A stretch of 47,769 bases of DNA from Bacillota bacterium. GTDB lineage: Bacteria > Bacillota > Clostridia > Saccharofermentanales > UBA5734. The position numbers were made by a program, and so were the translations under genes. Of this stretch, positions 1-47,769 are shown piece by piece (positions within the stretch are counted from its first letter, which is position 1; every line of letters starts with the position of its first letter). The notes under the pieces were generated by a model. The model was given only the letters and a program-made list of their open reading frames with translations, was not told the origin of the DNA and did no database searches. The stretch is from contig JAKPNJ010000358.1 of assembly GCA_029548445.1 (NCBI GenBank), forward strand, positions 1-47,769, read 5' to 3'.

Positions 1-657
1 GGCGGTCGGTTCCACATCCTCCAGCAGGGTGATGTCGGCGGTCCACCATCCCTGGTCCCATCCGCCGTTGGCCTTGGCGTCGGTCAGGAGGTAGAGGGCA
101 TCGCCCTCGGCCATCACGAGTTCCTGGTCCACGTCGAAGGGAATCGGCGGATCGGCCTCACTGTTGGCTTGTTTCTGGTTGGTCGAGTGGCCGAAGGTCT
201 CGGCGGTGGACAGCTTGGTTGTGTTGTGGTAAATGCTGAAAATGACGCCATCTGCCGTGGAGGCGTTGGGGTCCCATGTGCCCGCCCAGTAGTCGAGCTT
301 GACCTGGTAGGTGCCGGCGGCCGGGCACACCCACTTGATGGCGCAGGTCAGGCCGTCGGTGGACATATTGACGCCGGGATCGATGCCGAACCAGGTCCAG
401 GCGTAGGGATCACTGTCTTCCAGCTGGGGTTTCCACTGGTCGCCGTCATTCAGGCGGCATTCCTTGAGGGTTTCCAGCGGGAAATTCCCTTCAGTCACGT
501 TGGCGGTCATGCTGTACATGATGTACCAGCCATCCACGCCCTGGGCCGACAGCGGGTTGCGGTTATTGCCGAGCACATAGGTGGTTTCCGCGGATCCGAC
601 GGATCCCAGCAGGAACACCATGGCCAGCAGGACGATGGAGACGAGCAGTTTCTTCAT
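1..657 (-). CDS. Secreted beta-sandwich protein, 3' end cut by window edge
   Basis: The reading frame runs from an ATG at 657 to base 1 without a stop, so at least 219 residues are present and the C-terminus lies outside the window. It starts MKKLLVSIVLLAMVFLLGS, a typical signal peptide ending near GSAE. A good ribosome site (AAGGAGGGAACCTG) sits just before the ATG. The rest is rich in Trp, Tyr, Gly and Asp and has the alternating pattern of an extracellular beta-sandwich (for example AAGTYQVKLDYWAG and DGVIFSIYHN), similar in style to carbohydrate-binding modules. No catalytic motif is visible in the part seen. It follows the sugar-binding lipoprotein gene after a 105-bp gap with a stem-loop, so it may be the last gene of the run or the N-terminus of a larger modular enzyme. 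A function beyond secreted, possibly glycan-binding, cannot be given. Confidence 0.75.
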   Translation of the reverse strand, partial: MKKLLVSIVLLAMVFLLGSVGSAETTYVLGNNRNPLSAQGVDGWYIMYSMTANVTEGNFPLETLKECRLNDGDQWKPQLEDSDPYAWTWFGIDPGVNMSTDGLTCAIKWVCPAAGTYQVKLDYWAGTWDPNASTADGVIFSIYHNTTKLSTAETFGHSTNQKQANSEADPPIPFDVDQELVMAEGDALYLLTDAKANGGWDQGWWTADITLLEDVEPTA

Positions 658-688
658 CAGGTTCCCTCCTTCTTTCTTTCGACCCCTG

Positions 689-710
689 CGCGGAACGACG
701 ATGTTCCGTG
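689..710 (-). other. Intercistronic stem-loop
   Basis: An 8-bp stem containing one G-U pair (arms 689-696 and 703-710, core CGGAAC/GTTCCG, 6-nt loop) lies between the sugar-binding lipoprotein gene and the next secreted-protein gene. In the direction of transcription it is followed by purine-rich sequence and a ribosome site, not by a U-tract. It therefore looks like an mRNA-stabilising or processing element rather than a true terminator. Confidence 0.4.
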
Positions 711-762
711 AACGGGCGGGTCGCGATGGAAAGTGACGATCCGGCAGGCCGTGGCAGTTGGT

Positions 763-2151
763 TTACTCCTCCGGCACCGGGGTGGGAAGTTCGAGCTTGC
801 CGCTCCACAGGTCCTCGAAGGACTGGATGGAGGGCTGGCGGATCTCCTCGATGAAGGTCTGGGTCGGGATCTTCCGGTTGATGCCCCAGTCGTACCAGAG
901 CACGTTGTCCCGGAACCACATGGCGGAGCCGCCCATCAGGGAGACGGTCCGGCCCTTGATCATGCGGACGGTGTCCAGGGATTCCTCGTCAAAGACGAAG
1001 TTCTCCCACAGCTTCGTATGGTCGCTGTTGGCCTGCCATTCCTGGGGCATGAAGAGATCGGACAGGGCGGCGGCGACTTTTTTCGGCTCCTCGACCATCT
1101 TCTGCATGAAGACGCCGGACGGATAGGATTGGGCGTTGACATAGTCGTCGGCCTTGGGTCCCCTGGGCATCAGCAGCATGCCGAACTGGTCGTTGGCCAG
1201 GGCTTCCCGGTAGGGAAACAGGTTCCAGGAAGCCGCCGAGAAGAAGGCGATCTTTCCCTTTTTCCAGAGCCCCTCCCAGATTCCCCAGGTGGGCTCGGCG
1301 GTGTAGACAACCTTGTACTCCTCCACGAGCTTGTGGCAGAAATCGATGGCCTCGATGGCAGCAGGATCGTCGAGATTGAAGACCAGCTTGCCCTGTTCAT
1401 CGAAGTAGCAGGGGGTGCTGCCGTTCGAGTAAATGAAGGGTTCCGGATTCGCGCCGGTGGACCCGTAGGTGCCGAATCCCCACACATCGATCTTGCTGTC
1501 CCCGTCCCGGTCTTTTGTGCAGAGTTTCGCATATTCGACCAGCTTGTCCCAGGTCCATTCCCCGGATTCCTGCAAGGCGTACAGGTCGGGGATGTTGAAT
1601 TCCGAAATGATCCGCTTGTTGAACAGCACCACGTGGCCCAGGGCGTCGGGCCAGTTGGTCAACCCGTAATACTGGTCATCCAGCTTGAAGGATTCGCTGG
1701 CCTTGAGGTTCCAGCAGGGGTGTTCCAGGTCGAAGATGTCGTTCAGCGGCAGGACCAGGTCCGTGGACACCCACTTGGGAAAGACCTGGTCGCCGGCCCA
1801 GAAGACATCGGCGATGAGCTCCCCGCTCAGGGCCGTGGTCAGGATGAAGGTGTTGTATGCGTGCCAGTCGTTGGTCGTGATGAACTCGAAGGTGCAATTG
1901 TACTTGCTCTCGACTTCGTCGATGAGGGCGACATAATCCGCGTAATCGGCCGAATCGGGATTCGGGTTCAGGTCTCCCCAGTGGGCGATTTTCACGATGC
2001 GGCCTTCCAGGTCGATGGGGGCTTCGGTGGGGACCGAAGTGGGCGTCGGGACCTCGGTCGGCGTCGGGGATGCGGGTTCCCGGGCACACGCCGCTGCCAG
2101 GACAGCGCAGGCCAGGACCACGACCAGGAGCCGCAGGGTTCGTCTCGACAT
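763..2151 (-). CDS. Sugar ABC transporter lipoprotein SBP (second SBP of module copy A)
   Basis: This is a 462-residue extracellular solute-binding protein of family 1. The start ATG at 2151 is chosen because AGAAGGAGGTG lies 5 nt upstream and because it gives a clean signal sequence; the open frame extends 13 codons further but lacks these features. The signal peptide ends in a lipobox (VLAAAC, Cys22) followed by a Thr/Pro linker (PTPTEVPTPTSVPTEAP). The mature protein starts VKIAHWGD and contains the Trp/Asp-rich pattern of sugar-binding proteins (ADVFWAGDQVFPKW, NKRIISEFNIPDLY). It should capture an oligosaccharide and deliver it to a MalF/MalG pair, most likely the pair at 4270-6172. It is separated from the GH39-like gene by 106 bp of relatively AT-rich DNA, which could hold its own promoter (a TATGAT hexamer at 2186-2191, no clear -35). 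Confidence 0.9.
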   Translation of the reverse strand: MSRRTLRLLVVVLACAVLAAACAREPASPTPTEVPTPTSVPTEAPIDLEGRIVKIAHWGDLNPNPDSADYADYVALIDEVESKYNCTFEFITTNDWHAYNTFILTTALSGELIADVFWAGDQVFPKWVSTDLVLPLNDIFDLEHPCWNLKASESFKLDDQYYGLTNWPDALGHVVLFNKRIISEFNIPDLYALQESGEWTWDKLVEYAKLCTKDRDGDSKIDVWGFGTYGSTGANPEPFIYSNGSTPCYFDEQGKLVFNLDDPAAIEAIDFCHKLVEEYKVVYTAEPTWGIWEGLWKKGKIAFFSAASWNLFPYREALANDQFGMLLMPRGPKADDYVNAQSYPSGVFMQKMVEEPKKVAAALSDLFMPQEWQANSDHTKLWENFVFDEESLDTVRMIKGRTVSLMGGSAMWFRDNVLWYDWGINRKIPTQTFIEEIRQPSIQSFEDLWSGKLELPTPVPEE

Positions 2152-2257
2152 CGGACACCTCCTTCTGTTCGACAGGCAAGCGGATATCATAATTGCATCT
2201 CCATTCTAGTCCCATTCTTTGTGCATCTACAGGGAACAGGGTTGCCTTGACATGGAG

Positions 2258-4267
2258 TCATGTTTCCTGATCCTCCAGGGGAAGCAGCCGATAGCGGATC
2301 ACTTCCCCGGGTGTTCCGTTTTGGATCAGGAAGGTGACCACGATCCGGCGGTTCCAGCCTGCAGGCGCCATGGCGGCCAGGTCCACGAGGACGCACCGAT
2401 CCTCCCCCGGCACGATCCCGATGGATGTGTCCGCCGTCCGGCCGGTCCCCCAGGGAAGAACGATATCGGCATCCCGGCCGTCGTGGAGAAAAACGCTGTG
2501 GACCGGAGAACCGGCTGCATCCATGAAGTCGATCCGGACACCGGCCGCCGCGTCGGGATCTGCCTTCTCGTCTCGGGGCGTCCCATACGGATCGATCTCC
2601 AACCGGAAGGCATCGGGACAGTCGTCCAGGGTCAGGGCCACCAGGGCGGATGCGGCTGATTGGCTTCCCATCCCGGTCCAGGCCGTCCGGGTCGGTTCGT
2701 CCGCATCGGCGAAGCAGTCCGTCCCGCGGTTGGGATATGCGTAGTCCCGCCGGACGACGGTGCCGACGGCCGGCCGGTCCGCCAGCAGCGACGGCGCGTC
2801 GGGATGGACAGCCTCCAGGAAGACCACGCCCCGGGCAGGCACATCGCCTTCCCACAGCAATCCCCGGGAATCCTGGAACGTCCGGCTCTCTGTCCGCTCC
2901 AGGCTGCAATCCGGGTTGTTCGGATCGTCCTGGCGGCTGGAGTAACGGGAGTCGATCCGGTAGACATCCAGCCGGCCGGCCAGGAAGGGAATCCGGTCCA
3001 GGAGCGCCTTCGCCGCCACTTTCCGGCTGCCGGTGTTGTAGAGGACAAGGCAGGCCCGTCCGGGTTCCGCCGAGGCGATCGCATGCAGGTCCCCCGTCCC
3101 CGTTTCGGTTCGGACCCGGTCGAAGGGCATGCGGGCGAAGATCTCCAGGGCGTTGTACGCCGCCGTCTTTTTCCCGGCGGCATCCACCAGGGCCAGGCCT
3201 TCCCGGGTATCCCGAAAGAGCGCCCAGTGGACCAGGGTCAGGTCGGTGTGCCCCAGGAAGAGTTCAATGGCCGACCAGATGTCCGCCGCGACCATGAAGG
3301 AGGTTCGTTTGTTTTCCCAGGGCCAGGTCATGGTGTTGAATTCGTTGTAATGCATCTGGACGGTCCGGAACCGGGAGTCCCCCTGCAGGGCCTCCCGTGC
3401 GGCCAGGATATGCCGGTCCGCCCCCGCCAGGCCGTAGTTGTGGAACGAGATGAAATCCAGCGGCAGGCTCTCCGCCAGGACCATGTCGAGAAACCTGTCC
3501 AATTCACCCCGGGCAGCGGCCTGGTCCAGGTAGGCCAGGGACAGGCCCCCGACCATGGCATCCGGATCTCCCTCCCGAATCCCCTTCGCCCCATGTCGAT
3601 AGAGGTCCAGGTACTGGTCCCAGGTTCCGGTGAAAAACTCCTGGCGGAAATCCGGTTCATTCCAGATCTCATGGAAGGCAACCCGGATTCCCTCGGACCG
3701 GAAATTGGCCGCAGTCCGGCGGCAGATTTCCGCCCAGGCGTCCAGGTCGACGGGAGGAGACCGGAAGTCGCCGCCTTCCGGCTGGAGGGGGGCCGGGTTG
3801 AATGCATAGACCCAATATGGCAGGACCTCGTACTTCAGGAGCCTTCGGGCCAATGTATTGACGGCCAGGAAGTTGTAGGAAAGGGCTTCCCGGGTGCCCT
3901 GCACCATGCTGTTTCCCATGCCGCCCGACAGGCCCCAGAAAAAGTCGATCCGCATGTTGTGGGGGCGGAGCGCCTGCAGGTCTTCCATTCGCCCCACCAG
4001 GGAGACCGTGGCGTGGGATGGCGTGAATTGGGCGATCTTCTTGACCAGGGGAATGCCTTCGCGACGCAGGAAATCAACAGTCACCACGCCCTTCCCGGAG
4101 CGGTCCACACCGGGGTAGTTTTCCGCATCCGGATCCGGCGCATAGGGGGCCCCTGTCGGCAGCGTGGGGGCAGGGGTCTGCGTGGAGGCCGGGCGGCAGG
4201 CCGGAAGGAGGGACATGACCGCCAGGAGGCCCAGAACGAGGCAGGTGATACGCACCCTGTTGTTCAT
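2258..4267 (-). CDS. GH39-like (clan GH-A) glycoside hydrolase lipoprotein
   Basis: The 669-residue protein is chosen to start at MNNRVRITC (4267), 2 bp after the permease stop; the longer open frame is out-of-frame readthrough of the permease gene. The signal peptide has a lipobox at Cys24 (SLLPAC) and a Thr/Pro spacer. Residues about 75-450 form a (beta/alpha)8-type domain: WNEPD (Glu204) fits the acid/base and YNEFN (Glu309) the nucleophile of clan GH-A, with FISFHNYG between them, the pattern of GH39 beta-xylosidases and relatives. The C-terminal 200 residues look like beta-sandwich domains (DRCVLVDLAAMAP, RIVVTFLIQNG). It probably acts on the outer membrane face on oligosaccharides before uptake. 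The family assignment is by motif only; another GH-A family is possible. The substrate is unknown. Confidence 0.75.
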   Translation of the reverse strand: MNNRVRITCLVLGLLAVMSLLPACRPASTQTPAPTLPTGAPYAPDPDAENYPGVDRSGKGVVTVDFLRREGIPLVKKIAQFTPSHATVSLVGRMEDLQALRPHNMRIDFFWGLSGGMGNSMVQGTREALSYNFLAVNTLARRLLKYEVLPYWVYAFNPAPLQPEGGDFRSPPVDLDAWAEICRRTAANFRSEGIRVAFHEIWNEPDFRQEFFTGTWDQYLDLYRHGAKGIREGDPDAMVGGLSLAYLDQAAARGELDRFLDMVLAESLPLDFISFHNYGLAGADRHILAAREALQGDSRFRTVQMHYNEFNTMTWPWENKRTSFMVAADIWSAIELFLGHTDLTLVHWALFRDTREGLALVDAAGKKTAAYNALEIFARMPFDRVRTETGTGDLHAIASAEPGRACLVLYNTGSRKVAAKALLDRIPFLAGRLDVYRIDSRYSSRQDDPNNPDCSLERTESRTFQDSRGLLWEGDVPARGVVFLEAVHPDAPSLLADRPAVGTVVRRDYAYPNRGTDCFADADEPTRTAWTGMGSQSAASALVALTLDDCPDAFRLEIDPYGTPRDEKADPDAAAGVRIDFMDAAGSPVHSVFLHDGRDADIVLPWGTGRTADTSIGIVPGEDRCVLVDLAAMAPAGWNRRIVVTFLIQNGTPGEVIRYRLLPLEDQET

Positions 4268-4269
4268 GA

Positions 4270-5268
4270 TCACAACCCCGTCAGTCCGGTCCGCTCGATG
4301 CCCTCGACGAAAAACCGCTGCATGGCCAGGAAGAAGGCCAGGATCGGCAGCAGGAGCAGGAGGGACCCGGCGTTGGACAGGACCGATATGGACACGAAAT
4401 CGATGTTCGACCATCCGCCGAAGCTCGTGGAGATCCGGGAAGGCAGGGTGGACAGGAGAATCGGGAGCAGCTGCATCTTCGGCATGTAGAGGGCGGCCGA
4501 GTACAGGTCGTTCCAGTTCCAGACGAAGGAGAAGACCAGGACCGACGCGATGGCCGGCAGGGCGTTGGGCAGCATGACCGAAACGAGGGTGCGGCCGACA
4601 CCGGCCCCGTCCACCCAGGCGGCCTCTTCCATCTCCAGGGGCATGTTGCGGAAAAACTGGCGCATCAGGTAGATGAGAAGCCCGTTTTTTGCCGCCATGC
4701 AGGTGGCGGACAGGAGCAGGATCGGCAGGGGGGTGTTGATCATCGAGACCCGACCGATTCCCAGGGCTGTCAGGAGACCGAAGGGATCAAAGTAGCGAAA
4801 CGTCAGGTAGGAGGTCATGGAGTAGGTCTGGGGCGGTACAATGAGGGTCAGCATGACGACCAGGAAGAGGAATCGGCGGCCCCGGAACTCGAAGCGGGCG
4901 AAGCCGTAAGCCACCAGGATGGCCGCCCCCACCTGCAGCAGCGTCGAGGCGCCGGACAGGAGCACGGTGGTGGACAAGGTCTTCCCATAGTCCAGGAGCG
5001 TCGAGATGCGCTGGAAATTGGCCAGGGTCGGATGTTTGGGAAGCCACCGGATGGTCATGTCGTACAGGTCCTCCCGGGACATGAAGGAGACCGAGAGCTT
5101 GACCAGGATGGGATAGAGGATGATGTACGAGATCCCGACCACCAGGATCGTCCGGACCAGGATCCAGGGCCAGTGCCGGGCCCGGAGCCGGAGCCTGTGC
5201 CCGAACCGGTCCATGGCGGCCCGGAAGGCGGAAGGATGCGGGGCGGGAACCCCTCTACGGTTTGTCAT
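4270..5268 (-). CDS. Carbohydrate ABC permease, MalG type (MalG2, copy A)
   Basis: A 332-residue inner-membrane permease with a basic cytoplasmic N-terminus and about six membrane helices (first TILVVGISYIILYPILVKL). The EAA loop that docks the ATPase is at about residues 214-232 (EEAAWVDGAG followed by SVMLP). It starts inside the end of the upstream permease gene (14-bp overlap), so the two are co-translated and form a heterodimer. The C-terminus RFFVEGIERTGL matches that of the copy-B permease at 38488-39450 (GFITGIERTGI), which supports the pairing of the two module copies. An insertion around residues 155-180 lengthens it compared with copy B. Confidence 0.92.
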   Translation of the reverse strand: MTNRRGVPAPHPSAFRAAMDRFGHRLRLRARHWPWILVRTILVVGISYIILYPILVKLSVSFMSREDLYDMTIRWLPKHPTLANFQRISTLLDYGKTLSTTVLLSGASTLLQVGAAILVAYGFARFEFRGRRFLFLVVMLTLIVPPQTYSMTSYLTFRYFDPFGLLTALGIGRVSMINTPLPILLLSATCMAAKNGLLIYLMRQFFRNMPLEMEEAAWVDGAGVGRTLVSVMLPNALPAIASVLVFSFVWNWNDLYSAALYMPKMQLLPILLSTLPSRISTSFGGWSNIDFVSISVLSNAGSLLLLLPILAFFLAMQRFFVEGIERTGLTGL

Positions 5269-6172
5269 AGTAAAACACCCACCTTGTCAGGAGTAGGGCC
5301 AGGATGCCCACGAGCAGGCCGATCAGAAGGAAGTAGAGCCAGGACATGGCAGCGGACAGGCCGAAATTCTGGTTGCGGAACGCCGTGTTCTGGATGATCG
5401 CAAGGGTTTCGTTGCCTGCAGCGGTGAAGGAATCGATGACCGTATACAGGACGGCGGTCAGCATCAGGGGACTGATCATGGGAAAGGTGATCTTCCAGTA
5501 ATTGTCCCAGGCCGTGGAGCCCTCGATCATGGCGGCTTCGTACACGCTGCGCGGGATGGACTGGAGGCCTGCCAGGAAGATCAGGACCTGGACCCCGGAC
5601 AGCATGACGATGTCGAAAATCCGGGCGGTGGCCGACACGATGTACTCGACGACGGGCCGCGGCAGGCCGGCTTCGATCAGGCTGTACAGGACGGCCAGCC
5701 GGTTGCCGCCGCCGAAGGCCGCGCTTTCCTTGAATCCCTGGGCACTTCCCATGACCGTCTGGAGAAGGTCACCCTGGTCCAGGGCCATCAGCGCCGAGGA
5801 GGCCATGACGATGGGCAGGAAAAAGATGGTCCGGACCAGGAAGCGGCCCCGGAATTTCTGGTTGAGAAGAGTGGCCACGAAGAAACTGAAGAAGGTGATG
5901 ACCGGGACATTGATCAGGGTGTCCAGCAGGGACCGGGCGACGATCTCCCGATAGTTCGCGTCCACGAACAAGGCGTGCTGGTAGTTCCCGAACCCTGCGA
6001 ACGCGAGGGCGATGCCTTTCTCCGTGATGCCGACGCTGCTGAAGCTGAACGCCAGGGACCGGATCATCGGGTAGCCGAAGAACAGCACCACCCCGATGAG
6101 GGTCGGCAGCACGAAGACATACCCGATCCGGGCCTTGGCCTGTTTCAGGGAGACGACGCGCTTCCTCTTCAC
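5255..6172 (-). CDS. Sugar ABC permease, MalF/LplB type (MalF2, copy A)
   Basis: A 305-residue permease whose first helix is typical of LplB proteins (YVFVLPTLIGVVLFFGYP). The EAA motif is at about residue 211 (YEAAMIEGS, then ITFPMISP). The ATG overlaps the stop of the DUF5696 gene as ATGA (6169-6172), which points to translational coupling. About 40 residues are inserted between helices 3 and 4 (around residues 130-180). Its homologue in copy B is the permease at 39447-40334, which also follows a DUF5696 gene with an ATGA overlap. Confidence 0.92.
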   Translation of the reverse strand: MKRKRVVSLKQAKARIGYVFVLPTLIGVVLFFGYPMIRSLAFSFSSVGITEKGIALAFAGFGNYQHALFVDANYREIVARSLLDTLINVPVITFFSFFVATLLNQKFRGRFLVRTIFFLPIVMASSALMALDQGDLLQTVMGSAQGFKESAAFGGGNRLAVLYSLIEAGLPRPVVEYIVSATARIFDIVMLSGVQVLIFLAGLQSIPRSVYEAAMIEGSTAWDNYWKITFPMISPLMLTAVLYTVIDSFTAAGNETLAIIQNTAFRNQNFGLSAAMSWLYFLLIGLLVGILALLLTRWVFYYDKP

Positions 6173-8841
6173 GGACCCACCCCCTTTCGAACTGCAAACC
6201 CGCCTGGGTTCACGAGGATGCCGTCCGCCGACCAGGCGTCGGACCCATAGTTGACATACACCTCGGTTCCGTCTTCGTACGCGGTCCTGTAGACGGATTC
6301 GGCCAGCCGGTCATGGCCGGCCATCCGTGCGGCCGGCAGGTCCCCGAACGCCTCCTGCACATCGAGAACGTCCCGAACCATCCGCTCCTTCCAGTCGCGG
6401 TACCGGCCATTGAAGTACTGGTTGTAGGCCGAATCCTTCGTGAGCCCGGCCTGTTCCGAAAAGACCAGCCAGGAAAGGCCGGCTCCGTACTCCAGGCTCC
6501 GGAGGAACTGCGATCGGTAGTCGCCTGCATAATTAAGCGGCCGCCCGGTAAAGGCAACGGTCCCCCGGATCAGCAGCGGGAGAAAGGGAACCGATTGGTC
6601 GCACAGGTCGAATCCGCTGTCCGAGACCGGCATGGAGGACAGGGACCGGGCGTAGGGAATCGAATACAGGTTGCCGCGGGAGAGGTCCAGGCTCCCGCTT
6701 TCGGACAGGATGGCAAGAGCCTGGAGCACCAGGGACCGGGCCTCCTGGCGGTTGACGGCACGATCGGGATCGAAATCCGACAGCAGCAGGGACCCCGCAT
6801 CCGACAACGAGACCGCGTCCAGGGACAAGTCGTCCAGGGAATCGGCCAGGGAGTTGGCAAAATCCGGCAGGCGGGTCGGCGACAGGAGCCAGGACGGGGG
6901 CCTTTCGCCACTCCGGGCATGGTTCATTGGATTGTAGGCGGACAGGATGGCGATGTCCCGGGACAGGTCCCGGGTGCCATCCCGGACGGAGGCGAATCCG
7001 CTTCCCGAACGGGGGACCGCCTGGAGCGGAAGGCTTGGCACCAATCGGGATCCGGATGCCCGCAGGGTATCCGCCAGGGATGCGAGCCCCCGGGTTCCTC
7101 CCAGCAGGGTCTCCGCCCGGAGCCGGGCGGAGGTTGTGGACAGCAGGCCGCCATTGAATCCCCCGACAAACAGGAGGTCATACCCGGAAACGCCCGACGC
7201 CGCGAGGTCGAGGACCAGGTCCCGGGCCTGCCCGAAGGTCGTCAGCGCTTCTTTCGACAGAACCGGGACCCCCAGCACGAGCCGCTCCTTGGGAACGCTG
7301 CCGAGCAGGCCGACCTGGAGGGGCACCGCCGGGAGGTCCTGCCGACGATCCGCCTCTCCCGGCAACAGGCCTGCGGCGACGAGATGGTCCCGAAGCAGGG
7401 CGGCCATGCCGGAATAGGTCGCGGCTTCCCCGGATCCGAACAGGTACCGGATGGCAATCCGGCCCCGATAGGGCGCGCTTTCGAGAACCGTCAGGCGATC
7501 GGTCTCGTACCCGCTCCCCAGCGAGACCGTGTCTGCCGCGGTCAGCCGAAAGGAAGCCCCGACGAAGTTGTAGTCTCCCGTTACCCCCGACACCGAGGCC
7601 TGGATCTCGGCCAGGGCATCGCCGGACTCGATCCAGGCGATAAAGCCCGTATGGCCGCGCTTCATGCCGAAGGCCGGCACCAGGACATCCTCGGCGCTCC
7701 GGGTCCGGATCGGGGCCCGGATCGAGGGATCGGCCCCGTACACCTGGGCGGCATAGGGATTGACGCCGGTCTTGCCGTTGTTGAGGTAGATCAGGGCGCC
7801 GGTGCCGTCCGGCACAAGCATGTACCCGGTCTCCTGGCGGGATGCGGCGCCGAAGGATTCCAGCAGGTTCATGCGGACGGGCACGACGGAATCCGGATGC
7901 TCCATCCGGTCCAGGGGTACATCCACCCGCAGCGACCGTCCCTCGAGGCGATACTCGAGGGAGAGGCGGAAGGAAGGCCGCTCCGCCAGCTGCACCTCGA
8001 TGCCGTGGAAGAGGTTGTCCTGTGCCAGGTCCTCCGCCGTATAGCCGGCCGCGTCCAGTATCGTGCGGATCCGGCCCAGGATCAGCTCGGAAATGCCGGG
8101 TTTCAGGGCGTACAGGTCGTACTCCTCGACGCGGACATATTTCTCCCGCATGGCGGCCAGGTACTCTTCATCGGTATATCCTTTCAGCGTGATGAAGGAG
8201 TACCGGGACTTCAGCTCCTTGGCCCCCGCCTCGTCCACCCTGGACAGCAGGGCCTCGAAGCGTTCGGCCGTCAACACCTGGGGGACGTCGGCCAGGGTCA
8301 CGGCCGGGTTGTACAGGAGATATCCGACCCGGACGCCCCCCTCCAGGGATTCCGTGTCGACCTGGTTATGGGCGGCTGCATCCGTCCGGCTGTCCATGGT
8401 GCCGGTCCGGCCACTGGCGTCCTGGTACTGGATGACGACCTGGGATCCGATCCTTGCTCCTGAAACCAGGACCCCTTCCGCATCCACGGGGTTCGTGGAC
8501 CAGATCCGGCCCGTCTCCTTGTCGACGACCGCCACGACGCCCGTGCTCCGGTCGACATGGAGCGCCAGGAACTCGTTCTCGGCCGCAAGGACCGCTCCAG
8601 CCGGCAGCTTCTCCCCGGACAGGTCGACGGGCTCCACGGATTGGGCCTTCCGGAAGGACTCGAAGGATGATTCCGAGCCGAGGCCGGATCCGTTCGGCTC
8701 CTCCAGGAGATCGGGATCCAGGACCGACTCCGGATACGGATCGGTCCCCGCCGCCAGGGCGGGACCCAGGACGAAGCCGAACAGCGCCCCCAGCAGGGCG
8801 ATCGCGAGTCCGTATGCCAGGATGGGCCGTATTTTTATCAT
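6169..8841 (-). CDS. DUF5696-type exported protein (copy A), glycosidase-like architecture
   Basis: An 890-residue exported protein. It opens with a signal sequence ending near GPALAAG, without a lipobox Cys. Residues about 85-390 have the repeated-strand pattern of a large beta-sandwich, starting NEFLALHVDRSTGVVAVVDK and GRIWSTNP, the usual N-terminal signature of DUF5696 proteins. The middle (about 480-800) alternates strands and helices like a TIM barrel (LLFVGGFNGGLLS; SLDAVSLSDAG). The C-terminus ends with a YEDGTEVYVNYGSD strand block, matching YENGVTVYVNYGYE in copy B. DUF5696 has no established activity. The overall layout recalls GH101/GH129-type glycosidases, but this is inference. 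It lies between the NHL-YIP1 gene and MalF2, as in copy B. The ATG at 8841 follows AAAGGGGACC. Confidence 0.75.
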   Translation of the reverse strand: MIKIRPILAYGLAIALLGALFGFVLGPALAAGTDPYPESVLDPDLLEEPNGSGLGSESSFESFRKAQSVEPVDLSGEKLPAGAVLAAENEFLALHVDRSTGVVAVVDKETGRIWSTNPVDAEGVLVSGARIGSQVVIQYQDASGRTGTMDSRTDAAAHNQVDTESLEGGVRVGYLLYNPAVTLADVPQVLTAERFEALLSRVDEAGAKELKSRYSFITLKGYTDEEYLAAMREKYVRVEEYDLYALKPGISELILGRIRTILDAAGYTAEDLAQDNLFHGIEVQLAERPSFRLSLEYRLEGRSLRVDVPLDRMEHPDSVVPVRMNLLESFGAASRQETGYMLVPDGTGALIYLNNGKTGVNPYAAQVYGADPSIRAPIRTRSAEDVLVPAFGMKRGHTGFIAWIESGDALAEIQASVSGVTGDYNFVGASFRLTAADTVSLGSGYETDRLTVLESAPYRGRIAIRYLFGSGEAATYSGMAALLRDHLVAAGLLPGEADRRQDLPAVPLQVGLLGSVPKERLVLGVPVLSKEALTTFGQARDLVLDLAASGVSGYDLLFVGGFNGGLLSTTSARLRAETLLGGTRGLASLADTLRASGSRLVPSLPLQAVPRSGSGFASVRDGTRDLSRDIAILSAYNPMNHARSGERPPSWLLSPTRLPDFANSLADSLDDLSLDAVSLSDAGSLLLSDFDPDRAVNRQEARSLVLQALAILSESGSLDLSRGNLYSIPYARSLSSMPVSDSGFDLCDQSVPFLPLLIRGTVAFTGRPLNYAGDYRSQFLRSLEYGAGLSWLVFSEQAGLTKDSAYNQYFNGRYRDWKERMVRDVLDVQEAFGDLPAARMAGHDRLAESVYRTAYEDGTEVYVNYGSDAWSADGILVNPGGFAVRKGVGP

Positions 8842-8856
8842 GCCCGGTCCCCTTTC

Positions 8857-11043
8857 CTACAGCCGGAACAGGATTTCCCGGTAGATCGTCCGGACGAAAG
8901 TCAGGACTTCGCCGGACAACGACAGCACGAGATAGCCGATGAAGACGAGGAACACGATTCCCACCAGGGTCAGGACCATGTTGGCCACGGTTTTCTTCAG
9001 GGTGAATCCATGGGTCTCAAGACAGCCGGCCAACAGGAGGAATCCCGTCCATACCTGCGCCAGGACATCCAGGACGATATAGAACGCGCCCTCCTCGAGG
9101 ATCAGGACATGGCTCAGCATCAGCAGCGGAATCCGGAACAGCACCATGGGCACCAGGGCGTAGGCCGTAAAGACGACGATGTCCCGGAAGGTCCCCTCCC
9201 CTTCCATGAGGGAAGTCAGGCACCAGTTGGCGACACACCACAACAAGAGGGTCATGACAACCTTGGCCACTTCCAGGGCCAGGTTCACATGCCGGATGTC
9301 CACCGGATTGAACAGGAAGCCGGTCATCATGATCCGCAGGACCTGGACCGCGAGGAATCCCAGCAACAGGATGCCGGCCGCAGCCAGGGTCGTCCGGTTC
9401 CGCCTCTCGTGCTTCAGTTCCGCGAATCCCCTGAAGGGATGGACCAGGATGCGGAAGGCGTGGTCCAGGGCCCCCGGCAGGGAGATGTCGGCCTTTCCCG
9501 GTCCGGCCGGGACCGCTCCGCGCCGCCTCCTTCGGTTCGCGAGGAGAACGGCCAGCAGGACCAGGATCGCCGCCGCACTGGCGAACCAGGGAAAGATCCG
9601 GGACACAACCTGCCGCCGGTGCAGCTTGAATGCCTTGGAGTACCCTTCCCGATCCCGTCCCAGCAGGAAACTCGCCATGGCCTCCCGGTAGCGCCGTTCC
9701 CGCATCAGGGCCTTTCCGATCCCCACATGGGCCAGCTCGAGATTGGCATTCAGGGCCCGGACCTGGGTCCAGGTTTCGGCGGCCTGCCCGAAATCGCTGC
9801 CCTGCTGGCTCGTGACGGCATCCAGGATCAGGCGGCCGTAGACAGTCGGCTCGAATACCTGGATCAGGGCGGTTCCGGCATCCAGCACCAGGACATCGTC
9901 GCCCCGGGTGTCCAGGGCCACGGCCGACCGGAAGGTACCGGCCTGGCTGCCATTCTGCCCGAAAACGAACAGCAGGTTCCCGTCCTGGTCGTACCCGAAC
10001 ACCCGTCCCCGCTTGTTGTCGACGGTATAGAAGATGCCGTCTTTCGCTGCCGCCACGTCGAAAAAGACGCTGTACCCGCTTTCGGATCCGACCCAGAGTG
10101 GGCCCTGGTCTCCGATGAGAGGCAGCGTCCGGGTCCGGATCACGTCGATGCCGCCGGGATTCAGGCGCTTGACCGCAGACCCCGACAGATTGTTCTCGAT
10201 CTGGGAAACAGCCATCAGGAATCCGTCGCCCGCCAGGTCCAGGCTCCGGAAATTCACCGGAACGAACAGGCCCATGGCCTCCCGCTGGCGCCGGGTGGCC
10301 ACCGCCCGCCAGAAAAGCTCCCACAGGTTCGGCGACACGAGGTTCGTCCCGACGAACCCGGTAAAGGTTCCGTCGCCCGTCATTTCCACGATGCCCTCGA
10401 TGAGGTTCTCGCCCACCACGTACAGGGTGCCCGCCCTGTCCACCGCCACGCGAAGGGGCTTGTACTCGGTTTTTTCGCCAATCAGGGTCGTGTCGGGCCG
10501 TCCATACTCCCGGACCAGCGCCAGGCTGCGGTCGAAGGACAGGATCCGGCCGTTCCCGGTGTCCGCGACATAGAGGGTTCCGTCTTCCGCGATGCAGACC
10601 CCGCTCGGGGCCGAAAGCGTATCCTCGAGGCCGTCGTTGTCGAAGGTCGACAGGACTTCCGTTTCCCCGGTCGAGAGCCAGGCCAGGACGACCCGGTTGT
10701 TGCCCGTGTCGGCAATGGCCAGCAGGTCCTCCGCCTCGTCCAGGAAGAGGTCCGACGGCGAGGAGAGGGCGCCGACGCCCAGCGAAACGCCGTCCAGGGT
10801 CCTGTCCGGCAGATAGGCCGGCGGGGCGGAGAGAATCGTGGCCTGGTCCGTCGAGTACTGGTATCCCTGGTAGGGAATCGCGCCGGTTTCCAGGGCATGG
10901 GCCGGGCGATGTCCCGCCAGGACAGGGCATACGGCCGCAAGGATCGAGAGAAGGATGGCCGGCAGGGCACGGGAAGCCGGGCGGACGGCCGGGCGGAGAG
11001 CTGGGCGGAGAAACGGGCGGGGGCGCCTGGCTTTCCAGTTCAT
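8857..11043 (-). CDS. NHL beta-propeller-TPR-YIP1 fusion membrane protein (copy A)
   Basis: A 728-residue fusion. After an Arg/Pro-rich N-terminus and a hydrophobic export signal (about 28-45), residues about 95-400 hold NHL-type blades (IADTGNNRVV, VADTGNGRIL, VDNKRGRVFGYDQDG), predicted outside the membrane. TPR-like helices follow (about 415-475, AHVGIGKALMRERRYREAM), then a membrane helix (about 485-505) with a five-Arg stop-transfer end, and a YIP1 domain with four to five helices (about 525-728, LVHPFRGFAELK). The ATG at 11043 is preferred to a GTG two codons upstream because AGGGGGAG lies 5 nt before it. In copy B the same parts are two genes, NHL-TPR-TM and YIP1. The NHL part may bind ligand or protein partners; no enzyme motif is seen. 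Confidence 0.85.
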   Translation of the reverse strand: MNWKARRPRPFLRPALRPAVRPASRALPAILLSILAAVCPVLAGHRPAHALETGAIPYQGYQYSTDQATILSAPPAYLPDRTLDGVSLGVGALSSPSDLFLDEAEDLLAIADTGNNRVVLAWLSTGETEVLSTFDNDGLEDTLSAPSGVCIAEDGTLYVADTGNGRILSFDRSLALVREYGRPDTTLIGEKTEYKPLRVAVDRAGTLYVVGENLIEGIVEMTGDGTFTGFVGTNLVSPNLWELFWRAVATRRQREAMGLFVPVNFRSLDLAGDGFLMAVSQIENNLSGSAVKRLNPGGIDVIRTRTLPLIGDQGPLWVGSESGYSVFFDVAAAKDGIFYTVDNKRGRVFGYDQDGNLLFVFGQNGSQAGTFRSAVALDTRGDDVLVLDAGTALIQVFEPTVYGRLILDAVTSQQGSDFGQAAETWTQVRALNANLELAHVGIGKALMRERRYREAMASFLLGRDREGYSKAFKLHRRQVVSRIFPWFASAAAILVLLAVLLANRRRRRGAVPAGPGKADISLPGALDHAFRILVHPFRGFAELKHERRNRTTLAAAGILLLGFLAVQVLRIMMTGFLFNPVDIRHVNLALEVAKVVMTLLLWCVANWCLTSLMEGEGTFRDIVVFTAYALVPMVLFRIPLLMLSHVLILEEGAFYIVLDVLAQVWTGFLLLAGCLETHGFTLKKTVANMVLTLVGIVFLVFIGYLVLSLSGEVLTFVRTIYREILFRL

Positions 11044-11054
11044 GGCCACTCCCC

Positions 11055-11909
11055 CTATTCCTTGATGCCCGACGTGGTCATGGTTTCGATGACCTGCGTC
11101 TGGGTCAGGATGAAAGCCCCCAGGGGCACCAGCAGCATGAGGAACGCCACAGCCGATCCCGTACCCGCCCGGGCGATGCCGCCCGCCAGGATTTGGGACA
11201 GGGCCTGGGGCAGGGATTTCAGCTGTTCCTTGTAGATATAGGGGCTGGTGTTGTTCCAGAGGGCCTGGACCGTCAGGATGACCAGGGTCAGCCAGGCGGG
11301 CTTGACGGCGGGCATGGCGATGGACCAGAAGACCCGGAATTCCCTTGCGCCGTCGATGCGGGCCGATTCCAGCAGGGAGTCCGGGACGGTGGTCATGAAC
11401 TGCCGCATCAGGTACAGGCCGAGGCTGGCCTGGATGGCCGGGATGATGATCGACAGGGGGGTGTCGATCAGGTTCAGTCGGGACAGGATCAGGTATGAGG
11501 GGACCTGGGTCACGGCGCCGGAGAACATGAGGGTCAGGACGATGGTGGAAAACATCAGGTTGCGTCCCCGAAATTCATGCTTGGCCAGGGCGAAGGCGGC
11601 CATGGAGGCCAGGACCACGTGGCCGACCGTGCCTGCGGTCGTGACGAAGAGGGTGTTGAAGACATAGCGGGTGAAGGGCACCCAGGACTCTCCCATCAGG
11701 ACCAGGAGGGAGGCGAAATTGTCCAGGGTGGGGTTTCGGACAAAAAAGCGGGGCGGGTACAGGAACAGCTCGTCGATGGGCTTGAAGGCGGTGCTGATGA
11801 CATAGGCCAGGGGCAGGGCCATGAAGCCGGCCAGGACCAGCAGGAAGGCAAACGAAGCGATGTTGCCGCCCAGGGACCGGTTGACCTTGTGGGTTCGTTG
11901 CTCCGCCAT
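11055..11909 (-). CDS. Carbohydrate ABC permease, MalG type (MalG1, copy A)
   Basis: A 284-residue permease with six predicted helices. The N-terminal segment STAFKPIDELFLYPPRFFV is nearly identical to the copy-B protein at 44720-45637 (TTAFKPFDELFLYPPRFFV), and both end in VIETMT-SGIK. The EAA loop is at about 180-187 (ESARIDGARE followed by AMPAVKP). It begins 1 bp after the MalF1 stop and should form a heterodimer with it. No ATPase is encoded nearby, so a shared MsmX-like ATPase elsewhere is assumed. Confidence 0.93.
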   Translation of the reverse strand: MAEQRTHKVNRSLGGNIASFAFLLVLAGFMALPLAYVISTAFKPIDELFLYPPRFFVRNPTLDNFASLLVLMGESWVPFTRYVFNTLFVTTAGTVGHVVLASMAAFALAKHEFRGRNLMFSTIVLTLMFSGAVTQVPSYLILSRLNLIDTPLSIIIPAIQASLGLYLMRQFMTTVPDSLLESARIDGAREFRVFWSIAMPAVKPAWLTLVILTVQALWNNTSPYIYKEQLKSLPQALSQILAGGIARAGTGSAVAFLMLLVPLGAFILTQTQVIETMTTSGIKE

Positions 11910-11910
11910 G

Positions 11911-12813
11911 TCAGGTCCCCACTTTCGACAGCAGCCGCTGGACCAGCTTGTTCAGCCCCACCATGGCCAGGAAAAGGATCGTGGCGATGGCCGAGGCGTA
12001 TCCCATGTCGAAGCGGAGGATGCCATAGTCCATGATGTGGGTCACGATGGTGTGGGCGCCATAGTCGACGCTGGGGAAGCCGGCCAGGTTGACGCTGACG
12101 TCGGCCACGGCCAGGGCGGCCGTAATCTGGATCACGGCGCCGAACATCAGCTGGGGACGGATGTTGGGAAGCGTGATATACCAGAGTTCCTGCCAGCGGT
12201 TGCGGATGCCGTCGATGGCGCCGGCCTCGTACTGGTCCCGGTCCACGCCCTTGAGCCCCGCGACGAAGGCCAGGAAGCTCGTCCCCAGGCTGAGCCAGAT
12301 CGATACGAGGATGATGACGCCCAGCATCGTCCGGGGATCCTCCAGCCACGCCACGGGGTCCCGGAGCAGGCCCAGCCGCACCAGGAAGCTGTTGATGTAG
12401 CCATAGGCGTCCCCTGAAAACATGACCGCCCAGATCATGTACACGGCCCCCGAAATCGAGGGGGCGTAGAAGACCACGGTCAGGACCGACCGGAGTCCCT
12501 GGCGCAGGTCGTGGATCAGCCAGGCCAGCAACAGGCAGGCCGTGTAGCTGACCGGGCCGGTCAGGAAGGCGAAGACGAAGGTGTTTCGCACGGCAATGAG
12601 GAAGACCTCGTCATTCAGGAGCAGTCGGCGGTAGTTCTCCCAGAAGATGAAGCGGGGCGCCTCCAGCACATTGTAGTAGGTCAGGCTCAGGACCATGGAG
12701 GACAGGACCGGCAGGACCGTAAACACCAGGAACAGCAGGAGATAGGGCGCCAGCAGCAGGTAGGGGGCCCGGTGCTTTCTCAGATACTCCAGGATCGGCC
12801 TACTCCGCATCAT
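11911..12813 (-). CDS. Sugar ABC permease, MalF type (MalF1, copy A)
   Basis: A permease of about 300 residues. The open frame extends upstream to 12885, but those codons lie inside the giant SBP gene. The ATG at 12813 sits 6 nt after GGAAGGGG and gives the protein MMRSRPILEYL; the ATG at 12810 is an alternative. The first helix is APYLLLFLVFTVLPVLSSM, followed by a YYNVLEAPRF motif shared with the permease at 37527 (YFNMLEAPSF). The EAA motif reads YEAGAIDG, with Gly for the usual second Ala, then ITLPNIRP. Its start overlaps the end of the giant SBP gene by 14 bp. Confidence 0.9.
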   Translation of the reverse strand: MMRSRPILEYLRKHRAPYLLLAPYLLLFLVFTVLPVLSSMVLSLTYYNVLEAPRFIFWENYRRLLLNDEVFLIAVRNTFVFAFLTGPVSYTACLLLAWLIHDLRQGLRSVLTVVFYAPSISGAVYMIWAVMFSGDAYGYINSFLVRLGLLRDPVAWLEDPRTMLGVIILVSIWLSLGTSFLAFVAGLKGVDRDQYEAGAIDGIRNRWQELWYITLPNIRPQLMFGAVIQITAALAVADVSVNLAGFPSVDYGAHTIVTHIMDYGILRFDMGYASAIATILFLAMVGLNKLVQRLLSKVGT

Positions 12814-15703
12814 CGCCATCCCCTTCCGCATCCAGTCCCAGCTCGTTCCGCTTGGACCGAATCTCGTCATCGATGACCTCGACATACTCCAGGAGGGTCT
12901 CCTTCGGTTCGTCTTCCTGGAACAGGACCCGGCGGAAGGCGTTGTTCACGTGGCGGCTGGTGTAGTAGCCGCCGGGAACCTCCGGAATGGCCCTGACCGA
13001 GCGCCACTGGTCCTCCAGCACCCCCAGGTCCCGGGCGGTCCAGGGCAGGCTTCGGAACGCTTCCACATTGGCCGTCGGATACCGGGCCGATGTGCCGAGG
13101 AGGCTTTCGATCCGCTGGCCGAAGCGGAGCTGGATCGCATCGGATGTGTACCAGTCGAGGAACGCCCAGGCCTTCTCCTTGGCCCGGCTGTTCCGGAGCA
13201 TCATGCAGGCGTTGCCTCCGCCGGCCACATCCCGGTCCAGGGTGCCGTCCTGCTTCCGGATGCCCGGGACGGGCCCGAAATCCCACAACCCCCAAATTTC
13301 CGGCGCCGACAGGCTCAGCAGGTTGAAGAATGTGTAGTCCTCGATAACCGCCGGCATTTCGCCGGTACGGAACCGGTTGGCCGCATCATAGCGGTAGGGC
13401 AGGCTGTAATCGGTATACAGGGCCGTCCACAGGCGGAAGGCTTCCACGGCCGCGGTCTCGGAGAGGCCGCTGCGGCGGCCGTCATCAATGTAGAAAGTGC
13501 CGTCCAGCTGGTAGAGGAACGTGCCGAGACTGTGGATGATGGGCTGCAGGCCGGCGTTCATGTTGTTCTTCTGGAGTCGGGCGGCGATGGTCCTGAAGTC
13601 ATCCCAGGTGTCCGGCGGCTGGAGGCTAAGCTCCGCGAAGATATCCAGCCGGTAGAAAAACATCGGGAACGTATGGGTTTCGGGCAGGGCGAACACCTTC
13701 CCGTCGAGGGTGAACGGGAGAAGGGCACTGTCCCGGAATCGAGCCGTTACCTGGGGGAATGTCGGGAAAGCCGACAGGTCCTCGACGGCGCTCCGGATGG
13801 CATAATTGATCGGCTCGGCACCGCCGCACTGGAGGGCGACATCGGGTCCCCGGCCGGCTACCGTGGCAGGCAGCAGCTGGTTCTGGACCAGCTTCAGGAC
13901 AACGGGAATCCCGGTTCCCGGCGTGAAATCGTTGTCGATCAGTTCCTTCAGGATACTGGCCTGGTCCCGGCCGGTCTGGACCCAGACCTCGATGGCGCCG
14001 GCGGTGCCGGTTTCCACATCTCCCAGGTCACTGTAGTCGAAAAGGAAGGACGCCAGGAAGGACCGGATTTCGTGGGCCAGGGACCTCAGGAAGCCGGCCC
14101 GGGCGGGGGGCAGCAGGGCATCGGGGCCGTGGATGGCGATGGTGTCGATCTCGATCGGCTGCTGGCGGACGGAGATGACCCAGGTGCCCAGGGCCCCGAT
14201 ATTGGACTTGAAACTCGCCAGGCGGTTCTGGACCTCTTCGGGCCGTTCCGTGAACTCATCCAGCTGGACCGCCAGGGACTGCAGGACGGCACTCAGGCTT
14301 CCCCGCCCGCCTGTCAGGGCCATGAGGTCGACATTCATCTGCCGAAGCGCTTTCGCCTGGTCCGAGAACGCCGCGAACACCTCCGGCAATTTCCGGTCCA
14401 GAAGATAGTCCCGAAACGGATCCGGCACGGCGCCGGTGACCATGACCACTTTCCGGTAGGCCCGGTTCAGGTCCAGGATAATGGCTTCCATCCTGGACAC
14501 CAGGTCGGCGGCCTGTCCCAGCGTGACCTCCAGCCGGATCACGTTGTCTCCCGCCTGGAGCCGGACGGGCGTGGCGGGTCCCCGCCAGTCCCAGTCCAGG
14601 CCATAGGGGAACCGAAGATCCTCCAGGTCCCGGTACTGGACCTCTCCGTTTACGGACAGGCGCCGGGTGCAGAAAGAGCCGCTGAGATAATTCTGGCGGG
14701 ACCGGAAGGACAGCCGGTACAAGCCGTCCTCCGGCACCCGGACGACCCATTCGATCCATTGGCCCGGGGTGGACCAGGCCCGTCCCCCGATGGTGTTCAT
14801 GCGGATCCGGACCGGGTCGTAGGGGAAGGTGGCCGGGGAGGTCCGGTCACTTCGCGCGACCAGGGTCGAGTCCGACTTCGCCCCGGCCTGTTCGGCCTGG
14901 ACCACCTGGAGGTAGGCGCCCATGTCCGTCAGTCCGCCGGATGCGGCATCGTTCAGGAACTCCGTGACGGAGGGGGCCTGGGAGGCTCGGGCGAGGAGGA
15001 TCCGGCGGATGGCCACGGGTTCCCGGACGGACGACAAGGTCAGGCGATGGAGGCCCGCCTCCAGGTGGAAGGACAGGGGGTCGGCCTGGAGGCCGGAGGC
15101 GTCCCGGATCCAGGTCCCCTCCCATCGCGGGTCTTCTTCCAGGAGCGGGATCAGGTCGTTGCCCAGCCTGTCCCGCAGGTCTCCCGGTCGCACGGAATCC
15201 CGGAAGACCCGGGGCAGGACGATGCGTTCGGCTTCCCGGAACGGAACCGTCCCGTCGACCTGCAGGCTTCTCTCCACGAGACCGCCGCGGCCGGGCAGCG
15301 GATAGTACTCGATCCAGGCCTGGTACAGGGCGGTTTCCGGCACGTCGATCTCGAAGGTCGCAAACCCGGTTTCCCCCGTGGCGAGGATGGGGCCGTTCCA
15401 GCCTCCCAGGGACGCAAGGACCGTACAGCCTTCCGCCCCGACCGTTTCGGCCGGCAGGATCTCCAGGCTGCCGGAGGCCGGGGGTGTACCGCCATGGAGG
15501 GCCAGGTAGTCCCGATACGGGATCGCTGTCCCATCCGTCCGGGCCGCTGCGACGGCAGCGAAGGCGGCATCCCCCGGACTGGCAATGTCCGCAGGGATGA
15601 CCAGGGCGGAGGCCACGGGTATCCCCGCCTGGCCGCCCGAGGAAAGCAGGACCAACGCCGCGGCGAGAGCCGCCAGGAGTCGCCTGGAAACAGGGCCGGT
15701 CAT
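12800..15703 (-). CDS. Giant multidomain ABC solute-binding protein (copy A)
   Basis: At 967 residues this is about twice the usual sugar-binding protein length. A signal peptide (1-34, no lipobox) is followed by a beta-sandwich similar to carbohydrate-binding domains (about 80-240: FEIDVPETALYQAWIEYY, LQVDG), a second one (about 300-412: WVVRVPEDGLYRLSF, LSVNG, LQAGDNVIRLEV), a helical segment (about 412-560), and a family-1 SBP domain (about 568-930: IEVWVQTGRDQ, GRGPDVALQCGG, FPMFFYRLDIF, EKAWAFLDWYTSD). The extra N-terminal domains could hold a long glycan or position the SBP away from the membrane; this is inference. The ATG at 15703 overlaps the GH43 stop as ATGA. It is homologous to the gene at the right edge of the window. 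Confidence 0.88.
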   Translation of the reverse strand: MTGPVSRRLLAALAAALVLLSSGGQAGIPVASALVIPADIASPGDAAFAAVAAARTDGTAIPYRDYLALHGGTPPASGSLEILPAETVGAEGCTVLASLGGWNGPILATGETGFATFEIDVPETALYQAWIEYYPLPGRGGLVERSLQVDGTVPFREAERIVLPRVFRDSVRPGDLRDRLGNDLIPLLEEDPRWEGTWIRDASGLQADPLSFHLEAGLHRLTLSSVREPVAIRRILLARASQAPSVTEFLNDAASGGLTDMGAYLQVVQAEQAGAKSDSTLVARSDRTSPATFPYDPVRIRMNTIGGRAWSTPGQWIEWVVRVPEDGLYRLSFRSRQNYLSGSFCTRRLSVNGEVQYRDLEDLRFPYGLDWDWRGPATPVRLQAGDNVIRLEVTLGQAADLVSRMEAIILDLNRAYRKVVMVTGAVPDPFRDYLLDRKLPEVFAAFSDQAKALRQMNVDLMALTGGRGSLSAVLQSLAVQLDEFTERPEEVQNRLASFKSNIGALGTWVISVRQQPIEIDTIAIHGPDALLPPARAGFLRSLAHEIRSFLASFLFDYSDLGDVETGTAGAIEVWVQTGRDQASILKELIDNDFTPGTGIPVVLKLVQNQLLPATVAGRGPDVALQCGGAEPINYAIRSAVEDLSAFPTFPQVTARFRDSALLPFTLDGKVFALPETHTFPMFFYRLDIFAELSLQPPDTWDDFRTIAARLQKNNMNAGLQPIIHSLGTFLYQLDGTFYIDDGRRSGLSETAAVEAFRLWTALYTDYSLPYRYDAANRFRTGEMPAVIEDYTFFNLLSLSAPEIWGLWDFGPVPGIRKQDGTLDRDVAGGGNACMMLRNSRAKEKAWAFLDWYTSDAIQLRFGQRIESLLGTSARYPTANVEAFRSLPWTARDLGVLEDQWRSVRAIPEVPGGYYTSRHVNNAFRRVLFQEDEPKETLLEYVEVIDDEIRSKRNELGLDAEGDGDDAE

Positions 15704-16578
15704 GGCCGAACCTCCAGGCTGCCGCGGTTCTCCACCAACTCGAAGAATTTCGGCCTTTCCTCGCCCGGTGGGCCGTTGGGCTGGTGAAGCGCCATGAAGA
15801 GCCTGTCATCCGTCGTTTGAAACACCATGCCGTGTCCGCCGTCCTGTCGGAACAGGGGTTCCTCCTGCTGAACCCAGGGACCCAGGATGGATCCGGATAC
15901 CGATCGGGCGATCCCCACCGCATATCCCGTGGAGGACAGGCTGGACCAGGTCATGAGCAGGGACCCCTCCCGGGTCCGGTACAGGAAGGGCCCGTCCGTC
16001 ACATAATCTCCATATGCCGTCTTGTCGTTCCAGTTCTGCGGGGACGTCCAGGGGGCCTCGGAGGCCCGGAACAGCAGGACCGGTTCCGACGCGGCCCGGG
16101 TGAGGTCGGGGGTCAGGGCCATGGCATGGATTTCTCCGTCCCGCACCTGGGTCCACTCGTGGCTGAATACGAGATAGGGTGTCCCGCCTTCCACATGAAG
16201 GGTACCGTCCAGGCACTCCCAATCCGGCGGCGTCACCGGGCCATCGGCCAGTGGCAGGAAGGGGCCCAGGGGACTCCCGGACACAAGGATCTGCGTCGCC
16301 CGGGGTCTCCCCTGGCGGAAAAAGGAAGCGAACATGAAGAAGCGGCCGTTGTACACGTGCACTTCCGGGGCCCAGAAGTTCTCGTTCGCCCAGAAACCCG
16401 CCGGCGGCCGAAACACGGGATACGGCCCGTCCCAATGGACCAGGTCCGTTCCCGAATAGGCGAGGAAGCCCTCGGCGGGGCCGGACCAGCAGTTCCGGTC
16501 TGTTGTCCCGTACAGGTAGTAGGTTCCCCCGACAGGGAGAATGAACGGGTCCCGGATCCGGATCTCCTCGCTTCTCAT
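15700..16578 (-). CDS. GH43-family glycoside hydrolase (cytoplasmic)
   Basis: A 292-residue protein without signal peptide, the size of a single five-bladed propeller domain. It shows the GH43 signatures: IRDPFIL near the N-terminus (Asp10, general base), NFWAPEVHVYNGRFFMF (about 68-83), LDGTLHVEGG (Asp124, candidate pKa modulator), YLVFSHEW (Glu141) and VTDGPFLYR (Asp195 where many GH43 enzymes have Glu). It probably removes arabinose, xylose or a related residue from imported oligosaccharides. Its start follows GGGGGTGGGACAGG. It is translationally coupled to the giant SBP gene. Its position at the head of copy A suggests a plant hemicellulose or pectin side-chain target, but the specificity cannot be read from the sequence. 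Confidence 0.8.
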   Translation of the reverse strand: MRSEEIRIRDPFILPVGGTYYLYGTTDRNCWSGPAEGFLAYSGTDLVHWDGPYPVFRPPAGFWANENFWAPEVHVYNGRFFMFASFFRQGRPRATQILVSGSPLGPFLPLADGPVTPPDWECLDGTLHVEGGTPYLVFSHEWTQVRDGEIHAMALTPDLTRAASEPVLLFRASEAPWTSPQNWNDKTAYGDYVTDGPFLYRTREGSLLMTWSSLSSTGYAVGIARSVSGSILGPWVQQEEPLFRQDGGHGMVFQTTDDRLFMALHQPNGPPGEERPKFFELVENRGSLEVRP

Positions 16579-16602
16579 CCTGTCCCACCCCCTTTCATCC
16601 GA

Positions 16603-17601
16603 TCAGGCATACCGGCCATGGGTCATGGCGGTCCGGATCATGGAGTAGTAGTTCTCGGCCGGCACGGCATCGCAGATGGAATGGCTGGAGGCGCAGACAT
16701 ATCCCCCGTCCCCGGCCAGTCCGTCGATGTGGGCTCGGGTGTCCGCCGCAACTTCTTCGGGCGTTCCGAAGGCCAGGACGCCGTCGATGGCCATGTTGCC
16801 CGACAGGCAGAATCGATCCCCATACGCCCGCTTGATGGCATAGATATCGTTGCACCCTGCCTGGATCGGCGTCAGGACATCGACTCCCAATTCGGCGAGC
16901 CAGGGAAGGACCGGATCCAGGCGGCCGCAGCAGTGGAACTGGATCGGGGTCCGGATCAGGCTACGTATGGCATCGACCAGCTTTCGGATTCGGGGCATCC
17001 AGGCGATCTCGTAGAAGTCGCGCATGACCAGCAGGCCGCGGTTGTCGGCCAGGTCGTCGGCGATTTCCACGAATGCGAAGGGCAGGCCTGACAAAGTCTC
17101 CAGGATGGCGATCTGTCGGTCCAGCTGGAGATCCATCATGGTTTCGACAAGGGCCGGATCGTCGTATAGGTTCAGCATGCACGACTCGATGGGAATGGGA
17201 CCGGTCGAGTACAGGGTCGTAAAGAAGGGACCCGCCGTCATCAGGCCGACGCCCATCCGGTCGGGCACGATCCGGAAAAAGGATTCGGCCTTGTGTCGGG
17301 CATGGGCCAGGTCCGGGGGCGGCAGGCGCTCGAGATCTTCCCGGGTCCGGATCGCGCCGCCCTGGCCCAGCCAGGACTGGAGGTTGCAGATCACGGCGTC
17401 CTGGGATGTCTTCCTGGCGACCTCGATCTGCACCTCGGGCTCCAGCATGTCGGACCGGGCCGCAGCGGGATGGTCCCATCCCATAATGGCGGCCAGGGCG
17501 CCCGGATCGATGCTGATCTCGAGGTTCGGCACGCGGTCGTGCTTTCGCCTCGCAAAGGCGGCCAGCAGGCGGTCGATGTCGGGACTGTCATAATGGGACA
17601 T
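16603..17601 (-). CDS. Uroporphyrinogen decarboxylase (URO-D) family protein, MtaA-like
   Basis: A 332-residue cytoplasmic protein. The ATG at 17601 is chosen because AAAGGATGG lies just upstream; the open frame extends 13 codons further without support. The C-terminal half carries IQFHCCGRLDP (His223, Cys225) and a later GVDVLTPIQAGCNDI, the His-x-Cys...Cys arrangement that binds zinc in MtaA/CmuA-type cobamide methyltransferases of the URO-D superfamily. It is therefore more likely a methyltransferase relative than a haem enzyme. Such genes often appear in sugar clusters of anaerobes, where their role is not settled; removal of O-methyl groups from sugars is one untested idea. It is the first gene of the left run and has a candidate promoter upstream. 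Confidence 0.75.
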   Translation of the reverse strand: MSHYDSPDIDRLLAAFARRKHDRVPNLEISIDPGALAAIMGWDHPAAARSDMLEPEVQIEVARKTSQDAVICNLQSWLGQGGAIRTREDLERLPPPDLAHARHKAESFFRIVPDRMGVGLMTAGPFFTTLYSTGPIPIESCMLNLYDDPALVETMMDLQLDRQIAILETLSGLPFAFVEIADDLADNRGLLVMRDFYEIAWMPRIRKLVDAIRSLIRTPIQFHCCGRLDPVLPWLAELGVDVLTPIQAGCNDIYAIKRAYGDRFCLSGNMAIDGVLAFGTPEEVAADTRAHIDGLAGDGGYVCASSHSICDAVPAENYYSMIRTAMTHGRYA

Positions 17602-17641
17602 GGACCATCCTTTCATCGGGATGCAATGTGCCTCCACCACT

Positions 17642-17670
17642 TATATACATACTATACAGAGAAGCTCCAA
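17642..17670 (-). promoter_or_regulatory. Candidate promoter of the left glycan run
   Basis: On the minus strand, TTGGAG (17665-17670) and TATATA (17642-17647) are separated by 17 nt, about 40 nt upstream of the URO-D start. The match to the sigma-70 consensus is modest (3/6 and 4/6), but this is an AT-rich patch in GC-rich DNA and the only sizeable non-coding stretch before eleven same-strand genes. The repeat TGTATA-GTA-TGTATA overlaps the -10 and could be an operator. Confidence 0.35.
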
Positions 17671-17737
17671 TATTGCACATGTCCGATCGTCATCCTGACA
17701 TGGAGAATTCTTCCCCTCCCGATCCATTCCTTTTCCG

Positions 17738-17766
17738 TTGACAAGGGGTAGGGCGATGTTTAGAGT
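17738..17766 (+). promoter_or_regulatory. Sigma-70-type promoter of the uracil permease gene
   Basis: A perfect TTGACA (17738-17743) is followed after exactly 17 nt by TAGAGT (17761-17766, 4/6 of TATAAT). The distance to the uraA-like ATG leaves a leader of about 45 nt, too short for a typical pyrimidine attenuator. No purine riboswitch core is visible in it. Confidence 0.6.
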
Positions 17767-17817
17767 GGAAACAGCCTCAGGCACATATGATTCAAATGGC
17801 GGAATGGAGGACACAGC

Positions 17818-19146
17818 ATGAACCTAGTACCCAAAGCCGTCGTCGGGTACCTGCCCGACGAAAGACCCCCGATCTGGAAACTGATTCTCTTTGCCCTGCA
17901 ACAGATCCTGGTCATGTTTCCCGCCACGGTCCTCGTCGCACTCCTGACCGGCTTCCACGTCTCCACCACCATTTTCGCCAGCGGTTTGGCCACCCTCTGC
18001 TTCCTCCTCGTCACCCGCGGCAAGATTCCCCTGTATTACGGATCCAGCTTCTCCTATATCGCGGCCATCGTGTCGATCACCGGCGCCCGGGAATTCGGGA
18101 AGGTCGCGGAAGACCTGCTGATCTCCCAGGCCCAGTTCGGCATCATCCTGTCCGGCCTGGTCTCCATCGCGGCCGGCCTGATTATCAGCGCCTTCGGCGT
18201 GGACAAGATCGAGAAGGTGCTGCCCCCGACGGTCACCGGCTCCATCGCCATCGTCATCGGCATCGCCCTGGCCGGGGTGGCCATATCGGGCGCCGCAGGC
18301 AACGGCGCTACCGGCGTCGACCAGAACAAGGCCTGGATCATCGCCCTGATCACCCTGTTCGCCACCATGATCTTCTCCGTGTACCTGAAGGGAACCTGGG
18401 GCCAGCTCCCCATCCTTCTCGGCATCGTCGTCGGCTACATCACCGCCCTCTTCTTCGGGATCATCGACTTCAGCGCCGTGTTCGCCGGCAACATCCTGGC
18501 CGTGCCCCACTTCACGCTCCCATCCATCAGCGGGAAGGCGGTCCTGGCCATCATGCCCATCGCCATCGCCACGATTCCCGAATCCACCGCCCATCTCTAC
18601 CAGCTGGACATTTACGTGGACCACCTGGCGGAGCAGAAGGGCAAGAAGAGCTACAACATCAAGAATCGCCTGGGCCAGAACCTTATCGGCGACGGCATCG
18701 GCGACATCGTGTCCGCCATGATCGGCGGTCCCGCCGGCACCAACTACGGCGAGAACCTGAGCACCATGGCCATTACCCGCAACTTCTCGGTGGCCGTCCT
18801 CGGCGCCGCCGCCCTGATCACCATGGTCATCTCCTTCTTCACGCCCCTCTCCAACCTGGTCAACACGATCCCCGGCGCGGTCATCGGCGGCGTCAGCGTC
18901 TACCTCTTCGGGGTCATCGGCGCCCAGGGCATCGCGATCATGATCAACCGCAAGGTCGACCTGTTCAGCGCCCGGAACCTGGCCGTCATCGCCACGATCC
19001 TGGTCATTGGCCTCGGCGGCAACTACGGGTTCCCCAACGGCATGATCCCCTTCTTCGGGATCCAGCTGCCGGCCATCGCCACCGCCGCCCTCATGGGCAT
19101 CGTGGTCAACCTGGTCCTTTCCATCGGCCGCAAGGAAGCGACCTGA
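17818..19146 (+). CDS. uraA: Uracil permease, NCS2 (nucleobase/ascorbate) family
   Basis: A 442-residue membrane protein with about 14 helices. It carries the UraA signature GTNYGENLSTMAITR (about residue 310) followed by IPGAVIGGVSVYLFGVIGA, matching the order in E. coli UraA (TYGENIGVMAITR, then a VMGGVS...YGVIGASGI block). The Glu in YGEN is the residue that binds the uracil ring in that family. It should import uracil with protons. TGGAGG lies 7 nt before the ATG. The gene has its own promoter and a strong terminator, so it is a single-gene unit unrelated to the sugar runs. Its codons end almost always in C or G, more strictly than in neighbouring genes. Xanthine as substrate is less likely given the YGEN motif. 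Confidence 0.9.
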   Translation: MNLVPKAVVGYLPDERPPIWKLILFALQQILVMFPATVLVALLTGFHVSTTIFASGLATLCFLLVTRGKIPLYYGSSFSYIAAIVSITGAREFGKVAEDLLISQAQFGIILSGLVSIAAGLIISAFGVDKIEKVLPPTVTGSIAIVIGIALAGVAISGAAGNGATGVDQNKAWIIALITLFATMIFSVYLKGTWGQLPILLGIVVGYITALFFGIIDFSAVFAGNILAVPHFTLPSISGKAVLAIMPIAIATIPESTAHLYQLDIYVDHLAEQKGKKSYNIKNRLGQNLIGDGIGDIVSAMIGGPAGTNYGENLSTMAITRNFSVAVLGAAALITMVISFFTPLSNLVNTIPGAVIGGVSVYLFGVIGAQGIAIMINRKVDLFSARNLAVIATILVIGLGGNYGFPNGMIPFFGIQLPAIATAALMGIVVNLVLSIGRKEAT

Positions 19147-19188
19147 TCGATCTGGCCTCCCAGGCCTCGACAGACTCATTCGGACAGA

Positions 19189-19228
19189 AGCCGCCCCGTC
19201 GCCCGATTCCGGGCCCGGGGCGGTTTTG
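19189..19228 (+). terminator. Rho-independent terminator after uraA
   Basis: The arms CCGCCCCG (19191-19198) and CGGGGCGG (19216-19223) form a perfect 8-bp stem, followed directly by TTTTGT. It lies 45 nt after the uraA stop. Confidence 0.85.
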
Positions 19229-19322
19229 TACGGGGCAGGGCCGCCGGGCGGCCGGCCCGGTTTGCCCGGATCCGGCGGATATGGTAGCCTGTTCATGACA
19301 CCATGCGCAGGGAGGAGCGGCG

Positions 19323-20813
19323 ATGCGGGCCTGGGCCGACAAATTCCGGGAAGTCCTTCTTTCGGTCCTGCCGATCGTCCTGCTGGTCCTGGCTCTCAGC
19401 GTTTTCGTCGTTCCCCTGGAACCGATCCGGATCCTGCGATTCGTCCTGGGGGCCCTCTGCCTCATGGCAGGCCTGACGGTCTTCCTGATGGGGGTGGACC
19501 TGGGCATTTCGCCCCTTGGCAGCCGCCTGGGGGAAGCCGTCATTCGGTGGAACCGGGTGTGGGTCGTGGCCATCGCCGGCCTGCTGCTGGGCTTCCTGGT
19601 CTCCATCGCCGAGCCGGATCTCCATATCCTGGGCAACCAGGTGGAACTGGTCACGGGCGGGTGGCTCGGGAAATGGACCCTGGTCCTGACGGTGTCCGCC
19701 GGCATTGCGGTCCTGATGGCCACGGGCCTGCTCCGGGTCCTGTACAACACCCCCCTCTACTGGCTCCTGACGGGCCTGTACGGCCTGATCCTCCTCGTGG
19801 CCCCCTTCGTCTCCCCAGAGTTCCTGGCCATCTCCTTCGACGCCTCCGGCGCCACCACCGGCGCCATGACCGTTCCGTTCATCATGGCCATGGCCCTGGG
19901 CATCGCCCTGAAGAAGAAGGACAGCAAGGCGTCCGAGAAGGACAGCTTCGGCCTGGTGGCCATCGTGTCCGCCGGGGCGATCCTGTCGGTCCTGCTCATG
20001 AGCCTCTTCACACGGGGAATCGACATCGCCGACTCCATCGATTTTCCCGTCGATGACCCGGACTCGATCCTGGGACCTTTCGCCACACAGCTGCAGCACC
20101 AGGCCCTCGAGGCATTCTTCGCGATCCTGCCCCTCTTCCTCGTGTTCCTGGCCGGCCAGTTTCTCTTCCTGAACCTGAAGTCCCGGACCGTGCTTCGGAT
20201 GACCCGCGGGTTCGGTTTCGCCTGGCTGGGACTTGTCCTGATCTTCGTCGGGGCCCAGGCAGGGTTCATGGAGGTAGGCCGGGAGATCGGCACCCGGCTG
20301 GCCAGGGAAGGCCGGACCGGCCTGTTGCTGGGGATCGGGTTCCTCCTGGGGTTCCTGACCATCCTCGCGGAGCCGGCGGTTCATGTGCTGACGCGGCAGA
20401 TCGAGGACGTCACCAGCGGCTCCGTCCGGCGGGCGGCCGTCCTGTCGGCCCTGTCCCTGGGGGTCGGCCTTTCGGTGGGCCTGTCGGTCCTGCGGATCCT
20501 CCTGCCGCCGCTCCAGCTCTGGCATATCCTCCTGCCGGGCTACCTGCTGTCCATCCTGCTGGCCCACATCGGGTCCAAGCTGTTCGTCGGCATCGCCTTC
20601 GATTCCGGCGGCGTGGCCTCCGGGCCCATGACCGCCACCTTTATCCTGGCCTATACCCAGGGAGCAGCCAACGCGTCCCGGAGCGCCAATGTCCTCGTGG
20701 ACGGGTTTGGGGTCATCGCGCTGGTGGCCCTGACGCCCATCATCACCCTGCAGATCCTGGGGCTGCTGTATCGACGGAAGGCCCTGGCCAAAGGAGGGAT
20801 TTCCCGTGGCTGA
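19323..20813 (+). CDS. DUF1538 family integral membrane protein
   Basis: A 496-residue protein with about 12 membrane helices arranged as two repeats. The first half has FLVSIAEPDLHILGNQVE and FDASGATTGAMTVPFIMA; the second repeats these as FLTILAEPAVHVLTRQIE and FDSGGVASGPMTATFILA. This internal duplication with conserved AEP-x-x-H and GxMTxxFI motifs is the hallmark of DUF1538 proteins, thought to be transporters with unknown substrate. GGAGGAGCGGCG precedes the ATG at 19323. The stop overlaps the start of the next gene, a tandem P-II-like protein, by 8 bp. This pairing suggests a membrane transporter gated by a nucleotide-sensing partner, as with AmtB-GlnK; that link is inference. Confidence 0.85.
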   Translation: MRAWADKFREVLLSVLPIVLLVLALSVFVVPLEPIRILRFVLGALCLMAGLTVFLMGVDLGISPLGSRLGEAVIRWNRVWVVAIAGLLLGFLVSIAEPDLHILGNQVELVTGGWLGKWTLVLTVSAGIAVLMATGLLRVLYNTPLYWLLTGLYGLILLVAPFVSPEFLAISFDASGATTGAMTVPFIMAMALGIALKKKDSKASEKDSFGLVAIVSAGAILSVLLMSLFTRGIDIADSIDFPVDDPDSILGPFATQLQHQALEAFFAILPLFLVFLAGQFLFLNLKSRTVLRMTRGFGFAWLGLVLIFVGAQAGFMEVGREIGTRLAREGRTGLLLGIGFLLGFLTILAEPAVHVLTRQIEDVTSGSVRRAAVLSALSLGVGLSVGLSVLRILLPPLQLWHILLPGYLLSILLAHIGSKLFVGIAFDSGGVASGPMTATFILAYTQGAANASRSANVLVDGFGVIALVALTPIITLQILGLLYRRKALAKGGISRG

Positions 20814-21483
20814 GTGTTGTCCGGACGAACTGGACTGGAGGCTCCTGTCCGTGATCGTGGATTGCGGCCGGGGCAGCCGGGTCCTGAAAAACGCGAGGCA
20901 GGCCGGTATCTCCGGAGGGACCATCGTCCTGGGAAGGGGCACCCGGGGCCTGCGGAACCCGGATTGGCTGGAGGATTGCGACGTCCGGAAGGAAATCGTC
21001 CTGATGATTTCAAATCGCGATACGATCCGGGCAGCCTTGGACCGATTGCGCCAAAAGATGGGACTGGAGCGGCCCCACCACGGGATCGCCTTTGTCCTGT
21101 CGGTCCGGGACGTGCTGGGATCCGCCCATTGCCGCGTGGATCGAACGCACTTGCGTGAAGGGAGTGAGGCCACCATGGTCCAGGCCATTTTCGTCATCGT
21201 CGACAAGGGGTTGGCGGAATCCGCCGTGGAAGCCGCGGAAGCCGCCGGGGCCAGGGGCGCCACCATTCTCAACGCCCGGGGCGCCGGAGTACACGAAACC
21301 AGCCGGCTCTTCTCCATGGAAATCGAACCGGAGCGGGAGATCGTGCTGGTCCTGTCGGATGCGGCGTCCTGCCCGGCCATCGCCCAGGCGGTGCGGGATG
21401 CGCTCCGGATGGACGAGCCTGGCCGGGGATTCCTGTTCGTCGTCGATGTTCGCGAGACCGTGGGCCTCTTCGGCCCCGGCTGA
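20806..21483 (+). CDS. Tandem P-II-like regulatory protein
   Basis: A 225-residue cytoplasmic protein made of two P-II-fold halves. Residues about 12-112 start RLLSVIVDCGRGSRVLKNA and contain GISGGTIVLGRGTRG; residues about 124-222 start QAIFVIVDKGLAESAVEAA and contain GARGATILNARGAGVHE. Each half ends with the conserved strand before the T-loop region (EIVLMIS / EIVLVLS) and a G-x-G/A-F-x-F/V-V-x-D/S-V segment. The T-loops are short and no GlnB-type uridylylation Tyr is evident. The start is GTG at 20806, supported by AAGGAGGG seven nt upstream, and overlaps the DUF1538 gene by 8 bp. It probably regulates that membrane protein in response to a nucleotide or similar ligand. Confidence 0.82.
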   Translation: MAECCPDELDWRLLSVIVDCGRGSRVLKNARQAGISGGTIVLGRGTRGLRNPDWLEDCDVRKEIVLMISNRDTIRAALDRLRQKMGLERPHHGIAFVLSVRDVLGSAHCRVDRTHLREGSEATMVQAIFVIVDKGLAESAVEAAEAAGARGATILNARGAGVHETSRLFSMEIEPEREIVLVLSDAASCPAIAQAVRDALRMDEPGRGFLFVVDVRETVGLFGPG

Positions 21484-21520
21484 GGATCGGGGCGAAGCGG
21501 GGACCAGCGCCGGCCGCCGG

Positions 21521-23662
21521 TCAGTCCGACGGCTGGCCTCCCACTAGGACCAGGGCCATCCGATGGGGTGCCAGGGCGATGCGGAAGCCGCCGGGCTGCG
21601 GGCGGATCCAGCCGGGTGGCCAGGCAGCATGGGCCGGATGCGGACCGACCGGGCGTCCCGCCGCCTGGAGAAGCCCCTTGATGGCGAATTGGGAGGATCC
21701 GGTCGTCCCGGTTTCGAGATTGCCGAGCAGGACCGTGGCGGTTCCGTCCGGATACCGCCAGAAATGGAAACAAGCCGGTTTCTGCCAGTCCTCGCCGGTC
21801 CAGCGCAGGGAGGACGGTCCCCACCCGTCCGCACCGAATACCTCCGAGACCGAAAGATAGAGCTGGAGACTGCCGACGGACCGGGTCGTCAGGTGGAGCT
21901 CCATGGGTGTGCCCCATTCGGGCGTTTCCCAGATCACGCAGGGCAGGGATCGGTGTCGGGACAGGACCGGGCCGCCCAGTCCCTCGATGGCCGTCTCCCA
22001 ATCGGGGCTCTCGTCAAGGGTTCGCTGTCGCTGCAGGACCTGCAGTCCCGTCGCGCCGATGCGCCGGGCCAGGGCCCCGGAAACCCGGGCGAACGACGCG
22101 AGGCAGCCGGTCACGGGATCCTCCCTTGTCCGAATCGCGAGGGAGCGCCGCAGGCGTTCGGGCAACAGGGCAGCCCGTCCCATGAACAGGATGGGGATGC
22201 CCTGGCGGAGGCGGGTTTCGAGGGAGGTTTCCAGAACCGGGTCGAGGCAGGCCGGGGCCGGGACCAGGAACCCGTCAGCCTGGATATCCTCCAGCCATTC
22301 GCTTCGGGTGATGGAGAGCACCGGTACGCCGTATTTCATGATCATGGCGGTCCAGTCGTCCATTTCTTCCCCGCGGCTGACAGGTTCCGGATGGTTGAGC
22401 AGGGATTCGAGACCGGGCCGGTGGTAGACGAGACAGGGTCCCCCCGGTACCGGGCCTCTCGCCAGGTCGGCCTGGCAGCGGTCCAGGGTGTTGCACAGGT
22501 GTTGGACCGTCTCGGCCGGAATGAGGTCGGGGCCCCGGTTCATCCAGGAAATGTAGCAGCCCGAGGCACCGGCTACAACGCCGCCCGGGCGCCGCAGCGC
22601 GGCATGGCTGTATGCCCAGATCTCCCAGTCGACTTTGCCTGGATATTGGTGGATGCTGTCCCAGGGCTCCCAGGCATCGAAGGTCTCGATGAGGAACAGG
22701 GATCGGCAGGGGGTACCGGCCAGCATGGCGAGATCCACCAGCAGGTTGGCCAGCTGGAAGGTATAGCCCATGGAGTGGGCGGGCCAGTAATCCTGCCAGG
22801 CGGAGGCCCAGGTCTGGGTGATCCAGAGGTCCAGGCAGCCGGACGCCGCCGTCCGTTCCAGGTCGAATCCGTGGGAGCGCCACTCCTCCATGGACGATGT
22901 GCCGGAGTCATATCCGATCAATACAATGTCGGGCATGGCGGTTTTCAACCGGGTCAGCAGGTCGACCAGGGAATCGGTGTGGGCGCGGGCGGTTTCGGGG
23001 TCCATATACCGGTCCCGGTTCCCTCTCCGGTAGGCCGGCATGAACACACCGTCCCGGAAGACGATGGTGTCGAAGCCCGTGACCTGTCGGAAACCGGCGA
23101 ACTTCGACGTGAAATACTCCGACAGGGTCGGCTCCGGGGATGTGCAGGTCTGCTCGCCCACCGGAACCCGGACACGGGATCCGAAGTCGAGGGTTCCGAA
23201 CCGGGACCGGTCGATCTCCGGATGCTCCGGAAACCAGCGGCCGCGGATATTGTAATGGGCCCGCTCCGTCCGTTCTTCGGTCCGTCCGCTCCACCCTTCG
23301 CAGGTCGCGTCGGCGTCGTACTCCATGGTCTCCCCGCCAAGCAGGATCAGCGCGACATGAAAATCCGCCAGCGAACGCCTGCCGGCTTCCTGGCGAATCT
23401 CCCCCACCAGGGTTCCGAGGCGGGCATACGTCCACGGCTCGTAGGTGGGGGGCTGGCAGGTGGCGATCACACCGTCCGGATCGCCGTTCCAATAGAGGAC
23501 CGAATCGAACAGCCAGCCGACGCACAGGGCCAATCCCTTCCGTGCCGACGGATCCCGGTTCCAGAGAGGGGCCAATCGGTCGAACAGCTGGCGGATCCGG
23601 TCCCCGGGCGCCCCTCCCTGAAACCAATAGAGGTCGATTTCCAGGAAACATGCACGGTTCAT
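21521..23662 (-). CDS. Unrecognised large cytoplasmic protein, TIM-barrel glycosidase-like
   Basis: A 713-residue protein starting MNRACFLEIDLYWFQGG, with an AAAGGACC ribosome site; the open frame extends 110 codons upstream but that part lies in the preceding gene. No signal peptide is present. The first 450 residues alternate hydrophobic strands and helices as in a (beta/alpha)8 barrel, with acidic and aromatic patches at strand ends (FDTIVFRDGVF, IVLIGYDSGT, LDLWITQTWASAWQDYW, SLFLIETFDAWEPWD). A Rossmann-like section (VPVLSITRSEW, IPILFMGRAAL) resembles the trimerisation domain of GH42-type enzymes. A beta-rich C-terminus follows (CFHFWRYPDGTATVLLGNLE). I cannot name a family. As the last gene of the right run it probably acts on imported glycan fragments. 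Confidence 0.65.
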   Translation of the reverse strand: MNRACFLEIDLYWFQGGAPGDRIRQLFDRLAPLWNRDPSARKGLALCVGWLFDSVLYWNGDPDGVIATCQPPTYEPWTYARLGTLVGEIRQEAGRRSLADFHVALILLGGETMEYDADATCEGWSGRTEERTERAHYNIRGRWFPEHPEIDRSRFGTLDFGSRVRVPVGEQTCTSPEPTLSEYFTSKFAGFRQVTGFDTIVFRDGVFMPAYRRGNRDRYMDPETARAHTDSLVDLLTRLKTAMPDIVLIGYDSGTSSMEEWRSHGFDLERTAASGCLDLWITQTWASAWQDYWPAHSMGYTFQLANLLVDLAMLAGTPCRSLFLIETFDAWEPWDSIHQYPGKVDWEIWAYSHAALRRPGGVVAGASGCYISWMNRGPDLIPAETVQHLCNTLDRCQADLARGPVPGGPCLVYHRPGLESLLNHPEPVSRGEEMDDWTAMIMKYGVPVLSITRSEWLEDIQADGFLVPAPACLDPVLETSLETRLRQGIPILFMGRAALLPERLRRSLAIRTREDPVTGCLASFARVSGALARRIGATGLQVLQRQRTLDESPDWETAIEGLGGPVLSRHRSLPCVIWETPEWGTPMELHLTTRSVGSLQLYLSVSEVFGADGWGPSSLRWTGEDWQKPACFHFWRYPDGTATVLLGNLETGTTGSSQFAIKGLLQAAGRPVGPHPAHAAWPPGWIRPQPGGFRIALAPHRMALVLVGGQPSD

Positions 23663-23705
23663 CGGCACAGGTCCTTTCTTCCAGGGCGATCCGGGCCGGG
23701 CCGGT

Positions 23706-26012
23706 TCACGGGACCTGCGTATAGGTGCCGGTCCGGAGAGAGTAGATCCAGGCAGGATCCGTCTCCCCAAGGTCAATGGTCTCGGGCAGCCACTCGAATT
23801 GGCTGTCGGACAGGCGAAGGAAACGGATCGTCGAGTGGCCGTCCTTTCGGACCACGAGGCAGACCTCGTCCACAAAGTCCCCGTCGATGTCGGCCGTGCA
23901 GGCCGCCCGGAATTCCGCGCCGTCCAGGGGAAGTGACTGGGCAATGACCACACGCCCCTTGCGGTCCACCGCTCCGGCCAGGACCAGGGCATCCTCCCGG
24001 GTCGACAGGGCCAGCAGGCCGGCGTCTACAGGCCGGGTTCCATCCTTCAGCATGACATTGCGGGCCCGGACCGGGAGCAGGGTCCGGAAACCTTCCCCGG
24101 GAATCGACTCGCTGCCGAGGAACCGGTCCAGGATCTCACCGGCCGTCGTCCCGTCGACGGGCACATACCGGAACGCCTGCTTCTCCGCGCTCCCCTGGGA
24201 CGCACACTGATAGACCGTCAGCGTGAGGCCGCCGCCTTCCGGCTTGCTTCGCACCACGACGAGGTCGTCGCCGGTGGCATCCAGCGATGGCAGGTACTCC
24301 GGGAACAGGTTCAGCGGGGCTGCGCACACGAAGGTGCCGTCCTCGTTGTCGGCAAAGGTCAGGGTATCCCGGACCAGCAGCCCCTGGAGGTTGTTGTGGA
24401 ATTGTCCCACCACGCCGTCCCCTGTCCTGCGCACGACGAAGAACTCGTCAATGCAGCTGAACGTCAGGTTGATCCGGCTCGCCTGGACCAGGTCGGGGCC
24501 GAACAGGGTGTCCAGGGACCTGTTCTCGCTTTGCTCGATCCACCGCGTGAGGTCATTGTTGTACCGGTCGAAGTACCGTCGTGCCCCCTCGGCATCGATG
24601 ACCCCCAGGGTCGCCTGGTAATAGCGCTTGGCCGGGCTCGTCTCCAGGTTCCGGTTGAATTTCCAGCGGTCGGTATCGAAGTAATCCGACAGGGTGGTGG
24701 AGGGATTGTCCGGATTGTCCGGATCCAGCAGGTAGGCGACCAGCCGCTTCAGCACGAGGCGGGCCGAGTAGTCCGGAGCCGTTTCGTACTGGTTCGAAAG
24801 GTCGCGGAGAGGCCGGAAGCGGGGGTTGTTCGTGTTGAACAAGTACTGGGGCGGTTCGAACTGGACCATCCGGGCCCCGTTTTCAAGGGCCCGCAGGGTG
24901 AACGCCGCCATGAGTTCAGCCGGCATGTCCAGCTCCGGATACAGGTACCACTTGGTCGCCGGCGACGTGGTGCCGGGACGGACCCAGGACAGCGACGCGC
25001 AGTCCATCTCCTGCCAGAACCAGCTCTGGACGCTTTCTCCATAGCCGGCTCCCTTGTACCCCTTAAGCAGGAAGGTGTCGGTCACGTACTGGTGCACCGG
25101 CCAGCCGTTGTTGGCCCAATTGAGGGTCAGGCGGTCGGTGCCCAATTTCCCGATGGCATAGTCCACCCAGTCCAGCCAGAAGGCCTTGGGTTTGTAGACC
25201 TTGTCCGGCTTCTCATAGATCAGGTTCCAGCTGTGGTCGCTCCACACCAGGTCCAGGCCGCAGGACGCCGCTGCATCGATGATGCCTTTCACAACCCGTT
25301 CTTCCACGACCCAGGCGTGGGAGTATTGTTCCTTGCCGGCCGCCCGGTCCGCCGTCCCGATGTCGTGGGACCCGATCAGCTCATGGAAGCGGATGCCCTC
25401 GAACGTATCCGGATAGGCGGCTTTCAGGGCTTCCATGGTGTCCATGTCCATGGGCAGGCTCCGGCAGGGAATGCCGTCCCCAAACCGCAGCTCGGCTGGC
25501 GGGAGCTTGGCCGCCTCCCCGTTCTGGTTCGTCCGGATGCCCGAGGAGTGCATCTCCAGGTAGACCGCCACCTTTTCTTCCCCGAAGAAGCGGAGCACCT
25601 CGTGGAGACTGGGCGAAATCCGGTCCAGGGGATCGCCGGCCTCCCGTTCTCCATACCCCTCGGCCTTGTAATGGTGGGTCGGGTAGACCAGCACAGCGAG
25701 GCGGTATCGGGCTCGCAACGGGTCCAGGCCCTCCAGGATGTTGGCCAGCTGGGTCCGCAGGGCGTCGAAATCCTTCCCGTGGGCCGATGTCACTTCCACG
25801 CCGCCCAGGCCTTCATCGATCTCGAAGAGAAGGATCGGCTTCTCGTCCTCCGGTATCTCGGTCGGCCTGGCGGTCGGCTCGGGCGTTCTCGTCGGCGGGG
25901 CCTGGGTGGGAGTCGGCTGGCTGCATCCCACGGGCAGGATCGCCAGGGTCAGGATCGCCAGGCAGGCGGTCCTCAGGATGCGGAGGACGGAGCGGATGAA
26001 TGGTTGCGGCAT
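23706..26012 (-). CDS. Surface lipoprotein, putative glycosidase (paralogue of the 28843 gene)
   Basis: A 768-residue lipoprotein with a lipobox at Cys30 (AILPVGC) and a Thr/Pro linker. The ATG at 26012 has AAGGAGACACACC before it; an ATG at 26030 overlaps the GH35 stop as ATGA and is an alternative adding six residues. The catalytic-looking part shares ordered motifs with the 784-residue neighbour: LLFEIDEGLGG, VYLEMHSSGIRTNQNGE, PMDMDTMEALKA, IRFHELIGSHD, LVWSDHSWNL, LNWANNGWP, SVQSWFWQEMD and MVQFEPPQYLFNT. The conserved Glu, Asp and Trp residues suggest a TIM-barrel glycosidase, loosely recalling GH98, which I cannot confirm. The C-terminus (FRAACTADIDGDFVDEVCLV) resembles an FG-GAP/integrin-like Ca-binding repeat. 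Confidence 0.7.
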   Translation of the reverse strand: MPQPFIRSVLRILRTACLAILTLAILPVGCSQPTPTQAPPTRTPEPTARPTEIPEDEKPILLFEIDEGLGGVEVTSAHGKDFDALRTQLANILEGLDPLRARYRLAVLVYPTHHYKAEGYGEREAGDPLDRISPSLHEVLRFFGEEKVAVYLEMHSSGIRTNQNGEAAKLPPAELRFGDGIPCRSLPMDMDTMEALKAAYPDTFEGIRFHELIGSHDIGTADRAAGKEQYSHAWVVEERVVKGIIDAAASCGLDLVWSDHSWNLIYEKPDKVYKPKAFWLDWVDYAIGKLGTDRLTLNWANNGWPVHQYVTDTFLLKGYKGAGYGESVQSWFWQEMDCASLSWVRPGTTSPATKWYLYPELDMPAELMAAFTLRALENGARMVQFEPPQYLFNTNNPRFRPLRDLSNQYETAPDYSARLVLKRLVAYLLDPDNPDNPSTTLSDYFDTDRWKFNRNLETSPAKRYYQATLGVIDAEGARRYFDRYNNDLTRWIEQSENRSLDTLFGPDLVQASRINLTFSCIDEFFVVRRTGDGVVGQFHNNLQGLLVRDTLTFADNEDGTFVCAAPLNLFPEYLPSLDATGDDLVVVRSKPEGGGLTLTVYQCASQGSAEKQAFRYVPVDGTTAGEILDRFLGSESIPGEGFRTLLPVRARNVMLKDGTRPVDAGLLALSTREDALVLAGAVDRKGRVVIAQSLPLDGAEFRAACTADIDGDFVDEVCLVVRKDGHSTIRFLRLSDSQFEWLPETIDLGETDPAWIYSLRTGTYTQVP

Positions 26013-26026
26013 GGTGTGTCTCCTTT

Positions 26027-28846
26027 TCATTCCTTTTCTTCCGGGAAATGCCCGGATGCACGGACCACGTCGGGCTGGGATGTCACCCGGTCCCGTTCCA
26101 GCCAATGAAACGCCGATGTCAGGACCGCTTCCCCCGGCTGGTTGCCGGATTCGACAAACAGCCGGATCTCGTTCTCCGGCTCCATCCGGCAGGAAGGAAG
26201 GTAATAGGTATCCTGGGGTGGGAGGGTCCATACCCGGCCCGCATTCCAGCCGTTCAGGAAAAGCTGCCCCTTCAGCCCGGCCGGAAACCGGATCCACAAG
26301 GGATCCATGGTCGCAACATCCGACTGCGGGAAGCGGGCCGAAAACCATGCGGGCCCCACGGTTCCCTCGCCAGGGGCCGCAGTCCCTTCCGGAATGCGCC
26401 ACGGACGGAAGGACCAGGCTGCCCGGGAGAACAGCGGTTGCCAAAGGGCGTGGAGGACCAGGCTGCCAGGCGAGCGCATCTCCCGATCTTCCCATACCAG
26501 GAACTCCAGCACATTGTCCCCAGCCCGGGAGAGGGTTTCGGGCAGGACCAGGTCCAGGTAACCGGATCCCGGGATGTCGAAGAAGTCGACAACCTGGCCG
26601 TTGCATACCAACAACAGGTTGGAGTGGCTTTCGGCCTGGAGATGGACGGGAACGGGCGCATCGAGACGGAACCGGACCCCGTGGGTCCGGTATGGCGTGC
26701 CCACCAGCCCTTCGACGTGGTCGTCCTCGTTCCGGTGCCCGGCCTTGTGGGGCACCAACGAGGGGACGAAGGTCCTGGCCGGTACCGCCGGCCAGGGTTC
26801 CACCGGAATCCGCACAGCCTGGAATGCGGGACCGAACAGCCCCTTCGACTCCCCCATGCGCCAGGCATGGCAGAAACGTCCCAGGTTGTCCAGCAGGAGC
26901 ACCAGTCGATTCTCCCCTGCGGGACAATGCAGGGGGATGGGGGCGCGGACCGCTCCCGGACCGGTTCCCCAGAGTCCCACGGATTGGCCGTTATGGAAGA
27001 TTGTCGCCCGGTCCTCGCAGTAAGGCAGGAACAGGTCGATCCTGTCCGCCTGCTCCTGGTGCCAGGATATCCGGTACCAGGCATACCCGTACGGGATACC
27101 GATTTCATCCACGGATTGCGGGGCCGGAAGCGACATCCAGTCCGATTCCGAACCGTCCGGGGGATCCGATGCGATCCGGCTGAAGGGAAGGGGAAGATCG
27201 GGACCGGTGGCACGCGCCGTCGCGGGATAGGGACAGGCCCGGATGCCCTCCTTCGTCACGGACCGGTACCCGGTTTCGTTGTCGGCCGGGACGATCCGGA
27301 CCCCGTCAGGATCCGCGTAGGCGGACCCGAAGAGGAGGCCGGAGCGGGTCTCCCAGGCGCGGGCCGCCAGGCCGCTGGACACCGCGATCACCCTGCAGGC
27401 CTCGGTTTCCAGGGTGGCCAGCGACGGCAGGCCCTGTCCGTCGACAGGCCTGTCCGGGATGGCCAGGCGGTATGGGACGCCATTCAGGGAGATGACCGTC
27501 TCCGTTCCGGGTGGACCGTGCACGACGAGGCCCTGGTCCGGGAAGAACCCCAACGGCATGCAATTGGCATGGTCCAGGACCAGGTCGTCCCGCAGTCGAA
27601 GGTTGAAGGGCAGGAACACCGCGCCCCAGGGAGGCAGGGAAACCGACAGGGTGGCGGAACCGGCCTGGATCGGGATGGTCCGGCCGGACGGACCGTCCAG
27701 GTTCGCCCAGGGTACGGTCGTCGTCTCCGGATCGGGCTCCGCCGGTTCCCCGCCCAGCGGGTCCGCGAGATATAACCAGTTTCCGGATGGGCCGACGGTT
27801 TCCAGGCGAAGTTCCCCGGCGTCGTCCCGGTCCGGTCGGCAGGGCCCGCGATCGGCCAGCTGGTCCCCGAATCGGCTGGACAGGAGATTCGAGAGGCGTG
27901 TCGCGTAATACTTTTCCGCCCGCCGGCCCCCCTCGCCCAGCGGCGCATCCAGGTCATAGCTGGTGGGTACGTGGCAGGAGGCCGCATATTGCAGGCGGCC
28001 GCCCATGAATCCGAAATTCGTTCCGCCATGCCACATGTAATAGGTATATTGGCCGCCCGCCCCCAGGATCTCCAGGGCCTTCCGGAGCACGGCCTCCCAC
28101 CCCTTGGCGGCATGCGGGCGCCCCCACCAGTCGACGCCGCCGCACCAGAACTCGGTCACCAGGAGGGGGGCATCGGGCTGGACCTGTCGCATCCGCAGCA
28201 GGTCGCCGGCGGGATCGTCCCACGTGTTGACGCACTCGATGGTGCCGCATCCCAGGTCGCCCTCGAACAACCGGTTGCAGTTGAGGATCGGGATCCGGAA
28301 GCCTGCGTCCCGAAACGACGCGGTGATGTCCCGGAAGTACGCCAGCCGTCCGGGAACGGCCGGCATATGGTGTTCGTTCTCGTTCTGGACCAGGAGGATG
28401 TTGCCGCCCCGGGTGGCGTCCAGGCCGGCCAGGTCCGGCAGGATGCGGCTGAAATACCGTCGCCAGTATCGGGCGAAGGCCGGGTCGTCGGTACGGATCT
28501 TCAGTCCCGGCACGGTGTTGAGCCAGGCGGGCAGTCCGCCGTAGTCCCATTCGGAACAGATATACGGCCCGGGCCGCAGGAGAATGGCAAGGCCTTCCTC
28601 GCCGGCTGTTTCGATGTATCGGCGGATATCCAGGTCGCCCGTGAAATCGAACCGCCCTTCCTCGGGCTCGTGGAGGTTCCAGGCCATGTAGGTACTGATG
28701 CAAGTCAATCCCGCCTGTCGAGCCTCGCGAAGGCGGGCCCGCCACAGGTCCGCCGGGACCCGGAAATAGTGCATCTCGCCGCAGGTGAGCCAGGTCCTGC
28801 GGCCATCGACCAAGTAGCTGCGTTCGTCCCAGGTAACCGTCCTCAT
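26027..28846 (-). CDS. GH35 beta-galactosidase-type enzyme
   Basis: A 939-residue protein. It starts at MRTVTWDERS (28846), where ATGA overlaps the preceding stop; the longer frame adds 26 residues from the other gene. The GH35 barrel is clear: CGEMHYFRVP, YMAWNLHEPEEGRFDF, LRPGPYICSEWDYGGLPAWL, ILLVQNENEHH (acid/base Glu158) and LLVTEFWCGGVDWWG (nucleophile Glu232). The remaining 600 residues include beta-sandwich jelly-roll domains usual in long GH35 enzymes (YRISWHQEQADRIDLFLPY; GQLFLNGWNAGRVW). No signal peptide is seen, so it likely acts inside the cell on terminal beta-galactosyl residues of imported oligosaccharides. Typical GH35 enzymes have ENEYG; here His follows the catalytic Glu. 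Confidence 0.9.
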   Translation of the reverse strand: MRTVTWDERSYLVDGRRTWLTCGEMHYFRVPADLWRARLREARQAGLTCISTYMAWNLHEPEEGRFDFTGDLDIRRYIETAGEEGLAILLRPGPYICSEWDYGGLPAWLNTVPGLKIRTDDPAFARYWRRYFSRILPDLAGLDATRGGNILLVQNENEHHMPAVPGRLAYFRDITASFRDAGFRIPILNCNRLFEGDLGCGTIECVNTWDDPAGDLLRMRQVQPDAPLLVTEFWCGGVDWWGRPHAAKGWEAVLRKALEILGAGGQYTYYMWHGGTNFGFMGGRLQYAASCHVPTSYDLDAPLGEGGRRAEKYYATRLSNLLSSRFGDQLADRGPCRPDRDDAGELRLETVGPSGNWLYLADPLGGEPAEPDPETTTVPWANLDGPSGRTIPIQAGSATLSVSLPPWGAVFLPFNLRLRDDLVLDHANCMPLGFFPDQGLVVHGPPGTETVISLNGVPYRLAIPDRPVDGQGLPSLATLETEACRVIAVSSGLAARAWETRSGLLFGSAYADPDGVRIVPADNETGYRSVTKEGIRACPYPATARATGPDLPLPFSRIASDPPDGSESDWMSLPAPQSVDEIGIPYGYAWYRISWHQEQADRIDLFLPYCEDRATIFHNGQSVGLWGTGPGAVRAPIPLHCPAGENRLVLLLDNLGRFCHAWRMGESKGLFGPAFQAVRIPVEPWPAVPARTFVPSLVPHKAGHRNEDDHVEGLVGTPYRTHGVRFRLDAPVPVHLQAESHSNLLLVCNGQVVDFFDIPGSGYLDLVLPETLSRAGDNVLEFLVWEDREMRSPGSLVLHALWQPLFSRAAWSFRPWRIPEGTAAPGEGTVGPAWFSARFPQSDVATMDPLWIRFPAGLKGQLFLNGWNAGRVWTLPPQDTYYLPSCRMEPENEIRLFVESGNQPGEAVLTSAFHWLERDRVTSQPDVVRASGHFPEEKE

Positions 28847-31197
28847 GCGGGTGCGGGCCCTCCGGCGGGATCGGGTTCCTGCCTGTTTCCCTCCAGGAGC
28901 ATGACCGTCCTGCGCAGGCCGCACAGGGCCTTGGGCCGCCGGATCCCCGCCCCGGACGGGGAGGGGTCCGGATGGATCTCGAGGCGGGCCAGGCCCAGGG
29001 GCTCAATGGCCAGGACTTCCCAGGCGAAGCCGGATCCGGGTTCCGCTCCCTGGTGGAGAACAACAATCTCGTCAGCCCTGTCCCCGTTCCCGTCGACCGC
29101 CGCCAGGAACCGGGCGGTGGGCGGCACGTCACAGGAGACCACGGTTCCATCCGGGCGGATCAGTCGGACCTCTGTCCGGTCCGGCCAGGCCAGCAGCAGG
29201 GCCAGGGCATCCCTGGAACGGCCGAGTCCCCTGCCCAGGACCGCGTCGGGCCGGATTCCGGCCAGCTCGATGCGGTTGCCGCCATAGGATGCCAGCGTGT
29301 CGGCCAGGGTTCGCAGCAGCGGCGTCCCGAGCGTCTCGGCGTCGGACATGGCGGGGAACAGGCGGATCCGGGGCATTTCCCAGTCGGCCTCGACCCCACA
29401 GGCTTCGAACGACCAGGACCCCGAAGGCGCCCGATATAGGAAGAGCCACTCGTCCGGCTTGCCGTTTCGGGCGGTACCGGCCAGGAGATGGAGGCCGGCC
29501 ATGGCCCTGGGGCGATCACCGATCGCATGGCGACAGGCCGGGTCCGCCACGACATCGACCAGGACCCCGTTCTGGCGAACGGCCCGGAGGTGGAACCCGT
29601 CGTCCTTCTCCACTCCCTGCACCAGCACATCCTCACCCCGGCTGTCCAGGGCCAGGCGGGTCATGCCGGCCAGGCCGGGACAGGGCCACGCCGACGGCAC
29701 GCGATGGGGTTGTCCCGTAACCCAGCGATCGCCATTCGAATAAAAGTCCAGGCAGCGGAGGGTCTCGAACGCCCCCGTTTCCTCCAGGAGGACAAGGGTC
29801 GACTGGCTGTAGACCCGGGGCGGATTCCCGACATCGTTCTCGACCAACCGCTGGAGGTCCCTGTCAAAATACTCGTTCGGGTCCTGGCAGCGATGGGGCC
29901 ACGAGGCCTCCGACAGCAGGAGGGTGCGCAGGCGGAGCAGGTTGGTCCTGGGCGAGAAGTCGTCCGCCCCTTCCCGGCACCAGCGCGTCCCCGGCCGCCC
30001 GGGATGGCCGGTGCTGAATAGGTACCACGGCGGCTCGAACTGGATGGCCGCGGCTCCCTCCCGAAGCGCCTTCAGGACGAAGGCGGCCAGGACTTCCACG
30101 GGGCAGTCGTCGTCATGGTGCGGGTAGTAGTGCCTGCCCGCGATGGTGAAGATCATCTCGCTCCAGAACCAGCTCTGGATGGACACGCCCCAGGATGCAC
30201 CCGGGATGTCCCTGAGCGGGTGGTGCGGATAGGGCAGGTCGAAGGCCAGGGTCCGATCGATGACCGCTGTCCTCGATCGGGTGGCGAACAGGACCGGATT
30301 GCGTTCGGACACGGCATTGCCCCGATCCGGACGGCCCTCGCGGACGACTTCCCCGAATCGCTCCAGGTTGTTGGCCAGACTGTAGTTGTTGTTGGCATAC
30401 GAGAAGATCGCGTTGGGTCCCAGCGCCTGGACGGCTGCCCGCTGGAGGGATGCGTAGGGTTCCGTATCGAAATAGGGATGATAGCCGGGTCCCTGGACAT
30501 ACCGGTCCAGGCTGCCGGATTCCGGGACATTCATGAGCCAGCAGGAATCGCTCCAGAACAGGGCCATGCCGGCTTCCCGGCAGGCCTCGATGCAGCCGGT
30601 CACGACATCGGGATCCAGGTAGAACGCATGGTCGTTCGTGTACTTCATGACCAGGTCCGACCCGTAGATCTCGTGGAATCGGATGCCGGAAAGGGCCTGC
30701 GGGAAGAGGGCCTTGAGTTCCACCAGGGTGTCCATGTCCATCGACAGGCCCCATCGCTCCTCCTCTCCCGTTCTTCTCAGGGGCGGGGGGCGCAGCGAAG
30801 ACAACTCCCCGTTCTGCTGCGTGCAGTTGCCCGAAGAGTAGAGTTCCAGGAACACCCCGATTCCGTCCTCCCGCGTGGACTCCCACGTGGCTTCGAAGAA
30901 GGACAGGAAATGATGGAGTCCCGGATGGATTCGGCTGGCTGGCATGGTCCCGCCGGATTCCCCCCACCCGTTCCGGTTATAGAAATGGACCGGATAGAGC
31001 AGGACCGCGACCCGATAGGCCGGGAGCAGCGGGACAAGGGCCTGGCGGATCCGGTCCAGGATGCGGTCCATGTCCGGCCAGTCGTCCCGATACCGGTTGA
31101 CCCGGTCGTGCCGCCACCCTTCCTCGATCTGGAAGATCAGCCAGGGGCGGGTATTGCGGGTTGGGGTCCTCCCAGGCTCGTGCTGCGCTGTCGTCAT
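28843..31197 (-). CDS. Putative glycosidase, cytoplasmic paralogue of the 23706 lipoprotein
   Basis: A 784-residue protein without signal peptide. Its start overlaps the preceding stop as ATGA (31194-31197) and its own stop overlaps the GH35 start in the same way. The motif series matches the lipoprotein at 23706-26012 in order: LIFQIEEGWRHD, VFLELYSSGNCTQQNGE, SMDMDTLVELKA, IRFHEIYGSD, LFWSDSCWLM, FSYANNNYS, SIQSWFWSEMIF and AIQFEPPWYLFST. The last 150 residues (FLAAVDGNGDRADEIVVLH) again resemble FG-GAP repeats. The pair was probably made by duplication, one copy kept at the surface and one without an export signal. The catalytic role is inferred from conserved Glu, Asp and Trp residues; the family is uncertain. 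Confidence 0.7.
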   Translation of the reverse strand: MTTAQHEPGRTPTRNTRPWLIFQIEEGWRHDRVNRYRDDWPDMDRILDRIRQALVPLLPAYRVAVLLYPVHFYNRNGWGESGGTMPASRIHPGLHHFLSFFEATWESTREDGIGVFLELYSSGNCTQQNGELSSLRPPPLRRTGEEERWGLSMDMDTLVELKALFPQALSGIRFHEIYGSDLVMKYTNDHAFYLDPDVVTGCIEACREAGMALFWSDSCWLMNVPESGSLDRYVQGPGYHPYFDTEPYASLQRAAVQALGPNAIFSYANNNYSLANNLERFGEVVREGRPDRGNAVSERNPVLFATRSRTAVIDRTLAFDLPYPHHPLRDIPGASWGVSIQSWFWSEMIFTIAGRHYYPHHDDDCPVEVLAAFVLKALREGAAAIQFEPPWYLFSTGHPGRPGTRWCREGADDFSPRTNLLRLRTLLLSEASWPHRCQDPNEYFDRDLQRLVENDVGNPPRVYSQSTLVLLEETGAFETLRCLDFYSNGDRWVTGQPHRVPSAWPCPGLAGMTRLALDSRGEDVLVQGVEKDDGFHLRAVRQNGVLVDVVADPACRHAIGDRPRAMAGLHLLAGTARNGKPDEWLFLYRAPSGSWSFEACGVEADWEMPRIRLFPAMSDAETLGTPLLRTLADTLASYGGNRIELAGIRPDAVLGRGLGRSRDALALLLAWPDRTEVRLIRPDGTVVSCDVPPTARFLAAVDGNGDRADEIVVLHQGAEPGSGFAWEVLAIEPLGLARLEIHPDPSPSGAGIRRPKALCGLRRTVMLLEGNRQEPDPAGGPAPA

Positions 31198-33959
31198 TCG
31201 GCCGCACCTCCCTTTCTGTCTCCGAATGTCAGTCGGAACCCATGGAGGCCGAAGGGCGCTGCGACAAACCGGATCCGGCCGCCTGCCTGCCGGTCGCCGA
31301 CAGGCCGCTCCACCAAGTCCACGGGCTGGACCTGGAGGCCGGGCACCCGGCAGACAAGGTCCACTTCCCGCTCCCTCCCCTCGATGTCCCGCAGGCGCAG
31401 GATCAGCCCGTCCCGGTCCTCCGCCTGCTTAAGGGAGAGGACGGCCATCCCCGGCACCGGGTCCAGGAGATTGACGCGGAGGGGTGGCGCAGCCTGCTGT
31501 CCCAGTGCTGCCTTCTGTCCCGGGGCCCGCCCGTCGACGGACTGCCCCGGTGCGGATCCGGCCAGGACAGGCAGCACGGTATCCAGGGCCTGCCGGAAAA
31601 CCCGGGCCGCCTCGAATGGCTCGGTCCGCGGCACCAGGCGGAAGCGGAAGGACATGTCCCCTTCGATCCACTGGGGGAAGTTGGATCCCCAACTGGTATT
31701 GAAGAGGTTGGCATGGATCTTCGGGGCCGATTCGACGGAATTGCCCCTGAACTTGTAGATTCCCTTCGTTCCCAGGGAAAGCAGGGGCGTATCCAGGGGC
31801 AGGAGGGTCATGCCCCCCGACTCGTCTTCCAGGTCGATCCAGTGTTCGCAGCAGTACAGCTGATGGTTGGCATTCCGCGCGATATCGCTGGCCGGATCCA
31901 CGATGCTGCCGAGCTTGTTGATGCGGCAGCGGGGTGCGGCCATCCGGAACGGAAAGGAAAGGTGGGCGGCTTCCACCATGGGCGTGGCCTGTTTTCCGGA
32001 CAAGTCGAGCCGAATGTCGAGATACGGCTCGTCCTGCGGCAGGGTTATGGTCATGCGCAGCCGGGAGGCGTTGCCGAAGGCCTCGACGCTGCGGCCGGAC
32101 AACTCGCCTGTCAGGGTCGCCCGGACATAATCGCGGCCGGTTTCGGTCCGGAGACGAAAGTCGGCGGCCGAGAACGTTTCATCCGCGGCGTCGAACGGAT
32201 AGCCCATCCGGCCATAATCGTTGACGGACCAGTCGAAGAAGCGGTAGGAATACGACCGGATGAATTCGGTGATCGTCCCGAACCCGATGATGTCATAGGA
32301 GTAGGCGCCCAGGACGCCATCGCCGGTGTCGTCCACCCATTCCCGGCCGTTGCGCCGGTCGACCAGGCTCACGATGCCGCCCCGCTTGCCGGACACCACC
32401 ACCCGGAGCCAGGGATTCGACAGGATAGCCTGTCCTTCGTCCCCCTCTTCATGACGGATTGGTTCCGTCCCGGGAGTACCGCCGACTGGCGGACCTTCCG
32501 TCGTCCCGGTCTCCCCGTCCGGATCCCGAACGGCCAGGGTCATGTACCCCAGGGGCGGCAAGTCCTTAACCCGGGCCATCCTGTGCCCTGACTCGACCCA
32601 GGATTCCACCGGGACGCCCGTGTCGGCCTCGACCAGGGGACCGGTCCCGGCCGGGTCGGCCGGTCCCAGGTCCACAACGGCTTGCCGGCTCCAGCCGCAT
32701 CCGTTGGCCACGACATGGCGCCGCCCCGCAACCGGCATGGCTGCGGCCAGGCTGTCCAGGGCTTCGGGCGCCAGCGCGTCCAGGACACCCTGCATGGCCC
32801 GGGCATACCCTCGCTGTTCCGCCCAGGATTCCTCGATCCTCCTGTAGGGTTCCGTGTCCCGCTGGGCCATGAACCGGCCCTTCTCGTATTCGCGGCCGTA
32901 TCCGAGGGTCGACTTGACATCCAGTCCCCAGGTGTGTTCGCCGAAAAGGATGGCCTGTTCGTATGCTTCCCGCAGGGAGATCCGTTCCCCGCGGCCCGTC
33001 CGGTCGTCCGCCCGGCCTGTCAACGAGCCGATGGAGATGAGTTTCTCGGTTTCGGTCAGGCGGTTGCGGGCGGACCGGATCATGGCCGTTTCCACGGGAT
33101 AGGACCCGGCCCCATGTATCCAGGTGTCCGCCAGGTCCTTTCGGACGACAGGAATCGCGGAGAGGTCGCATCGGGACATGTCCCCGTAGAAGTCATCGAG
33201 GGTTCCGGTCCGGATGTCCGCGTCGGGGAGCCGCTGCCGGATCGTTGCGATCATGCCCTCGATGGCGGAGGCGGACTGGGGACCGACATTGTCATTGGTC
33301 TGCATCAGGGCGAGCCAGGTCGGGAACGTCCAGTCGGGAGGCGGCACCAGCGGCGTGCCATACCCCATGCTGCTGTACATGGTCAGGACACGGCTGCCAT
33401 CCGGGCCTTCCCAGAAGAAGAGGGGCGGCACATCCGGCGGGGTGCTGCTGGAATTGCACCCCAGGTGGAGGAACCGGATGCCGGCCCTGGCCAGAAGGGT
33501 GGGCAGGATCCAGGTATGGCCGGGCACATCCGTCATCTTGGCGCTGACCGGCCAGCGGCCGAACAACTCCGACAACGTTCTCGAAAACAGCAGGCCCCGG
33601 ATGTAGTCCTCCAGGCCGCACGCTTCCGTATGGGTCGTGAATGGCAGGGCATGCCACGCGATCTGCCCTTCCAGGGCCAACCGGCGACCGGTTTCCAGGA
33701 TGTCTGCCTCTTCCCCTTCCTTCACGGGCCGGTTTCCGTTGGTGCCGGGTTCCGCGTGGATGGGCGGGAACAGGGTCTGCAGGAGGGGCCAGGAGGGCAT
33801 GGTCCACACATAGTGGAGGGACGGCCCCAGGGACTGGGTCTCCAGGCAGGTCTGCACGACCTTCGGCAGCATCCTGGCATGGAAGGAGTCGATCACCCGG
33901 GTGGCTAGGTCCGTGAACCCGATGTCGAAATGTGTCTTGAAGACCAGGATGATTTTCAT
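31194..33959 (-). CDS. GH38-like / DUF5054 glycosidase
   Basis: A 921-residue protein. The N-terminus MKIILVFKTHFDIGFTDLA carries the His-x-Asp metal motif of GH38 alpha-mannosidases (His10, Asp12). KMTDVPGHTWILPTLLARAGI (Asp144) corresponds to the GH38 nucleophile segment usually written DPFGHS. The C-terminal half has the beta-sandwich pattern of that superfamily (NPWLRVVVSGKRGGIVSLVDRRNG; LDIRLDLSGKQA). Proteins with this start are grouped as DUF5054. There is no signal peptide. It probably hydrolyses an alpha-linked sugar, perhaps mannose, from imported fragments, using a divalent metal. AAGGGAC precedes the ATG. Overlap with the next gene by ATGA shows tight coupling. The exact activity is not established. 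Confidence 0.8.
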   Translation of the reverse strand: MKIILVFKTHFDIGFTDLATRVIDSFHARMLPKVVQTCLETQSLGPSLHYVWTMPSWPLLQTLFPPIHAEPGTNGNRPVKEGEEADILETGRRLALEGQIAWHALPFTTHTEACGLEDYIRGLLFSRTLSELFGRWPVSAKMTDVPGHTWILPTLLARAGIRFLHLGCNSSSTPPDVPPLFFWEGPDGSRVLTMYSSMGYGTPLVPPPDWTFPTWLALMQTNDNVGPQSASAIEGMIATIRQRLPDADIRTGTLDDFYGDMSRCDLSAIPVVRKDLADTWIHGAGSYPVETAMIRSARNRLTETEKLISIGSLTGRADDRTGRGERISLREAYEQAILFGEHTWGLDVKSTLGYGREYEKGRFMAQRDTEPYRRIEESWAEQRGYARAMQGVLDALAPEALDSLAAAMPVAGRRHVVANGCGWSRQAVVDLGPADPAGTGPLVEADTGVPVESWVESGHRMARVKDLPPLGYMTLAVRDPDGETGTTEGPPVGGTPGTEPIRHEEGDEGQAILSNPWLRVVVSGKRGGIVSLVDRRNGREWVDDTGDGVLGAYSYDIIGFGTITEFIRSYSYRFFDWSVNDYGRMGYPFDAADETFSAADFRLRTETGRDYVRATLTGELSGRSVEAFGNASRLRMTITLPQDEPYLDIRLDLSGKQATPMVEAAHLSFPFRMAAPRCRINKLGSIVDPASDIARNANHQLYCCEHWIDLEDESGGMTLLPLDTPLLSLGTKGIYKFRGNSVESAPKIHANLFNTSWGSNFPQWIEGDMSFRFRLVPRTEPFEAARVFRQALDTVLPVLAGSAPGQSVDGRAPGQKAALGQQAAPPLRVNLLDPVPGMAVLSLKQAEDRDGLILRLRDIEGREREVDLVCRVPGLQVQPVDLVERPVGDRQAGGRIRFVAAPFGLHGFRLTFGDRKGGAAE

Positions 33960-33971
33960 GGCCTGTCCCTT

Positions 33972-35699
33972 TCACTCCGAGCCCGGGATTCCCTGGGCTT
34001 CGTCCCGGTCGCGGAGCGCCTGGAAAGCGCTGTCCAGCCGCGCCAGGACCATGGACTGCGGCAGGCGTGCCTGCAGTTCTTCCGCGATCCGGGGGAAGTT
34101 GTACAGATTGTGGATATCCGTATAGACCGGCAGGATACAGGGCTTTTCCCTGGAGGCGGCGGCTTCTTCCAGCCGTTTCACCAGCGCATCCAGGAGGACC
34201 GCCCGATCCTCGTCGTCCTGCATTTTTTTGTAGGTTGGGGACCAGGAGCCGGTTACCTGGTTTTGCCAGTACCAGAGCCAGGGTCCGAAACTCGTCGTGG
34301 GCGTTCCGTCCGGAAGCCTCGGGGGAATGACCCCCCGGTTCTTGACGGTCAGCCCCAGTGGCTTCAGGATCGCCGTGACAGCGGACAGGTCCGCTTCCCG
34401 GATTTCCCAGACATCGAACACCCGGATGTCCGCCAATGCGGAGAGGTCCGCCACATGGCGGGCATAGGCCTCCAGGTCTTCCTGCGACATGTCGCCCAGG
34501 TAGGCATACCCCGCTCCGGAAGCGCCGGCGAAAAAGCAGTCGTTGGGGGTGGCTTCCCGGTACAGGGTCTCCATCATGGCGGGATGACGGGTCGCCATGA
34601 TCGGGTTGATGCCCCAGTTCAGGGGATACTCTCCCCGCTCCTTGTTGTTCCAGCTTTCATAGTAGAAGGTCAGGGGTCCCTTCATCGTGTCTCCCTCGCT
34701 GGCCATGAGGCAGACGAACACCGAGTCGTCATCGGCGCGGGGGATCCCGTCCGGGCTGCTCTGCCGCAGGGTGCCGCGGGCCTTGACCTGGGCGTGGAAG
34801 CTGGCGTTGGTTCCGTAATGGAAGGCATAATGGCCCGCCCGGGAGACCATCGAGATCCAGTGGCCTTCCGGCTCCCCGAAGCCCGTGATCTCGGCGTTGG
34901 GCTCCAGGGCTTCCAGGATGCGCTTGTACAGCCTGGCCTGGTCCGGGCTGCCGCCCACCTTGTATCCATAGCTCTCCATCGGGATGTCGGCGCAGGTCAG
35001 TCGGAAGACGAATCCCCGCTGGCTGACGGCCCAGTCCATGCCGGGCCACTTCCAGGGTCCGGCCTTGACCCCGTCGATATCGGGGCCCAGGACCGAGTGG
35101 GCAACCGTGCGGCTTGATCGGGGCATCAGGTTGTCCAGGGCCCATTCGTAGGCTTCGACGGAATCGGCGAACCGCCCCCGCAGGTCCAGGACGATGTCCA
35201 GTCCCAGGGTCTCGAAGAGGGCCTGGTCCCGGAAATGGATCGTATTGGAGACCGGAAGCAGGTCGTCGAGGCCGCCCAGGGTAGCCGCGACATACGCCGC
35301 CCCGTCGACCCGGTCGTCATAGACCACCAGTCCCTTCAACCGGTTCGCAAAGGCCGCCAGGACCTGGCCATCGTCCGCCGAACGCGGGCGGATGCCGTAG
35401 TCCCTCACGTAGGTCTCCATCCATCGGTCTTCCTTGCGACCGAGGAAAAGATGGGGACCGTCCCGGTTGACGATGCCCTGCAGCGTCTCGAACTCGATGC
35501 GTCGCGGGTTGACGTTTTCCGGGATGTCAAGACAGAGGGTCTCGGGGTATTCCGGCATGACGGACGGGACTCCTTCCGTGGAGGTGGGATCCGGGCTGGG
35601 GGTTGCATCGGGGGCCGTCGTCGGGGTCGGCCCTGCGGGGCCGCATCCTGCAGCAAGGAAGAGGCAGGCCACAAGCAGGACGGCAAGGAATGCCGACAT
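33972..35699 (-). CDS. GxGYxYP-family putative glycoside hydrolase lipoprotein
   Basis: A 575-residue lipoprotein: lipobox at Cys19 (LFLAAGC), then a Thr/Pro/Ser linker to about residue 45. The motif GASGAGYAYLGD at about 393-403 is the family-defining GxGYxYP, here with Leu instead of Pro at the last place. The N-terminal part (about 55-210: RRIEFETLQGIVNRDGPHLFL, KGLVVYDDR, GLDIVLDLRGRFAD) matches the separate N-terminal domain of these proteins. VFVCLMASEGDTMKGPLTFY and PLNWGINP are also typical. The family is predicted to be a glycoside hydrolase, but its substrate is unknown. GGAGG lies 8 nt before the ATG. It follows the lipoprotein SBP after a stem-loop. Confidence 0.85.
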   Translation of the reverse strand: MSAFLAVLLVACLFLAAGCGPAGPTPTTAPDATPSPDPTSTEGVPSVMPEYPETLCLDIPENVNPRRIEFETLQGIVNRDGPHLFLGRKEDRWMETYVRDYGIRPRSADDGQVLAAFANRLKGLVVYDDRVDGAAYVAATLGGLDDLLPVSNTIHFRDQALFETLGLDIVLDLRGRFADSVEAYEWALDNLMPRSSRTVAHSVLGPDIDGVKAGPWKWPGMDWAVSQRGFVFRLTCADIPMESYGYKVGGSPDQARLYKRILEALEPNAEITGFGEPEGHWISMVSRAGHYAFHYGTNASFHAQVKARGTLRQSSPDGIPRADDDSVFVCLMASEGDTMKGPLTFYYESWNNKERGEYPLNWGINPIMATRHPAMMETLYREATPNDCFFAGASGAGYAYLGDMSQEDLEAYARHVADLSALADIRVFDVWEIREADLSAVTAILKPLGLTVKNRGVIPPRLPDGTPTTSFGPWLWYWQNQVTGSWSPTYKKMQDDEDRAVLLDALVKRLEEAAASREKPCILPVYTDIHNLYNFPRIAEELQARLPQSMVLARLDSAFQALRDRDEAQGIPGSE

Positions 35700-35730
35700 A
35701 TATGGATCCTCCAGACAGGGATCGGGCCGG

Positions 35731-35762
35731 AACCCGGGAACGGCAGGGGCCGCTCCCGGGTT
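35731..35762 (-). other. Long intercistronic stem-loop after the SBP gene
   Basis: Arms 35731-35744 and 35749-35762 pair over 14 positions with one mismatch and a 4-nt loop. In the minus-strand transcript no U-tract follows. It lies between the sugar-binding lipoprotein gene and the GxGYxYP gene, where such hairpins commonly protect the SBP part of the mRNA and raise its level over downstream genes. Confidence 0.6.
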
Positions 35763-35780
35763 TCGGTTCCCGGAACACGA

Positions 35781-37442
35781 TCATTCCATGGATGCGTTGA
35801 TGGCCTCGATCAGGCTGTCGCCGCCCATGCTCTTCCATTGGGCCACAAACTGGTCAAAGGCGTCGAGGGTGGCTTCGCCCCGGATGATCTGGGGCAGCAT
35901 CTCCTGTTCCAGCTCGAGAAGCGGCTCGTATGTCTCCATCATCGAGGGGTCCAGGTCATAGATCACGGGGGCGAATCCCTGGAAGTCCTCGTATGCGGCG
36001 CCCGTTCCGAGCAGCTTGGCCACGGTTTCGGCCCAGTCGGTGGTATCGCACTGGGGATTCTCGAAGTACGTCTTCATGTTGGCGAACACGCGCTTCTCGT
36101 TGGGTTGGAGCGGTTCGTCGGAGTCGGCGTCCAGGGCGGCCTGCAGGCGCAGGTGCATCTGGTAGAGATAGTCTTCCCGTTCCATCTGGAGCGGGAACGG
36201 CCAGGCCATGAAATTCTGGGGCATATCGAGACCCACCTGCGCATGGGGTGCCAGGGCGGTCTCCCCGGTATCGCCGTTGTAGAGGCCATAGGTGACATTC
36301 AGGACCCGGACCGCCGCGGCGGGGTGCTCATAGCCCTTCCGGACCACGAGGAAATTGACGTTGGGCTTCTGGTACGGGGTCACGAGCTTGCCTTCGTCGT
36401 TGAGCGGCGCACTGACCGGGACCCAGTCCTGGTAGCGGTTGGCCGTCCTGGCTCCCCAGAGATGGGACCAGACGCTCCACCACGGCCCGAAGAACATGCC
36501 GCACTGGTTCAGGGTCAGGACGTCGCCCATGTCGGGATCGACCGTGATGATGCCGCCCTGGACGAGTTCGGCGATTTTCGTGATGCCGGCCTTCATTTCA
36601 TCGGTAATCGATCCATACACCGTGTTGCCCTCGCCGTCCTTCATGAAGGTGCGCGGGTACGCGCCGAAGCAGGCCAGGATCGGGTCGACGGAGTAGAGGT
36701 CGTTGTTGACCCCGATCTTGGTGCTGAGCAGGGGAAGCCCGATGGTGTCGTCGGCGTTGTTGCCATCCGGGTCCTGTTCCACGAAGGCCTGGGCCATGTC
36801 CAGCACTTCGTCCAGGGTCGTCGGCATTTCCATGCCGAGGTTTTCCACCCAGTCACGCCGGACCCACAGGGTTTCATGCTGGCCGCCGATATTGGTGCTG
36901 GGGAGCGCGTACAGCTTCCCGCCGAAGGTGACCGACTGCAGGTTGCGGTTGTCGGCATAGGAGCCGTAGATATCCTTCAGCCGGTCGCTGAAGACCTGCT
37001 GGGTCGCCGTCAGGTCCTCCAGGAGATCCTTCTCGACCATTTCCTTAAGCAGGGAGATGCTGTCGATGAACAGGACATCCGGCAGGTCGTTGGTCGAAAT
37101 GATGAGCTGGACCTTCTGGGTGTACTCCTCACCCGTCAGTTCCCAGTCATTAACAATCCGGATGTTCGTGATGTCATAAATGGCGTCGGTCAGCATGTTG
37201 TCATCCAGGTCCCAGTCTTCGCCGGCGCCGCCCTTGTTGGAGTCACGTCCCTGGGTCAGGGTGATCTCTGTCGGGCTCTTGTAGAACGGTTCGGTCAGGG
37301 CCGGATCGACGACCTCCTCGGTGGGCGTGGGCGTCGTGCCGGCGGTGGGTTCCGGCGTGGCGGTGGGGGGGGTCTGCTGGCAGGCGACGCTGGTGACGAG
37401 AAGTGCCATCGCGAGGAGCAGGGCGATCGTGATTCGTTTCAT
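35781..37442 (-). CDS. Sugar ABC transporter lipoprotein SBP, LplA type (second SBP of copy B)
   Basis: A 553-residue lipoprotein. The start at MKRITIALLL (37442) has AAAAAGGAGGAACC before it. The lipobox is at Cys21 (TSVAC), followed by a Thr/Pro linker (PPTATPEPTAGTTPTPTEE). The mature part shows LplA-type features: ITNIRIVNDWELTGEEYTQK, NDLPDVLFIDS, LWVRRDWVENLGM, PTTLDEVLDMAQAF and a late TLDAFDQFVAQWKSMGG. It should bind an oligosaccharide for import by the MalF/MalG proteins encoded just upstream. It occupies the place held by the 462-residue SBP in copy A but is longer and only distantly similar, so the two copies likely take up different sugars. Confidence 0.92.
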   Translation of the reverse strand: MKRITIALLLAMALLVTSVACQQTPPTATPEPTAGTTPTPTEEVVDPALTEPFYKSPTEITLTQGRDSNKGGAGEDWDLDDNMLTDAIYDITNIRIVNDWELTGEEYTQKVQLIISTNDLPDVLFIDSISLLKEMVEKDLLEDLTATQQVFSDRLKDIYGSYADNRNLQSVTFGGKLYALPSTNIGGQHETLWVRRDWVENLGMEMPTTLDEVLDMAQAFVEQDPDGNNADDTIGLPLLSTKIGVNNDLYSVDPILACFGAYPRTFMKDGEGNTVYGSITDEMKAGITKIAELVQGGIITVDPDMGDVLTLNQCGMFFGPWWSVWSHLWGARTANRYQDWVPVSAPLNDEGKLVTPYQKPNVNFLVVRKGYEHPAAAVRVLNVTYGLYNGDTGETALAPHAQVGLDMPQNFMAWPFPLQMEREDYLYQMHLRLQAALDADSDEPLQPNEKRVFANMKTYFENPQCDTTDWAETVAKLLGTGAAYEDFQGFAPVIYDLDPSMMETYEPLLELEQEMLPQIIRGEATLDAFDQFVAQWKSMGGDSLIEAINASME

Positions 37443-37526
37443 GCTGGTTCCTCCTTTTTCCTTCATGGTGCACCCTATATCGACCGCGTCCGGTTGCCCG
37501 GAACCGGATGCGGATTGATCTTGCTC

Positions 37527-38465
37527 TCAGTCCCGCTCGGCGAAGAGCCGCATGGAAATCCTCCCCAAAATGAATGTCATCAGGAACAGGACGACAGCGA
37601 TGGCCGAGGCGTAGCCCATCTGGAACCGGATGAAGGCGTAGTCGTAGAGATGGGCCACGATGGTATGGGCGGCATAGTTCGGGCTGGGGATGCCGGCGAC
37701 GGAAACGGCGATGTCGAAGACGGCGAAACTGGCGACGATGGTGCTGATGGCGTTGAACAGAAGCTGCGGCTTCATCAGGGGGAGGATGATATGCCAGAGT
37801 TCCTGGAACCCGCTCCGGACCCCGTCGATCCGGGCGGCTTCCAGCAGCTCTTTCGGGATGTTCTGGAGTCCCGCGAGAAAGACGAGGAACCCGGTGCCCA
37901 TGCTCATCCACGCCGAAATGAAGATGACCACCGGCAGGATGGTTCGGGCGTCCAGGGTCCAGAGGACGGGTTCCGTCAGGAATCCCAGGCTGATGAGGAC
38001 ATCGTTGATCAGGCCGTACCGGTCGTTGGAAAAGAAATACAGCCATACCACGGACATGGCGATGCCGCTGGTGATGGACGGCGTGTAGAACGCCAGGGCA
38101 TAAAGATTGCGAAAGCGCAGCGAGTTGATGACCCAGGCGAAGAGGAAGGATGCCGAGAATCCAACGGGACCGATGACGACGGAAAAGAGCAGGGTATTCC
38201 GGAGGGCCAGGGCGAATATGTCGTCATCCATGACCAGGAGCTTGAAATTGTCCAGCCCGACGAAAGAAGGCGCTTCCAGCATGTTGAAATAACTGAAGCT
38301 CAGGCCGAAGGCCGTTCCTACCGGGACGACCGTAAACACCGCGAACAGCAGCAGGAAAGGCAGCATGAACAGGTAGCCGACGCCGTTTTTCCGGACGAAT
38401 TCCCGGATCCGGAAAACGGGACCGGATCCCTGGACGGAGGCGCTGGCGATGGTGCCGGATCCCAT
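37527..38465 (-). CDS. Sugar ABC permease, MalF type (MalF1 of copy B, displaced)
   Basis: A permease of 312 residues. The ATG at 38465 is preferred because GGAGGGAAG lies 8-10 nt upstream; an ATG at 38486 would add seven residues encoded by that ribosome site. It is clearly the counterpart of the copy-A permease at 11911-12813: both share FTVVPV/FTVLPV, Y-N-M/V-LEAP-F, NTLLFSVVIGPV/NTFVFAFLTGPV, S-G-I/V-W, S-GT-FL-FLAGL, FQELWHIILP/WQELWYITLP and AHTIV-H--DY--IRF-MGYASAIA. The EAA motif is LEAARIDG. In copy A it follows the giant SBP; here it sits at the far end after MalG2 and beside the lipoprotein SBP. Confidence 0.92.
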   Translation of the reverse strand: MGSGTIASASVQGSGPVFRIREFVRKNGVGYLFMLPFLLLFAVFTVVPVGTAFGLSFSYFNMLEAPSFVGLDNFKLLVMDDDIFALALRNTLLFSVVIGPVGFSASFLFAWVINSLRFRNLYALAFYTPSITSGIAMSVVWLYFFSNDRYGLINDVLISLGFLTEPVLWTLDARTILPVVIFISAWMSMGTGFLVFLAGLQNIPKELLEAARIDGVRSGFQELWHIILPLMKPQLLFNAISTIVASFAVFDIAVSVAGIPSPNYAAHTIVAHLYDYAFIRFQMGYASAIAVVLFLMTFILGRISMRLFAERD

Positions 38466-38487
38466 GATGCTTCTTCCCTCCTTCATG

Positions 38488-39450
38488 CTACTCGACGATG
38501 CCGGTCCGCTCGATGCCGGTGATGAAGCCCTTCTGGGCCACGATATAGAACAGGAAAACCGGCAGGATGCATATCGTGATGGCTGCCATGATCACGCCGT
38601 CCGTGACCAGGCGGTCCAGCTGGTTGGTCAGTACGGCCAGGTGGTAGTCCCGCAGCCCGTTCAGTACTGCGGGGAGCATGGACGGCAGGGGCAGCCGCTC
38701 GATCTTGGAGATATAGATGGCCGGTTCGTAATAATCGTTCCAGTGCCACACCACCGACAGGACGGTGCCGACGAGGATGGGAGACAGGGAGATCGGCAGG
38801 ACGATGCGGACGAAGGTGGGGAAGAATCCGTACCCGTCGACCTGGGCGGCATCCTCCAGGGAGAGGGGCAACCCGTTGAAGAACTGGCGGAAAATGAAGA
38901 TGTAGAGGCCGCCCCGGAGGCCGTACCCGAAGAAGGTCGGCACGATGATGGGCAGGCTGCTGTTGATCCAGCCCAGCCGGGCGAAATTGATGTACTGGGG
39001 CAGGATCATGACCTGCGGCGGGATCAGGATCGAGAAGATCACCAGCATGAACAGCAGGGTCCGCCCGCGGAAGGCGAAGCGGGAAAACCCGTACGCGACC
39101 AGGGAGCAGACCAGGACGTGTCCCAGGGAGGACAGGCCCGTAATGAGGAGCGAATTGAGGAAGTGGCTCCACAGGCCGAGGTACGAGGCGGCGATGGCGT
39201 AATTCTCCAGGCGGAATTCCCTGGGAATCCAGTTGACGCTGATGTCCATCAGGTCGCCGTAGCTCTTGATGGAGGTCACGAGCATGTACAGGAAGGGAAA
39301 GATGAAGACGAACGAGATGACCAGCATCAGGAAATAGAGGACGACCCGGAAGGCCAGGCCCCGACGGTGATAGGCCGTGTCCATGAGGGTTCGGATCGCG
39401 CTTCCCACGCCGGCGGACTTCGGGGTACCGGGCAAGGCGGCGGTTTTCAT
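38488..39450 (-). CDS. Carbohydrate ABC permease, MalG type (MalG2, copy B)
   Basis: A 320-residue permease starting MKTAALPGTP. The ATG at 39450 overlaps the MalF2 stop as ATGA; the longer open frame reads through MalF2 in another frame and is not real. The helix order is normal, with SLVAYGFSRFAFRGR before helix 3 and an EAA loop reading EDAAQVDGYG, then IVLPISL. The C-terminus GFITGIERTGIVE corresponds to FFVEGIERTGLTGL in copy A. It forms the second permease pair with MalF2. Confidence 0.93.
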   Translation of the reverse strand: MKTAALPGTPKSAGVGSAIRTLMDTAYHRRGLAFRVVLYFLMLVISFVFIFPFLYMLVTSIKSYGDLMDISVNWIPREFRLENYAIAASYLGLWSHFLNSLLITGLSSLGHVLVCSLVAYGFSRFAFRGRTLLFMLVIFSILIPPQVMILPQYINFARLGWINSSLPIIVPTFFGYGLRGGLYIFIFRQFFNGLPLSLEDAAQVDGYGFFPTFVRIVLPISLSPILVGTVLSVVWHWNDYYEPAIYISKIERLPLPSMLPAVLNGLRDYHLAVLTNQLDRLVTDGVIMAAITICILPVFLFYIVAQKGFITGIERTGIVE

Positions 39451-40334
39451 ATCCGGTTCGTCACCTCCCTTCCGCTGGCATAGAATACATGCTTCCGCAT
39501 GACGAGGAAGACCGCGAGTATGATTGCGAAGACAAACAGGAAATAAAGCCAGCTCAGGGCGGAGGCGTAGTCGAACTTCTGGAGGACGAAGGCGTTGCGG
39601 ATGAAGTACTGGACCATGACGTTCCGGACATCGTTGAAGGAGTCGATGATGGTATAGACGAGGTTCAGCAGGATGACCGGGGAGAGCATCGGGATGGTGA
39701 TGAGCCAGAACATCTCCCATTCCGTGGCGGAGTCGCACCGGGCCGCTTCATACAGCGAGGGGGAGATGCCCTGCAGGCCGGACAGGAACAACAGGATCTG
39801 GACGCCGGAACGCCACAGCAGGAGTGTGATGCGGTTCAGGAACGTGGACAGGACGAGGGTCACCGAGGGGCCGATCACCTGCCGGATTTCGTCCGGCAGC
39901 AGGATGCCCCGCATGATGTCCATGGACTTCGCGTCCACGCCCATGCCCAGGAGCTGGTTCAGGATCATGCCGCTTCCCAGGAGGAACGGCAGGAAGTACA
40001 CGGTGCGGAAGAATCCGCGGAAACGGATTTTCTTGTTCAGCATGACCGCCAATATCAGGGAGAAGACGACGATGATGGGGGTGTTGACCAGGGTGTCGGT
40101 GACGACCCCGATGAAGGTCGGGACGAACTCGATGTCGATGGTGAAGGCCTCGAGATAGTGGGCCAGGCCGATGTATTCCATCTCGTCGAGATCGACGACG
40201 CTGGTGATCCGGTGGACGCTGAAGACCAGGGACTGGACCAGCGGGTACAGGAAAAAGACCAGGGTCCCGATGATGAACGGGGATACGAACAACAGCCCGT
40301 ACAGGCGCTTCTTGCGTTCGATGGACATTTTCAT
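39447..40334 (-). CDS. Sugar ABC permease, MalF/LplB type (MalF2, copy B)
   Basis: A 295-residue permease with start MKMSIERKKR at 40334, overlapping the DUF5696 stop as ATGA, just as in copy A. The first helix is LFVSPFIIGTLVFFLYPLV. The EAA motif reads YEAARCDSAT, where Ser replaces the near-invariant Gly, followed by ITIPMLSP. This Gly-to-Ser change is also where some LplB-type proteins vary, so it may not affect function. Confidence 0.92.
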   Translation of the reverse strand: MKMSIERKKRLYGLLFVSPFIIGTLVFFLYPLVQSLVFSVHRITSVVDLDEMEYIGLAHYLEAFTIDIEFVPTFIGVVTDTLVNTPIIVVFSLILAVMLNKKIRFRGFFRTVYFLPFLLGSGMILNQLLGMGVDAKSMDIMRGILLPDEIRQVIGPSVTLVLSTFLNRITLLLWRSGVQILLFLSGLQGISPSLYEAARCDSATEWEMFWLITIPMLSPVILLNLVYTIIDSFNDVRNVMVQYFIRNAFVLQKFDYASALSWLYFLFVFAIILAVFLVMRKHVFYASGREVTNRI

Positions 40335-42610
40335 GGCGTCCCCTCCCCCGGATCCAGGACGAGGTACTCCCGGGCCGGCACCCGGACCCCCTCCCAATCG
40401 GCCGCCTCATAGCCGTAATTGACATAGACCGTGACGCCGTTCTCGTATTCCACGCGTTTCAGGGTTTTCGAGAGGCTCGCATGGGACCGGACCGGGCTGT
40501 TCCAGGCCGGAGCCAGCCGCTGGTTGAAGTCGGAGACGATCCGGACGAGATCGTCGCGCCAAAGGTCGAAACGGGAGGAAAAGAGCGTGTTGGCGTCGGT
40601 ATCGCGGAGGAGGGCCGGTGACTCCCAGGTCAGCCGGAACGCCGGCATGGTGCCCTGCTCAACCCACCGGAGCACCTGTGCGACGGCGTCATGGCTCAGG
40701 TTCAGCACCTGGCCGCTGCAGGGAATATAGCTGTGCACGACCATCTGGTAGAACGGGACGCTCTCGTCCGTGATGACGAAGCCGGAGTCCTTCTCCCCGA
40801 TCGACACAAGATGGTCCGACAAGGCCAGGACATACCCGTTGCCGCCATCGACGGCCACATGGCCGAAGCGTTCCTGCGCTTCCCGCAGCAGGTCTCTCCA
40901 GCGATCGACCGTTTCGCTGCGCATCGTCGGGTTGCGCCGCTGGTAGTCGTCGTAGGTCATGGCGCCGATTCGCGTCAGGAATACGCCGTCGATCCCCAGG
41001 TCCGACAGGGTATCGAAGCCGGCGCTCGTTCTCCGGAATGCGGCCACCGGGTTGAACAGGTACCGGGAACTGGTCCTGTCCTGGACGGCATATCCATTCC
41101 CATCCAGGACGATGTCGCCCCGGGTCGAGAATCCGCCATTGGCCTTGACGATATCAATGGGATCGACCTCCAGGGAAAGGGGCCAGGCCATGTCCCTGCA
41201 CAGCGAGGCCAGGCGCCCCAGCCCGGGGCGTCCGCCCAGCTGCGGGGCTGGAAGGAACGAGGCGGGATAGGCGCCCTGGCCATTTCGATACCATCCCCAC
41301 AGGGTCAGGAAGGCCTTGGGGATCCCGGCTTCGTCGAGATCCCGGACGATGGCTTCCGCCTGACGGAAATCCGTGGTGACGACGAATTCGTTGAGAAGGA
41401 AGCGCCGCCTGGTGGTTCCCATGAACAGCTCCAGGCTTGCCGGGATGGGATCCCCGTCCTGGATCCGATCCACGAGCTTTCCTTCCTCCAGGAGAACCTG
41501 CCGGCAGGTCGATGCCATGCCGCCGTAATCGGCGGAGCCTTCTTCAAGGAAGTAATACCGGACCTCCTTGTCCGAATCGATCAGCCGATCGTCGATCTTG
41601 ATGAACAGGGGCTTTTCCAGGGTGGAACTGGGGTTGTCGACAGTCGTCGGATAGACCCCGTACGTCCTGCGGAACTGGAAACTGGGAGCGACCCGGTACA
41701 GCGGCACGCCAAGGCCGCTGGGATAGACATTGACGGCGGCGTCCGCCTCTCCTTCCGTCAGCAGGGCGACATAGGCGCCGGTCCCCGATTTCATGCCGAA
41801 GGCGGGCAGCAGGGCGCGACTGGCCGTGCTGCGTGCCGTGGAGTCTTCGCCGACCCGGTCGTTGGCGAAGTCGAACGCGTCGGTCCCATATGGGATCATC
41901 CGGTAGGCCGTCGCCCGCCGGCTGCCGCTTTCGGCGCTGAACCGAAGCAGCGCACCGCTGCCGTCCGGATACAGGATGTACCCCGTTTCGTCGTTTCGGG
42001 CCGCCCCGAGGAAGGGGGCCGCCTCCAAGGCCAGGAGACGGGTTTCGGAGGCCTCGTCGAGCCCGTCCGACGGGACCCGGATGGAAAACGCGGATCCCTC
42101 GATTCCGAAATCCGCCATGAAGGACAATCCCATGGAAGGGAACGTATAGCGGATCCGGATGCCGCCGTCGATCCGACAGGCTTCCATGACGGGATCCAGC
42201 TTGGCCATCGAGGCGGTGACGACCTGGTCCCGTCCCTGGGCGCTCTTGTCCGAGAAGGAGACGATGAAGAGGGACTGCATGTTCTGTTTCCAGGTATTGT
42301 TGATTTTGGCGTCCGGCAGGGATTCGGGATCGTACAGCGTGTTCCAGGTTCGGCCGGATCGCAGGTCCCGTACGGAAATGGACGAATCGCTCCCGTCATA
42401 CAGGAGTTCCAGGGTATCTGTCCGGGCCACGGGGCCGTCCGCAATGGTTTCGGCTTCAAACGGCAGGCTCGCCCTGACTTCCCGGGATTCCGGCCCGTCC
42501 TGTCCGCCTTCGGGGCGATCCGAAGCACAGGCGGCCAACACCAGCAACAGGGCCAGCAGGAGGGCCAGTGGCCCGGCCAGTCGGAACGCGGCGGAACGCG
42601 ACAGCTTCAT
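40331..42610 (-). CDS. DUF5696-type lipoprotein (copy B), glycosidase-like architecture
   Basis: A 759-residue protein with a lipobox at Cys28 (LVLAAC), unlike copy A, which has no Cys. The DUF5696 N-terminal beta domain is recognisable (LELLYDGSDSSISVRDLRSG, RTWNTLYD; ETGYILYPDGSGALLRF, matching ETGYMLVPDGTGALIYL in copy A). The central region reads as a barrel: KAFLTLWGWYRNGQG, PLSLEVDPIDIV, LGIDGVFLTRIGAMTYDDY, VAVDGGNGYVLALSDH, DSGFVITDESVPFYQM. Aligned Asp and Glu at strand ends make a hydrolase plausible, but no family member has a known activity. It is encoded between the YIP1 gene and MalF2. Confidence 0.78.
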   Translation of the reverse strand: MKLSRSAAFRLAGPLALLLALLLVLAACASDRPEGGQDGPESREVRASLPFEAETIADGPVARTDTLELLYDGSDSSISVRDLRSGRTWNTLYDPESLPDAKINNTWKQNMQSLFIVSFSDKSAQGRDQVVTASMAKLDPVMEACRIDGGIRIRYTFPSMGLSFMADFGIEGSAFSIRVPSDGLDEASETRLLALEAAPFLGAARNDETGYILYPDGSGALLRFSAESGSRRATAYRMIPYGTDAFDFANDRVGEDSTARSTASRALLPAFGMKSGTGAYVALLTEGEADAAVNVYPSGLGVPLYRVAPSFQFRRTYGVYPTTVDNPSSTLEKPLFIKIDDRLIDSDKEVRYYFLEEGSADYGGMASTCRQVLLEEGKLVDRIQDGDPIPASLELFMGTTRRRFLLNEFVVTTDFRQAEAIVRDLDEAGIPKAFLTLWGWYRNGQGAYPASFLPAPQLGGRPGLGRLASLCRDMAWPLSLEVDPIDIVKANGGFSTRGDIVLDGNGYAVQDRTSSRYLFNPVAAFRRTSAGFDTLSDLGIDGVFLTRIGAMTYDDYQRRNPTMRSETVDRWRDLLREAQERFGHVAVDGGNGYVLALSDHLVSIGEKDSGFVITDESVPFYQMVVHSYIPCSGQVLNLSHDAVAQVLRWVEQGTMPAFRLTWESPALLRDTDANTLFSSRFDLWRDDLVRIVSDFNQRLAPAWNSPVRSHASLSKTLKRVEYENGVTVYVNYGYEAADWEGVRVPAREYLVLDPGEGTP

Positions 42611-42620
42611 ACGACTCCCC

Positions 42621-43244
42621 CTATGCCTGCAGGTTCATCCGGATTTCCCGGAGAATCCCCAGCAGGAACACGACGAACTGGCTGGACAGCGAGAACACCA
42701 GCGTCAGGACTGCCCACAGGACCAGCATGGCGAACAGGCTCACGAAAGTGACCCGGAGGGTCTGCCCCAGGTCGTAGTGGTTCAGGATCCGGATGCTCAT
42801 GAGGAAAAGGATGCCGACCCAGGCTGCCAGCGCGACCTCGAGGGCGCCATAGAGAAGGCCTTCCTGGGTTCCGAGCCCCCTGGAGGCCAGGGCCAGCGGC
42901 AATTGGAACACGACGTAGGGCAGCATGCAGTATGCCGTGGACAGCAGGACTTCCCGGGGATGGGACTCGCCCCGGAGGATCGAGGTCACGGCATACAGCG
43001 CGGCGACCCAGGAAAGGATCGGGATGAGGAACCGGGCCGCTTCGAGGAACAGGTTCGCGTCCTCGACAGCCAGGGCGGAAAGGGGAAAATGGACAAGGTA
43101 CAGGGAACCGAACCGGACCAGGACGACCAGCCCGAGATTGAGCAGGACGGCCGGATACACCGATCGGTCCCGGTACCGCTGGATTGTCCGGAACGTTTCC
43201 GCCGGATGGAACAGGACGGACAGGGACAGCCGGATGAACGTCAT
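42621..43244 (-). CDS. YIP1-family membrane protein (copy B)
   Basis: A 207-residue membrane protein starting MTFIRLSLSVLFHPAETF at 43244, where ATGA overlaps the stop of the NHL gene. Longer starts in the frame lie inside that gene. It has five predicted helices and the YIP1 pattern (LFHPAETFRTIQRYRD; LSTAYCMLPYVVFQLPLAL). It matches the C-terminal domain of the copy-A fusion (LVHPFRGFAELKHERR; FTAYALVPMVLFRIPLLML). Bacterial YIP1 proteins have no defined role; here it presumably works with the NHL protein at the membrane. Confidence 0.88.
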   Translation of the reverse strand: MTFIRLSLSVLFHPAETFRTIQRYRDRSVYPAVLLNLGLVVLVRFGSLYLVHFPLSALAVEDANLFLEAARFLIPILSWVAALYAVTSILRGESHPREVLLSTAYCMLPYVVFQLPLALASRGLGTQEGLLYGALEVALAAWVGILFLMSIRILNHYDLGQTLRVTFVSLFAMLVLWAVLTLVFSLSSQFVVFLLGILREIRMNLQA

Positions 43245-44704
43245 GGGTTCTTCCCTCCCCGCGCCAGCCTGTCGACGTTTTCCGCGCTGTATCGGCGGAA
43301 TCTCCGGATCGCCTGGATTCCGGCAAGAAGGACGACCAGCGCCGCCAGGACCACCCAGGCGAAATGGTCCCGAATCCATTCGTGGCGAAGCTCGACAAAC
43401 GCCAGGGAATATCCTTCCTTGTTTCCCGCCAGGAAATAGGACTCCATGGACTCGGAGAACCTGTCGGCCTTGTAATCGATCCGTCCCAGGCTGTCGTACG
43501 CCAGGCGGTAGGTTTCGCAGACCTCCTGGACATTGCGCCAGTGGATTTCCGCCTCTTCATAGCGGCCGTCCTGGAACAGGCCGATGGCCGAGTGGATTTC
43601 CCGGATGAACCGGGTCGGGCGAAAAACCTGGATGGTACCCGTGGCATAGTCGCTGACGAAGATCCGTCCCCCGCTGTCCACCGCGAGGCCGTTGGCGGCC
43701 GAGAACATGCCCTTCTTGTTCCCGTTCAGGCCGAAGACCGTCAGCAGGACCCCGTCCCGGGTGTACTGGTATATGCGCCCGGTATTGATGTCGACCACGT
43801 TGACGATCCCGTTCCGGTCCACGGCGATGGCCTCGAATTTCGGATCCACGGGAAGGCCCGCTTCGTCAAAGCTTCTCTCTCCGTAGAAATGTTCGGGGAA
43901 GATATTCTTTCCGATGGAGTTCAGTTTTCGGATCTGTCCCCCCTTCCGATCCAGGGAGGTTGCGTACACGAAGCCGTCCGAGGCCAGGCAGAAATTCAGG
44001 TAGGAGGCGGGTTCGGCCTTGCGCAGCCGGCTCTTCTGCTCCGCCGTGGCGAACAGCCGGATCAGGAGGGCGTTCAGGGAGAACTCCAGCCGGGTGGATC
44101 CCACATAGCCCCGGAAGTTGTTGTAGGCGTCGAGCTGCAACATCGACTGGTCCTTGATCGTATAGAGGTATCCCGTCGGGCTGAGGGCGACTTTCCGCGG
44201 CGTAAAGCGGAAATTCGGCCCCAGCAGCTCGGACTCGGGCTTGACGAACGCCTCGATGAAGGTTCCGTCCGGGGACAGGTGCACGATGCGCTCGTTGCCG
44301 GTGTCCGCGATATATAGGTCACCGCCGGCATCCACGAAGACTCCCTCCGGACCCTTGAGCGGCCGGTCATCCGGTCCGGTGAACGCCGTCGCCGTCCCCG
44401 TGGCGGGATCGATCGACAGGATCCGGTCGTTGCCGGTATCGGCCACGAACAGCCGGTCGTCCCCGGTCATGTACAGGTCCCGGATCCCCTTCATCGACCC
44501 CAGGCCTTCCAGGACGGCGATGGTTTCTTCATACTCGTAGCACGACGGGATGGCTTCCCGTCGCCCTGTCGAGGGATCGATCGTATAGCTGGATTCGGCC
44601 GCGCCGACGCCGGCCGGCTGGAGGATGAAGGCGAGAAGAACCGCCAGGGGGACGAGGCTCCGCCGGATTCCGGGAGGCAGGTGACGCAGGAAGTTCGATG
44701 CCAT
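43241..44704 (-). CDS. NHL beta-propeller-TPR membrane protein (copy B)
   Basis: A 487-residue protein: signal sequence (about 15-35), NHL blades (about 65-375: VADTGNDRILSIDPATG, IADTGNERIVHLSPDG, VDINTGRIYQYTRDG, VSDYATGTIQVFRPTR), TPR-like helices (about 385-440: GRYEEAEIHWRNV, DRFSESMESYFLAG), and one C-terminal membrane helix (WVVLAALVVLLAGIQAI) with a basic end. The propeller would lie outside, the end in the cytoplasm. It equals the first two-thirds of the copy-A fusion, including the -FLL/FLAG-REGYS/KEGYS-AF stretch before the membrane helix. AGGAGG lies 11 nt before the ATG. Confidence 0.88.
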   Translation of the reverse strand: MASNFLRHLPPGIRRSLVPLAVLLAFILQPAGVGAAESSYTIDPSTGRREAIPSCYEYEETIAVLEGLGSMKGIRDLYMTGDDRLFVADTGNDRILSIDPATGTATAFTGPDDRPLKGPEGVFVDAGGDLYIADTGNERIVHLSPDGTFIEAFVKPESELLGPNFRFTPRKVALSPTGYLYTIKDQSMLQLDAYNNFRGYVGSTRLEFSLNALLIRLFATAEQKSRLRKAEPASYLNFCLASDGFVYATSLDRKGGQIRKLNSIGKNIFPEHFYGERSFDEAGLPVDPKFEAIAVDRNGIVNVVDINTGRIYQYTRDGVLLTVFGLNGNKKGMFSAANGLAVDSGGRIFVSDYATGTIQVFRPTRFIREIHSAIGLFQDGRYEEAEIHWRNVQEVCETYRLAYDSLGRIDYKADRFSESMESYFLAGNKEGYSLAFVELRHEWIRDHFAWVVLAALVVLLAGIQAIRRFRRYSAENVDRLARGGKNP

Positions 44705-44719
44705 GCGGTTCCGCGCCTC

Positions 44720-45637
44720 CTAGGACTTGATGCCCGAATAGGTCATGGTTTCGATGACCTTTCGCTGCATGAGGATGAAGACGATGATGACGGGGGTCGT
44801 CATGACGAGGGTCGCGGCGGCGACGGCGCCGGCCCGGCCGATGTTGGCCACCGCGGGTCCGCCGGCCAGGAGCTGGAGCGCCAGCGGGAAGGTCTTCATG
44901 CTTTGGCTGGTCGTAAAGATCAGCGGCGTGAAATAGTCATTCCAGGTGCTGATGAACGTCAACGCCACCAGGGTAGCCCAGGCGGGCTTGATATTCGGCA
45001 TCATGATGCGCCAGAAAATGCGCAGTTCCCTGGCGCCGTCCATGCGGGCCGATTCGACCAGGGCGAAGGGGAGCTGCCGTGTGAAGCGCTCCATAAGGAA
45101 TACATTGTAGGCGATGGCGATCTTCGGGATGATCAGGGCTCCGAACGTATCGACCAGCCGGAGACTGTTGACGACCATGTAGGTCGGGATCTGCGTGACA
45201 TGGGGCGAGAACATCAGGGCGGCGATGACGAGGCTCAGGATGACGCCGGATCCCTTCGGCCGATGGATCACGAGACCGTATGCACACAAGCCGCTGACAA
45301 GGACTGTCGACACCACGACCCCCGTGGTGACGATCAGGCTGTTCAGGACATAGCGGCTGAACGGGACATCCACGCTGCTGAGGGCGGCCAGGAGGCTTTG
45401 CAGATTGTCCAGGGTCGGGTTCCGGACAAAGAAGCGGGGCGGATAGAGGAACAGCTCGTCAAAGGGCTTGAAGGCCGTGGTCACCATATAGACGAGGGGC
45501 AGGGCGAAGAAGCCCACCAGGGCCGTCATCAGGAGATACTTGACGATTGTCCGCACACGGAGGGCCGGCAGCGTGCGCAGGACGGACCGGCGGATGGCCG
45601 GGATGCGGCGGACGGGAGGCCTGGTGTCGCGGGTCAC
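44720..45637 (-). CDS. Carbohydrate ABC permease, MalG type (MalG1, copy B)
   Basis: A 305-residue permease. I place the start at a GTG (45637), where GTGA overlaps the stop of the giant SBP gene and GGGGAGG lies 7 nt upstream. The long upstream extension of the frame is inside the SBP gene. It shares DELFLYPPRFFVRNPTLDN with copy-A MalG1, and the EAA loop VESARMDGAREL with LESARIDGAREF. Unlike copy A, no MalF gene separates it from the giant SBP. Confidence 0.92.
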   Translation of the reverse strand: MTRDTRPPVRRIPAIRRSVLRTLPALRVRTIVKYLLMTALVGFFALPLVYMVTTAFKPFDELFLYPPRFFVRNPTLDNLQSLLAALSSVDVPFSRYVLNSLIVTTGVVVSTVLVSGLCAYGLVIHRPKGSGVILSLVIAALMFSPHVTQIPTYMVVNSLRLVDTFGALIIPKIAIAYNVFLMERFTRQLPFALVESARMDGARELRIFWRIMMPNIKPAWATLVALTFISTWNDYFTPLIFTTSQSMKTFPLALQLLAGGPAVANIGRAGAVAAATLVMTTPVIIVFILMQRKVIETMTYSGIKS

Positions 45638-47769
45638 GGGGAAGCCTCCCCATCGGTCGTCCAGCGCCGATTGTATTCTTCCTGCTTCATCCGGAGCTCC
45701 TTGTCGATATCCTCCACCGCTTCCTCGAGGGCGCTGCGGACATCCTGGTTCCCAAGCACAACGCGGTTCCAGGCATTGTTGAGGTGTCGGGACGTAAAGT
45801 ACCCGCCGAGTACGTTTTCCATGTCCCGGGCCCATGCCCATTGGGACTGGATGACCTCCAGGTCCTCACCCTTCCAGTTGAGCCGGGAGAAGGCCCGGAT
45901 ATTGGCGGTGTTCCAGCGTGCCTCGGTGCCCACGATGGCCTCGATCTCCCTGGCGAAATCCACCTGGACGTCGGCGGACAGCCACCAGGACAGGAAGGAC
46001 CAGGCCGCCTCGGCATCCCTCGTGCTGGACAGAATCACGTCCGCTTCACCGGCGATGCCGCCGACCGAACGATCGATGCTCCCATCCTCCTTTTCTGTTC
46101 CCGGTATGGGGGCGATGCCCCAGCGACCTGCCAGTTCCGGCGCAGCCGTTGTCAGGAGCAGGTAGTCGGGATAACCGGCAATGCCCATGGGAATTTCCCC
46201 GGTTCGCATCCGGTTGTAGAAGCTGGCGGTTACGGGAATTCCATAGTGCGTATACAGCTCGCAGTATTCCCGAAAGGCCTGGAATGCCTCCGGGGCGTCG
46301 AGACCGCTCCGTACCCCCCCGTCCCGGTAAAACGACCCGCCCCGCTGGAAGAGGAAAGGAGTAAAGTCCTGCGGGTAGAAAAACTGGAGGTTGTTCCGGT
46401 ACAGGGCCGGCAGCACGTCCTGGTACAGATCCTCCCAAGTATTTGGCAGCCCGATCCCCAGTTGGGACACGACATCCTTCCGATACATCAGCACCTTGAA
46501 ATTCATGGTCTCCGGAAGCCCGTACATGCCGTTCTCGAATTCGAACGGCACCAGGATTCCGGGCAGGAAGTCCTCCGTCACGGAGTCGAAACCGTCGAAT
46601 GCGGACAGGTCCAGTACTGCCTTCCGGATGGCGAACTCCACCGGGGAATTGTTGCTGACGCACAGGGCGACATCGGGGGCCTTTCCCGCGGAGATGGCCA
46701 TCATGAGGGCGTTGATCGCCCCGGCATTGAGTTGTGACGCGGGCAGGACGTTCATCCGGACCGATATGCCGGTATTCCTGGTGAAATCGTCTGCGGCCAG
46801 CTGGCGGATGACCTCGGCCCATTCCTTGCCCCGGCCGATCCAGACCTTGATCTGCCTTGGGGTTGCCTCGCCGTCCGACGTGGTCCCGAGACTGTCGTAG
46901 TCCTTGACGAAAGAGACGAGGAGGTTCGAGACGAAGGCCCGGACGCGTTCGAACAGCCCGATCCGGACCTCCCGGACCGGCGAGCCGGACGGCACGATCT
47001 CGAAGCGGTCGAGGACGATGGGAATCTCCTGCAAGGCCAGGTACCAGGTCCCGAGGCTGCTCTGGGCGTTCCGGATGTCGTTCAGGCGCCGGGGGATGCT
47101 CTCCGGATCCCGGATCATGGATTGAAAGACACCCATGACCTGTCGGAGCTGGTTCGAAATACCCGGATTCTTCGTGGCCAGGGTCCTGGCATACTCGCTT
47201 TTCGACTCAATGCTGTCATATAGCGATTGCAGGGTCTCCGGCAGGTTCGGGATCTTTTTCAGCAATTCATAGTCATAATTGACATCCGGTTCGCTGCCCG
47301 TGATCATCATGATCTTCAGCAGCAGCTCGGACAACTCGAGGTTGTCATAGTACAGGGATTGGACAAGGGGAGTGATCTCCCCCATCTTGACCACCAGGGT
47401 CAGGGTATGGGTCCCTTCGGCCAGGTCCATGTCGAACGGCTTGCCCTCCCGGTCGGAAAGGACTTCCGTGGTCCACTCGCGGGTATGGGGAAACCGGTAG
47501 CTCAGCAGCTCGGCAAAGGGAACCCGCCCGTCTATCAGGACCTGCCGGTATGCCGGCAGCCCGTCGTGCCACCACTGCAGGTACCGGATCCCGAGGTTGT
47601 AGGTTCCGCTTTCCGGTACCTCGAACTCCCACGTAATGGACTGGTTGCCCAGGCGCCATCTCCAATCGCCGATCGTATTGATCCGCGCGTACTCGACCGA
47701 CCGGGGCTCGCAGGACAAATGGCTGTGGACCGTGCCGCGGATCGTGGAACTGCTTTTTTCCAGGACGGG
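45634..47769 (-). CDS. Giant multidomain ABC solute-binding protein (copy B), 5' end cut by window edge
   Basis: The reading frame is open to the right edge, so the start lies outside; 711 residues are visible. A TTG at 47718 could be mistaken for a start, but homology to the copy-A protein continues through it. Relative to that 967-residue protein, visible sequence begins near its residue 285. It shows the second beta-sandwich (ITWEFEVPESGTYNLGIRYL; VLIDGRVPFAELL), a helical part (LRQVMGVFQSMIRDP), the join FVKDYDSLG/FLFDYSDLG, and a family-1 SBP domain (IKVWIGRGKEW, GKAPDVALCVSNNSP, FKVLMYRKDVV, EAAWSFLSWWLSADVQ). The function should match that of copy A: glycan capture for the importer. 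Confidence 0.88.
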   Translation of the reverse strand, partial: PVLEKSSSTIRGTVHSHLSCEPRSVEYARINTIGDWRWRLGNQSITWEFEVPESGTYNLGIRYLQWWHDGLPAYRQVLIDGRVPFAELLSYRFPHTREWTTEVLSDREGKPFDMDLAEGTHTLTLVVKMGEITPLVQSLYYDNLELSELLLKIMMITGSEPDVNYDYELLKKIPNLPETLQSLYDSIESKSEYARTLATKNPGISNQLRQVMGVFQSMIRDPESIPRRLNDIRNAQSSLGTWYLALQEIPIVLDRFEIVPSGSPVREVRIGLFERVRAFVSNLLVSFVKDYDSLGTTSDGEATPRQIKVWIGRGKEWAEVIRQLAADDFTRNTGISVRMNVLPASQLNAGAINALMMAISAGKAPDVALCVSNNSPVEFAIRKAVLDLSAFDGFDSVTEDFLPGILVPFEFENGMYGLPETMNFKVLMYRKDVVSQLGIGLPNTWEDLYQDVLPALYRNNLQFFYPQDFTPFLFQRGGSFYRDGGVRSGLDAPEAFQAFREYCELYTHYGIPVTASFYNRMRTGEIPMGIAGYPDYLLLTTAAPELAGRWGIAPIPGTEKEDGSIDRSVGGIAGEADVILSSTRDAEAAWSFLSWWLSADVQVDFAREIEAIVGTEARWNTANIRAFSRLNWKGEDLEVIQSQWAWARDMENVLGGYFTSRHLNNAWNRVVLGNQDVRSALEEAVEDIDKELRMKQEEYNRRWTTDGEASP

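Follow-up and report, generated by a model that had tools for sequence, protein, structure and literature searches.

The window analysed here, a stretch of 47,769 nucleotides, corresponds to a complete contig in a genome of 3.03 Mb assembled in 359 contigs, and it carries two copies, A and B, of a gene cassette, both on the minus strand. In copy A, the cassette comprises, in reading direction, a large binding protein (SBP) of about 970 aa (12800-15703), two permeases, P2 (11911-12885) and P1 (11055-11909), a gene that joins NHL, TPR, membrane-helix and YIP1 parts in one protein (8857-11049), a secreted or anchored DUF5696 protein (6169-8841), and a second pair of permeases (5255-6172 and 4270-5268). 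In the large SBP, residues 560-940 have an SBP_bac fold and the N-terminal half is galactose-binding/CBM35-like; in the SBPs of this length (the copy A protein and those of loci L018, L021 and L024) a coiled-coil-like stretch precedes the binding fold. Glycoside hydrolase genes (GH39-like, GH43, GH35, GH38-like and GxGYxYP) flank and separate the two copies. The minus strand also has, at 19293-26927 inside this glycan-utilisation region, three long ORFs (902, 823 and 1073 aa) that overlap one another and lack any Pfam match.

The fusion gene of copy A encodes 730 aa from a GTG start, in a reading frame that is uninterrupted over its whole length, and the ATG at 11043 corresponds to M3, two codons inside the GTG. 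The earlier note had read this gene as propeller, TPR helices, membrane helix and YIP1 in a single chain, and the open frame, the Pfam matches and an AlphaFold2 model all bear this out, the order of parts being a signal/anchor helix, a six-bladed NHL propeller, TPR, one membrane helix and a five-helix YIP1 domain, all encoded on the minus strand. The propeller, predicted to be extracytoplasmic, covers residues ~60-401 (9847-10872); it is recognised by Pfam NHL (E = 8e-17), and both the model and Foldseek agree on it, the latter finding the NHL propellers of TRIM71/Thin with a TMt of 0.8. The TPR helices (residues 403-482, 9604-9843), identified by consensus-TPR profile matches and present as helices in the model, would also lie outside. 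They are followed by a single transmembrane helix (residues 483-501, 9547-9603), for which the RRRRR directly after it indicates an out-to-in orientation. The cytoplasmic linker to YIP1 (9469-9546) is modelled with low confidence (pLDDT down to 49 near residues 511-520) and lies where the gene boundary is found in split copies; it measures 35 aa from the membrane helix to the start of YIP1, the linkers of other fused proteins having 19-56 aa. The YIP1 domain (8860-9468) matches Pfam Yip1 at residues 533-704 (E = 3e-15), shows five hydrophobic segments in the hydropathy profile, in line with five membrane helices, and ends in a long C-terminal helix (residues 684-729). The PF04893 Yip1 scores of copies A and B are 56.9 and 31.9 bits, both above the curated cut-off of 28.6, and their NHL repeats score 60.8 and 60.4 bits against a cut-off of 20.

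The AlphaFold2 model of the copy A protein has a mean pLDDT of 90.9 and a pTM of 0.84, with domain packing judged from the pTM alone and 17 of the 127 alignment rows paired. In this model one 43-residue helix (467-509) spans from the TPR through the membrane, and the last YIP1 helix, 46 residues long, protrudes past the membrane. Among the near-invariant residues are R478, next to the NHL membrane helix on its outer side, and E725 and R729, with which the last YIP1 helix ends. N608, G617, P634, E653 and H680 are conserved polar residues of the YIP1 membrane domain.

In copy B, the same parts are encoded by two genes of the minus strand, one for an NHL-TPR-TM protein of 487 aa (43241-44704) and the other for a YIP1 protein of 207 aa (42621-43244). 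The stop codon of the first (TGA, 43241-43243) and the start codon of the second (ATG, 43242-43244) share an exact ATGA at 43241-43244, as the earlier note had stated; the ORF list gives an earlier ATG for YIP1 (43379), but homology begins only at the ATGA overlap. The neighbouring genes of copy B are a large SBP truncated by the contig end (45634-47769), permease P1 (44720-45841 as an ORF, its true start probably being internal), and a DUF5696 protein, identified by Pfam and putatively a lipoprotein (40331-42610). The cassette is rearranged in this copy, the P2-type permease (37527-38486, 46.8% identical to P2 of copy A) being absent between SBP and P1 and sitting beyond DUF5696 and the second permeases. 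Copies A and B had been presented as a fusion/split pair; they are, rather, distant paralogues with 28-30% identity and not before and after forms of one gene. This identity, together with their distant positions in the tree, rules out a recent duplication in which A became fused and B split.

In the whole genome, Yip1 and DUF5696 profile matches occur at 11 and 14 places, respectively, and 12 paralogous cassettes are found, with NHL and YIP1 fused in seven (a contig edge truncates one of these at the 5' end) and split in five. The closest fused/split pair within the genome is formed by L017 (fused) and L021 (split), which are fully supported sisters with 49% identity. A wider search for fused and split homologues, which the earlier note had proposed, brought the collection to 211 pairs, 95 fused and 116 split. 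These numbers bear on the idea that the copy A fusion is an artefact of sequencing or assembly, as might arise in an assembly fragmented into 359 contigs, and frameshifted copies do exist in public data: in locus L117 (Paenibacillus sp. OVF10), excluded from our counts, the SBP, NHL and DUF5696 genes are in pieces, probably owing to sequencing frameshifts. However, six more fused copies, one of them that at the contig edge, are found on other contigs of the same genome and dozens in other genomes, with similar linkers, and because of this recurrence we rule out an error as the cause, its probability being practically nil.

A tree of 88 NHL and YIP1 pairs, 17 of them fused, requires at least 8 changes between the fused and split states, 6 of which are forced by strongly supported branches, and the set of 211 pairs requires at least 14, of which 7 are forced. 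The forced counts are the ones to rely on, since long branches make some placements unsure, and the trees give no direction for these changes. NHL and YIP1 have thus been joined or separated many times in evolution, which argues that they work as one part. They are also the only gene pair of the cassette ever fused in the 88 cassettes; SBP-P2 and YIP1-DUF5696 are barred from fusing by topology, and P2-P1 and P1-NHL could fuse. Among 71 split loci, nearly all have a YIP1 start that overlaps the NHL stop or directly adjoins it, the overlap being exactly 4 nt in 25 of them, which suggests translational coupling.

This tight arrangement could also be taken to mean that NHL and YIP1 are mere neighbours and that a fusion, arising by chance loss of a stop codon in an overlapping pair, says nothing about interaction, given that in most split copies the two genes share 4 nt or slightly more, so that a small indel could fuse them. 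We consider this very improbable, since the other adjacent pairs were never fused in the 88 cassettes, and topology and linker length are conserved. In addition, the fused form is dominant in family f69, where all 9 of 9 genomes are positive, with up to ten copies each that are nearly all fused, and where 43 of 46 among the matches listed have frames of 700 aa or more.

Hydropathy analysis of the 88 pairs gives a consistent topology: in 78 cases the NHL part has a single signal/anchor segment at its N-terminus and a single membrane helix at its C-terminus, a strongly positive flank follows this helix, and YIP1 mostly has five helices. This pattern places the propeller and TPR outside and both the NHL C-terminus and the YIP1 N-terminus inside, which makes a fusion topologically simple; in split copies a tail of 7-25 aa follows the NHL membrane helix, to be set beside the fused linkers given above. 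Direct contact between the NHL part and YIP1 is supported by the confident model of the fused protein (pTM 0.84). A direct-coupling analysis of co-evolution between the TPR/TM part and YIP1 in the 211 pairs gave 7 of the 10 top pairs consistent with topology, compared with 3.6 expected (p = 0.03), with scores no higher than those of the propeller-YIP1 controls and an intra-YIP1 positive control that was not significant. The signal was lost with shuffled pairing, but in view of these controls we give it no weight. The earlier note had called copies A and B direct evidence that NHL and YIP1 act together; joint action is upheld by the repeated fusion and fission, by the pair being the only one fused and by the perfect co-occurrence described below, but for contact the wording was too strong, a fusion being a sign of functional linkage. 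That NHL-TPR-TM and YIP1 form one unit appears to us highly probable.

The cassette has a fixed order, with the large SBP (CBM-SBP) followed by P2, P1, NHL, YIP1, DUF5696 and then usually two more permeases. The upstream permease served as the anchor in a scan of 84,980 species genomes, making the test of the neighbourhood independent of NHL and YIP1 and thereby avoiding circularity. Among the best 80 loci, which were examined and come from Paenibacillus, Thermobacillus, Lachnospiraceae, Oscillospiraceae, Halanaerobiales, Treponema and Acholeplasmataceae records, NHL, YIP1 and DUF5696 are present in 77 of the 77 that have enough downstream sequence. The cassette is common to many Bacillota, some Spirochaetes and Acholeplasma relatives. 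In a sample anchored on DUF5696, YIP1 lies directly upstream in 30 of 30 loci, and in a sample of 299 genomes from the phylum a cassette-type YIP1 and DUF5696 occur in exactly the same 26 genomes, the overlap of DUF5696-positive genomes with this sample being read from record numbering. Copies can be numerous, with 68 of 100 genomes positive in the family of genome G373 (up to eight copies) and a maximum of 17 copies in one genome. Weak Yip1 matches outside the cassette in relatives (L034-L043, L046 and L047) belong to a different Yip1 type, and some NHL genes are longer (593-631 aa in L131, L148 and L135), suggesting an inserted domain. A literature search, which covered few subscription papers, yielded nothing on the cassette and nothing on DUF5696. 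A role in defence was rejected, as PADLOC gave no meaningful match.

The SBP and the two BPD_transp_1 permeases, which are of the UgpAE/MalFG type, assign the system by sequence to the CUT1 type of carbohydrate ABC importers. No ATPase gene is found within the cassette, and the single OB_MalK match of the genome lies outside the cassettes (contig C312:2613-2783, L267); one such match for 12 cassettes suggests that one ATPase is shared. The DUF5696 protein of copy A (Pfam E = 7e-157) has a GH129-like fold: its model (pTM 0.87) matches 5opq/5wzn (GH129 alpha-N-acetylgalactosaminidase, 3,6-anhydro-galactosidase) over the whole length, with a TMt of about 0.7, and the GH129 profile matches DUF5696 with E = 1e-11. 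In the DUF5696 alignment, D371, D689 and E784 are the only positions at which more than 85% of rows have an acidic residue. Most copies carry their own signal or lipoprotein anchor, and from the fold match over the whole length and the profile support DUF5696 is most likely a surface alpha-glycosidase.

We infer from the gene context and from a precedent that NHL-YIP1 is probably an accessory subunit of a glycan ABC importer. The precedent is YknW, which belongs to the Yip1 family and modulates how the ABC exporter YknXYZ is assembled (PMC4887032), an example of a bacterial Yip1 acting in support of an ABC transporter. In the proposed arrangement, NHL-TPR-TM and YIP1 would each be half of a single membrane subunit, synthesised as one chain or as two translationally coupled chains, with the propeller and TPR outside the membrane, one helix leading inward, and a cytoplasmic tail running into the N-terminus of the five-helix YIP1. 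This subunit would be an obligatory accessory of an importer consisting of the CBM-bearing SBP, two MalF/MalG-like permeases (often with a second pair), DUF5696 as a surface glycosidase with a GH129-like fold, and probably one shared ATPase of the MalK/MsiK type. The propeller would most likely dock the binding protein, the glycan or DUF5696 beside the permeases, and YIP1 may pack on the permease helices, holding or regulating the complex.

Operon conservation alone would equally fit a regulatory or a maturation role. In the latter case, NHL-YIP1 would act outside the transporter, as a membrane factor for maturation or anchoring of the secreted DUF5696 or the large SBP, with TPR and propeller in a chaperone-like role on a YIP1 membrane base. 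The position of YIP1 directly upstream of DUF5696 in every locus of the DUF5696-anchored sample, the perfect co-occurrence of the two, and the frequent use of TPR and propellers as docking folds all agree with this. However, the SBP and permeases are just as constant in the cassette and most DUF5696 copies have a signal or lipoprotein anchor of their own, and we regard such a factor as unlikely. We give still less weight to a sensor, in which the propeller would bind glycan or loaded SBP and YIP1 would relay a signal gating transport or expression. An extracellular binding fold on a multi-helix membrane domain with the conserved residues N608 to H680 listed above would suit this function, and a review that reports prokaryotic YIPF members to be without reported function suggests transporter or receptor roles for the family (PMC6682643), but none of the fused or split copies has a cytoplasmic signalling domain, the split tail being only as short as indicated above.

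The rare hint for the role of bacterial YIP1 announced in the earlier note is real and, under the importer reading, can be specified as an accessory of a carbohydrate ABC importer, although YknW shows that it has a precedent. Hundreds of bacterial YIP1 genes, members of a family about whose function hardly anything is known, are linked to a single cassette in which gene order and partner are constant, and a testable job in glycan uptake is suggested for them. The cassette points to an extensive, uncharacterised system of glycan import in bacteria of the gut, rumen and soil, DUF5696 receives a GH129-like fold, and the natural fusion could be used directly as a construct in structural studies. 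More tentatively, and as a possibility rather than an expectation, the extracellular NHL propeller on its YIP1 bundle may be a stoichiometric subunit of the ABC importer in a glycan-uptake machine of Bacillota, Treponema and Acholeplasmataceae, present in 10-17 substrate-specific copies per genome, somewhat like the SusCD pairs of Bacteroidota. If so, bacterial YIP1 would gain a defined molecular role, and YIP1 bundles would be ancient adaptors for membrane complexes.

Among known systems, the cassette resembles the MalFGK2/MsiK-type CUT1 importers of Bacillota in having an SBP_bac_1/8 protein and two MalF/MalG/UgpAE-like permeases, with no ATPase in the cassette and an OB_MalK match elsewhere. 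In contrast to these importers, its SBP of ~970 aa carries additional CBM-like domains, a second pair of permeases is often present, and the NHL-TPR-TM/YIP1 subunit and the DUF5696 enzyme are obligate. DUF5696 matches the fold of the GH129 enzymes NagBb and ZgGH129 over its whole length, yet with only 12-14% identity. The cassette YIP1 shares with the eukaryotic YIPF proteins (Yip1/Yif1) five membrane helices and a cytoplasmic N-terminus, and a Y-x-L-x-P in its third helix resembles YIPF motif 3, whereas motifs 1 and 2 are not recognisable, the sequence is distant, there is no Rab/COPII context, and an extracytoplasmic propeller is fused to it. A Yip1 protein adjoining ABC transport genes is also found in leaderless/circular bacteriocin clusters (PMC11580447), where the context is, however, one of immunity or export, with neither propeller nor DUF5696. 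In YknWXYZ, the SDP exporter of Bacillus, a Yip1 membrane protein likewise stands alongside an ABC transporter whose assembly it modulates (PMC4887032), but no fusion of YknW with a propeller is described there, and YknWXYZ is a MacB-type exporter with a membrane-fusion protein, whereas the cassette combines importer permeases with glycan enzymes.
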